This document shows, piece by piece, positions 1-64,000 of a stretch of 64,000 nt of DNA. Location: NCBI GenBank assembly GCA_019054805.1, contig JAHQIY010000004.1:4216001-4280000 (forward strand), in the 5' to 3' direction. Source of the stretch: Brachionus manjavacas. Lineage: Eukaryota > Rotifera > Eurotatoria > Ploima > Brachionidae. The translations under genes were made by a program, and so were the position numbers. Below the pieces are notes generated by a model. The model was not told the DNA's origin. It searched no databases and saw nothing but the letters and a program-made list of their open reading frames with translations. Numbering within the stretch: position 1 is the stretch's first letter; each line of letters starts with the position of its first letter.

Positions 1-3000
1 TGAGTCCTTTAAAAACAATCATTTAAAATCATATTACTTTTCTTTTCTTTTTAAAAATGAATGATATTACGAATTTTCGTATCCAACCAGTATATGCATG
101 TGAAGATCTACAGATAGGTCTTTTGGTATAGTCAATGGAATAGTCAAATAATTCCCCAATTGGTTATTTGGCGGGTGTCTAGTTAAGTAAAGATAAAATA
201 AAATAAATTTAGAAATTTGAAAAAAAATCCAAATTACACCACGTAGCTCTCTCCTTTGAATATGCCTTCGGCAAAATTTATTACTGCTCTAATAATGGTG
301 TCTTTAAAAGCAAAAAAATTTAATTCTTATTCCAAATTCATTTAAAATATACCGTTATTTGTTTTCATTATAATCGCCACATGTCCTTTTATAGAGCCAT
401 TTTGTAATACAGTTGTAAATTTTGATTGAATTTGAGTATTCGCCTTTTAATTACATAATATATTTGTGAACCAAAGCTTATCTTAATGAGTCCAGATATT
501 TTTTTTGAATTTCAAAAATTTATTAAATAAAAAAAAAACAATATTTATTTGAAGAAAATATTTTTTCAAGGTTTTTGATTTTTATGGTCATTATAAAAAA
601 ACAGGAGTTTCAAGTCCGGATTTTTTTTTCACAAGTCCGATAAGTGTCAATTGTGCACTTAAAAAAAAAAATTGTCCGGTCTTTGGCTTTTTTTTAATGA
701 CTTGGGCTTTAATTTAGGATAATTAAACAACTCTGAAAAAACTATTTCCCATCAATCGCATTCAAGGTTTTTTAAAATAGAGAATTCAACAGAGTCCTTT
801 AACTCCATTGAGAGAAAAATCTAGAAGAAGAAAAAAATTGAATTCAACAATTGAAAGTGAACTTTTATCTTATATTTTTAATTAATTAGTTGAATTAAAA
901 AATTGATTTTATTAAAGGCGTGTATTTAACCTTCTTACAAAAATAAATTATTTGCTGACAATTTTTTTCTGACTAAATTAATTAATGTACTGACAAATTA
1001 ATTATTATATGAATTATTTGGTCGTACTAAATTTTTATTTTTGTCACTGAAAAATAATTTTTTGTCAAAATTTAATACAATTAGTCACTTTTTTATTAAA
1101 AAAAAAATTATTTTGTCAGTAAGAAAAAATAGAAGCCTAAATTAAATACTAACCTTAATTAGTCAAATAAAAGAAGGTTCAATTTATAAAGAATTGCTTT
1201 TTTTCGTATTCTATCAAAAATTGACTTAACTAAAAAGCTATTTTCTGAAGTTTCAATGATTGGAACTTTCTTCTATTTGAGGTATTACAGTATTTTTTAC
1301 ATTAATTAATAATTTTTAATTTTTTAAAATTCAATCACCTAGAAAAAAATTAAAAAGTTCTTATTATTTTCCTTTATAAAATAATATATTTGTATTAGTT
1401 GTTCAAACAGCTTCAACTCCAGTTGAAACTGAATTAACAAGAACTATAAAAAATACTTTTGGGCAGCTTTGAATAATCATGAATATGAAGAAAAAAAATT
1501 ATTAATTATTTTCATTTAATTTGCTTTTAGAATATTTTATTTCGGAAGTTTATTTATTTATATGCCATAAATTTTTTTACATTATTATATGTAGGGTAAT
1601 AAATATTTGGCTGAAAGGATGGACTAAGTTCCATTTCAAACTTTCTTGCTATAGTCTTAAGTCCTATTTGTTCACCTAATGGACTAGACCCAAATTTTGT
1701 GTCAGGTAAATTTCACGTCCACTTTTAAAAATCTCACTTAATTTTCTTGACAAAAGATCTTAAAAATTTATCGAAAAATTGTTCATGTTAAATAGTTTTA
1801 AGGGCTTTTTTTATTAAAATTTCAATTTTGATCTTATAATTTAATTTCAAAATATTTAGTTAAAATTTTACTATTATATAATCATAGTTGAATAATCATA
1901 ATCTAATTAAAAAAAAATCAAAATTTTTGTTTTCAAAATAGATTTCATGTAAGCTAAAGCCTTTGACCCTTAACTAAAACTTCTACTCTTCTTAATTAAA
2001 ATTGAGCTCCTCATTGCAGAAAAATCTTGTAAAAAAGTCTCCTTGCCAATAATGACTTTTTCGACTTGGACTCTTATACAAGTGTGGCAAAATTTGGATC
2101 ATTTTCCCACACTTGTATTGATTTGAGATCATAAATAGAATCCTATTTTATTTTAATTTAAAAATTAGAGTTTCAAAATTGTTTTTACAGGTATTCCAGT
2201 TGATTGTTCACCAAACTCGTCGAATTTTGTTTGAACAGATGGCTTGGACGCTTCTTCTAAATTGCTCAACTCAAGCATTAGATTCTAAAAATAAACAAAT
2301 TTAATTTTAATAGTATAATTTTCCTCAAATCAAAAAATACTTGTTTCCTTTGAGCCATATCTCGAATGGCATCCTGGTTGACATTTCTGTCCGATGTCAT
2401 GTTGATAACATCAGAAGGCATTGGCTTGTATCCTCTGACTTCCCCTTCAGTTGAACAACAAATTAATTGATCTATGCCATCCATTTTATAGTCCGCCTTG
2501 GCATAAAGCATAAAAATTAATCTCAAACCCAGAATTTAAACTTGTACATTTATAATGCCGGCAACCGAATGATCCATGTTACATTTGAATACAATTTCTC
2601 CATTTTTTATATTTCTTGCATCAATTTTTCCACTGCTCCATCCAGTAATCAATTCAGGCACACCATCGGCATTGATGTCAAAATTGTGAATAGCCATCGC
2701 ATTGTTCCTGCTCTAAACTAATTTCTTAACCCACTATTCATACTGTTTCCAAATTTTACCTTAATGCGCCAAGTTCTGATATTTTTGTCATACACTCCCA
2801 CGGATCCATTGGCCAAAGCATAGCCAAAATTGTTTGAAGTCAATCTAACAAGGTCCAAAATTGCCTAGTTCAGAAGACAAGCTTTAAAAAAGTGTTGGAA
2901 AAATTTTGCCTAATTCTACCTCTGTTTCGGACATTTCACCAATAATCTCATCATCTTTAAATATTCTTATGTCAAAATCTTCCGAACCAACCAAGAGTTC

Positions 3001-3635
3001 ATTGTGACTATCGTTATCGAAGTCAATAAGCTCTAAGGAACATACATTATCTCCTGTCACAGTCCACAGAACTTCCTCGCCGATGTTATTCAAAGCAATA
3101 ATTGAACAGTTGCCCCCAACTATCACGACTGGGTCTGTCATAGTTCCAAAATTTCCACATTCAATTGCATTTGCTCCATCTGGCAACTAAAATAAATAGT
3201 TTGAGAGAAAAAAAAATTTATTAATAATGGATTAGCTTACATCTTTGTAAAAAATGTCGCTGTTGTTGTGAACATCGTAGGCTAGCATGTTTGTTTTTGT
3301 TCCGATGAAGAGAAGCTCATTTTCTTTGGACGGGTCCAGCGAACCAGTGGTCAAGGAGCTAATCGTTGAATTTATGTTAAGTAAACTTAGATTGGAGTCA
3401 ACTACTGGTTCAATGTCTGCGCGACCAACTCCAGAAAATGAGTATTTTTGATGCGGATTATGAATAAATACCTGAAAAAAATATATATTGTTTAATTTTT
3501 TTTTAAATTTTATTTTACTTTTCCCGCTAGAGTAGCTGCTGTTAAGCAAGGATGAATGCCGTCATATTTGCCAATGGCCACTGTTCGCGAGCAGATTTTA
3601 TTATTCAATTTCAAAGAAAATATTGGTACAACCAT
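1..3635 (-). CDS. BBS2: BBS2, BBSome subunit (partial, 3' end off window)
   Basis: BBS2 is a subunit of the BBSome, the coat-like complex that moves membrane proteins in and out of cilia. Exons read on the minus strand: 3635-3519 (start ATG), 3471-3241, 3186-2920, 2864-2760, 2712-2548, 2496-2341, 2284-2189, 443-353, 301-238, 178-71 and 6 to the edge. All junctions have GT..AG ends and keep frame; introns are 47-64 nt except one of 1745 nt. Family landmarks in order are [19 protein letters not shown], the beta-propeller signature [50 protein letters not shown] and [13 protein letters not shown]. After the long intron come [18 protein letters not shown] and [11 protein letters not shown]. About 444 residues are visible against roughly 720 in vertebrates; the C-terminal helical part lies to the left. 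The last exons are short and lack long ORFs, so a simple ORF scan misses them. Confidence 0.95.
444..2188 (-). other. long BBS2 intron
   Basis: This 1.75-kb intron separates the exon ending in ..STGIP from the exon beginning ANTQIQ. It is AT-rich with no coding exon that I can see. It contains a partial copy of a dispersed repeat (about 1601-1650), a hairpin at 2076-2118 (12-bp arms ATACAAGTGTGG / CCACACTTGTAT) and low-complexity GACAA-rich sequence around 950-1130. All other BBS2 introns seen are under 65 nt, so this one has probably grown by insertion. Confidence 0.7.
1601..1650 (+). repeat. dispersed repeat copy inside BBS2 intron
   Basis: The segment contains TTTGGCTGAAAGG followed by GGACTAAG and a near-repeat of TCCATTCCAAACTT. 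The same string occurs at about 28816-28856, where it runs into an AATAAATAAATAAATAAA tail. This indicates a 3'-terminal fragment of a non-LTR retrotransposon or SINE family. Confidence 0.55.
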
Positions 3636-4034
3636 TTTTTTGTCAAATATTGATATCGGATTATAATATTTAGAAAAATTTAAAATTTAATTTTTTTTCC
3701 ATTGGTGACCATGGTAACCGGTGGAAGTGCTGGTTTATCTTCGAACAAGATGCGTTTTTTATTGTCTTATATTATCTATTTTAATTTATGTAGAGCAGAT
3801 TTAAATAAAATATTTTAATTTTATCATTTTATTGTAAATATTAAAAAATTGATTTTCTCAGCTTCAAGTGCCTAGGAATTTTGTGTTACATTATGCCTTG
3901 CTTGTATAATTGCCAATTTTATTCGAGTAAAATTTTTTAATTTACAATTTTTTTATGTCTAAATTTGTCTATTAATAGACAAAAAAAATTGTTAAAATTC
4001 ATCAATTTTTAGCTCTCTATAAAAGTTAGGAGTC
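3636..4034. promoter_or_regulatory. divergent promoter region BBS2 / 5-phosphatase
   Basis: Exactly 399 bp separate the start codons of BBS2 (minus strand) and the SKICH phosphatase (plus strand), so both genes must be transcribed from this interval or from 5' UTRs within it. Apart from the X-box at 3705-3718 and a GC-richer patch around it, the sequence is AT-rich with no recognisable TATA position or splice leader. The pairing is an observation; shared control is an inference. Confidence 0.55.
3705..3718. promoter_or_regulatory. X-box (RFX/DAF-19 binding site)
   Basis: GTGACCATGGTAAC fits the RFX X-box consensus of two half-sites around a central AT (ideal form GTTGCCATGGCAAC). It lies 70 bp upstream of the BBS2 start codon. 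In nematodes, flies and vertebrates, BBS and IFT genes typically carry such a site within about 200 bp of the start and are driven by RFX factors. Position, sequence and downstream gene all agree; binding has not been shown. Confidence 0.75.
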
Positions 4035-6652
4035 ATGGAAATTCGTAATAGGCAAAGTTTTCATCAAGCCCGACACAACGACCAGCTATCAAATTTCGAA
4101 AGCGATGGCTCTCAGCAGCCTTCTTATCAGAAATTAAAGTAGAATTTAAATAGTCAAACGATTTCCCTCAATTTAGTTTTTAATTAATATTCCAAAGGGT
4201 TTATATCTGTACATGGAATGTAAACACAAAAAATCCTAATTTCGATTTATCAGAATTAATACAGTTCGATTTGTCGCACCCACCTGAAATATGTGCTTTT
4301 GGGTAATTTTTAGAATCAAAATTTAAAAACTAAAGCAAAAAAATTTTTTTAAATTTTATTCAAAAAAGATTTCAAGAAATAAATTCAAAGCCTTGGCAGC
4401 GGATTGTGGATTTTTTCTTTAACGATCCTTGGACACAAAAACTGGACAGTTTATTAGGCGGAATGAATTTCGCAAGAGTAGAACAATTTAATTTAAAATT
4501 TTTTAAATATTTTTATTAATTGAAAAGGTTCAGTCAACTAGACTGGTCGGTATATTATTGAATATCTATATTAGAAAAAATCTTTTGCCACATCTAGTTT
4601 GCTGTTCGGAGGAGTGGGTTCGTCTTGGTCTTTTTGGTATTTGGGTAATTTGTTTTTTTTTAAATTTTAAAGTGAAAAATAAAAATACTTTAAATAAGGG
4701 AAATAAAGGTGCAAATATTTGCACATTTAAAATTGGTGGCACTAATCTTTGTTTTGTCAATACACATTTATCAGCACATGAGCATCAGGATAAAGAAAGA
4801 CTGATTGAACATTCGAAAATAATGTATCATCCATTTGAACTAGAAAAAAATACCCAATTTGTAATAGATCAAAGGTAATTTACTTGAGTTAATTTCATTT
4901 AGATAAAGTAAAAATTTTTAGTTATCTATTTTTTTTCGGTGATCTCAATTTTCGCATTGAAAATTTGGACATTTTTTATGTTCAAGATCTAATAGACCGA
5001 GGTGAATTTAAATTTCTACTGGATAATGACCAGGTAATTTTATATACTCTTTTTTTTCGGAATATAAATTAATTAAATATATTTTTTAATTCTTAAACTT
5101 CAAATTTTTTGAAATTTTCTGGAAGTGTTCATGAATATAATTTGTTCGTAAAACCAAAAAGGGGCATTTTCCCCTTTTTGATATTTAAGTGGTAAAGTTT
5201 GCTTTTTTAGACATCAAACAAAATTCAACCTCTCAATTTACAAAATAAATATCATAAAATTAAAATAGAACCAAAAAGCATTTGACCAAGAAGTTTTAAT
5301 TTTTATATGATTTTATTTTCCTATCGAAAATATCACACAAAGTTAGGTACTTTATGTGATTATATTAGGATTACATATATATTGATAAAGCCAAAGACCA
5401 CATTATTGAAGAATCAAATAATGCAACAAATTAGTTGATTTTAAAAAAAAAAGATGAAAAGTTAAAAAAAAATTTTATTCATTATTTAAAATGACTGCCT
5501 TTTGATTTTAAAAATGTCGAAAGTCGTTTTGGATTAGATTCAATGAGTTTCTGTACGGACAGGTCACAATCTTTTTGACCACTCTTTGTGTAAAGCCTTT
5601 TTTAAATTGTCTTTATGTTGATCAATAATTTTTTTATTTTAATTTTGGTTTTAATCAATCAATTAATTATTAGGAAAATAAAAAAAAAATAATTTCTCAG
5701 TTTTTACAGCATATTTAAAAGTAAAAGAGCTATAGTTGAATTATTTCATTCTAAGTTTCGTTTAGTAGAATTTGTGACAAGTTAATGGTATTTATTGAAA
5801 AATCAAAATAATTTTTTTTAGATTGATAATTTTAATAACTAGATCAATTTTTCTTTTAAAAAATATATTTTAGATTTGACTATATTAACTTTTATTTCTT
5901 TTTTTTTTAATTTTTATTTTTTAAGTTAAAAAAAAGCATAAGTAAGGAAAAGTGTTTTTCTTTGTTCAAAGAAGATACGATTAACTTTCCACCAACATAC
6001 AAGTTTAAATTGAACAGTGACGATTATGATTTGAGCAAAAAAAACCGAGTTCCGTCCTATTGTGACCGTGTCTTATACAAAATATCAAAAGATACATTTT
6101 TTTGCTCACCATTAGACTACAATCATATACCAAGTTTCAGACAAAGTGATCATCGGCCTGTGTTTGCTTCTTTTGAGATTACGACTTTGGATTTTCAAAA
6201 GGACGAGCCTGCAGTTAAATTTTTAAACATAGTTGCCAACAATGACCAAGATTTAGAAATTAATTACCAAATAAAAAATTCATGCAAAACTCATATCCGA
6301 GATTGGATTGCGGTCTATGACGTAAGTAGTTGTTAGCTTTAAAAATATTTTTTTCTAAGATTTAATAATAAAAGGCAAGTTTTAAAAGCATTGAAGATTA
6401 CGTTACGTATGTTTGGGCACCGAGAATTGAAGAACTTGAGAAATCTAATCTGAATTGTCACGAAAAAAGTAAACATAAAATAACACGAAAAAGTCTAAAT
6501 TAATTTCTATTTAAGTAAAAAGAATTTTTTGCCGTCAAGTTATTATTGATCAATCTTATGTCAGAGATGGAAATTTTATAATAGGTTATTTTAGTTACAA
6601 CAATAATTGTTTGCTTGGAATGAGCAGTATAGTACATATTGATCTTACTTAA
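4035..6652 (+). CDS. INPP5K: inositol polyphosphate 5-phosphatase with SKICH domain
   Basis: This enzyme removes the 5-phosphate from phosphoinositides such as PI(4,5)P2 and PI(3,4,5)P3, and from soluble inositol phosphates. Nine exons: 4035-4138, 4198-4302, 4369-4477, 4528-4644, 4699-4874, 4922-5033, 5926-6321, 6375-6468 and 6516-6652, 1350 nt in total, giving 449 aa (human INPP5K has about 448). Visible motifs are TWNVNTKNP near residue 40, QEINSKPW, STRLVGILL, GIW..GNKGANIC, the catalytic GDLNFRI, FPPTYKF, the catalytic PSYCDRVLY and SDHRPVFASFE. The C-terminal SKICH domain contains DWIAVYD..SIEDYVTYVWAP, FIIGYFSYN and GMSSIVHI. The catalytic residues look intact. INPP5J and CALCOCO-type SKICH proteins are the nearest alternatives, but length and short termini favour INPP5K. 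The start ATG is the first in-frame one before the catalytic domain. Confidence 0.92.
4645..4698 (+). other. 54-nt in-frame, stop-free intron
   Basis: This intron runs from GTAATT to TAAG between GIW and GNKGANIC of the 5-phosphatase. It is 54 nt long, a multiple of three, and contains no stop in the reading frame. Unspliced RNA would therefore encode 18 extra residues beside the substrate-binding loop. The family sequence GYWGNKGG shows that splicing restores the normal protein. Confidence 0.8.
5156..5179. repeat. hairpin in intron
   Basis: AAAAAGGGG and CCCCTTTTT form a perfect 9-bp stem around CATTTT. It may mark the end of the element that left the Tc1-like remnant further downstream; the outer boundaries are not clear. 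Confidence 0.5.
5488..5600 (-). pseudogene. Tc1/mariner transposase C-terminal remnant
   Basis: On the minus strand one frame reads LYTKSGQKDC, then VQKLIESNPKRL and FLKSKGSHFK. This matches the end of Tc1-like transposases, whose usual form is (C)QKLVDSMPKR..AVIKAKGGHTKY. Nothing upstream of it keeps the DDE domain, so it is a fossil lying inside the 5-phosphatase intron. Confidence 0.6.
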
Positions 6653-6717
6653 ATCGTTATTATAGATGCTAGTCTGCGTCAATTGAAGATTAAATTTTTG
6701 TATAATTATATTTTTAT

Positions 6718-6727
6718 AATAAATAAA
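6718..6727 (+). terminator. polyadenylation signals of the 5-phosphatase
   Basis: Two overlapping AATAAA hexamers begin 66 nt after the stop codon at 6650-6652. Spacing and sequence suit a 3'-end signal. Confidence 0.6.
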
Positions 6728-7099
6728 CATTTTAGATTTTAAAAAAAAAATTTAAAGATATCCAACTAAATAAGATTCTTAATCACAAAATAGTAACTCA
6801 AATAAATCATTTTTAAAATTTTCAAATAGTAGATTTGTTTGTTTTTGTTGCAGATTTATTTTTTAGTTACTTAAATCTAAATAAATTTTTTTGAATTATG
6901 AAAATAGTTTTAATTCAATCTTCAAACAAGTTTGGCTAAAAAAGTCGACTTAAATTGAAAAATATTTAATAAAATTTTAAAAACATTTAAGTATTTAGGA
7001 CTAGTAAAAAATACTGCGACCCAAATGGGTAAAGCTTTTACAAGCTTTAGCAAAATATAATTTTTTTTATTTAAGTTTAGTTTAAAAAATATTTTTGTT
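6728..7099. other. intergenic, no feature seen
   Basis: AT-rich sequence between the 3' end of the 5-phosphatase and the LINE relic. No ORF, repeat or RNA gene recognised. Confidence 0.6.
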
Positions 7100-7606
7100 T
7101 TAGAATTAACTGTTTCTTAAGACAGACTATTCCATATTTTAACCACACGATTTGTCAGAAAATGATAACGATGCACACAACTTTTGGCAACTTCTCTTAC
7201 CATGCATTTTGTGTGTTTCCTCAAATTGATTACTTGATTTGGAGAAAGGTTAATCCCATTAACAAGTTAAACACTTTCATAGCCATTAATGATTTTAAAG
7301 ATCTGAATAGAATCACCCTTCATTCTTCTTACTTTAAGATCAGTAAACTCTAACAACTCAAAACTTTTGTCATATTCGTAATATCGAAGGAAAGGAATGA
7401 TTCTTGTTGCTCTTCTCTGAACTTTTTCAAGTTGAACGGCCTGACTTTGTTTTTCCATTTAAGGTCATTTTGAATTTGAACATTTAGATACCTAAATCCT
7501 TTTCTAGAGTCGTTTTAGATAATTTTATAGTTCCATATTTATTAAAAATTGTTTAATCATAGTTTGAATTTTTTGAACCGATATGCATTACAAAGCATTT
7601 TTCGAT

Positions 7607-7614
7607 GTTTAAAT
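7607..7614. repeat. left target-site duplication of hAT-like element
   Basis: GTTTAAAT, repeated exactly at 8772-8779 on the other side of the element. Eight-bp duplications are characteristic of hAT transposons. Confidence 0.85.
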
Positions 7615-7625
7615 CAGAGTTGTTT

Positions 7626-8080
7626 TTAAGTCACAAGTCTTAAGTCAAGTCAAGTCAATGACTTGACTTAGATTTTTTTTTTTTTTTAAGTCAAGTCAAT
7701 GACTTAAAAAAATTTTTTTTTTTTTTTAAGTCAAGTCAATGACTTGACTTTAAATTTTTTTTTTTTTAAGTCAAGTCAATGACTTAAAATTATTTTTTTT
7801 TTTTTTTAAGTCAAGTCAATGACTTAAAAATATTTTTTTTTTTTTTTAAGTCAAGTCAATGACTTAAAAATATTTTTTTTAAGTCAAGTCAATGACTTAA
7901 AATTATTTTTTTTTTAAGTCAAGTCAATGACTTAAAAAATTTTTTTTAAGTCAAGTCAATGACTTAAAATTATTTTTTTTTAAGTCAAGTCAATGACTTA
8001 AAATTATTTTTTTTTTTTTCTTAAGTCAAGTCAATGACTTAAAATTTTTTTTTTTTTAAGTCAAGTCAATGACTTAAAAA
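7626..8080. repeat. left subterminal array, 12 palindromic units
   Basis: About twelve copies of AAGTCAAGTCAATGACTT, separated by T-tracts and short AT spacers with a period near 35-40 bp. Each unit has AAGTCA..TGACTT half-sites and could form a hairpin or bind a dimer. Confidence 0.9.
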
Positions 8081-8378
8081 TTTTAAAGTTTAAAAAATCG
8101 TTAAAAAAAGCGGCAAGTCAAAGTTACGGTCAACATTGTGGCGGGCGGTCATTTAGCCGTTCAGCTTGGCGGCCAGAATTTGGGACTGCGGCGCTGAAAA
8201 AAGATGCCAAAATATCATAAAAAATTAAAAAGTTAAGAAAATTAAATATGTTTATTAATTAAAAAAAACCATAATTTTATTAAAAAAAAAACCAACGGCC
8301 AACAATCATCCACTACCAATAATACTCAATTTTAATGAAATAAATAATTAAAAGTATTTCTAATCTAACTCATGACTT

Positions 8379-8756
8379 GACTTAAAAAAAAAAAAAAATT
8401 TTAAGTCATGACTTTGACTTAAAAAAAAAAAAAATTTAAGTTAAGTCATGACTTTGACTTGAAAAAAAAAAAAAATTTTAAGTCATGACTTTGACTTAAA
8501 AAAAAAAAAAAAATTTAAGTCATGACTTTGACTTAAAAAAAAAAAAAAAATTTTAAGTCATGACTTTGACTTAAAAAAAAAAAAAAAATTTTAAGTCATG
8601 ACTTTGACTTAAAAAAAAAAAAAAAAATTTTAAGTCATGACTTTGACTTAAAAAAAAAAAAAATTTAAGTCATGACTTTGACTTAAAAAAAAAAAAAATT
8701 TAAGTCAAGTCATAACTTTGACTTAAATTTTTGTGACTTAGACTTAAAACTGTGAC
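8379..8756. repeat. right subterminal array, about 10 palindromic units
   Basis: About ten copies of AAGTCATGACTTTGACTT separated by A-tracts. Reverse-complemented (AAGTCAAAGTCATGACTT), it matches the left unit except for a one-step rearrangement of the centre. The two arrays are thus inverted relative to each other and homogenised separately. Confidence 0.88.
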
Positions 8757-9150
8757 TTAAAAACAAGTCTGGTTTAAATCAAGAGACAAGCTTGAAATAT
8801 GATCTCATTATATCTTTTTGAAATAAAATATTGTCTTTTACATCTTTAACAATTGATAATATTTTATTATCATCAGCATATTTCTCATATTTATTTTTAA
8901 AAACATTTGAAAGATCACTTAAAAATATCAAAAAAGAAGCAGTCCTAAGACCGACCCTTGTGAGACTCCACTAGTAACTTCCAACTATTTAGACATTGAT
9001 GAACCTAAAATAACTCTCTGCTTTCTATTTGAAAGAAAATCTACTATCCAGTCAATTATTAATCCAGTAAAACTATAAGCTTTGAGTTTAAGAATTAAAA
9101 ATCTGTGCGAAACATTTAAGTATTTGGCAATTAGATTAAAAACAATAATA

Positions 9151-10784
9151 ATTCAGATTTATTTAATAGAAAAAGCCTTGTTGGTTTTTTTTTTAAGAAC
9201 AAAACTTTAGTTCATAAATAATTTAATTACCTAAACATATCAAAAATTCAGTATTTTTAAAGTAAATACTATCAAAATTAAAAAAAAAACTCTTGACTAA
9301 AAAATTATAATATTAGAAATATTTGTTAAAATGTGATGATGATAACACTATTCTGCTTTTACAGGTAAAATCTATGTTGATAATAAGCTCATTATTTTTT
9401 AATCAAAAATCATGATTTTTTTTTATCCTAATCCATTTCAAAATTACCATCTAAAGAATTTTTCCTAAAATAAAAAATAAATAAAAATTAGCAAACATTG
9501 ATTTAAATTTACTAAAAATAGTTAATTGAATTTTTAAAAATTTGCAGTATTTTTTATTTATTTAGCAAACTAAAATCTCATTAAATTGGGTTAAATAATT
9601 TTTTAATTTTTTTGATTAGAAAAATTACTAAATAACTTAACTTTAACTCGAAAAACATCTTTTGTATTAAAAATATATATTATGTTATTAAATATTTAAG
9701 TGCTAATTAATCATAGAAATGATTGATCTGTAATAAAAATTCATTTAAAAATTTTATTAAAGCAAATTTTGTTTATTTAAAAAAAAAATTAGATTTAATT
9801 TATTAGAGCTTGCGATATCATAAATTATATTCAAAGCCGAAAATTAAATAAAAGATCTACTAAGCTATATTTTGCTATATTTTATAATTAAACTTTGTAA
9901 TTAAAATAAAAATTATATGAAAAATCCCGTTTGTATTGGAGTTGCTTTAATTTTTGTAATCCAAGTCTTGGATATTTAATAATGGTTTACCATCAAAATA
10001 AGGGATCAGAAAGCGTTTCTTTCAACTTAGGTTCATAATTTTGTTAAAACAAAAATATAGAGCGACAATTATAACTTGTTAAATTAGTAGAACAAATTAA
10101 TTCTGAATTTAGGGCATCACTCGTTTGTTTTATTAAACTTTGAAAAATTATTTTCTAGAAACATAAATCCATGAAATTTAGACTTATTTCAAATTGCTTC
10201 AGAGTTTGATATTCCAAGCTTGGCTAAAGACAAATTTAGTAAAGCTAATAAATTAGAAATTTATTATTCGAAAAAAAATGTTAAGCAAACTTTTGTCACT
10301 TTAAATATGTATAGGGCAAATAAGAAAAATAATTGCAAAATTTTATATTTTTTGAATTGTTGAAATAATTTTAAAAATTAATTAGTCTGTAGTCTGAATG
10401 GAATCACAGCGCCAAAATACGGAAAATTGACGACGCAAAAAAATATTGATTTTTTTACTTGTAGGGTTTTTTTGAAATTTAGAAAAATCCTTAAAATTCT
10501 AATTATCAAGCTTATTTGTATCCTAAGAGTTTTGTTTGATATGTATGATTTTAGTGGGTCATGAATTTTTTACTAAATGAATGTGGACTCGAAAAATAGA
10601 GTTAAACTAATGACTAATTTTTTAAATGTCGCTTTTAGATAATTTATGGTTTTAGCTAAAAATACCGTGAAGAAAATTAGTGACATCATCGACTGAATAA
10701 TGTGTCGACTTGGAAAACATAGGAATTATAGCAGATTTTAGAAACTATACAATTTTTGTTCAACAATCAAATACAATTTTTACA
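9151..10784. other. intergenic, upstream of the DHHC gene
   Basis: AT-rich sequence with no ORF or element that I can support. The last part must hold the promoter and 5' UTR of the DHHC gene. Confidence 0.5.
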
Positions 10785-13494
10785 ATGAAGAAATGTTATA
10801 AATCTTCTGTTGTTAGACGATATGAGGTGAGTAAATTTTTTTTTGAAATTTTCAAAATTAAAGTATGATAAAGACGATTTAAAAATTTATTACTATCTGA
10901 ATTTCAGATATCTGACCTAAAATTGGGAATCTTTTTAACTTACAACCCAAAAATTAATTTGATAAGCTATTTTATAATTTTTTCAAAAAAATTTTCATGT
11001 CTACGAGTCCAATATCAATCGATTCTTCAATAAATCAGCACTGGAAAAATCTAAATTTACACTAGGAGAGCATAAACAATAATAGGTAACCTTCGGAGTA
11101 AGTCTAGCTTAGTTTCGAAGTGGTAGCTGTTAGCTTTAATATTCATATTTAAGTCCAAACCATACATTGTAAGAATTTGATTTTTTTATTTTTTTATATA
11201 TTTATCTAGTTGATTTGAAGCATATCTTCGAAATTAACAGTAAAAAAAAATCTTTTTTTTATATAAATTTTATAAATCAACATGATTATTTATGAACCCT
11301 TTATTTTGACAAAAAGCTAAAAAAAAATTTTATTGAAAAAATTCCGAAGAAAACAAAATCTCGAATAAATGATAGAAACTGAATTTTCATCTGGATAACA
11401 AGTAGATTAAAATTGAACTTGGATTAAAGACAATTTTCTCAACTTCTAAACATATTTTAAACAAAAAGATAAACACAATTTAAGTGCTTTGTGAATTACT
11501 ACGTGGAATTAAGTTAGTTTACTAAAAATTTGCTTAGTCAATTATGATATGAGATATGTTTTAAAACAATGATAAAATTATAATTCTAAACGAATTTTTT
11601 ATACCAATTAAGATTTTATTTTAGAATGGTAAAGAAAATTTTGAATAAATGTTAGAATCACTGATAATCAAAGTCAAATTAATTTAGTTGATTAATTTAG
11701 TTTATTTTTACTGAAAACCTGAGTTGTTAATATAAAAGAATTTCTCGATTCAATTAATTTTTTTTCTTTTAAATTAAACAATTGCTAATATAAACAAAAA
11801 ATTGTCCCTTATTAAAAAAATATTTGAGCAAAATGCAGGAGCTGATTCAATGATTCTAATTTTTTTTTCATTTTTTGAATTTGAGCTTATATTTTTAAGG
11901 TACTGGAGAGCAAAAATAGATATTACTGTAGGGGTCGGTGCCTTGGATCTCAGCAGATTGGTTTATTTTTATTCACGTTAATTTTGATAGTTGGAACTAC
12001 AATGCTTTTTTTTATCTTCGAGTATCTAACATTTAAAATATCAAAATTTAAATTTAATCCTGATTTTTTAGTTGTCCTTATTTGTATAAAAAATTAACCA
12101 TAGCTGTTCCAATTGTGGGTGCCGTTTTATTTCTATTCGTTTTATGTGTTCTTTTTCGAACTGCATGCACTGATCCGGGCATTTTACCTCGATCGGAAAA
12201 AGATGAGGTTTTATTTAACGAGCGGCAAGCGCTGGTTGCTTCAAATTTGCTGGACCAAGGCCAACAGATGGTGAGCAATTTTCAAATGCCAAGATATAGA
12301 GAAATAATTCTGAAAGGAAAAAGTGTCAAATTAAAATATTGTTTTACAGTAAGACCTAATCATTTATTTTGCTCAGCTACAAACTTTATTATTTTTAGTG
12401 CAAATTGTACAGACCACCACGATCTTCTCATTGTAGCGTGTGCGATAATTGTGTTGGTAATAAAATAAAATTGTTTTATTAAGTTAAAAACTGATCAAGT
12501 TTTATAGAAAGATTCGATCATCACTGTCCATGGGTGGCTAATTGTATTGGTAAGAAAACTCAAACTTTTGATTACAACCCGTTTTAACTTTCAATAAAAA
12601 GGAAAACGAAATTACAGATTTTTCTTCATGTTTCTGGTGTCACTGTCCGTTTTGTGCCTCTACATTTTGGCATGTAACATAACCAATATTGTTCTTCGGA
12701 GTCAGGATCAGCTCGTCGCCGATGCCATAAAAGCAACGCCTGCTACATATCCTTTTTAAATTTTCCCATAATGAGCAAAAAAAGATTAAATTTTTTAATT
12801 TTTCCTTAACTTTTTCTTACTGTAATAGAGGCAGTTATATGTTTTTTTAGCATGTGGTCGATACTGTGCCTATGTGGATACCATACATATTTGATTTCGT
12901 CTGAAGTATCAACTAATGAAGATGTAAGTAAAATTTTAAGTTTCTAAAAAAAAAAATAGATTCATAAATAGAAACCCTTAAAAAATATTAAAATTTTTTT
13001 TTAAAAACATTAATTTTAAAATATTGATGAAATATTAGAATTTTTTTTAAAGAGTTGTGTTACAAATAAAAATAAAAATTTAAGCCTAAAACGAAATTTC
13101 TAAGTCAAAATTAAGTCTGAGATTTTTTGACAAAAACTTTTCGCTAAATTCTCATGTTAAAAATACTAATTGTGAATTTATTTATTTAATAAAGATTAAA
13201 GAATCGTACGCAAAAAAACGTAATGAGAATGTCAATCCGTTCGATCGAGGAAGTATTTGTTTAAACTTTGCCAACCTTTTGTGTAGTTCGATTCCACCCA
13301 GTCTGATAAATTTACGAGAGACAATTCCGAGGAAATTGATTGATGAAAATAAACATGATTTTGACCAATTTAGATCGTCAAATTTTACCAATACTATTAG
13401 CAGCTCGATCGATGCTCAAGACAATTCTTTGGCAATGAATCGAAATGGGACCAGTTTTAATAATACAAGGCAATTAATAATTGAAAATGTGTAG
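10785..13494 (+). CDS. DHHC palmitoyltransferase, ZDHHC9/14/18 type
   Basis: This protein S-acyltransferase transfers palmitate to cysteines of membrane proteins, usually at the Golgi or plasma membrane. Exons: 10785-10826, 11900-12021, 12072-12348, 12399-12456, 12508-12549, 12602-12746, 12821-12923 and 13195-13494, 1089 nt in total, giving 362 aa. The protein starts [14 protein letters not shown], followed by NRYYC and transmembrane segments 1 and 2 (from [13 protein letters not shown] and [15 protein letters not shown]). Then come [32 protein letters not shown] and the catalytic [20 protein letters not shown], transmembrane segments 3 and 4, and the TTxE-like block [13 protein letters not shown]. 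The last motif, PPSLINLRE, is family-typical, followed by a polar tail. The catalytic DHHC cysteine and the zinc-binding cysteines are present. One intron is U12-type. Which of ZDHHC9, 14 or 18 is the closest cannot be decided by eye; the animal probably has one pro-orthologue. Confidence 0.93.
12747..12820 (+). other. U12-type AT-AC intron
   Basis: This 74-nt intron begins ATATCCTTTT, the minor-spliceosome 5' splice site. It contains TTCCTTAAC at 12802-12810, the U12 branch-site consensus, and ends in AC eleven nt after the branch region. Splicing here gives [18 protein letters not shown], matching SPASVLEAVVCFFSVW of vertebrate ZDHHC9/14. No GT donor in the region keeps the family sequence. 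Confidence 0.93.
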
Positions 13495-13685
13495 AGATGA
13501 AGAAAATTATGTGGAAAATATTTTATTTATTGTCAATCGGTTCTCGAAGCTAGGTCATCTAAACAAATTTTTAATGATTTCTCATCGAAATCAATCACCT
13601 TGGAGACCAAGTTTACATTGAATATTCCTTATAAAAAAATTTAGATAATTTTAAAGTTATAAGTCATTAAGTGATTTAACCACTA

Positions 13686-13691
13686 AATAAA
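13686..13691 (+). terminator. candidate polyadenylation signal of the DHHC gene
   Basis: First AATAAA after the stop codon (13492-13494), about 190 nt downstream. In such AT-rich DNA a single hexamer is weak evidence. Confidence 0.35.
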
Positions 13692-14582
13692 AAAAATAAT
13701 TTTTATCCTTTCAATAAGAATGTATGGAACTTAAATATAATATTCACTAATTTTAGTATTTAATGGATATATGGCTGAAATAAAATTCATGGATTTTTGG
13801 TTTTTTTAGATTTTTTTTATGAAAATTTTTTTTCTCTTATTAAATATATTTATATTTGTAAATAAATTTTAAAATATACGAGTTTACTAAATTTTCAAAA
13901 TTTCATTTGAGGATTTGATATTTGTGCTTTTATACATTATTAAAAAGAACTCAATACTTTTTATGCTTTTTACTTCAATGAAATTTTAATTCTATTATGT
14001 GTTTAAACACTTAAACAAATTTTTTGCCAAAAAATTAAAGTTGTTAAAATTTTTTGCGAAAATATTTAAGTTCAAATCTGCAATAATCTTAAATTCAATT
14101 GCTTATAATTTTTGTTTTTGAACTTTAAAGAATGTCCAAGAATTCAGTTATTACCTTTATGTTTTTTGTTACATTTACTGAAGCTCATAACTTTCGTCCG
14201 TTTTCGTTTTACAATTTAAAAAAAAAAACAAAAAATTTATTAAAACAGCTTTTTGACAGATGGGTCAATGACATGGGGACCGGAGAGTCTCAAAGTAATC
14301 ATACACCAAAAATTATGTTTTTTTTTAATTATTCAAGAGTATTGATAGATTGTTATAATGAATATTATTTACGGAATCTTCAATTGCTTTTGAGAATTTT
14401 GGCCAAGGCTTTAAGTTTGTTACTTTAAAAAATAGCAATTTTCTTTTTTAAAAAGTATCGAACTCAATGATTTTTCGCACAAAAGCGTCTCATAATCAGA
14501 AAAAATTATAAATTTTCAATCAAATCATTTAGATCTAAAAGAAAATACCCAAAGTATATTTTAAAAAAATTTCAATCAAAGA
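13692..14582 (+). other. intergenic with a doubtful 98-codon ORF
   Basis: An ORF at 14132-14428 encodes 98 residues starting MSKNSVITFMFF. It has a hydrophobic start and a Lys-rich middle and resembles no family I know. It lies just upstream of a LINE RT fragment in the same orientation, so it may be a relic of that element or a chance ORF. Confidence 0.3.
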
Positions 14583-14776
14583 CTTTACAACGCCATGTTC
14601 GGTGTAACTCAAGGTAGCTCCTTATAGTCTACGCTCTTTTCGTTCTTTTTCGGCCAAGTAATAAATGGTCTACCATTCAGTTTAAAGAAGGTTCTGTTCG
14701 CAGATGATCTCTCTATTTGGTACTCACACAAAAACCTTAAAAAAATAGGAAAAGTTCTTCAAAATGATTTCTAAAA
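14583..14776 (+). pseudogene. LINE reverse transcriptase fragment (palm)
   Basis: A single frame reads MFGVTQGSSL, one stop, STLFSFFFGQVINGLPF, then KKVLFADDLSIWYSHKN. This is the SGVPQGSVLSP..LFADDLAIW core of Jockey-like LINE reverse transcriptases, including the catalytic FADD. Degenerate similarity may go on to about 15200. Stops show that it is dead. Confidence 0.8.
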
Positions 14777-16207
14777 TTCTTGACTTATGTTCTAGATGGA
14801 ATCTAGAAAAAATAAAAATTAATGTTAATAAAAATATTCAAAATTTCCTTCACATCAAGTGATAGAGAAAGTTTCCCGAAAAAAAACAAAATAAAACTTA
14901 ATAAACTTCAAACTTATTGAACCAATTGAATCTTTTCAAGCCTACTGAGACCACATATTAGACAAAAACTATCGTTCAAAAAATAATTTTATACACTTGC
15001 CGCAAAAATCTTTAAAAAAAAAATCAATATTTTATATATTGTTGGAAAATTTAAAAGTCTGAAGATTAAAATATCTACATAGCTAAGCATAATTATATTG
15101 AAAAGCCCAATACGTTCCAAATTCGACTACATTGTCATACGGCTCGCTTCATCAATCTAAAATATCCATCAAGGTGTCAAAAACTCCAAAATCGAGAACT
15201 AAAGGACTAACATTGTTGATTTGGTCATTGGAATTTAACATTTTTTTCATATTTTAATTTCTGAAATTTTTTGTAAATTTTCGTAAATTAGCCATAATTT
15301 ACTTTGGTATACGTAAATACTTGCTAACTACCCTGTATGGTTCTTGTGTAAAATAGATGAGGTAATAAGTAAAAAATATGTTATGATTTTTTTAATCCGT
15401 AAAATTTTTTATTTGAACTCCGTGGTAATATAAAAAATATTTATTTTATTTAATGGCCATTTAAAAGGGCGTAAAATATATTGAAATAACAAAAACAATT
15501 AAAAAGAAAACAAAAATAATGAAGTTTGTGTCAATTTTATGGAATATAATTTAAAATAATATAAATTGTCAATTATTATTGAACTAGTGTCTATTTTAAT
15601 TTTTCACACTCTGATTTATTTAACGAAACCATTATTATTAAATAAATTATGCTTTGATAAAAAAATTATGGAAATCAGTATATTCTTTCAAAATATATTT
15701 TATAAAAATATAAATGAGAGTTAAGTAACTTCAAAGAAATTGCAATGAATTTACCACTTGAATGAAAACGCCGTCTAGGTCATCGAAAATTAAAGCAAAT
15801 GCTTTGTCGAGGCAACCTAACGAAACACAAAAAATATCGGACAAAGGCATTAGTAGTTGCGTAAGTCAGATTCTGATTCAAGTATTAATTACGAAGCACC
15901 ACCACAAATAAAACCCAGACATGGAACAAAAAAGCGACCAGTCCGTTTAATAAAATTTCTCTGTAATAAAATAATTTTTTTTGTACCTGTAACAATAAAA
16001 ATACATACTAATTCAATTATTATATTTTATTAAATAAAATAAAATTGCTCCTAACTCCAGTATTTTTGTTTTTTTTAAATAAATATATTTGACTCGTTAT
16101 TTAATTATATGATAAAAAAATCGGTAAAATCATTAGAGTACATTATTTTCAATTTCTTTATTCCAACATCAGACTATATAAAATGGAGTTATTGCTATAT
16201 ATACACC
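14777..16207. other. intergenic, mostly unrecognised
   Basis: Decayed continuation of the LINE to about 15200, then AT-rich sequence. Around 15750-15960 there is a GC-richer patch with broken frames (for example YEAPPQIKPRHGTKKRP) that looks like old coding sequence, possibly transposon-derived, which I cannot name. Confidence 0.35.
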
Positions 16208-16313
16208 GGTAATTTGAATTTAGATATTTTATTTATTTATTTAAAATATAATTGAGGGTATTAACACAGGGAGCGTCCGAATTGCGAGTAGCTTTCGTTT
16301 GGGTAATTTGAAT
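16208..16313 (-). mobile_element. short retroposed element with 12-bp TSD
   Basis: GGTAATTTGAAT at 16208-16219 recurs at 16302-16313. Between them, on the minus strand, lies an 82-bp insert. It contains ATTCGGACG, a CCCTCAATTATAT motif and an AAATAAATAAATAAAA tail. The insert resembles the one at 22150-22304, so both are copies of one LINE/SINE family, truncated at the 5' end. Confidence 0.75.
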
Positions 16314-16494
16314 GATTTACGGTAAAATATTGGATATTAACAAAAAAGAACGATTTTTTTTCAATTAAAAAAAATATATATATAATTTTACAATTTTTAA
16401 CTGAATTTACCGTAAAAAATGGCAAAATGAAATATAAAAAATCATGCTAAAATTATTTTTAAAAATAGATTATTGTTTTTTAATATAATTTTTT

Positions 16495-16595
16495 TTCTTT
16501 CTCAATCACAGGACTGAAAGGTAGATCTAGGATCAATCTGTCTAGGGGTTTCCCTCAAAATTTATTTTGATAAAAATAAAAAATAGTTTTTCAGA
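16495..16595 (+). repeat. related retroposon 3' tail
   Basis: The plus strand reads AGGGGTTTCCCTCAAAATTT and runs into a (T/G)ATAAAAATAAAAAATA tail. It resembles the 3' end of the element at 22150-22304 (GGGGCTTTCCCCTCAATTAT) in the opposite orientation. Confidence 0.5.
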
Positions 16596-19500
16596 ATAAA
16601 ATATAATTTTTATCGTAAAAAAACAGTTTTAAGTATTTTTAATCTTAGCATTTTTTCAATTAATAATAACAATTTTTATTTATTCAACTGGTTGTTTCCT
16701 TAAAAATGATTTTGAGTTTGTTGATGCAATTTTTTAAGAAATTTATCATTTTTTTTTGTTTTTGAATTAAAAAAAATTCATCGAGAACAAATTACTCAGA
16801 CATTTTACGAGAAATATTATTCAGTTTATTTTAATTTCAATTAGTTCACTATTTAAGAAAATGATTAGGAAAAAACGTCAATTTTTCAATGTGTTTGCGA
16901 ACTGTCGAATCCACACAAAAAAGGTTTGAAATTTTTTCTGGGAAAATTTGAGTTGATAATCCATATTTTTTTATAGGTGGTAATAAACCGCCTATTTTTA
17001 TTAAATGATCTCATAAAAAGTCAGAGTACATATGGGTCAAAAAAATAAGAAAATAATTAATGAAGTGATCTCATATTTTGATACATAGTGAATACATTTT
17101 TTAAATACAATGATTATATATATTTTAATGGAATTTTTTTTATTTTTTGAAAAATATTTAAATAAAAACTATAATAATTTTGCTGAGCAACCAGTGAATA
17201 TTTTGCTGGTAGCTATAGGTATCGTAACCATTTACGGCTTGAGGGCCAAGCGAAGAGAATCGAACGTTTGAGAATATACCCAGATCTTCCTTGGTTGTTG
17301 CTGATACTTGGATCGCTAGGAATATCTGATCATTAAAACTGGCACATTCTCGAACTCTACATCACTCATTATTCATCAGAATTCATCAGCTCAAATGAAT
17401 TTTATTTGGTTATATTTTAGGTTAAGAGTTTCATGAAATCAATTCTATTGTAATTATGTAATTAACATTTGAGATCAATAATAAAAATAATATCTCTTTT
17501 TTTATTAAGCCATCAAGAAACTTTAATTTTATTTCAATACTGATATATCTTATTTAAATTAGTTATAATATAATGTTTAAATTTTTTCATTTTATTTTTA
17601 AAATGATATTTTAAATCTTAATTTTACTGTCTTTAAATGGCTTTTAATTTATTGTACTGACAAAATAAATAAATTATTTCTATTTTTTATTTGAAAACTA
17701 AATCTAAGATCAAATGACCAAATTTTTATGAACCAGAGACAAAAATGATATTTAATTGACACAATTATTTTATTTCATTTGACAAAATAGTAAAAATAAA
17801 ATAATATAAAAGTATTAAGAATAACAAAGCATTAATAAACCAATGACAAACTATTTAAGGAAATAATTCGTTTTCTTAAGATAATTTTTTCAATATTCAT
17901 TTTATTAGTCATTGAAATAATTTTTTTTATCAGTATTTTAATTGATAGCCTTTCTAAATTACTATTTAAATATAAATCAAATCACAAACATAAACTGATC
18001 TTACCAATTTTATTTTTTAATTAATTTAGAGAAAGCTTAGAAAAGATTGTTATAAATCCAACATAAATTTTGATAAAGATGAATTCTTGAAAAAAACATC
18101 AAAGGATTAAAAGAAGCAAATTAATCACTTTTTAATAAATTTAGTTTTATCGTATTGTCCAGATTTTTTAGCTCGTTTAGAATTTTCTTTCAAAATGGTT
18201 AACGAAATTAAATATTCAATAAAATATTTTATTCTTTAAATTAAAGGTCTACTATCTTCTAATTTATTTTTCTGCTTAATTATTATCCTAATTCAATTTT
18301 CTAAGACGAAAAATATAATTTTGTTTAACGTTTTTTAGTTTTTCTTTTAATTTAATTGAAATATCAAATTTTTCGAATTTCTTTAACGCTTCGGTTCCCA
18401 TCCTTGGGTAATTATTATTTAAATTCATATTTATATCAAATAATAATTATTTATTTTCTAAGAACTATTAATATTTACAAGAATATCATGCTTAGAAAGT
18501 CTAGTTTTTAAATAATAATTCTAATAATTATTTTATATTTTTTAAATTGGCCCTTTATTAAATTTAAGAATTTAGTTAATTATTTAGCTGAAAAATTAGA
18601 AATACAAAGGATGAAAATTTTTTCCCGATGAATCAATCTAATAATTTAATTACAGAAAATGTAAGAAATTATAGTTTTAAATTTTTTATTAAATACTATT
18701 CAAAAGTAATCAACCTAAAAATAAAGACTTTAATTAATATAAATTGAATTAAATAATGCTTTTATAAATTTCGAAATTAGTTGAGGAAAAAAATTAAATT
18801 AAAACAGTCTTGAATCTAGTTGAAATTTTGGTAATGATGTTTAACTAAAACTAAATCTTTCCAGGTACTTATGCAATCAAAATAATCTAGATTAAAAAAT
18901 TTGGATAAATTTCTTTTTAGATAGATTTCTTTAATTATCAGAATTGAAAAAAATAATTTTGGAGCATTTAAATTAAATGCAAAAGGATTAAATAAATCGA
19001 AGTAATTAAAATTAATACAAAATTTAAGGGAATATTTTAAGATTTTAAAGAGTTTAAATTAGAAATAAAAAAACCAGTATCAGTTTTATTTTCATTTATT
19101 TATGCCATATCTTAATTAGTTTTTAATTATCTATTAAATTTGATATCCTTTTTTATAAATTATATTGTGTATGGATGCATTTTTTATTACAGATCTATGT
19201 AATAAAAAAGGTTGAATATTGTATCAAACAGATTGCCTTAAATTAAAATTGGACGATCAAAATCAATCCCGCAAATTTTGAATAAATAATTTGAATAAAT
19301 TTTTTTTTCTTCAAATATTAAATAAATTCCCCAATCATTAAGTTTATACATATTAAAAATTTATTTACATTAAATTAAATAGAAATCCACTATTTTAACT
19401 TATTGTTACTTTTAATTAAAAAATGATAACAAATTTAAGAAAAAGTATCTAAATTTTTAGAAGAGAGTGTATGTTAGAAAAAAAGATCATAGATATTTAA

Positions 19501-21399
19501 GCTGAAAATCTTTTCAGCCAAATTTTTCTAGAAAGCTGTTTATGTCATAAAGTTATCAATCATCTTCAATTTTAAAAAGTGTTAATTAATTTTTTATGTA
19601 TAAACTTAATAATTGGGGAATTTATTCAATATTTGAGGAAAAAAATAAAAAAAATTTGGGATATTTTATTCAAAATTTGTGGTACTCGAAGTAAATTTCT
19701 CATTAAAATTTGGCTTTAAAAATTAAAGCGAAATTCCGTGTCTTGATAACTTTTTTCTTTTATTATTTTGGGGAGAGGAATTAAATTGAATTTTTTTTTT
19801 GATGCTATGAAATATGGATATTTTTATTTCTAATTATAAATTATTAAGAAGAATACTGGGTTATACAGCTTTCAACTTTCTTCTTGAGATGTAGAAAATA
19901 TCTGTAAATATGCTAAAATATTTTGAAGTTTAATTTTTGCATATTTGCAGATTTTAGAAGACTTTCAGAATTGACGTAACCATGCATGTTGCATTAAACT
20001 ACTTTGAACTTATAGCAAAAGAGTTTTTTAATTTTTTATGATTTTGTTCTGTTCTTTAAATTTCACAAGAGTGAATATTATTAAATTTTTGAATTTGAAT
20101 GGTAAGGGTAATTTTCTTGGGAAAAAGCTTTAAACTGGGTTTAAATTTTAGTTTTATTCATCAAATAAATTTTGTTTTTATTAAATAAAATTTAAAACGT
20201 TTAACTAGAAAAATTATAAGTAAAAAGAATATAAATTTAGACTCAATATATAGTCTTATTTCTTTAGTTTTTTAATAATACTTTGTTAATAAATGTATAG
20301 TTAAAATAAAATATTTGAAATCATTTATTTCAATAGAAAAATAAAAAAAAAACTGTAATTTTAAATAAATTAAAAAAAAAGGTCTAATAAATTCACTTAG
20401 TTCTTTTTTCAAGATTTCAAATATTACTTCAATGCTTCTAAATTCAAATATTAAAAAAATATTTATTAAATTCAATACAATTCAAATTTAGAAAAGATGA
20501 AAAATTATTTTCGAAAAAAATTACGCATTATAATTCAAAATTTCATTATTAATTGAAAAAATAAAAGAAAAATATTAAACCAGGCAGTGAAATTTTTTTA
20601 AATTAGAAATCAAATTTATAATCAATATGCAAAAAATTGAACAAAAACGAGAAAGAAATACAACTAAATTTTCTGTGATGAGTTTTCCGAAAATTTTCTA
20701 TGTCAATCGATAGTATTATATTTATAAGAATATTTCTAGTCAAATTTTGTCTTTTCTATTCATTTACCAAAGTGTCTTAAAACTGAGTCCTTTTAAAAAT
20801 AAGAAATCTTTATTTATTCAGGTAGATTTTAATGAAATGCTTTTTTAATGTTTGATAAAACCAAGGGTTCAAAATTTAATAATCTTGTGACAATTAAATC
20901 TGATGATTTAATCATAAAATTTTTCAATTAATTTTGTTTTGCAGTAAATTCTCTTTTTTAAATGATTAACTTTTTATGTAGTGAATAAATTCATTATAAA
21001 GCAAAAATAATCTTTTTTATCTTTTATCAATGTTTTGCGGATTTTTATTTTTTTTATTCAATTCAAGCCCAAGTTCCTTCACAAACAAAATACTTAAATG
21101 ACATTAAGTAATTAATAAAAAAAAATTTCCTTTTTTTCTTCGAGATGTAAAATTGAGCCGAGTGCTCTGAACATACTAGACTGTATAGAGATGTTTAATA
21201 TTTTTTTTACCTTTCAAGCCATAGCTTCTTAAGAAAGAAAGTTAAAAATAAATTAGAAGCTATAAAATTAAGTAAATTGTATCAGTAATACAGGAATAAA
21301 AAAATAAAAATTCAGTGAATTTTCTAGTTGAGTTAATTATTGGAAGGGTTTTTATTTTCAGTAAATTTTTCTGTTTTTAAGTAACAGCTGAACAATGGA
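16596..21399. other. AT-rich gene desert
   Basis: About 4.8 kb, mostly A, T and homopolymer runs, without an exon, RNA gene or intact element that I can support. A GC-richer patch at 17180-17400 has no readable frame and does not fold as a tRNA by eye. A minus-strand ORF of 67 codons at 20272-20475 is Phe/Ile-rich low complexity and probably chance. Confidence 0.5.
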
Positions 21400-22136
21400 A
21401 TGAAATTAACCATAAATCATGCCTTAGATCTTCAAGTATACTCGGTCGCAAGTTTAATTAAATCCCACAAAAATTATTAATTTTTGCGTAAGGAGTCATT
21501 TCCTCAATTAATTTAAGTTTAAAATTGGTAAACTCTCTAGTAGTTTTGGAAAAAATAGTGAAACTACATTTATTTGGGCAGATTTTTATCTTCCATTTGT
21601 TGAGTCACGGCTTAAAATCCTTAAGGTATGTATCATTATGGTAGCTTTGTTCTTTTTCAATTTTCCCTAAATAAAAAATGCGATCAGATCATCTGCAAAA
21701 AGCAGTGAGTACATTCGAAAAGTCAGTTTTAGAAATATCATTATTCTAAAAACTAAAAAGAAAAGGAAAATTCGATCGATCCATATTAAGTCTAGAGCTA
21801 TAAACCTATTTTATTTAATCTATCATAGAAGAAAAGATTAGACTTGAGTCAAAAGTAATTACCAAAATCTTAACTTTAGTTTGTAAGTTACAATTTTTTT
21901 CATAAATTTTAAGATCAATATTAAGTTTTTCTTTTAGATATTTGGAAAAGATCATGTAGGATGACTTTCCAGAAATTTTAATCTTCCATTTGCAATGCCT
22001 TTATCTAATATTTCCTTTATTTTAAAAATTAAAAAATTACCAAGTCATCTCCAAAAAGAAGAAAGTTTTTATTGTTTATTTTGTTTCTATTGGGAACATC
22101 GTTTATGAAAATACTGAACAAGAGAAGGCTAATTAC

Positions 22137-22317
22137 AGATTCCTGTGATTTTTTTTTTATTTATTAAATATATAATTGAGGGGAAAGCCCCAGGGTTCGT
22201 CCGAATGGCGCAAGCCTTCGTTTAAACCCTCTAGTTTGAAAAGTTTCTAGGTTTTTACAAAATTAGATTAAGTTAAAAGTTGAATTATTATTAAAAGTTA
22301 AAGTAGATTCCTGTGAT
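22137..22317 (-). mobile_element. retroposon insertion with 13-bp TSD
   Basis: AGATTCCTGTGAT at 22137-22149 is repeated at 22305-22317. The 155-bp insert, read on the minus strand, ends GGGGCTTTCCCC, ATATTTAATAAATAAA and an A-tract. It has no coding capacity, so it is a SINE or a 5'-truncated LINE copied by target-primed reverse transcription into the older LINE. Confidence 0.82.
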
Positions 22318-22383
22318 AGTCCTGCTGATATTTGATATTGATCACTAATTTTACCATTAAAATTTACTCTAAATGGTCTTGTA

Positions 22384-22595
22384 TTAACACTAGAAAGCCA
22401 GGCGGGTCAAATTGACCCGATTTTTTACTTGATTTATTTTCTAAAAAAATAAATGTATGAAAAAATGGCTTGTTAGAACTAAAAAACTTTTTATTATCTT
22501 TAAAAAATTGTATTAGTTTCCAAATATTTTTTTTATTTCTCTAGATATTAATTTTTTTAATTTTGCAATAAAACAGCCAGGCTTTCTTGTGTTAA
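22384..22595. mobile_element. TTAA-flanked MITE (piggyBac-like)
   Basis: TTAA at 22384-22387 and 22592-22595 flank a 204-bp element. Its ends are CACTAGAAAGCCAGGC and GCCAGGCTTTCTTGTG, which are inverted repeats with one mismatch. Next to the left end is the palindrome CGGGTCAAATTGACCCG. TTAA target duplication is the hallmark of piggyBac transposons. It sits inside the LINE relic. Confidence 0.8.
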
Positions 22596-24053
22596 GAAAT
22601 TATCTGATCCAGTGTATTAGATAAGACAGACAGGCAAGTTGACTGCAATTAATTAAAAAATTAAATAATTGTTAATTGCTCTGTCAAAAGCTTTAGAGAT
22701 ATCAAAAAAATCAGCAGCAATCCTTTTTTATTCTGTTATGATTCAACACTTTTTTGAATTAAGAAAATTGATCGTTCTTTAATAAGTTAGCTATTTCTCT
22801 CAAGAACGTCCAAGTAACAAGGCAACTAGTCATGCTTATTGGAGATAAACAGATGGTTCATGGATTGCAAAAGATTTCTTAGGAATCATTGTTATGTTAA
22901 CTACTTTCCAAACTTCAAGGATCGTACTTTGCTCTAAATTTTAATTAAATAGATGAATGGTCTCTTTAAGAGTTTTCTTTTTTTTTAGCATTTGGTTATT
23001 TATAAGAACCAGACCTGCTCGAGTTCCACCTTTGAGCTTGTTTATTGCGCAAACAATTCTGGAAAAAGAGTTATCGAGCCTAGGAGTTGTTTTTTATTCT
23101 TGGCAAACTCTAAAATTGTTTTTGTTACTTTATTAAACTAATCTAGCATTTTATTGTCTAAATAGGGACTAAAGGTAGATTCAAATAGCTCTTCAAATAG
23201 TTTTTCTTTTTCTTTTTTAATTTAATATTCAGTCTCTACTGTTCTTTTATAAATTCTATGATAAACTTGATTTATTGATTTTTTTATGGTTTACTGGAAA
23301 ACTTGAATAAGCTGCATTTAGAATCTTATGAGTAATAATGTCGCTGAGTTCTTCGATGCTTTTCGTGGTTCGAAGTTGTGAGTTATTGTGGCTTAGATTA
23401 TTACGGAAAAGTTTCCAGTTTTCTTTTTAAAAGTTAAAAATATTTTTAGTTTTGTTAATATTTAGAGAGTGAATTGCAAGACAAGACAGGAAAAGCAAAT
23501 TTGAATTGGAAAATGATCACTTATCATGTCTTGACATTTTAAGTGATTTTCATGTTTTGCCATTTTAGGTTTTTTTAAGCTTAAGGTCAGGTGTTCCAAA
23601 GATTTCATAGTTTAAATTTAAATCGCTGCATCTTCAAAATATTTTTCAAATTTTCAAAGTTAATCTAACGAGACTGAACACTAAAATTTTTAATTCTCTA
23701 TAAAGTTAATAAGAATGAGAAAATTAAAAAAAAATTTCGGCGATAAGAGAATTAATTAACAAAGTGTTCGTGAAAAAGATCAAATTTTAATTCAAGCAAA
23801 AAAATATGTTCAAATTAAATTAATAAAATTAAAAATTGACATCTCAAATGTTAAAATTTTAAAATATTGATCTTATTTTTCAGCAATTTATTAATCTAAC
23901 AAAATTCCAAATGTTTTTTTTTAATGAACCTTTTAGTCTGAATGGATTAATTTCGTCATAAAAAAGATTAAGATGGAAACAGCATCAGGACCTAATTTTA
24001 AAAAATTATACTCAAAATACATTCAAAGATATAATTTAACTTTTTTAAAGATG

Positions 24054-24078
24054 CAACACACACGCTAGATGTGTGTTG
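24054..24078. repeat. hairpin near MULE fragment
   Basis: CAACACACA and TGTGTGTTG form a perfect 9-bp stem with loop CGCTAGA. It lies about 80 bp before the MULE-like ORF; its relation to that ORF is not known. Confidence 0.5.
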
Positions 24079-24155
24079 TTCAGATTTGTTAAAATTCAGT
24101 CTCACTTACTTGATGACTCAACAAATCTTCTTTTTCAGTAAATGAATTTAAAATT

Positions 24156-24425
24156 ATGATGTTATCTTTGAGACTTTTGGAATATTTGGGATCAGGTATT
24201 GATGGATGGTTTCATTTAAATGCCACTTACAAACTAATTAGAAATGGATTCGTAATTATAATTGTGTTCGGCAAGACTGACTTAAGGCATAAGTTTTATC
24301 CCATAGAATTTTTAATTAGCAACCAAGAACAAAAAGAATATTTTACATATATTTATTCTGGACTCATTGACATTTTTAATTTTAAATATAACATTTGTAA
24401 GTCTTTCTCCCAAAGAATCTTATAA
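24156..24425 (+). pseudogene. MULE transposase fragment
   Basis: The 89-codon frame contains FHLNATYKLIRNGFV, then FGKTDLRHKFYPIEF and NQEQKEYFTYIYSGL. This corresponds to the MULE transposase core, usually (L)HLDATYK..GFP..VLGVSDxxRKFHPI..SNExxEDY. The first catalytic aspartate of the family (LDATYK) reads asparagine here. Only this one domain piece is open, so the copy is a dead fragment. Confidence 0.65.
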
Positions 24426-24613
24426 ATACTCAAAAATTTTATTTATAATATTCACTTGTCGCACAATCCTAAAGTTATGTTGGAAAATTAACAAAAATTT
24501 AGTGTTTTTGATAAAGAATATTGTTCATATTGTTTATTATTTTTCTAAAATAAGTTTTCTTTAAAAATATATAGTTTGGAAAATAACCAGATATAGTTGA
24601 AATAAAACGAAAC

Positions 24614-25001
24614 GGTCCAAATGGTCGCGATCAAAAACCGTACTGTCAGCGATGCAATGCCGTTCAGTACTAACTATGTTTATTTTAATTATTTTTATTT
24701 ATTTCTCTCTATTAACATCAATGCTAATGTAAAAATTTATTAAAAATTGTTATCTAAATTTTAAATTGTAAAAAAAATAATAGTTTTATAATAATTATTT
24801 GTCAAGTTGTTTAATTTTAAAACTTATTTAATAAATGATATAATTTCTCCGCTTCTTTCTTTCTCTTCTATTCCTTTTTCATTTTTTTTTAGAGTTTTTT
24901 TAGATGATCAGGTAGCATTAAAATAGATAAATAAAAAAGAAAAATATAGTCTTTCTGGAACAGACGGTACGATACGGTTTTCGGTCGCGACCACTTGGGC
25001 C
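24614..25001. mobile_element. 388-bp MITE with about 33-bp inverted repeats
   Basis: The left end GGTCCAAATGGTCGCGATC continues with AAAAACCGTACTGT. The right end, reverse-complemented, reads GGCCCAAGTGGTCGCGACC then GAAAACCGTATCGT. These GC-rich arms stand out from the AT-rich surroundings. No convincing target duplication and no ORF, so the superfamily stays open. Confidence 0.7.
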
Positions 25002-26009
25002 ATGTTATTTTTAAAATACCCACTGTAGGTTGAAATCAGAACTTAGTACTTCCTTTCAGCCAAATCATGTAGGTTTTTACTTTTATTAATGCTGTTGAAT
25101 TATTTTTGATTTAAAAATTTTAGAAATTTTTAATTATAATTAATTATAAGCAGATAGTTACTTGAATTGAAAATGTTTGAAATTTCATAAAATAGTTGGC
25201 CACTTAAAAATTTTTAGAAAGATTTATTACATGGAACCTTTTAAAATAAAATGATACGATCAAAAATTTAAAACATTCAATTAAGTCTATTAAAAAAATG
25301 AAATCACCTTTTTTGGTAATGTGATAGATTTCAAAATCATCAATTTATTTTTCATTTTTTAATCAAATTTCTAAAAAAAAAATAAATTTTTAGTAATCCT
25401 CGGCTCTGAGTCAGTCGAACATTTTGTATATATATAAAAAATTTGTTTATCATCAAGGCTCATTCCAGAAAAGTCCATGCGAATTTTTATGAAATAATAT
25501 AATTATTTTATGCCCTGATCGTCTCACGGGACTAAAAAGTCTTTTTTTTTAACTGTCAAAATTTTTTTTAATATCAAGATTAACTCGTTCTTATTTTAAA
25601 TTTTTACCTTGAGCACCTCTAGCTACTAAATTTGACTCAATTTTATTATTGTTTGCTATTAGTCGTGATCTTAGCTCATCTGGATAGAAATTAAAAATTT
25701 AAGTGATCTTCAGTTTACGTTTTTAAATTTCTGTGATCTTAAAATAATAGAATTAATTAAAAATAGTTTATTAAAACAAAAAAAATCAATTAATCAAGCA
25801 ATGATATTTAAAAACAATTATTTATTTGTTTTTATGTGCTTTTGACTTATGTAGCTGCAAACCTCATTCAGCTTTATATTTTTTCTCCACACCTTTTCCC
25901 ATACAAATCTACCAATGTAAGTCAATATTTACATTCAGAATTACTTCATTAACTTTAGCATTTGCTTCATCAGAAACTGGTACACTAGTATAAGATTACA
26001 AGCACCATT
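25002..26009. other. intergenic, no feature seen
   Basis: AT-rich sequence with nothing I can support. The minus strand just below the Merlin fragment may hold its decayed C-terminal part. Confidence 0.4.
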
Positions 26010-26125
26010 AACCGACAAAGTTAACTTTATGATTAACTTTCATAAGCTTAGAGCTTTTGAGTGAAGTAATTCGGTTGTAAGACGACCAAGTATCACTAAT
26101 GAAATATTTTATATCGAAATTAGCA
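26010..26125 (-). pseudogene. Merlin / ISXO2-like transposase fragment
   Basis: The minus strand reads FISDTWSSYNRITSL then LMKVNHKVNFVG. This matches the second catalytic aspartate block of ISXO2-like (eukaryotic Merlin) transposases, where the usual form is SDxWxxY..l...H..VNHS.nFV. Stops follow directly, so it is a relic. Confidence 0.65.
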
Positions 26126-27291
26126 ACCAAACCTAAAAAATAAACTAAAACAGTAAATTTAATGAACAAATTTCAAAATTTGAAATATGCTCAAAATATT
26201 TTAAATGTGTAATTTCATCATTTGCAAGGTCATACGCGGCTATACTGTTTTTTAATGTTAAAAAAATGTTTTTTTGAAGCTTGAATAATTGTGAAATCTG
26301 CAGTGTAATCAATTATGCAATTAAAAAATTTTGAGCATGGATTTAATTTTTTTTAGTTGGCTTTAAAAACTTTAAAAAAATACGAAATAAATTATGCTAT
26401 TTCAAGTTAGCTTGATCTATATTTATATCTCTAATCTGACAAAAAAGTTACTGCATCGAGTCGATCTGCTACACCACAATTATTACCAAGTTGTAACAAA
26501 TCTTTCTTTTAATGATGAAAGAAGTCTAAACATTTTTAAATATTTTAAAATTCTACCAAACAATTATTAATTTTTTTTTATATGTTTCACCTTAATGGCC
26601 GCAATTTAAATAAATAGTAATTATAATTTTACTTAATTGATCGATTTTAATCTTGAAGCAAATATGTTTAAGTGATATTTTTTAATCATGTCTATAATCA
26701 ATTAATTTTTTCAATTCTCACTTAATATTTTTTTGAACATATTTTATGTAAGGTAAATATGTTTTCTTTATTTAATTATTTTTTCTGTTTCATAAAATAT
26801 AACTTAAGAAATAAATTCCATTAATTCACAATTCCAAATAAATTTTTAAAATAGAACAAAAAACATTTAAAATATTAGAAAATATGTATTTTACTTTAGA
26901 TTTTTAAAATTCTTAATGAATGAAGTATTTTTATTTATTTTATATTTTCAAACCACTTACTCAAACGAAATCAATGCTTGAATAAATAATTTTTTAGGCT
27001 CATTGTAAAATATGTGTAACAAGTGCCAAAGTTTTATATAAAATTAAAGTTTTATAAAAATTTAGTTTTATCGATTTTATCAATTAATCATCTTAATAAT
27101 TGATACTTTTAATTTTTTCTAAATATAATTTTATTCTCGAGAGAATTTAAATTATTTAAAAACATGTGAAATAAAATTCAAAACAAATGGAATTTAAATT
27201 AAAATTTATTGTTTTTCTAATGTTTACAATTTTAGTTAGTATCCGCTACTTGAAGATATTTTATATATGCATAAAATGATATATATATACA
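26126..27291. other. intergenic, no feature seen
   Basis: AT-rich; no exon, RNA gene or element boundary recognised. Confidence 0.45.
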
Positions 27292-27999
27292 TGTTACAGT
27301 AAATTCCTATAACACGTTAATTTGTAAATTTACTGGTCTACCAGTAAAAATGTAAAACAAATAGGAATAAAATTATGTTTTGTTTTTTTATTAGTAATTT
27401 TGTAAATTTACTTTTAGGTTAGTAATTATGTAAAGCAATTTTTTAGTTTCAGTAATATACTAAAACTTGAAGAATGGTCAATCCAGAGCCATTAATTGAA
27501 GATCTTCCTATTGATAATATTATCGATAAAATAATTCTTTGTTGGTATAAGAAATAATGCACGTGATAATCAACAAAAACAAGCACAAAAATTGTTGACA
27601 AGAAGTAAGAAATATATTCCAGAAGCTTTCTTGGTAGTCAAGGTATGGTAAAATGCAACTGCACTGGTCAATGAATGACAAATCGATGTGGTCGCAAAAA
27701 ATCCCAGTTGTTATGTAACTCAAGATGTCATGGAGGGAATTCAAGCTGCAAAAACAAATAAATTTTTGATTACACTATTTCAGTAATTTACTAAAAAGAT
27801 TCCAGTAAATTACAAAAAACTCAAAGAGAAAAATATTTTTTTTTATTTTGAAAATATACGTTTCGTTTCAGTAATTTACTACACTTGTTTTAGTAAATTA
27901 CTTAAATAATAAAAAATCAGTAAATGTCTAAAATTTATTCATTTTTTATGTTTAACATTTTTACTGTTAGACCAGTAAATTTGTAAATTTACGGTAACA
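27292..27999 (+). mobile_element. Ginger/KRBA2-like DNA transposon remnant
   Basis: The ends are inverted repeats: TGTTACAGTAAATT at the left and, reverse-complemented, TGTTACCGTAAATT at the right. Both then share TTTACTGGTCTA(C/A)CAGTAAAAATGT. Inside, the plus strand keeps ARDNQQKQAQKLLTRS, then, in another frame, MVKCNCTGQ, a TGA where a cysteine is expected, TNRCGRKKSQLLCNSRCHGG. This is the helical linker and Cys-rich tail seen in integrase-type proteins of the KRBA2/GIN group. The integrase core is missing. Confidence 0.6.
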
Positions 28000-28140
28000 T
28001 ATATAAGTTGAAATTTTTGGGTAGTGCTACAATTAAATACCATGAGATCAACAAGTTGACGAGTTTTCTAAGTAAATTACTTAAAAGCATAATTTAAAAT
28101 TTTCCGTAGAATATATGGTAACAATTAAAAACATGAAGAA

Positions 28141-28390
28141 AAATTAAATTCTTAGGAATCATACAAGACTCAAAACTAGCATTTGGTTCAATAGTGGATG
28201 AATCAAAAGAACGCAAAGACTTGATAGAATTAAAAACCTCTCGAATAAGAAATGGAACCTAAAGTGGTAAACATTAGGAAATCTATACAAATCTTTAACA
28301 TGATCAATTAAATATTATTCTTTCCCTTGTTTATATTCATTATCAGAAACTAACATAAAAACTACAATTCATTCAAAATAGTGACGTTGG
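28141..28390 (+). pseudogene. LINE reverse transcriptase C-terminal fragment
   Basis: The plus strand reads IKFLGII..SKLAFGS, then RIKNLSNKKWNLKW and, in the same register, TLGNLYKSL..YYSFPCLYSLSETN. This is the thumb region after the RT core of Jockey-like LINEs, with the typical order FLG..D.kL, l..lk.l..k.wgl...TL..LYKSL, and S..eYs. Stops and frameshifts are present. Confidence 0.65.
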
Positions 28391-28641
28391 TCATTGACTG
28401 CTTGGCTTACCGTCAAAATTTTAAAAAAATTTTTTAAATAGTAAATTTTCATTTCGGTTATTAAAATAAACATTTATTTAATGTAATGTAATAATTAAAT
28501 GTTTATTTAAAATGATTCTTCAGTTTTATAGGTGAACAAAAAATATAATAGAACAAAGATTTATTTATTAATCGAATTTTGGTTAACCGAAATTAGCTAA
28601 CCACAAAATCAAGCATACCCAACATCATTAGTTCTTTAGAA

Positions 28642-29985
28642 ATGGAATTAATGGCAGCTGATATCTTTTATGTTAGAAATCTCTCGATCACTATTTTCTG
28701 CCTCAAAAAAAAGAACTCTATTCTAACTTTAATCATTTTTTTTGTCTTACACTTTTAATTATTTTATTGTATTTATTTTAAAGTATAAAATTTTTTTTAA
28801 AGTATGAACTAAAAACATTTGGCTGAAAGGAAGGACTAAGATCCATTCCAAACTTCCAGGGTATTACCCAAACTATATTTTTAATAAATAAATAAATAAA
28901 CATCACTAATTCAAAGCTCATCAGGAAGATATTACTTGAACCTAAAATATGATAGTTCTTCCAACATTTTACATCAAGAACTATTTATTGAACAAACAGT
29001 CTTGAATCGACTTTTCTTGTTGAGTGAGAGATATGTAAGGACAGTATTTCGAGCCATTCTGTTTCATCAGTTGTCAAACTAATGACTGAACATAAAGAAG
29101 GCTTCAAATCAAGATATATCGAATATCAAACTCCATAATGTAATTGGTAAACATTTTATTCTATTTTACATTTGTCAATGACAATTTAAGTAAAAAATTC
29201 CCAAAAAGAACTGGCTTTATTATTAAAAAAATCAAAATATCATTTTTGATAAAATAAAATCATTTAATATTTATTCCGGTCATCTTTTTTAAAAATTGAA
29301 AATTCTTTAATGCTTTATCGATTTTTATTTTTTGTCGGAATTTCGGAAACAAATTTAAGAGAATTATCGAACAGATTTTTTTGAATTTTTAACCAAATAA
29401 AGTTCAATACATAGTCAAATAGAAAAAAAACTTCTCAGTTTGTATCTTACTATTTTTTGCTTCTTTCCAGAACCGCTGAATAATTAAACATGTAACACCT
29501 TTGATTAATTAATTTTTAATCTATTTTTTTTTAAATTTATTTAGTTTTATTTATATATTTTTGATTTTTATTTTTAGTCTAAATTAAAAAAAAATAAATA
29601 ATAATAAAATAATAATTAAAAAATGTTGATTGTTTAAAACTAATCATTAAAAACTTTTGAATTTAAAGTGTTTCAATGACTTCAGATGGCATTGAACTAT
29701 TTCAAAAGGTTATCGTTTTTCCAAATAAAAGTTTAAAGCTTTAAAAATCTTTAAAAATTTTCATTTTTATTCTTTTACATAACACGGTTCGTTTTTTTCA
29801 AATTTTATTATGGTAAAATAATTTGTTATGTACTGGTCCAAAAACCGCCACTGACAGACCAAAACAGGGAAAAGTTCAAATTAAATATATTTGAAGCAAT
29901 CTTGAATTTTTGAAATTTGAAAACTCAACAGTTTGTGAATGGGAAGCAAATTTTTTTTCAATTATCAGCTGCCATTAATTCCTCT
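28642..29985. repeat. inverted repeat pair of 19 bp
   Basis: GAATTAATGGCAGCTGATA occurs at about 28645-28663 on the plus strand and at about 29964-29984 on the minus strand. The minus copy lies in a short open stretch (HLDEIQKMREELMAADN). This could mark two fragments of one element family in opposite orientation. The boundaries are not defined. Confidence 0.45.
28811..28901 (+). mobile_element. LINE/SINE 3' tail with AAAT repeats
   Basis: TTTGGCTGAAAGGAAGGACT is followed by CCAGGGTATTACCC, a small hairpin, then TTTTTAATAAATAAATAAAT. The upstream part recurs at 1601-1650. Hairpin plus AAAT repeats is the same layout as at 22150-22304 and 52920-52975. Confidence 0.6.
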
Positions 29986-32900
29986 CTCATTTTCTGAATT
30001 TCATCTAAATGTATTGTATCAGATTTCCAAACCTTATTCACGATTTACTCATTTTTTATTTTTTCCTCTCACTTGAAGATTAGAAATTTTTATCGGAAAA
30101 AATAGATTTTTAAATTAATTAAAGCTGTAAAAGATTCAATAAATTATAAAATTTTCTAAAATGAATTCTAAATTAAATTTTTCAGTAAACGATTTAGGTT
30201 CTTTAATAATTACAAAGAAAGAAGTTGGAAAAATTAGATAAATTTTAACTCAGAATTTTGTTATACATTCCAACTTAGTTTTTAAAAAATTAAATTGCAC
30301 AAATTTTAAATTTAATTAACGAAAAAAAATTTTTAATTTTTTCCCGGCTGAAAATTAATTTTAAGCTTTTATCTGTAAAGATTATTTAGTTTTTTTTTAA
30401 ATTAAATTAAATCACAATTTTATTTTACACCTAATTAAAATCTAATTATTTAAATATTTAAAAAAAATAGTTTTTAGAAAAAATGGACTAAATTCCTAAA
30501 ATAAATTTTTTTAGTTTTCTTGGTCAGAATTATTTAGTTTTACTTTAACAAATCATAATGGTTAGCTTAGATTAATAATGTTAAAGAGAAAATAAAATTT
30601 GCATCAATAAATGTGGTAAATTAAAATGCAATCTATTTTCAATAAGCTTATTCACAATGGATTTTAAAATTATCCATAATAAATTAAAGTAATATTTATT
30701 TAAATCAAGTCTATTTAAAAATTCAAATTTTCAATTTACCACAGCAATTTTTTATGAGATAATATTTCTCAAATAAAATATCAATTTTTAAATACAACAA
30801 TAATATTTGACACAACATTTTGAATGCGTAAATTCTCTTGATTTTAAAATTTAATACTAATAATACCATTCCAGAGAAAATAATATTTATTATTTAAAAA
30901 TAAAGGTTTTTTTTAAACAGTATCAAAACACAAATTGTTTTTTAATTAATCAAATGTTAAAAATTGAATTTTGAAATAAAATTTTACAAAACATTCTAAA
31001 AAAGTAACAATTTAAAAGTAATGCTAAAAATTAACAATAGCTATTGTTTGAATATAAGAAGTAAAAATTAAATACCTTTTAAAAATTGAAAAAAATTCTT
31101 TTAGTATTGCCAATTTTTTTTTTATAATGTAAATATTTCTAACGTGTATTCAATTGTATTGTCAATCTTCGTCGAAATCATGTTAAAAAGTTATTATATA
31201 TTAGTTACTTTGTTTTTAATAAAAAAAAATTAGTTATCTCCCAGTAAGCCAAATTCTATAATTTTTAATTTAATTAATTTCTCAAATAGCAGCCATTCTG
31301 ATATATTTAGTTCAAATTTTTTCAATTATTATATTTTTTTTTAATAAACTTGATTTAAAAAATTTAAATAATCATGTAAAACTTCGTAGAATAGTGAAAC
31401 AAATTTTTGTCATCGAATCAATTAAGTAAAGCTCAGTAAATATTTATAAAAATTTATCATTTTTATCTTTTCATTCTAATTCAACAAACTATATATTCTT
31501 CTGGTCACTCATTATCTCCAGTTATTGACTATATTAATTCTTAAAACCATTTATTTGATTTTTTCAATTGTAAAAAATGTGCAATGATTTGAACATTAAA
31601 AATTGCTTATAATGTTTTTTAGGATTTTAAAAACGCTTTCCTGATATCGATTTTAAATTATTTGCCTAATAATTAAGTAATCATTTCATGTAATAACAAT
31701 TGCATTTTATTTTCTAACGATTGGTACGGTTTTTTTTTAATATTTTTTAGAGTCCATATAATTCTTTATGAAATTATTCATGTGTTGTATTATTTCTTAA
31801 TAATATATTTCTAAATAAATTGGTTACTTAATCAATGATTTTAGTTCAATTTTCATGGATTTACGAAAATTTTTTTTAAAAATAATGATTTAAAAAAAAT
31901 AATAAAAAGCTACAGCAGGATTTACCCGTAGAGCAAGACTCGAAGGCTTCACTATGGTGGCTAAAACGAATTTATTAAAAATTGTTTTTTTGGAGACAAA
32001 AAATCGTCTATAATAGACAGATTTTACAACACAATTTTTGAATTTTTTTTGACTTAAAAAGTATGAAAAAATCAAGAGATTAAACATTTAAGTGAAAAAA
32101 ATAAAAATTTAAGTAGATTAAATTTAGATATTTTTAATTCAGTTTGAATTTATTTGAAATATATTAGAAAATTGATAAAGTTGACAATTGCTGCATTTAA
32201 AATTGTTTACTATTGAATCTTTTACTTTAAAATCCATAATTCATTACAATAATGCCTGAAAAGTGTTTAAAAAAAATTTAAATTTTTGCATGTACTGTAA
32301 ATATTTGATTTTTTACTAGGTAATTTGCTTTTAAAAAAATTATAAGATAAAAATATTTGTTGTTTTTTAAATGTTTTGTTTAAGTGAAGCATTAGCTTTT
32401 AAAATTAATATAAAGTTCCCTTTTCTTGTGCTTATTAAATTTTTATTTTTCAATGATTTATTAAAGCATTAAAAGTGAATTCTATACTTAATCAACTGAT
32501 AATTTCTTCAAAGCTCTTTTTTATTCATATGTCAAACAATTGAATTTTTATAGCATATTTTAGAATTTTTTAATTTTTTTTCACATCTCGATTAAACTTT
32601 GTTTTTTTCATTTTAATGCTGTAGAAGTTCACATTATACGATTCTATTCAAGCCGCCAAATTTAATTTATCAATCAGACTTTTTTGTTAAATGTTTAAGA
32701 AAATGCATACATTTCAATTGATCGACAAACTTATGTTTTTAATCAAATAAATTCACTTTCAATACGAAGAAAAATATAATCAAGTTTTTATAAGTAAGTC
32801 TTATCACATAAATTTTTTTTTCAATTTTTGAAAAAAATTTAAATATTTTTTTTCAAGTGTTCAATTAGATTTAAAAGAATTTGGATTTTTTTCTTACAAA

Positions 32901-34538
32901 AGTCTTGTATTACCAAGAGAGATTTAGCGAGAAAATTTCTTATTAATTTCCAAAGAGATTTGAAAGGCTTTCGTAAGCTTTTCTTTAATATATCCACTCT
33001 TTCAAATTGTGTTTGACTTCATCCTGAGGAAAAAATTAAATTGAAACTAAAAAGCAAAATAGTCAAAATTATTTAGTATTTTTTTTTAAATAAATAGTTA
33101 AATATATGAATTTTAAATCAAAAAAATAAATTATATCTTAAAAATTGCTCAGTCAAAAATATTTAATCCTTTAATTTTTCATTCGATTGTTGGTTTGAAA
33201 CAATTGGAGACAAAAATTATTTAATTGAAAGCTAAACTAGCTAAATATTTTCAAATATTTTCACCTAAAATAAATAATTTTTGGTAGAAGAAACAAAATG
33301 AACGCATATTTCTTTAACATCAATTAAAAATTTTGAGTAAATCAATTTTCGGTATTATTTTTTGTTTCCGAAAATAATTTCTTCCAATAGTCTAATTTAT
33401 TTACCGTTAGTTTTTTGAATGAATCATTTAACATAAAAAGATTTTTACGTAAAATCAGATATTCACAGAATTTTTATTATTTCAAAAAATATAATAGATA
33501 AAATGAAATATTTTAATTAGTTTTCCAACTTCTAATAGGCAAATTGACATTCTCATAAAAAATTAGATTTTGAAATATTTCTACAAAAAATTTATCTTAT
33601 GATGATTTTCTTTTGTCATTTATACATGAGAAAATGTCTCTTTGCTCCTCGATTAGACGTCAAGTAAGATAATCAGGTTGTTTTGCTTATATTTAGGAAT
33701 TATTGATCTACACAAGAAACATTTACTAAGTAGTGTCTTGAATTGATTTGGAAAAATTAATAAATATACCATTTAACACTCAATTTATTAAGTTGAACTA
33801 CCAGAAATTTCGTTAATTAAAAAAATTTGCTAAAACAATATTGTTTTGAAAATGGAAGATCTTTTTTTCCATATTTAAGATTTTTTTATCATCAGTATTG
33901 ATTTACGATTTGAATTTTCCAGTAGATTTTTATGTAAATTACAAATAAGAGTCAACCTAGTACTCACCCTATGGTACAACTCATGAAGATTTAGTCAATA
34001 AATCTTAACTTTTCTGCTGGGCATTTGAATTTTGGAACAAAAAAATTATAACAAAAGCTTAAAATAAATGATTTTTTTGTAATTCTAAAACTCGTTCTGC
34101 AAAATGAACAAGATGAAAAGAAATTATTTAACCAAGACATAAATCATATTGACTTATAAAACTTTAGAGAAAATTTTAAATTATGTATGAATCATTTTCT
34201 ATTTAAAAAAATTTAAAATCTAAAATTTTTTATTCAATGTTTCAAAATCAATTTTTCTTTGAAAACATAAGTACTCAGAAATAAAGATATTAGCAGTAAT
34301 TGTTAAGAGAAATTACATTTCATAATTAAGATAATTTTCAATAAATTTAAAAATTTATTTATTTGGAACAAAAAATTTCATTTATAGCCAAAAACACGGG
34401 TTTTTAGTTTATCTTGATTTGTGTTTATTTTCCAATATTCACCAAAAATTATTCTCGACCATTCTTATAAAGCAACTAGCTGAATTGAACAATATTATAA
34501 TTAAATCTCCTTTATCATTTTAACTTTGACCAGCTATA
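28902..34538. other. AT-rich gene desert
   Basis: About 5.6 kb without a supportable gene. Scattered GC-richer scraps (29000-29140, 31905-31975) look like old transposon coding sequence but give no readable domain. The 65-codon minus-strand ORF at 31890-32087 contains PSSLALRVNPAVAFYY and is not recognised. Confidence 0.45.
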
Positions 34539-34640
34539 ACATGGAAGTCAACAATCACGAAAGGGATCCCCAAAATGGGTATTACATGGGGTAAAGCGAG
34601 GATAAAGGCATAGGATCGACTTGAGTGGAAATCAAAATTA
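34539..34640 (+). pseudogene. LINE polyprotein C-terminal fragment
   Basis: The plus strand reads TWKSTITKGIPKMGITWGKA, RIKA, one stop, DRLEWKSK. This is the common tail of LINE reverse transcriptases, of the form TWRRT(I/V)...L..MGLTWGEA...A.DR..WR. Nothing upstream continues it. Confidence 0.75.
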
Positions 34641-36419
34641 ATGAAAAAGCTTTTTAATTGCAGTAGAAAGGTTATTGAATTTTTTTTCCACGAACTTACT
34701 TGTTATGAATTTTCTTGTTTTTAGTTTTTCTGGAAGAACACAAATCTAGAATCGAATTTAAAATAAATTTTGTAAAAATTTTGAATCGAAGTATTCTAAT
34801 GTTTATTATCTGATTAATTTTTTCTATAACGCTCTTTTAATCATTCACGGCTACTTATATCAAATAAAAACCAGATAAGCCAAGCTATTAAATATCTCAG
34901 TTGACTAAACCTACCTGAAAAGAATGGAAATTTTGAAAAAACTAATTGTTTTAATATAAAAAGAAAACACGTTTATTTTTTCAAGGAAATTGATTTTACT
35001 CTACTTTAGCTGGTCGGATAAAAACTCGACTATAGACTGTTCGGAAATTAGATTCTTGTTGAATTAGAAATATCAGTAGATTTTCTAATTAGAATGGAAA
35101 ATTTTAAAGATATTTGTATTAAATGAAAATTTCTACGTAATTTCTAAATTCGTTCCCGATAAATGATGAAATAGTTGAATTTGATTTAGAATTCAACTTC
35201 AATTTTTGATATTTAAGAATTCAAAATTAATTTTTTTTTTAAATATAGAAATGGTAGCCTTTTATTAGCAATCAATAATTAATATTATTTAGAGTTTTTT
35301 TTTATAAAGATTGTGATCAGTTTGAATTCATTTAACGTAACAACACTGAACTTGTTTTTCTTTTACCCCAATATCTATTAAAATATTAGCTCATTGACAA
35401 AGTTGGGTGTGGTTATTCAAATTCTTAAAAATTTGAAAAGACCTTTTATGATTTATTTTATTTATCAGATCTTACTTTTAATTTTCAAATTTAAAAAACT
35501 TTGAACTTTTAATCAATTCTTCTATTCTAAACGATATATTGAAAATTTAAAAGAAAAATATTCACAACCGAAAAGCTTAATAATATTTTAAAATATAAAT
35601 AGTCTTGAAAATATCTCGGTTTTTTTTTAACTTTTTTTTATTAATATTTTTGCTAATTCAATTTAAGCCAAATACTTGAGTAATTAATTAAAAAAATTCA
35701 AAAGAGAATAAAAAACATGCCATATACTTTGTAAAATATTTAATTTCCGTTCAATTCTATTTCAAATAAAATCTGTTTTTTTAATTGTATATTTTTTTAA
35801 ATTATTTTTTTTCAATAATTATTATACTATTTTTGTTTAATTAAACTTAAAAAATTATTTTTCATGTACTGACAAAAACCAAGTTTTGTAACTTGAAGGC
35901 AAGTTACAAGTACACAGCAATGAAAATAGAAATTAATTTAGAAAGCTTCCAATGGAATGAGTAGCCACTGATAGTGATTATCAGCCAAAAAAATGCAAAA
36001 TTATGTAAATATACGTTAGTTTACTAATCTTACCATTTAACTAAAAAGTAACAATCATTGTCTAATTTTATATTTAATTTTGTAAAAAGCATGTTTCTTT
36101 TTCTGAAATTTTTTGTTACTTTTGAGTCTTATTGATGAATTTAAGCAAATTTATAAAATTTTCATTAATTAATTAACGTAAGTTTACGGTTATTTATTTT
36201 GTAGATAATCAATTTTAAATCGAAATTAAATTAAATTAAATTTCCTGAATTAAAATTTCCTTTTTGATTGTTTTTATTCATTTCATAGGTTACTCTGCAA
36301 ATCGAAAAGTTTATAAAAATTTAAAAATGGTGCTTTACTATACTTTACTAGTCAATATTTCAAAGTCAATTCTCCTTTTGAATACAATAGTACTCAAAAA
36401 TAAAGATTAGATAGCAGTA
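34641..36419. other. intergenic, no feature seen
   Basis: AT-rich with homopolymer runs; nothing supportable. Confidence 0.45.
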
Positions 36420-36600
36420 GTTGTGGGTAAAGGGTACAGTCAAATAAAAATCTGGGAAACTCATACGAAAAGAATTTTTTTCTGGCCAACCTAAAAAATC
36501 ATGAAAAATACTATTTTTTCTGGGAAAGTCATAGAAAAAATTCTTAAATCTGGTAAAGTCATATATTACTAGGGTAAAGTCAAACAAAAATAATTTTGTT
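36420..36600. repeat. short degenerate tandem repeat
   Basis: Five imperfect units of about 30 bp built on (T)CTGGGAAAGTCATA.AAAAA (for example 36510-36540), bounded by GGGTACAGTCAAATAAAAAT and GGGTAAAGTCAAACAAAAAT. They may be the subterminal repeats of the MULE whose relic lies at 36840-37304. Confidence 0.5.
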
Positions 36601-36839
36601 TTTTTTAATACAAAATTTATTGATTGTTAATTATATTACGGATAAAAAGTGACACAGAAATAAACGAATACAAAAAAAACTTTAATCTTTTTTTAAACAA
36701 AACTTAGCCAAGCTAGCTTCCTACTTTCTTTATTTACAAATTTTGATTCCAAATTTAAACCTTTGTAATTTTTTTTTATCATAACGCAGCCAAATAAAAT
36801 ATGGCTACATATACCTTTATCCAAATAGAGTGAACAAGA

Positions 36840-37304
36840 TTATTTATTGCATTCAATACAACTACAGTCCTCATTTGTAATTTCTACATTATCAATATCT
36901 CCATTTTTATGTTTATATTTAAAAATATATAAGTCATTTGAACCATCATTTGAATCATTTAACAATTCAAGTTTATTCGATTTAATTACTCTTTCACAGT
37001 CTTTCAATAGCATTTTACCCACTTTGGGAAACAAACAAGGAGCTTTTGAATTTATTGATTCAAATTTAACGCATTTTTCAAAAATACCCAACACTGGTTA
37101 CATATTATATTTAATACGATTACTAAAAAAATCTTTAAGAACCCGGTTGTAACTCTCAATTGGTGAATTACTCATTGCATCACCAGGATCTGTCAAGTAA
37201 GTTTGCCAATTTGAAAAGTCACTTTTAATCCATTGACTTTTAAAGTACTCACTGAATTCTTTTAAACCATTTTTCTTCCATTTTCTTAGAATTTTCTTAG
37301 TCAT
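36840..37304 (-). pseudogene. MULE transposase C-terminal fragment
   Basis: From 37304 down, the minus strand reads FSEYFKSQWIKSDFSNWQ, then DPGDAMSNSPIESYNRVLKD, then a stop. It resumes in the same frame with LGIFEKCVKFESIN and finishes DCSCIECNK. The P..a.TNnpIEsfNr.LK block is the end of the MULE DDE domain, and the CSC..C end resembles the start of a SWIM zinc finger. A GC-rich patch at 37530-37680 on the same strand (RFHKMPKGGNAKRSGAMALL) may belong to the same element. Confidence 0.65.
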
Positions 37305-38100
37305 TTCTTTAAATGATATTACCCGAGTATTACATGACTTTCAAATTTTCTTCAATTAATTTGAAGAAAATTTGATAGAAATTTACAAATGATCAAAAGA
37401 TGATAAATACTAAAAAAAAATAAATGAATAAATGATAAATAATTAAAGAATACTTTATAGGATCTGTTTGATATAAATTATTTTAACTTTGATGATTAAA
37501 AATTCGTTGCATACATTACCTCTTTTTTGTTCCATCAAAAAGAGCTGGATTGTAAAAATTTTCTGTAGACCCTAGATCTGAAACAATGACCAGAAGCGCC
37601 ATAGCACCAGACCTTTTGGCGTTTCCTCCTTTTGGCATTTTGTGAAACCGTGTTATATCTTGGGCTATTTTTGTTTGTTAAAGTTCATAAGTTTTTTTTA
37701 AATATAAATTTTGTTTCTAAGAAGGAAAAAGGAAAGGTTACAACAATTATTTAATTAAGCAATTTAATTTCAAAAATTTATAATAGAAAAAAATTCTTGC
37801 TAAATAGTTATGTTTAAAATTGGATGTTTATTTTCCAAAAAAAATTAACATCATTCTGTAAAATTTCTTTTGCTCCAATTTATTAACTTCTGTCTTCATT
37901 TTAAATTTATTTTGTATTACTTGGTAAGATCAATATTGAAAATAAATAAACAAAAAATAAAAATTAGTTCTTTGTTTTGAGCATTATTTTCCACTATTTT
38001 CAAATTAATAAAATGATACGTTTTAATTCTATTTTGATTTCAGATTTATAGTAAAATTTGTTTTAATGAGATTTTTTTGATAAATTTATTCTATCATAAA

Positions 38101-39234
38101 ATGAACTCAACAAACAGCATAGAGAATTTTACCAAATATCTTGGATATAGATATCTGATACCATTTGTGTGTACTTTCGGCATATTTTGCAACATAATTA
38201 ATCTAATCGTTTTGGCGAGTCCACGTCTAAAAGAATCTCCTTACATTTATCTAACTTTCTTGGCTCTTTCAGATCTATTGACACTTGCATTTACGCTAAC
38301 ATTATCATTCACCAGAGGATTCTACTTCCAAAATATCGACATTCAGTATATTTTACAAAAATTGGAAAAAAAAATTTTCATTCCGACTGCAAATGTTTTT
38401 TCCGCTCTTTCTGTGGTAATCACCGTAGCTCTGACAGTCGAGCGATATTTTTACATCAAATTTCCGATGCATGCCTCAAATTTTTACACATCCCAATACG
38501 CCAAAAGAATTTCTTTAATTTTGTTTATTCTAATCGCCATTTTTCGTTTGCCTATGTATTTATTTACCGATGTGAAAAAGATCTACCCGAATCAAAGCCA
38601 CTCTGTGGCACCACAGCTTAATTACAGCTATCAACTAGTGAGAAATTTGGAAGAATTTCAGCAAGCTTATTTTTTTACGTCATTCCTTTTGTTCGAAATA
38701 ATACCATTTTTTTTACTCTCCACATTAAATTTTAATCTAGTCCTGTTAGTAAAAAAATCCAACAAACAAATTTACCGCAATTCAAATTTGGAACCATTGT
38801 ATCGAAAAGAAGAGCCCAAAACTTTGTCTAGTATTGAAAGCGACTACCCCACTGGATTATCTGTCAGCCGAACAAATGTCAAAAAATTATCATTTATAAA
38901 CTATAGCAGTGTGAGAAGACGGAAAGAAGTAAAATTGACGAGAACTCTGATTTCTGTTGTATTTTTGCTACTTTTTAGTGAAATCAGTTCAATAATTACC
39001 TATGATAAATTTACAGAATTCTTGGTCAAAAGCTACTATCCAGATTACATGAAAACGTATCATAAGCTTCAAGTATTTCTGTCCAATTTAATTGTTTTAT
39101 TTGTTCATTCAGTAAATTTTTTTCTGTACTGTTTTTTTAATGAAAAATATTTTAACATTTTTAAGCAAAAATTTATTCAACGATTTAAATCAAATCACCA
39201 GACAATAAAGTTTTCTAACAAAATAAATTTGTAA
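38101..39234 (+). CDS. rhodopsin-class G protein-coupled receptor
   Basis: Intronless seven-helix receptor of 377 aa, probably for a neuropeptide (FMRFamide-receptor-like by general pattern). I chose ATG 38101, which follows an A-rich stretch; the frame is open for 24 nt upstream but without another ATG. N-glycosylation sites (NST, NFT) lie in the short N-terminus. Landmarks are TM1 GIFCNIINLIVLA, IL1 RLKESPYIYLT, TM2 LALSDLLTL (Asp2.50) and TM3 ending TVERYFYI (ERY in place of DRY). A long TM5-TM6 loop is followed by KLTRTLISVVFLLLF and TM7 SVNFFLYCFFNEKY (NFFLY for NPxxY). The cysteine normally found at the top of TM3 is lysine, and the second extracellular loop has no cysteine, so the conserved disulphide is missing. 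TM6 lacks CWxP. The ligand is unknown. Confidence 0.88.
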   Translation: MNSTNSIENFTKYLGYRYLIPFVCTFGIFCNIINLIVLASPRLKESPYIYLTFLALSDLLTLAFTLTLSFTRGFYFQNIDIQYILQKLEKKIFIPTANVFSALSVVITVALTVERYFYIKFPMHASNFYTSQYAKRISLILFILIAIFRLPMYLFTDVKKIYPNQSHSVAPQLNYSYQLVRNLEEFQQAYFFTSFLLFEIIPFFLLSTLNFNLVLLVKKSNKQIYRNSNLEPLYRKEEPKTLSSIESDYPTGLSVSRTNVKKLSFINYSSVRRRKEVKLTRTLISVVFLLLFSEISSIITYDKFTEFLVKSYYPDYMKTYHKLQVFLSNLIVLFVHSVNFFLYCFFNEKYFNIFKQKFIQRFKSNHQTIKFSNKINL

Positions 39235-39297
39235 ATTAACGTTTTCATTTATGAGCAACCTTTTCGAATATTTTATCAAGATAATTTCTCGAATTTT

Positions 39298-39303
39298 AAT
39301 AAA
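39298..39303 (+). terminator. candidate polyadenylation signal of the GPCR
   Basis: AATAAA 64 nt after the stop codon at 39232-39234. Confidence 0.5.
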
Positions 39304-40326
39304 TTGTCTCATACTAAGTTTAGTAAAAATCAGTGATTATCACAAAGGTAACATTTTTGTACTTCAGAAATTTTTTTTAAATTTTTTTAAATAAAAAGTG
39401 TTCTTAATTATTTTAAACAAAATTTTATTTACTTGACAAATCTAGAAATTCATTTTAATTTAATGATGATTTTCCACGGAAAATTTTGGTTCAATTCGAT
39501 TCGGAAAATTAAAAATTAAAATTAAAATAAGGATAAATTTTTTGGTGTGTTCAAGGGAATTGTAAAAATTATTTTCGATTTAAACTAATAGAAAATTTGA
39601 TTAATATAATTAGAGTGTAGGAGTTATATGACGTTAGCGAGAATTAATGACAACAATAGACGTAATTTTTCAAACATTAATAAAAAAATCCGGATTCTGA
39701 TCTTTAATTTAAATTTTATGAAAATATAAATGATATTGATCAAGAAAATAAATAATATCTCTTTGTGTTATATCACAATACGTTTTAAATTTGCCTTGTT
39801 TTAATTTCAAAATTTTTTTCTTAACCAATTTTGTGTCTTAAAGCTTGATGAGACCACGAAGTTTTTCGCAAAAAAAAATTGAATGAATGGTATCATGTGA
39901 AAATGTAATCTTCTTTCAAAGAGTCCATGCAAAAAAAAAATTTAAACTATTATTTTTTTAAATTTTTTTAAAATTAATAAAATTAATAATCGAAAAAAAA
40001 ATCTTACATTTTAATTCTATTGATTTTAATAATCTTATTGAAAAAATTCTTTCAATATTTTAATTTTTTAAATAAAAATTAATATTTTTAAACTTGGCTT
40101 TTGTTTCTTCGAATCAATTTAACTCATGTCACATTTAGTCCCTTAATATTCAAATTTTTATTTCAAATTAAAATTTTAATCAAATTTTTTAATTCACTTA
40201 ATTCGAAATTTAAAATTAGCTTAGATATTTTTTACTTTTGTTCAATTTTTTGATGATTTTTTCCATGAAAATTTCCTTAAGTCTTATTGTTTGATTATTT
40301 TTAAATTTAGAAATAAAATAATAATT
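39304..40326. other. convergent intergenic region
   Basis: AT-rich space between the 3' ends of the GPCR (plus) and DNAH3 (minus). No ORF or repeat recognised. Confidence 0.55.
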
Positions 40327-40332
40327 TTTATT
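40327..40332 (-). terminator. candidate polyadenylation signal of DNAH3
   Basis: AATAAA on the minus strand, 68 nt beyond the DNAH3 stop codon (40402-40400). Confidence 0.5.
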
Positions 40333-40399
40333 TGTAAAATTAATGAAATTTAAAAGATTGTTAATTGGTCATAAATTAAAAAAAAACAATAAGACCATG

Positions 40400-43300
40400 T
40401 TAATAATTCAAAGCACAGAGCATTGCGACGCCTCTCTTAATCCAATGGGTTTGTCTCTTATCGCTTGGTAGTTCTACACTAAATACAAAATTAGTTGAAT
40501 GGCCTGTGGTTGACAAAGTTCCAGCTCTGGTCAAAGTTTTGTATACCGGACAAACATATATTCCACTTGTTGGCTGTTGCCTGTTCACAGATGGCTTTAG
40601 CCAAATTAATGGCATTACTGAATAAAGCTCTTTTGGTTTCGATTCGCTCAATTGTCCTTTCTTCTTGTCCCATTTAGCACCTTCTATAAACAAACCACGA
40701 ATATAACATCCGTCTTCTGGAGCTGTGTCTATTTCATCAGTTTTCATTGTCAATATTTCGAATCCGAAACTAATTGTATCAATTGATATTACTTTACTGC
40801 GAGCATAATTCTGCAATGTTCCTGTTAAAAAGGCCTGTGGAAAGAAAAATCCGGAAATCCAGTAAACTTTGGGTAATCCGTTGGCCACCCAATTTTGAAT
40901 AAATTCCATTCTCAAAACCAAATCGGCCACCCAAGCAGCTAATGGCTTCAAGCTTGGATACGCAACTTTAGCCCACAGATTTGGCACTTGATTATTGAAT
41001 AAACTATTGGACATGTCTTCCAGCTCTTGGGACATAACTACAAGACCTTTCAGAGCCTTGAGTAAGTCTTGAAGTGTTTTATGTATTACAGACAACAATC
41101 TGTTATATCTTTAATAAAAATTTATAAATTTAAAAAATAATTTTTTTTTTAATTAATAAAATACCTAATTATTTCCTGTACTAGCACAGTATTCATCGAC
41201 TGTTCATACATCACTGGATATTTTTCCATAACAGCTCCAATATTAAGTGGTTTAGGAACTTTTTCCAATATATCCTTGGCTGTTTTTTCCATTATTTCCT
41301 CTCTCGAAATACCTCCGCCACTTTGTGTCTTGGGTTGTAAAAGCAACAAATCAGTTAGAGTTCTAAATGTTTCATTTTGAGCAAAGGTTATGTTGGCATT
41401 GTCGTGTAGACCGAATATTTCCGGTGTATCATTGATAGGTAGACTTCTGATGTAGGCCATGTAGGCTACATGCTCTGACGATGATGGCAATTGATGATAA
41501 ATTTTCGACTCATCAAAACTAAAATTCTCATCAGCCACAGTCGGGTTGTAAAAGTCCTGTAGTATGTTCATTATGCATCGTCTGTCCCAATCGTCAGTGA
41601 CTCGACCACCGTAATTAATGTGACCAGCTGTGTATTTGAGGACTTTGTACGGAATTTCCGAGTATTCCATCAAAAACATTTTCAATTGACTTAGACAAAT
41701 TCTCAAATCTCCATCAGTGAATTCGTATGGTATATTGAATCCGAGCGGGCCAAATTTTCGTCTTTCCAAGGTAACACCGTGAAAAAGACATAGGGAGAAG
41801 AGCAAAAATTTGAACACTTCCACTCGGTCTGTACATGAATTTAAAAAGTCGTCATTAATTGTTGTGTAAGATTTGAGCAAGTTGGCTTTGATACCGCGAG
41901 GTGGTTCTACGGTCATTTTGCTACCATTTTGAAGGATCATTACCGGAAATTTAGGACTGGGCATGCTTGTTAGCCAAAGTCTAAAGTCTTTGTGTACATG
42001 CTCGGGGTCAATTTGTTCGACTAGTCTTTCTAACGATGGCATCCAAGACGGTGCTAAATGACAATTTTGGAAAAACACCCAAAGACCCCGCTCCATGGCG
42101 CTTCTGGTCATTGCTTCAGCTCTAGGACCTTGGCCTTGACCTAGTGAAATAGCTGACAATTTTTTGGAAAATTTCATTTCTTCGGCAAATTTGTACAAAT
42201 CAGCTGCCGGATCAGTTCCTTGCGATAGAACAAAAATGAGAGGTGTTGAAGGCGACGAGTCCTTGAATACCAAATGCAACTCGGCAGTCTGTGGCTCAAT
42301 GAATCGTTGTCCGATATTTTCGGAGACAAAATCCTGCATGGCATTTGTAACTCGGTCTGGTCTCAAACACTTCAGGAAAGTGATTTTCTGAAATGAATCC
42401 AATTTTGAGTTCCATGGCTCTGGTAGCGACTCTCTGTGCGGCTCAGACGAGTCAAATATTTTCTTATAAACACCCAAGTGGTTTTTAAAATCCTCGACAA
42501 ATGTGTCGAATGATGCCAGCGATTCTAATGTTAGAATTTCACCCCAAGCTCGATCTGATATCCAATCTGGCGATGGGTTAGAAATATTTTTTGGTCTACT
42601 GGTGCCACCGGCCAAAAAGAACCGATACTCTTCCATTAATATTTTTTTGTCATTCATCATAATTCTGACCGTAAGCAAAAAGGCAAACAGTAATTTGTGC
42701 TTCTCGAACAAACTACGGCAAACATTGGTGTATAAATTGAATGTAAAATGTTCATTTACATTTGTTATCCTTTCCTTAAGTGTGTCGGCCTTTGCGGCAT
42801 TTTGAATGCTGCTCAAAAATATTCTCGTGAACCATTCTAGTGAATACTGGTACATTGGATCTATGTTGGCCAAATCACTGACACAAAAGAATAATATTTG
42901 TGTATTGATGGCTACTGGTACGTATTCACTGCGAGTTGCATCTATGTCTTTTTCGGTTTGTTCCGATACGACCACTTTTGATTTGATCTCAGTGGATTTG
43001 ATTTTGGACTGTTCCAAAGCGTTTATGAGCTCAATATCGTCAACTGGGTTTTCTGACTTGCTCAGTCTCAACAAAATGGTGTCTTCAATTTCTTTTAATT
43101 CATTTTTCATAATTGAATTGGAAATGATGAGTTGATTTTTAGCCTCTTCCAAATCGGGTCTTTCTTCGGCCACAACAACTCCCAACATTTGGTCCTCTAG
43201 ACCGCTAGGCGATAGAGTGAAATTTATCAATGTGACTTTGACTGATACTTCGGGAGTATAGTGCGGATTTGGCATTTTAGTTGTAATGTAAAATTTAAAA

Positions 43301-46300
43301 TCTTCGTGGTAGGGTATTACAGCATCGCCAAGCTTAATAACCAAGCTTCCGGATTGTTTAAATGTTTGTCTCAGAAGTACTGGCTCAAGGGCTGGATCTA
43401 GTTCAGTGGACACGTTCTCGAGTAAACACGGTTTACCGAAACGAATCGCGTTCTCAAGACTTCTTAAAAAATCTCTATCTGACAGTTTTATCACATCAAT
43501 GCCGTTGTCTTTTTCCAAGTTTTTGATCCATTTATTAGCTTGACCCTGGGGATCAATGAACAAAGGCCATCTTTGAGAAAATTGGACAATAATACCGTTT
43601 TGTACGGATAAGCTGTCTTTGGGCAAACCAGCTAGTTGCCAATTTCGGATTTTTACCGGGTCTCCAAGTGTTTTGACCACTTCTGGCGATTCAGTATGTG
43701 GAACTTTGTACTTAGTCAAGTGTTCTATCCATTTATGAGTCATTTGTTCCCTGTATTGACCCTAAAGTTTGAGAAGTTAAACATTTTGGTCATATTTTAG
43801 AGATAAATTTTTATTGATCAAATAAAAAATTATGAAAATGAAAAAAACTGTTTGTTTTTAACAGGCCTTTTATGTATTTTTTGTATTTTTGATTTAAAAA
43901 CAATGCGATTATTAAAATTAATTGACTATGTGCTAATTTCACAAATAATTTAGCTTTTAAGAAATGATCCAATTTATGAAAAAAGAGCAGCATTTAAACA
44001 ATGAATGAAAAAATTTTATAATTTTTTTAAAACTTAAAAAAGGTAATGGTAAAGCTTAAACACACGCAAAATCACTGCAAACTGTTTATCAATTTTGCAT
44101 CTCTTGAAAATGATAAAAAAAAACTAGGATAGCGCTTTTTGTACTTTTTAAAAATATTGTATCTCCTTTTTGGCATTCTGTTTTTAAATACTATATAAAC
44201 AATACAAAAAACCTTAAACGAGATCTGAGGTGGAACACTGGTTTAGGGGTTGGAGTAAATATAAAATTTATATTTTTGTCAATAAATTGAATTAGTTTTT
44301 TTATTTCAAGATAAAGAGCGCAAAAAGGATAGAGATCTAAAGAGTAGAATTACCAGAAAGTACTTAAGTACAGAAAGTACAGAAATTATGTGCTTTCTAA
44401 CCAAAAAAAGAATTTTTTTACTCTAAAGAGAGTATTTATTAGCCTCAGTTGTCCATAGGTAGACTAAGAGGAAAAGATAAAAACATTCAAGTTAATTAAA
44501 TTTTGTACTATAATGATTGATTAATCTTTTTTCAGCAAATTTTAGATGTATTTTTTTTGAAAATAATTAAGTATTGAATTAACTTACAAAAAAAGCTTGA
44601 AAATTTGAATCTAAAAACAAAATTCAACTTACAGTAAAAGGTCCCAGGTAAGCGATGAAACCCGAAGCGGCTAATACGTCTCCAATAACGTTTGAGATTG
44701 AATATTCCAGCTGTTTTACATTTTCAGCCCAGCGAATTTTTTCATCTCCCAAACCATTCACAAGCTTTAATTTGTGAACAAACATTACGACAACAAAAAA
44801 ACTTTAAAAATAAAATTTACTTTTCCAGCTCGGACTACTTTTTCCTCACATTCTTTGACTTTTACCTCATAGTCAGCTTTCTTGCGCACTGAATCATCAT
44901 ATTTAGCTTGTAGAGTTGCCAGTTTTTCCTCAACTTCCTTCAGCTTAGCTTTTGCATTAGCCAAATTCTTTTGATTTTCAGCCAATTCTTCTAATGCAAT
45001 GCGCTGCGATTCTCGCTTTGGCTCTACACTTTTATTAACAAAGTAATACTTGTACATAGCTCTGACCCAAGAGCAAATAGAGGTGCATGCTTTAGAAACC
45101 TGGGCTATGGCTGCTGGTAAAAATTTATCATTATTAATGTAAGGCTCAATTTTTTGAATAACTGATTCGGGAATGTTTTCTTTATCATAAGTGAACAATC
45201 CTTCTAAAAATTTTGCCGGATCTGACAACAAATTTCTAGCTGGGTCACTGTAATCATCAATCTTTGTTCCTGGTTTATCGCCAGCTACTTTTTTTGGCTG
45301 GATTTTTTTCATAATACAGACAGCTTCCAAAACAAGCTTTACTCCATCAGGCGGGTTCCTCATAGCTTTCACCTCGACTACATCATTTTTGTTCAAAGAT
45401 TTTAAGCTTGCCAGAGCAGCGTCCAAAGCCGGCAAAGCTTCATCTAAATCTCGCTGTGCATCATCAGCGATCGCTTTGGCCTCTTTAGCTTTTTTGCCAG
45501 CTTCTTCTTCCTCCTTTTGTACAATAGCTCTTGTTTCAGCAGCAACTTTAGAATCTACCGAAATTGTTTCCATAGTTGAAATTGTTTCTTGGACGGCTTC
45601 CTCTAACAAAGGCTGCATTTGCTCCAATTCTCCACGCAATTTAGTCACTTCTTTTTCAGTGGACAATAGTTTATCAAGACCAGTCTTGGTGCGTCGTCGG
45701 GCTTGTATCAGCTCGTTCTTTTTCATGCCAAAAATTTTTGAAAAAATGCTCAATAACTCGAGATACGAAGTTGGTGTCACATAATTGTGTCTACCTTGTT
45801 CTTCTTTGAATCTTAGTGATTCTTCTACAACGGTCTGGTGCATTTCTTGACAAATATTCATTAATCCATCAACGACTTCGTCCGAAGCTTCCAAATCGGG
45901 CATTTCTTGCAAAAATGTCATTGCCACTGATTCCAAAGCGTCTTTGGGCCATTCACTGAACCAATCAATTGTGCAGCAATTGACCAGCGCTGGAAATTGG
46001 CGCAGACGAGCGCGGAAAATTTCTCCAATTGGACTCATACAAACTACGCTGTGTAAGTTATTACGCACTCTTTTTGTATAAGCAGAGAACAAATTGGTCT
46101 TAGTTGGTGGAAGGCCAGCATCTTGTACGCTTGCTTTCATTGCAGTATAAATTTGATCCAATTCGTCTAAAGTGTAAATGTTTGGAACATCGCCAGAATT
46201 GAGAATATTATTCAAATCTTCCAAAAATGACTCATTTTTTATCTATATTTAATAGTTGTTTCATTATTTTTATTTTTATATTTTAAATATATTTACCTGA

Positions 46301-49300
46301 GTGTCACTAAACAAAAAAACCGTTTGCCGATTCTTCAGACCTGCGGCAATCATTATTTTTTTTAAATCCTCTCTCCATTCTGACATACCGTAGTTTTTGG
46401 CCAATTCAATTTGAAAACAGTCATACTCAGCCCTTTCATTAAAAATAATTTAATTTATTTTCATTTAATATTATTTTTTATTCTAAGTCTAAATAAATGG
46501 ATTTTAATTTTTAAAACAAATTTTTTAAATTCATTTAATTTCAATTTTCAAGTCAAATACTTTTCATCAAAAATAAAAAAATTCTTCCATCTAAAATTGC
46601 TGTCAAAAAGAATATTAGAGCTGATCAATAATTAATGTTTCTCCAGGTTGAGAAAAAATATTTTTCAAGTATTTTTTTTACAATTTTACAAACAAACAAA
46701 CAGGATAAAAAAATCAAAAAAAAAGTCTTTTTTAGACACGACTGGTAAGTTGGGGTTAAAAAATGGTTAAGAACTGATTGTTTAGAAATTAAAGTAGGAT
46801 AAAAATGATAATAATCTTTTATTTTTTAAGAAACTTAAAAATTATATCCTTTTTGCAATTGAGAATCAATTTAAAAATACCTCTTTTCCCCATCTTTTAA
46901 TACTTTATGCCCTTTTTTATGTAAACTTAATCTCTCTTACTTAAATCTGCCTAATTTGTGTTTTGGCATTTGTTAACAAAAATTAGATAAAGTAGATAAA
47001 AGCATTAAGTATGCCAGAAAAAGGTGTATTAGTAATATCAGTTCTTTTCTTTATTTCTAATAGTCAACGCGTGAATAATAATAAATTTGAAAATTAGATT
47101 CAACAAAATTAATTTTAAATTAGTTGAATATATTTTTTTTTCACATAAAATGTTTTGATGATTTATTTCCCACTAATTTTTAGTTTTTATAAATAAATAA
47201 ACATATTTACATGTGAGAGGCAAGTCTTGTAAGAGATTGTCGGCCCGAACCACCGACTCCAAGCAACAAAGCATTACCAAAAGGCTGACGAATAATTCTA
47301 CTAATTCGAGCAATATGTCTCATTGCATCCAAAAACAGCACCAGTCTCATTTTAGCCGAGTTAATTTGGTTGTAATCTTCTAAACTTTCATCAATAACTT
47401 TTTTCATCTTGAAACAAAATTTAGAAAATAACAAGCAATCATTTAATAAAATCTATATTACCAATTTAAAATCGCTTATTTCAGCATAAACTTTCGAGTC
47501 AGTATTTTGAACCATAAAGTCTCCATAAATAACCGGCTCATTTTGAATCACATCAGAATATTCCAAATTGAAATTATTCTTTATTTTTTCTTTTAATAAA
47601 TTTGTGAACCAATTACGGTCTTCGTCGTTGATCAGACGATCTTGGAATACACGACAACTTTCATGATACCAAAGTCTTAATAACTGTGGTACTGACTCAA
47701 TCGATCTAACTTCGGCCATCAGAATACCTTGAAATGTCTTGGACAAATCTCTCAAATTAAAGGTGTAATGACTTTTTGCTGGTGTAGGAAGAAGCTGTGC
47801 TGAAATGGTCTTGTAGACAGAAATGCAACTCTGAACCAAATTTGAAGCACATTCAGAAATTTTATCATTATTTTCTTCAAATAAAAAATTAAAAATCTGA
47901 TTGAATTTTTCTTAATTTTCCACTTACTTATCCACCAGTTAAGTATGGTTCCGAAAATTTTATTCATGCTGACATCTTCCATTTCCACAAAGCTCAAATG
48001 ATTGAAATGGCGGGTGAGTCGGCTAGTTACAGGATTACGACCTCCACCAGGAGGACCCATAGCGCAGCAAAAATTGATATCGACCAAATGACGGAAATCG
48101 CCTATGGCTTTTCGATCATACCAACCTCTAAAGTCTATCCACTGTCGTATCAATTCTATCGGTGGCTGAGCACCATATACTTCCAAAGCTGGCATATTCA
48201 AATCATCAATAAAAAAAATAAAGTATTTTCCCAACGGCGGACCATAAATGCCTTTGCGCCTTTTATCAAGCTTAGAGTCAATCAAATCCTGTGTTTGGTT
48301 TGCACTGGTCTTAGCTGAGAACACAATAAATTCAGGACTGTATTCTTTGGGCATTGTTCGGGTTAATTTATCAACAATAGTAAGTGTCTTTCCAGTGCCA
48401 GTGGGTCCAACGCATAAAACTGTTTTGTCATTTTTTAACAAAAATTCAATTAAATGAGCATTACGAATATTGTCAATTGTCGGAACAATTATGTCAGAAA
48501 ATTTTGTATCCGATGGCAAGTTAAGCTGTGGAAAATCACTCATCCAATTTTTCCATTGAATCTTTTAAAAAATTATACAAATTTCTTTGAAAAAATTTTT
48601 CTAATCAATTATTACTATTTTAACTTTTTTGACTTCCTCTTCGTTTTCATCTTTGTTTTCTTCTTCGTTCGAGAATATTCCTCCATCATCAAGCACATAG
48701 TCGTACACGATTCCCTCAGGCGGAAAACCCATTTTTAATCCATTTTTTTCAATTTTTTGTCTAAGCCAGTCGTTGAATTTAATGCGTCCGTCATTGTCAC
48801 AGGAAGCTCCCACTGACCAAGTCAAGGAAAACAAAAACCAAGGTTCTAGTAATTCTGGAAGCTTTTGAATAGCTTCTTCAGATAATGGTTTGTCATTCTA
48901 AAAAGAATTTTTATAAATAAAAGTATAATTTAATTTTATTTAACTAGCTAATTTGTGAAGCTTAATTTAATGCAATAGCAATTTTTTTTAATACTGATCA
49001 TGCTGAAATAAAGCAATTTAATTAGCGGCTAAAATTTGATTTATTTTCTAAATTCTAAAAAATAAATACGCGAAAAATATTCTGTTATTTGGTTAGTTTA
49101 ATAAAAATAGTTAGGTTAATAAGGTTTTATTAATAGTTAAGTGTAAAATATACCCGTATTAGCTTTGTTTTGTCAGATCGCTGTGATGTTTTAAAATAAA
49201 AAATAAGTGATGTGTTTTAAAAATGTCAATTTGTGAATTTATTTGGATAAAGTTTGGGGAAGTAAATATTTAAAAATTTATCTTTACTAATAAAAATATT

Positions 49301-52300
49301 CTGAATTTGAAAAACTTTTTTTTCATAAATCAGTGCCTCAAACTGTTTTGTTATAAAAACAGAAAAAATTGAATATTTTTAATCGTATAAAAGATTACTT
49401 TAAAATTAAGTTGGTTTAATTTTTTGTGTTTATAAGTTAATATTGCAAGCATGAAAAACTTGGTGTTTTTTTATGAATTTTGACTTTAGGTTTGTGATAT
49501 GATGATCCTTAAGCTAATATTTGTTTAAAAAGCTATCTACGCTCTGTTTTCCATTTTTTATCAATTGAGTATTTGTAAAAAAGCACCAAACGAAAGTAAA
49601 TTATCACTTATGTCAAAATTTTATAAGAAAACAAAGTTTTTCGTGTCTAGTCCGTTAGGTAAACTATGGTTCACCTATTACTGGGATGATTCTTGTTCTC
49701 AGGTTTTATGAACTATTAGTTCACCTTTTTTAAAAAAGGTAATGTAATGATAAAAAATAAGATAGATTAGATAATTACATAGAAAATTTAAAGTTGGGCG
49801 GAGTAGGAAAATTTTGCGAAATAGATGAATCTATGTTCCCCAAAGTCAAACTTATAAAGGGTGAACAATTTATTTTAATTTTATTATTTATGCTGAAGAG
49901 AAAGATTTAAGAAGAGAGCGCACTTAGGTATTTGGGATTATGGAAAGAGTAATACCAAGTCAACCAGATCATAGCAAATGCTATTTCTAAAGCTCCTCCA
50001 AAAAAAAAAAAATTTAAAAAACTATTAACTAATTTTTATATCAGTTTCGAGAATAAGGCATTCTATTAAATTTTGAGCTTTATTCAATTAACTCGCATTA
50101 TCTAAAAATCTTTCGTCTAATTCTATTTTGAACAAAAAAATTGGGTGAACCATTAGTTCACAAAACTTGAGAGCAAAATATTTCAGATAATAAGTGAACT
50201 ATGGTTCACCTAACCGTCTAGATCCAGTTTTTAATGATTGAATATAAAATTTAATCAAAATGAATTATTTATCTATTTTTTTTGCTTTTTAATGTTCATT
50301 TTTTTTTTCTATTTATTTAACTTAATATTATTTAACTATATATTTAGTTTTTTCATATGTTTCTAGTCTGAATGAGCATTTGCTCGGGAAAAAATAAATA
50401 ATTGAATTATTTAAAAAATTCAAAAAAAATTTTAAATATTTTTTTCAGATTTAAAATAAAAATCAAACTCATTCTATTTTACTAAAGAGTTTAATTTCAA
50501 ATGTGAAAATGCTTGCAATATTAACTTAAAATTATTTTTTTATATGAAACTGAAAAAAATATTTGAAACATCGCACTTTTTCAATGTTATTTCAACATTG
50601 GATACATTTTGTAATTCAAACAAAAAAAATTAAACCAGTTCCTAATGTAAATTATTTTTTATTAAGAATAATTTCTAGGAAATGAAGAATGAAATTATTC
50701 GTTAAAGCAAAAGCAGTGCTTAAAAAGTTAAAAATTAATGAAATATTATTTCTTGTGGAAAAACTGATTTTGTTTAAAAAAAAACTGTGAAAGTGTGAAT
50801 AATATTTGAATCCTGAGAATAATTTACCCCAAGTCTAGAATTCTTGAAAAATTAAATTAAAAATAATATATTTTGGGTTTTCTTAAAAAAAAAAATGAAC
50901 TTACCTCTTTTGGTCTGTAGGGAGCGAGAAAACAGTCCATCAGCTTGAGTAAACTAAAAGTCAAATTGCTATCCATTGTTGGAATAATTTCTTTAGCATT
51001 TTTGCGTATAAATTTTATTGAAGGCTTTAAACTAAATTAAAAAAATTTACACAAAACTAAAAAACCTACCTCTAAAAATATTTCGAAAAGATTATTTAAT
51101 TTTTCCTGATGGACGAAAACACTCTCAGGCAACTTTCGAATCCAGCATTCAACAAAAGGTTTTAGACCTAAGATACTCGGCTCTAGGTAAACCATGCCGC
51201 ATCGACTAACTGTAGCGGGACTTGCAACAGCAAGATCAGCTACTTCGAACATCATGGTCATAGCTTCGGTCATTTTAATTATTTCTCCATTTGTTAAGCA
51301 TAACTTTTTATTATCGTCCAAAACAGTGTTCATATTTTCTATCCAAACAGCATCTACTGGACCATCGAACAAATACCAACGTTTTTCATCGTTTTCGGCT
51401 TCAACACCTTGACCCATTAGAACAGACAAAATACCATCAGTCCATTCGTGAGTCATTAGATCAAATTCACCATACAATTGACCCATGGTAATCGACTTAG
51501 GATTCAAAATGTATGTGTGGACAACTTCGAAAGGGGAACCAGCAGGTGAAGGCTGGCCAGCCAAAGAAGTCATTGCTGCCTTTAAAGTTTCATAACACTT
51601 TGTTTTACCAGATCCTGTTGGACCGACCAGCATAAGTCCGTGACGAACTACTGTAGTTTCATAAAGTTGTATACACTTAAGGATAAAGTTGTCCACATCT
51701 TTTATATCCAATTTGGAGCATGATTTTCTAAGCGAGCTCTCTAAGGCACCATAGTCAATCGGTTCTTCTCTAAAATTAAAAATTTTAAAGAACCCTTTTA
51801 AAATTTTTATTTCAAATTTTACTTTATCTTGGGGAATAGATCAGATACTATACCATTGAACAGTTTTAAGTCATCTTGTAAAAATTTAGGCACATTGACA
51901 TCTCGGATAGCTCTTAAACAAATCAATTCCTTTTTTGAAAAAAAAGATAATTTTTTGGTTAATTAGTTTTTAAGAATTTTACTTCATTCAAATCCGGGTT
52001 TTGCCTCTTAAGATTTCCTGCAGCTGAAATTACAGACTTTACTGCCCTCATACCAAAATCGTAGTGGTCCTGTGAGCTAAGCTGCTCGGATGAAAGTTTA
52101 AAAGTAGTTACAATCTTTTTGGCCAAGGTTTTAGCATCCGAAAAACCAAAAGAAAAAAGCGATATCTCAGCAATAAGCGCATAATCCGGTACCATCATAG
52201 CCACAGGTCGAAACAAAGCCTTATTTTAAAATTTTATTCAAAAATAAAAAAGAATGTCTTATACCTTTAAATTGTCAGGTAATTCGGTGCGACCAGCATA

Positions 52301-55300
52301 ACCAGGATTCATAGTGATGAAAACTGCACATGATGGTTTCAAAGCAATTTCAACCCCCTCAAATATGAATCTTTCAGCCTTTAATAAGAAAAATTATAAA
52401 GTTGCTAAATTGATATTTATTAAGTGATAAATAAGCTATGCTATTAAAAGAGCAAAGATCTACAAGTTTCGTATATGATAGAATAATCATTCAAAAAAAA
52501 AAAGATTTGTAAAATAAAAATAAATTATTTGGTAATTAAATTGCTTGAGAAGGAGAACAGTTTTTTTTTAAACTAAATTTAAAATAATTGAACTAATCTC
52601 TAAAATTAAAGAGAGGGTTCAACTTGAAGACAAGATTTAAGTTGGGTAATGCTGTATTCTGTAAACATATCTTTCGTCAAGTATTCGGAAAAAGTTTTAC
52701 TTGTTTTGGCAATTTCATCAAATTCATTAATTTTTTAAAAACTTAAAATTTTCAATTATACTTTTTATTAGTTAAAATTTTTAAAAAATTTGAATATTTT
52801 TTCTACTAAGTGATGTTTAATGGGTAAATTGAAGTTAAATTTCAAGTTTAAATAATCAAAAAGATAAAATCAATTTCAGATTTAAAAAAATGTTCTCCAA
52901 TTATACAGAGATTTTTTTTTTTAACATCGCCTTCAAGGCGTTCATTGAAATAAATAAATAAAATTAAAAAAAATATATATACAGAGATAAACAATATTTA
53001 GAATGAGCAGGATTTTCATGGCATTTTTTATGTAAACTTTTGAATTTTGATATTGCAGAATTTAACTAGACTGGTTTTTAAACTTAAAAATATATCTCTG
53101 ATTAATTATCTTATCGCTTTGATTAAAAATAGGATCATAATTAATTAATTTGTTAATTTTAAAATTATTTATTGTGTTAGCAGTAAGAATAATAAAAATA
53201 TATAAATAATTAAATTTACATTTTTATAAAAATGACAAGGATAAACAAATTTGATCTTTTTCGGATTAAAGAGAATAAAAAAGTATATTTTACATGAACA
53301 GCTTTTTTTTTTAATATTTATTTTTTAATAATTTTTATTCAGATTTTCAAAGTTTGGATTAAAGAGGGTAGATTGTCAAAGAGATGAAAAATTAAAAATT
53401 ATCGAAAGGTAAATGATAATAAAATCAAAAAATATTCATCATAATATTATTCGATTTACCACTATTTAAAAGATTATTAGAAGAAAATCTTGAATATTAA
53501 AATTAACTTTATTTTTTTAAAACTCGATCACAAACTAAAATATTTCCGAATACCTTTAAAAAATAAGTTTACAAAGTTCAGTAGTAGGATAAGTCCATTT
53601 TGAAATTAATAAAATTTTTTCATGCTTAAAAGATTTTTAAAAAGTCTGATTCAAAAATTAATTAATTTTTTAATTAATTTAATTGAACTAGTTTAATAGA
53701 AAATGGAAATAAATTTTTAGAAAAAAAATTACGCCGCTTCGAGCCTATTAAATTTTTTTTTTAAAAATTAATTTTGTGTCACGCATAAAAATGAGAATTA
53801 AACAAACCCGTTGAGTAAGAGCTTGTTGAATTTGTTGAATTTGTTGAGCGACTACTGATAGCACTTCTATATCGATACGATTAAACTCGTCAAAGCAAGC
53901 CCAAGCTCCAGCACTAGATTGATTTTAAAAAAAATTGATTTGTTTTTAAGCCTGGTTTCATTTTTGCCAAGGGTAAGGATCAAGGGTATAAGCTTAAGCA
54001 AATATTTTTTTTAATTCTTAAATGATTTTTTAGCTATTCAATTGTATCATTTTTTTCTACCTTATTTTTTAAATTTTTTTTCAAAATTGAAATCTGTTCA
54101 GCTACAACAGATAAAACTTCGATGTCCATTCTATTGAACTCGTCAAAGCAAGCCCATGAACCACCACTAATTCAAGACAAATTGATTATTTGATTAACAC
54201 TTGGCAATTTTACTAAGACTAAATAGAGCTTGTTCACTTACCTGGCTAGACCTTTTAAAAATTTTCCCATAGCCATAAAATCAAGCTGGTCCGAGCAATT
54301 GAATACAACACATTGAATCGCCATCGCTTTGGCCAAATCTTTTGTAGTTTCTGTTTTTCCAGTGCCAGCAGGTCCAGCTGGTGCACCACCAAATTTTAAA
54401 TGAAGTGCCCCTGTTAGTGTCAAATAGCATCTATCTGTTAGAGGTGTAATTACCAGACGTGAGGAGTTTCCTAAGTATTCGTAGCCGTATAAAAATTCTG
54501 CGTTTACGGCTCTGATATACAAATTATCATTCATGTAATAGTACCTTTAAAAAAATAAAATTTTTTTAAGAATTAAAATTTTTATTTATTGCTAACCTAA
54601 GTTGACTGATCCATTCAAAGTCATTTACATCAGAAACTTTTTCATTAAGGAGATTGATTACCACATCTCTTGCATGTACTTCAATTACAATTAAAGCTGA
54701 TAAGGTTTGTCTGGCTTTGGGACTTAATTTTCCACGGACTAACTCTCTTAAGTCATCTAATTCATTTAGTTGTTTTTGGTGATACTCTGGTAAGTTGTTT
54801 TCTTCAAGAGCTTTGCTGACTAAAGTTGTCCAGTAGGTCTGGCACCCAGCGATGACAACTTGACCAGGCCATTCAATAACCCAACTTGTCCGCGGTTTCT
54901 TAAAGATAAAAATAATTTTTTGAAAATAATTTTTTTCTCAGTTACAGTTTTGTAATCTTCTAAAGAATCACGAATTATTTGTCTCAAGCTCTCTTTCATT
55001 ACTCTTTCTATTTCAAGCATCCAGTCTTCGACATTTCCAGTCGGATAGATATTTTCTCTAAATTCTACCCCTTCATTTTCTGCCGAGTACATGGTAGATA
55101 TTCTCATGTCTTTTTCGAATTTGACTCGGTAAATGCTTTCAAAACACTTACGTAAATGGGGCTGAACAGCTTCAGGATCTTTGGTTTTCGAAAGAATTTC
55201 CAAAAGCTCGTCATCGGACAAAAAATAAAATCTTGGAAACGAAGTTCGTTTTGTTTCTAAATATTCGCTCAAACCTTTTTGAACTTGTTCTAGTAATTTA

Positions 55301-58300
55301 TTGCACTCTTTTAGCTGATCTCTGAGACGTGCATCTGGACATAAACTGATTACCTTAAATAATAAAAAAATGATTTTTAAATAAAGTTTATTTATTTTTT
55401 AATTATATTGAATTTTAAAGCTTTAAATTTTATTTTATCTAGTTAAAACTAAGTTATTTTTTTTAAAACACCAAGGACCGGCTATTTCTGACAAAAAATT
55501 TGCTTAAATGTTGCATTCGTTCCATAAAAGTCTGTGACATGATAAGCAGAATATTTAAAATACCGTTTTCAAAGCTTCAAAACAAATATTAAAACATGTA
55601 AATTTTATTGATCGTTAACTAAAAAATTAAATTTGAATTTTTGTAAAAATTTCAAATTGACACTGCCAGTCCTTTGAGTGTTAAAGTAAATTTTAATTTT
55701 TTTAATAGTAAAATAAAAGATCAAGTATCATTTGTTTGCAGAAAAAATATATAAAATTGTCGGATGATGGAAGAAATAAGATTAAATTAATATGATAAAT
55801 TTAATATGCATTTTAAGACGGAGTTGGGTACAATATTGATACGGAATTTTTGTGAATTTTTAAATAGTTAGATGAGGTTAAATGAATTGAGAATCAAATA
55901 ATTTTTAATTTTTAAACTTAATTTATTTATTTGTTACAAATATTCAATTAAATTTTCAAGTTCATTTATTCAATGCGGAAACTAAAGTTTTCAAAATTTT
56001 TACTAAATAAATCACTTAATAATTCAAAATTTTTGTCAAAGTAATTTATTAGCCAACTAAATTTACAATAAAAATTGAAAATTTTCTCAAAATAAAATTC
56101 AAAAAAGACTATTCATTCATTTCATTTTTCCAAGTGTACTATGCGTGTTTAAACTTATCAAATTTATATATTATATTTCTATTAATTTTTTTAATTATAA
56201 GAATAAGTTTTTTAGTTTAAAAGAAAATGTTTTTATGTTTTAAGAAACATTTTATATTTTTCTTCATCTGCTTAAATTAATTTAATCGAAAATTTGTATA
56301 TAAAAACAAAAAAAATGAAATATTTTACTGTGTTCTCTTTGAAAAATTCAGTTTGTTATTAATTTAATTTATATTTTGATTGCAAATTTGTTTAAAAACT
56401 TATATTTACAAGCAATCTAAAACTGAATTATGTCATGCAGATGACAAAACTCTTGAAATTAAATTTGCAATTAATTTCAATACTTTAAATACTTCAAGCA
56501 TTAAATTTTAGATAAAAATAATTAATCATTGTAAAATGAGTTTTAATTCACAATCGACAATTCGTAAATTTAATTTATTATTGAATGAAAAATAAAATAG
56601 AAAAATCTAATTTATAATGAACTTAAGGTAAAATATTACGCCGTCATTTTAATGATTAAATAGTCATATAAAATAAAATTGATTGTCATATAAAAATTAA
56701 ACGGGTTTAGGGACAGAGCACTGGTTTAGGGATTTGAGTATGTTGTAGATTAGAGAACTATTAGTTAAAATTAAAAATTAATAATTAGACTTTAGTCTAA
56801 TTATTAATTTTAGTCGCGGATTGACTAAAATTTATGTTGAAATTTTTAATTTAATTTTTCATATGGCGATTTTATTTATTTTTTATATGAAAATTTAATT
56901 ATTGACATGACGGGTTTATTTGCATCCTAAACTTAATATTGCTGTATTTTTGTTCCTTTTTTAAAAACATGATTTAAATTGAATTGAATTTTTATTCTCA
57001 TTTAAAGAAAACAAAAACAAAAAAAAATTTTCGAATTTTTTTATTTTTCAATAAATGTCTCTAATTTAATGTTTTTATAAATTTATCTTTTAAAGTTTAT
57101 CTTAATTAATCGAATTTAATTATTTGTTTTTTGATTCATTAGTTTAATTATTGTTTCATTTTATTGGGCTAAGATTGAATTCTTGAAAAATCTTTGTTAC
57201 AAAAAATGCTTATAAATAAAACTTATGACTTGAATTTTTTTTTCATGAATACCAAAATAAATTGCCCTAAGAAAACAAAATTTAAAATCAGTGTTTAAAT
57301 TATTTCTTAAAATATTAAAATATGATAAGCAATTCTTATTTAAATAATTTTGAAAATGATATAAAAAAAATCATTACTTATCATTAGAAAAGTTTATCTT
57401 TTTTTTAAGTAAGATTTTAAAGTGAAATAAATTTATTTGTTGACATAGAACATTTATTTCGGAAAAAAAGAAATTAATTAAACAGAAGGAATATTTTGAA
57501 TTTAGAAGGATCTTTTGTAAAAAAAAAGCACTTGAATTAGATCTTAATAGTAATTTGATAATCGAAACAAAAAAGCAAGTGAAATCTCATCTTGAAAATT
57601 ATCTCTGAATTTGAAGAATAAAATTAATTACCTCAATATTTTATCTAATTTTTACCATCATTACCAACTCTAGTTTCGAACTCGTCACGTCCTTGCTTAT
57701 CAAATACTACAATCGTTAGAGAAAAATATTATCACAAAAAAACTAATCACGAGGCTTCCCAAATTGGATTCAAATAGATTTTTTTTTCTATTAATTTAAA
57801 TTTTTTAACCTGAACAAAAAATTTAAAAAATGACTGAAACTGAAGTTCCTATAGACCCAAATCGATTGCTTGTCGATGGAGTTCTAGAGAGCTGCACTGA
57901 CGAAATGCTTCAATTGTACATTAGTCTCATATTTAATGCCGACTTGGACGAGACTTTTAAAATTGAAGAATTTCGCCGCAACAGGCGCCGCGTTTTGCTC
58001 AAGTTTAACCGTACCTTTGACTTTGAGAAGGCCCTTGAAAGGCAAAAAAAAATGCCTGAGCTGACCAGCAACTTGATAACTATAAGTCAAGTAAAGATTC
58101 CCGACACCATCCGAGTTTCTGAGCTGGCCAATAGCTGTACCAAAGAAGTCCTTAACCTTTACTTTTCAAACTCTAAAATGAGCCAAGGCGGTGACATTAA
58201 ATCAATCAAACTTTTTGTCCATGAAAATAAGGCTTTGATTCAGTTTGCCGATTTTAACATCATAGATCAAATAGTGGCCAGAACTCACATTATTTGCGAG

Positions 58301-61300
58301 AGTTTGGTCAAAATAGACAAGTTTTATGGCCCCATTGAAGACGAGTTTTTTCTCGAAGAGGAAGAAGCCTTGGAACAAAGTGAAATTTCCACTGGAAGAA
58401 AAAAATCATTGGCAAGCTTGGCTAGCGTCAAATCATTCACAACACCTCTGAACACCATCGACAAGACTAAAATTATTTTGTCCGACATTCAAGAAAACAT
58501 AAACATTCAACAGCTGGACTTTTATATTCAAATTTTGTGCAGTCGCCAAGAGATAAACAGCATCCACTGGAGTTTGGAAAACAAGAGCAAACTTCTAATT
58601 GATTTCAAAAAAGAAATTGACATAAACAAAGTTTTGACTGAGTTTAACTCAAACAATTTTAACAATTTAAACTCGAAACCAATTCAAATCGAGACAGTTA
58701 ATTTGACTCGAAAATTGGTAGTATTGGTAAAAGACATTAAGCCAAAGTTGTCGCTTAAACTCGACTCTCAAAATGAAGATGAAGATTACAAGCCGGAAAC
58801 AATACCGGCCACCAGAGACTTGTTGGATTTGTATTTCTGCAATAAGCAGAGAAGTGGCGGAGGCGACATCGAGTCTATTGAGAGAAAATCCTCGCGATAC
58901 TGGATCATAGAGATGAGAGACCAGCGCGTGGTCCAAAATATTCTGAGCAGAAAACACAATGTGGACGACAAGCCCATAAAAGTTTTCCCCTATTACGAAA
59001 ATTTTGGTCTGCCCTACATGTTCAGACCCATCTTTGATGACCTATCTAGCCGTTCGGTCATCTTTAAACTAAAGTTTAAAGACGAACGATTGCGCTATTT
59101 TTGTAAGGTGAAAAATTTACACAAAAAACTGAATGAAATACTGAGCGAATCGAACGCCGAGTCCAAATACAACAAGCAAGAGTCGAACATATTGTATGTG
59201 AACTATGTGGAACGTTTAAATTCCAAAGTTCCGTACACGGAACGCATGTGGCGTCTCAAAGTCAAAGAGTCCATAGAGTACTTTTTGCAAATATTCAAAT
59301 TTGAAAAGCTAACCCTCAGTCATCAGCAATGGCTGACCATTTCCAAGACCAAACAATTAAATGGCTATTTGTTGACCAAAAGTAGCAAGAGCTCAGATGA
59401 CAACGAAATCTACCAAGACACGGACTTGGTTGATGCATCAGCGGGAGACAAGATCAAGTATATTAGCAACAATTGTGCCATAATAAGCATTAACGAAACG
59501 GCCAGCAATGTGGAAATAAGCATTGTGGGACCCAATTCGGAAGTGGACAGATTTATTGTCAAAATAAAGGATGTTATTTGCAAGGCTTATTTTACTTTTG
59601 AGCTCGAAGAGAAAATTATTAAATTCAAAACTTATTTGTACGAGTGTGAAGAGCTGCTGACCAAATGGTTGCACGAGGCGGATGGTGTCGATGATAGTGA
59701 GATTACTTTGGCATCGGCTAGGTCCAATGACAGCGACTCGTTTTCGGCTAATTATTCCAAACGAAGCGATGGTGGCAAACTGAACAAGAGTAGGAAAAAT
59801 ACAATTGATGAATTTTTGTCCAAGTTGGAGCGCGATCACTTGGATATGGAGCTTTCGTATGGCAAATTGTTCCAAGAGTTGGGCTACACATTTTTGACAG
59901 GTGGTGTGCAAGAGAACGGAGAAGAAGACGATGGCGAGTACAAAGATTTTAATGATCGCTTGACAACTAGCCTAGATGAGAGTGTGGTTCTTAAACAAAG
60001 CGAGCAGACCGAAAGTCAAATGGACAAGATTAAGTATACACTGGACGATTTGAGGAATCGTATAAACGATATGAGAAAAAAGTTTAGACAATTTGTGATC
60101 AAGTCGAAGAGGTCCAAGTCGCTCAAAGAAGCTGATTTAAGTGAGGATGGAGAGTCAGAATTTGATGATATAGACAATGAAGAGGACACTGAAATGATTA
60201 AGCTTTGCATTTATGTCAAAGATCAAGCGAAAATAGTCACTTTTAATATGAACCGAAAGTGCAAAGTCAAAGAACTAAAGCAAGTGTTGTTGGAAAAATG
60301 TGCTGATGCTGAAATTGAGTCTATCAATGAGCTTAAGCTAACTTTTAACAGTGTCGAGTTGACCAATAATAATTATACCATTACTGATTATGATATTGGT
60401 GACAAGAGCACCATTACACTTGAATTCAAATAGATTAGTTTGATTAAATTAATTAAGATGGTTTAAATCTTAAATAAAGTATTGAAATTAAATTTTTTTT
60501 TCACATCCTAGCTACAAATTTTTAAAATTGAAATTTTTATTTAAAGAAAATAATTTTATATGCTTATCTGTTTAAAATTCTAATGAAAACAATTGAAATT
60601 TGAAACGCGTAGCGGTCAAGTTAAAAAATGAAGTATGAAATTATCGAATAAATAAAATCAAGCAATCTTTAAATATGCACCAAAACAAAATAATTCTCTA
60701 TTAACTTTTAACTTTTTAAAATCATTATTATTTAACTTTAAATAGATGCTTTGTTGAACCTTACTAAAAAATTTTGATTTTTTCCCAATTTTCTTCAATT
60801 TGACTCTTCGTCTGTGAAAGGAAAGGCAAAATTTAAATTTTTTAAAAATAGGAAGATGCTACGTGCAGATAAAATATCTTTTCGCAATATCTTTATAGTA
60901 TCAAAATTTTCAAAATGGAATACAACCCTTAATAAAAGTTCTTTGAAATTTCAATTTACAAATACTGCTATCTTTTGCTAGAATTGTCTACCTAGAGATA
61001 AAATATCCTTCCGTAGTCATTCTCTTAAAAATATTCTTCATTTTAGGACATTCTTCTGGGTTTTAAAATAAATATAGAAAAATAATAATAGAAAAACATT
61101 TGGAATTATTGAAATTGGTTTTTCAATCTGATGGAATGATTTCTTTACCAAGTCATCTTTATAATTACGCTTAAGTTAAAAGATATCTTTTAGAAAAAAA
61201 GGTAGTGAACAATAAATGACATTCAAGGGGAGACTAGAAAATTTCAGCTACTTAGAAAAAGAATGTAAACTTAATTTGACTGTTTTAAATTTTTAAAGGT

Positions 61301-63473
61301 TTCAAGACAATAAAATTTTGAGATCATAATACCTTTGCAGTACATCCACTTCTAATAAATATCAAAGGATCTCTCTTTTCAACACAAGCAAAAATGTTCT
61401 TAAAAATATTTCATAATATCAAGACAATGCTTTCATTTATTAGTTATAATACAATGATTGAAGAAAAAGATACAATCGTCAAATAAATCAAAATGAGGAA
61501 GAGCTTAAAATCCATTTAAATGGTTTTTATTATTAAATTTATAGTATCAAATTACTAATTATTTTTTTTAACTAATAATTTATATTTTTAAATGAAATAG
61601 TGAAGAAAATAGATTCATGGTTCTCAAAAAAAGAAAAATTGCCACAAATTTGCAATTTAATTTTGTTGAATGTAATTTGGATTGTGATTTTCAGAAAATG
61701 ATTATATTAAAATAATATACCCAATATCAAATAGTAAAAAAATTAAAAAATTTTATTTAATTTTATCTTAATTTAATCTTATTCTTAATTTCTTAAAAAC
61801 TTAAGTTAAATTATTCTGACTTTTTTTAATATAAAACTTTTTTTTAATGTATTTTTTTTTATATAAATATATTAAAAAAAATATTTATTAATTTTAGTGA
61901 ATATTTTTTAAAGAAAAATAAAATATATATATATAAACTAATTCTTACCTCAGGATTTTCTTTAGCTTGTTTCATAATTTTCCGCCACATTCTCTCCATC
62001 GTTTGATATCTTTTACTCTCAACAGGAAGTTGTCTTACAATATCTTCAGAAGAAAAAATTGGTTCCAAATACAACCATGATCGTTGACAAACCAACCATT
62101 CATCTAGTACGTCCTAATAAAAAATCAAAACTAGAATATATTAGAATTATTTAAAAATTATTATACCTGAGTAATTTTTAACTTATTTTCCCAAGACGAT
62201 ATTCTCTCCTCAAAGGCTTTTTTAAAAGGTGAGAATGACATACTCTGAGTCATTACAATATGATCGTCCAAAAGCTGGGAAATTTCATCCGAAGCCTTGA
62301 TAATAGAAGTTCCTGTATTCTTGTATGGAAGAACATCAAATTTAATAGACTTCCATTCGCCTTCCATTTTGTCTAAAGCTTGCTCAATTGTGTACTCTTT
62401 ACCGGCAATTTCTGCCACTTTGGATATTTTATCTATGTGGCGATCAAAGCCCATTTCGAGACATTTCTTGAAAGTAAGATCCTTTTTGGGACGCACCGGA
62501 AGTTTAAGTTCCTCAGTCAAAATCTCCCAATGTCTATTTCTCATACCTGGATTACGCAGCGCTTGGATCAAAGGAATATTTGGACGGAACTCTTCTATTT
62601 GATTCTTGATTTCAACAGCCACATTCTGAACACCTTTAAGTTTAAAATTTATTTAAGCAAGAAAAAAGATAATGATTTTAGACATTCATGCAATTTTGTC
62701 ATATCATGCATCATTCTTTAACACTTAGCTTCCCTAACAATTCGCAACTAATATTTAACACCTATACTTAGAATACATTTTATGTCCTCGTCAAAAAATT
62801 CATCTTCAATTTTTTCTGTCGCAATAGATTCAATTAAAATGTAAGTATTCAAGTGAAAAGACTTACTTTCAGCATCCTGGAATTGTTTGATTGCTTTATG
62901 CATTGATTTATAGGCTTCGGTTACATTTTTTTCAATATTTTCTGCATCAATGAATGAAATAGCATCGTTCATCCAGCTATCGTACCATCTTAGCCAGTCT
63001 GATGTGGTTATCCATAAATTTCTGAATGGTTCAAAGTCTTTTAATAGTTTGTTTAATTTTTCGTACTAAAGGAAAATTAAAAATAATTATTAAAATTATA
63101 AAGATAAATTTAATTGATTTATTTACATTTGTGACTGGGATTCCGAATAATCGTTCTCTATTATTGTACAAAGTGGCAAATTCCTGGCACTCCTTGAGAC
63201 TTTTATTAAGACGTCTGCACTCATTTGCCACTTCATGGGCTTTATCCAAATTTGCATGCGAAGACAAGCCAGCGACATTCATCTAAAAAATTATTTGAAT
63301 TTTTTTTCTAGGATATAAGCCAAACTCTTACAATCAGAGAATCAAGTTTTTCATTAAGACTGGCCGTATCATGCATTTGAAGTTTTCGGAATCTTTCTTC
63401 ATCTTCGGTATGCTGCTCTTCGACTTGGATTATCATATTCGACACTTTCCACGACCATGATAGTAAACTCCAT
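40400..63473 (-). CDS. DNAH3: axonemal dynein heavy chain 3 (partial, 5' end off window)
   Basis: Motor subunit of a single-headed inner-arm axonemal dynein. Exons (minus): 63473-63332, 63282-63127, 63065-62867, 62633-62167, 62113-61949, 55353-54946, 54898-54597, 54544-54242, one of 54166-54061 / 53913-53808, 52378-52265, 52219-51983, 51929-51823, 51769-51070, 51024-50905, 48897-48616, 48561-47928, 47874-47462, 47407-47211, 46432-46297, 46242-44821, 44764-44633, 43761-41165, 41108-40400. They join in frame to about 3,348 residues of a usual 4,100. Tail/linker: [39 protein letters not shown]-loops: AAA1 [11 protein letters not shown]2 [11 protein letters not shown]3 [11 protein letters not shown]4 GVGGSGRQS. 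The stalk coiled coil and microtubule-binding domain are in 46242-44821, AAA5/6 in 43761-41165. The C-terminus [35 protein letters not shown] is DNAH3-like rather than DNAH7, 12, 6 or 1. The first about 750 residues lie to the right. Confidence 0.95.
43762..44632 (-). other. 871-nt DNAH3 intron
   Basis: AT-rich, no exon. A GC-richer patch at about 44230-44260 contains CACTGGTTTAGGG, also found in another DNAH3 intron at about 56719-56731, suggesting a dispersed repeat. Confidence 0.5.
46433..47210 (-). other. 778-nt DNAH3 intron
   Basis: AT-rich intron between the exon ending RLASH(M) and that beginning [10 protein letters not shown]. No exon or clear element. AATACCTCTTTTCCCC (near 46877) and GGTGTATT (near 47023) form a poor inverted pair only. 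Confidence 0.5.
48898..50904 (-). other. 2.0-kb DNAH3 intron
   Basis: Holds the Merlin-derived element at 49651-50216; the rest is AT-rich without exons. Confidence 0.6.
49651..50216 (+). mobile_element. Merlin-derived element with about 80-bp inverted repeats
   Basis: The left end CCGTTAGGTAAACTATGG and the right end, reverse-complemented, CGGTTAGGTGAACCATAG start repeats that stay alignable for about 80 bp (both reach ATGAACTATTAGTTCACC or its near match). TCTAG flanks both sides. Inside, the plus strand reads [19 protein letters not shown], then [20 protein letters not shown]. This is the first catalytic block of ISXO2-like transposases (GGxGxxVEIDES.f) and the segment after it. Stops and the small size show a non-autonomous deletion derivative. 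It sits in a DNAH3 intron. Confidence 0.8.
52379..53807 (-). other. 1.4-kb DNAH3 intron after the alternative exons
   Basis: Contains a LINE-type tail at about 52911-52975; otherwise AT-rich with no further copy of the alternative exon that I can find. Confidence 0.55.
52911..52975 (+). repeat. retroposon 3' tail
   Basis: T-tract, then the hairpin CGCCTTCAAGGCG, TTCATTGAAAT and AAATAAATAAATAAA. Same hairpin-plus-AAAT layout as the other non-LTR tails in this window, but a different sequence. Confidence 0.5.
53808..53913 (-). CDS. DNAH3: DNAH3 alternative exon b (AAA1 Walker B)
   Basis: A 106-nt exon with acceptor CTAG and donor GTTTGT. It encodes [20 protein letters not shown], then [15 protein letters not shown], and joins the same upstream exon (..GLAS) and downstream exon (AERFIFEG) as exon a. 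CFDEFNR is the AAA1 Walker B motif. The sequence is closer to vertebrate DNAH3 ([18 protein letters not shown]) than exon a is. Confidence 0.88.
54061..54166 (-). CDS. DNAH3: DNAH3 alternative exon a (AAA1 Walker B)
   Basis: A 106-nt exon with acceptor TTAG and donor GTAGAA. It encodes [20 protein letters not shown], then [15 protein letters not shown]. It has the same length, start phase and end phase as exon b, which lies 147 nt downstream, and shares 22 of 35 residues with it. The Walker B residues are intact. Using both exons would shift the frame (106 is not a multiple of three), so only one can be used per mRNA. Confidence 0.88.
55354..57829. other. DNAH3 intron, part upstream of the nested gene
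   Basis: AT-rich. It must hold the promoter of the nested plus-strand gene. A long palindrome lies at 56775-56812 and a dispersed GGTTTAGGG-containing patch at 56703-56740. Nothing else recognised. Confidence 0.5.
56775..56812. repeat. 18-bp perfect inverted repeat
   Basis: AAAATTAATAATTAGACT, two T, then its exact complement AGTCTAATTATTAATTTT. It lies about 1 kb upstream of the nested gene; role unknown. Confidence 0.6.
57830..60433 (+). CDS. intronless protein: PARP14-like RRMs plus ubiquitin-like C-terminus
   Basis: An 867-aa protein from one uninterrupted ORF, with visibly higher GC than its surroundings, lying inside a 6.6-kb DNAH3 intron on the opposite strand. It starts at ATG after an A-rich leader and is followed by AATAAA. 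Visible parts: four RRM-like repeats at about residues 10-80, 88-165, 212-295 and 297-390. The second and fourth contain [16 protein letters not shown] and [20 protein letters not shown], the latter being the typical PARP14/PARP10 N-terminal motif. A region of about 395-605 has KH-like alternation similar to the part after the RRMs in PARP14. An acidic, coiled-coil-prone linker follows (about 630-785). Residues 789-867 ([45 protein letters not shown]) have a ubiquitin-like pattern without a terminal GlyGly. No macro, WWE or ADP-ribosyltransferase domain. Function unknown; RNA or protein binding is inferred. Confidence 0.85.
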   Translation: MTETEVPIDPNRLLVDGVLESCTDEMLQLYISLIFNADLDETFKIEEFRRNRRRVLLKFNRTFDFEKALERQKKMPELTSNLITISQVKIPDTIRVSELANSCTKEVLNLYFSNSKMSQGGDIKSIKLFVHENKALIQFADFNIIDQIVARTHIICESLVKIDKFYGPIEDEFFLEEEEALEQSEISTGRKKSLASLASVKSFTTPLNTIDKTKIILSDIQENINIQQLDFYIQILCSRQEINSIHWSLENKSKLLIDFKKEIDINKVLTEFNSNNFNNLNSKPIQIETVNLTRKLVVLVKDIKPKLSLKLDSQNEDEDYKPETIPATRDLLDLYFCNKQRSGGGDIESIERKSSRYWIIEMRDQRVVQNILSRKHNVDDKPIKVFPYYENFGLPYMFRPIFDDLSSRSVIFKLKFKDERLRYFCKVKNLHKKLNEILSESNAESKYNKQESNILYVNYVERLNSKVPYTERMWRLKVKESIEYFLQIFKFEKLTLSHQQWLTISKTKQLNGYLLTKSSKSSDDNEIYQDTDLVDASAGDKIKYISNNCAIISINETASNVEISIVGPNSEVDRFIVKIKDVICKAYFTFELEEKIIKFKTYLYECEELLTKWLHEADGVDDSEITLASARSNDSDSFSANYSKRSDGGKLNKSRKNTIDEFLSKLERDHLDMELSYGKLFQELGYTFLTGGVQENGEEDDGEYKDFNDRLTTSLDESVVLKQSEQTESQMDKIKYTLDDLRNRINDMRKKFRQFVIKSKRSKSLKEADLSEDGESEFDDIDNEEDTEMIKLCIYVKDQAKIVTFNMNRKCKVKELKQVLLEKCADAEIESINELKLTFNSVELTNNNYTITDYDIGDKSTITLEFK
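60473..60478 (+). terminator. polyadenylation signal of the nested gene
   Basis: AATAAA 39 nt after the stop codon (60431-60433); good spacing for a genuine transcript end inside the DNAH3 intron. Confidence 0.6.
60479..61948. other. DNAH3 intron, part downstream of the nested gene
   Basis: AT-rich with slightly GC-richer broken sequence between 60800 and 61500 (for example repeated AAAATATC and TCTTTT runs). No exon of DNAH3 and no recognisable element. Confidence 0.45.
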
Positions 63474-64000
63474 CTAAAAAATTAATTCATTTTAAAAATA
63501 ATTTTTTTTAAATGATTGTGAAAAAGTTCATCAGTTCAATAAATGCTATCATCAATAATAAAAAAATAGTTAATTTTGGAAATTTAGTTTTTTTTTAAAT
63601 AAATTTTGAATTTTAGATAGATCTTTTTTTTAGAAGCTTATATTGAAACCAAAATTTATTTTATTTAAATTGTATATTAAAATTTATCATAGGAAATTTA
63701 TTGAAAATATTTCAATAAAATTACAACATAAAATTTAGTATTCAACAATGCAACAAAAATTTTCCAAAACTCAAAAAATAAAAACGACAAATATCATGGA
63801 AGAAACCTTTTCTGACTAAATTAGTGTTCAAAATTGCATCAAACAAAATATATTGTTCGAAAATTAAACATTAAAATAAAATAAAAACAAATAAACTGGT
63901 ATAAAATAAACTTTGATTTGACAGGTTAATTTTAGAAAAGAATAAACTATTATATTTTTTTAAACTTAAAATGGAGCCAACTTTTTATTGAATTTTCGTT
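63474..64000 (-). other. start of a DNAH3 intron, runs off the window
   Basis: The exon beginning at 63473 enters with two nt of a codon still to come from upstream, so another exon must exist to the right. This AT-rich stretch shows no exon. Confidence 0.6.

Follow-up and report, generated by a model that had tools for sequence, protein, structure and literature searches.

The DNAH1 gene of the rotifer Brachionus manjavacas contains two adjacent exons of identical length, here called A and B, which encode alternative versions of the same segment of the AAA1 domain. We consider it probable that A and B are mutually exclusive coding exons of this axonemal dynein heavy chain, formed by tandem duplication of the exon encoding the Walker B strand and helix. 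On the best reading, their exclusivity would be enforced at least by the reading frame, and the gene can probably build two versions of the DNAH1 motor. The preliminary description of this locus had already proposed mutually exclusive exons. The proposal stands as the best reading and is strengthened because an A-like exon is found in the DNAH1 model of Brachionus calyciflorus (P0001) and second copies of the exon are found in models from a bdelloid rotifer (P0244) and an annelid (P0241); overall, it is partly supported. P0001, P0241 and P0244 are gene models.

Reading frame and identity of the gene

Coordinates refer to the window, i.e., the whole 64-kb stretch of DNA that was analyzed (Table 1). 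Exons A and B each complete a split serine codon (AG|T) at their start, and each ends on a codon boundary. The coordinates, the equal lengths of 106 nt, the phases, the GT-AG ends and the peptides given for the pair in the preliminary description were correct to the base. When either A alone or B alone was spliced with its neighbors, the frame remained open across all 623 codons tested. The catalytic core WACFDEFNR is retained, in frame, by either exon. The Walker A motif of the upstream exon and the Walker B motif CFDEFNR are intact in both isoforms. Joint inclusion of A and B had been said to shift the frame, and it does: a stop is reached at codon 245, the peptide ending in KNLKNK CWSLGLL. 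Skipping both exons had been said to delete Walker B. The deletion holds, but the frame is shifted as well, with a stop at codon 215. For the spliced products predicted here, it is thus shown that only the inclusion of one exon at a time yields a full motor.

Table 1. Features of the DNAH1 gene around the exon pair (positions in the 64-kb window)
Feature	Position	Strand	Remarks
DNAH1 within the window	40400..64000	-	further 5' exons upstream, beyond the window
Upstream constitutive exon	54242..54544	-	AAA1 Walker A (GPAGTGKTE); donor CAG|GTAAGT
Intron 5' of exon A	54167..54241	-	75 nt
Alternative exon A	54061..54166	-	106 nt; phase 2 to 0; GT-AG
Spacer between A and B	53914..54060	-	147 nt
C-rich stretch of the spacer	53947..53995	-	TACCCTTG twice; candidate splicing element
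Alternative exon B	53808..53913	-	106 nt; phase 2 to 0; GT-AG; ancestral-looking type
Intron 3' of exon B	52379..53807	-	1429 nt
Downstream constitutive exon	52265..52378	-	sensor I region

The modelled exons were compared with the gene region in an ungapped scan, which covered the exon list minus its last four exons; at least exon 51929-51823 is absent from that list. With a BLOSUM62 score of 120, A and B resemble each other beyond chance, as no other printed score exceeded 52. Within this scope, the scan showed no further copy inside the 1429-nt intron and no other duplicated DNAH1 exon. A stretch of 41 open codons in the same intron (52609-52731, minus strand) has a coding-like composition and no other match in the genome.

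The gene had been named DNAH3 in the preliminary description, which was wrong. When the long 3' exon was compared with the Protein Data Bank, three DNAH1 chains were the best matches (1441, 1437 and 1428 bits), followed at lower scores by DHC2 of 8glv (1106 bits), DNAH7 (990) and DNAH3 (934). A motor query of 2702 amino acids, assembled by a rough gene model, found B. calyciflorus DNAH1 (P0001) first in a protein search, with 92% identity; among the best 120 of 2968 matches, P0001 was followed mostly by DNAH1 of other animals, at 67-73% identity. Because the bit scores and the protein search both rank DNAH1 first, the gene is, by sequence comparison, DNAH1 and not DNAH3, and belongs to the inner-arm dynein d class. 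The peptide of the exon aligns with approximately residues 1625-1660 of the DNAH1 chain 8j07_g6, and we take it, from dynein structures, to be the AAA1 Walker B strand plus helix H3. A predicted fold of an AAA1 fragment of another dynein from another genome (P0124), with a poor mean pLDDT of 47, suggests no more than that a helix precedes a hairpin there.

Within the genome of 114 Mb (61 contigs), the Walker A exon matched at least 14 strong places and two weak ones, and the exon A peptide matched at least 15 Walker B places. When these were grouped by position, 14 dynein genes were found, of which 13 have one Walker B place each and DNAH1 alone has two. A second locus or haplotype was rejected as the source of the pair, since the genome contains no second full-length match to the 601-bp stretch.

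Several other features were noticed in the window. An open reading frame of 868 amino acids, with PARP14-type RRM domains and a C-terminal ubiquitin-like domain, is nested on the opposite strand in a large DNAH1 intron (57827-60433, plus strand), and an open reading frame for a rhodopsin-type 7TM receptor (Pfam 7tm_1; 38038-39234, plus strand) adjoins the 3' end of DNAH1. Exons of an apparent BBSome subunit gene, another ciliary gene, lie at 2189-3428 on the minus strand, with Pfam BBS2_Mid in 2884-3186. An Exo_endo_phos2 match at 5911-6336 (plus strand) is accompanied by a SKICH match that is weak and below the Pfam cut-off; we assume that this stretch is possibly an inositol polyphosphate 5-phosphatase.

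Divergence and splice signals of the two exons

Exons A and B are identical at 70 of 106 nucleotides and 22 of 35 amino acids. In codons 1-22, about 11 differences fall on 14.5 synonymous sites and about 4 on 51.5 nonsynonymous sites (p = 1e-6 in a Fisher test with the counts rounded), i.e., in this part synonymous change is saturated and the protein is conserved. For codons 23-35, pN was 0.55 and pS 0.49, with no signal of constraint between A and B. The earlier suggestion that both copies appear to be under coding constraint is therefore upheld for the first 22 codons and finds no signal in codons 23-35. Judged by these substitutions, the duplication is old, with conserved heads and diverged tails, and both copies look alive.

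The tail of exon A is A/T-rich, intron-like and rich in K and N, and the end of its helix is more basic than that of exon B. The tail of exon B is identical to the canonical form at 8 of 13 residues and to Adineta copy 1 at 9 of 13; exon B looks like the ancestral type. Gene conversion of the A tail from another dynein gene was rejected, as its identity to the 13 other tails of this genome is only 2-4 of 13.

An A/T-rich tail with many K and N residues and no purifying signal relative to B is also what could be seen if exon A were a decaying duplicate that has stayed open by luck and is rarely or never spliced, so that the only motor is made from B. The head of A, however, is strongly constrained over saturated synonymous sites, and the exon retains its exact length, its phase and both splice sites.

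The splice sites themselves were scored against 18 DNAH1 introns, 10 of them resolved on P0001 and 8 taken from the model, with leave-one-out scoring. An earlier control set consisted of 16 model introns, of which three were then dropped: 64323-63474 and 62776-62634 because they were unsure, and 48633-48562 because its donor was re-placed at 48615. The acceptor scores were 0.53 for A, 1.3 for B and 9.96 for the shared downstream acceptor, with 3.48-9.97 in the 18 controls, all on small training sets and with a model behind part of them that favors T-rich acceptors. The acceptors of A and B fall below every control in both sets (18 and 16). The donor scores were 9.17 for the shared upstream donor, 6.75 for A and 3.03 for B, against 2.4-8.25 in the controls. 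Upstream of the acceptor, A has 8 and B has 9 T among 17 positions; since the controls have 4-14, the weakness of the two acceptors lies in a finer pattern. That the acceptor of A is the weakest of the set would again suit a decaying duplicate, but the acceptor of B is hardly stronger, and of the two exons B has the weaker donor.

Strong outer and weak inner splice sites would ease double skipping. This would fit a reading in which both exons are used, but the main effect of A is to produce frameshifted transcripts whose decay tunes the level of DNAH1, with no separate A motor. The early stops after joint inclusion and after double skipping would fit it too. Exon A alone, however, is in frame and encodes the Walker B residues, which would be needless in a poison exon, and we regard such level tuning as the sole role of A as improbable.

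Candidate mechanisms of mutual exclusion were also compared. Sixteen of the 18 control introns are 45-61 nt long, whereas the spacer between A and B is 147 nt, so that steric exclusion is not expected. Donors of the U12 type have their own consensus, and on comparison with it no such donor was found. Competing RNA pairing, suggested in the preliminary description, was unsupported by the energies. The duplex between the upstream intron and the spacer (-20.3 kcal/mol) was reached in 18.8% of 500 shuffles, that between the upstream and downstream introns in 16% of 100 shuffles, and that between the spacer and the downstream intron in 87% of 100 shuffles. The longest exact match, 8 nt, was reached in 44.5% of 1000 shuffles. 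A loop-out stem of 8 bp across exon A (TTGCCAAG/CTTGGCAA, 54200-54207 with 53964-53971) stands out (0.2% of 1000 shuffles) only under a GC filter that was set after viewing. The C-rich stretch of the spacer is a candidate splicing element: its two copies of TACCCTTG are the sole occurrences on either strand of the window, and the best 46-nt GC content, 0.43, was reached in 2.3% of 1000 shuffles. The TACCCTTG stretch and the 8-bp stem are both leads that were picked after inspection.

If A and B are mutually exclusive, then one of the two weak acceptors would be chosen by the spliceosome under the influence of trans factors and local elements. Products that include both exons or skip both would be frameshifted and then removed by nonsense-mediated decay. 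Inclusion of exon B would give the ancestral-type motor. Inclusion of exon A would give a motor with the same active site and with a more basic helix end leading into the following beta-hairpin. The likely outcome would not be a dead motor, but altered AAA1 kinetics or contacts in some of the cilia. Regulation, tissue use and effects on the motor are what we infer here; motor-kinetic effects and use in particular cilia, for which the preliminary description had named corona, flame cells and sperm, are speculation.

The exon in Brachionus calyciflorus and beyond

The preliminary description had called for a search in related species, and such a search found a single A-like exon in a second species of Brachionus. 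The B. calyciflorus model P0001 aligns along the entire 3' part of B. manjavacas DNAH1 and has one exon at the A/B place, with standard spacing, ending QQISNLQKNMKIK. Its tail is identical to that of A at 8 of 13 residues and to that of B at 4 of 13, while its first 22 residues are nearer to B (21/22) than to A (18/22). Over the exon, identity is 26/35 to A and 25/35 to B; alignment of the two isoforms to P0001 across the region gives nearly equal scores (2369 and 2362). A script resolved 12 of 17 junctions of P0001. Since exon A was set in beforehand, this result does not discriminate between A and B; a fair comparison comes from the match of the P0001 protein to each exon, which is slightly better for A (147) than for B (136).

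Two residues of the tail bear on this comparison. Among 315 Walker B segments, i.e., those that fitted the pattern in 314 fetched proteins, tail position 6 holds I in 313, the two exceptions being a single V and the L of P0001; at tail position 9, A (299) and G (15) account for every segment except that of P0001, which has N. Exon A has both the L and the N, and the 13 other dyneins of the B. manjavacas genome have neither L at position 6 nor N at position 9. Exon A is identical to P0001 at only 26 of 35 residues, compared with 92-99% for the exons on either side, and therefore evolves fast. We take the exon of P0001 as a fast-evolving orthologue of exon A, the link being the 13-residue tail. 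Changes at two nearly invariant positions and the low identity to B. calyciflorus could be read as signs of decay; yet the single exon of P0001 has the same two unusual residues, and we consider it unlikely that A is a decaying duplicate. Spliced Brachionus fragments were not recognizable in the protein database among the best 120 of 936 matches, which are mostly without a named organism; the best identity to the A query among these 120 was 77%.

The search for the pair in further relatives revealed second copies of the exon in an annelid and a bdelloid. When the exon region of P0001 was used as query, a protein of the annelid Paralvinella palmiformis (P0241) ranked above P0001 itself, and a protein of the bdelloid Adineta steineri (P0244) was also listed. 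The gene model P0241 has the exon twice, with 59 extra residues, and its copies are separated by 23 residues that resemble a translated pyrimidine-rich intron end. In the gene model P0244, one complete copy comes first, and after it stand the final 24 residues of another, which makes 24 extra residues. Long DNAH1-like proteins numbered 194 (120 from the 2702-aa search and 74 new ones from the exon-region search). Spacing was measured in 178 of these, 16 remaining unmeasured; it was standard in 176, and only P0241 and P0244 were longer. In both models, annotation may have shifted the start of the second exon and so rescued the frame. Such patched gene models are as expected if two exons of this kind are exclusive by frame. 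These two models share with Brachionus a doubling of the same DNAH1 exon, complete in P0241 and with two thirds of the second copy in P0244; unlike in Brachionus, the order of the conserved and divergent copies is reversed, and the doubling is seen only as patched-looking gene models.

The divergent copy is the first of the two in Brachionus but the second in both Adineta and Paralvinella, which makes repeated duplication no less likely than one ancient pair. We give even chances to parallel, independent duplications in each lineage, with no ancient shared pair, of an exon that is small, intron-bounded and prone to duplication. Trees grouped Brachionus A with P0001 (support 0.88) and Paralvinella copy 2 with mollusc isoforms and Octopus (support 0.93), and the first group did not join the second, in line with separate origins; these trees, built on 36 positions and 20 hand-chosen rows, have little power. 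Against separate origins, it is the same exon of the same gene every time, and in a compatible frame. Parallel duplication is compatible with mutually exclusive exons in DNAH1 of B. manjavacas.

Possibly, but more doubtfully, DNAH1 has had a swappable catalytic exon in AAA1 since the early spiralians, and rotifers, annelids and probably molluscs, by mutually exclusive splicing, make two inner-arm dyneins that differ in their AAA1 helices, for different cilia. The mollusc tail cited for an ancient pair is AMQIMTITRA, which occurs in Haliotis isoform X3 and in Ruditapes isoform X2. The Haliotis tail (AMQIMTITRAQLQK) is identical to Paralvinella copy 2 at 9 of 13 residues and the Ruditapes tail (AMQIMTITRAQKAK) at 8 of 13.

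Matching stretches in prokaryote genomes numbered 27, and two of them encode a relative, both in one Verrucomicrobiaceae MAG from a pond. Two contigs of this MAG carry eukaryotic dynein genes (L017, 5001-5252; L018, 3302-3553), probably as contamination from a protist. Contamination by a rotifer was rejected, the two relatives being only 68% and 63% identical to the query.

Known systems and meaning

Mutually exclusive exons are of a known kind; the doubled DNAH1 exon in the Paralvinella and Adineta models is new here. The preliminary description knew of no described case among DNAH genes. In the open-licence literature, viewed mostly from listings, no axonemal dynein with mutually exclusive or duplicated alternative exons was recognized, and one dynein heavy chain precedent was found, the cytoplasmic chain DHC1 of Schistosoma. 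A mutually exclusive exon of S. mansoni DHC1 served as a test case in Pillmann et al. 2011 (PMC3228551). As far as the available part of that paper goes, it resembles the DNAH1 pair in that a homologous exon of a dynein heavy chain is duplicated, has identical length and was judged mutually exclusive. It differs in that the chain is cytoplasmic and that both ends of the exon fall within codons, whereas the DNAH1 exons run from phase 2 to 0; therefore it is not the A/B exon of DNAH1. In arthropod muscle myosin heavy chain clusters, such as Daphnia Mhc1, a motor domain is likewise tuned by swapping homologous exons, but the protein is a myosin with several clusters, whereas DNAH1 has one, known from sequence alone (PMC3228551, same part).

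In human genes, frame-shift exclusion is a frequent means of keeping exons exclusive, according to the part of the survey PMC5740500 available to us; as in the DNAH1 pair, joint inclusion of such exons shifts the frame. The main text of the survey names no DNAH gene: 'dnah' does not occur in it, and 'dynein' occurs once. The accessible parts of PMC1779584, PMC12965833, PMC3162530 and PMC10112910 contain nothing on duplicated dynein heavy chain exons as alternatives; PMC12965833 describes, in the part available, exon duplications that were resolved during the annotation of Y-linked genes. The word 'dynein' is absent from the main text of PMC3303723.

The doubled exon recurs at the same place in a bdelloid and an annelid model, so that transcriptomes that already exist could be used to check it. 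Should both isoforms be produced, an axonemal dynein would have its primary ATP site adjusted by splicing and not by a separate gene. In that case, the pair would also offer a natural test of the influence that the helix following Walker B has on the stroke of the motor and the beat of the cilium.
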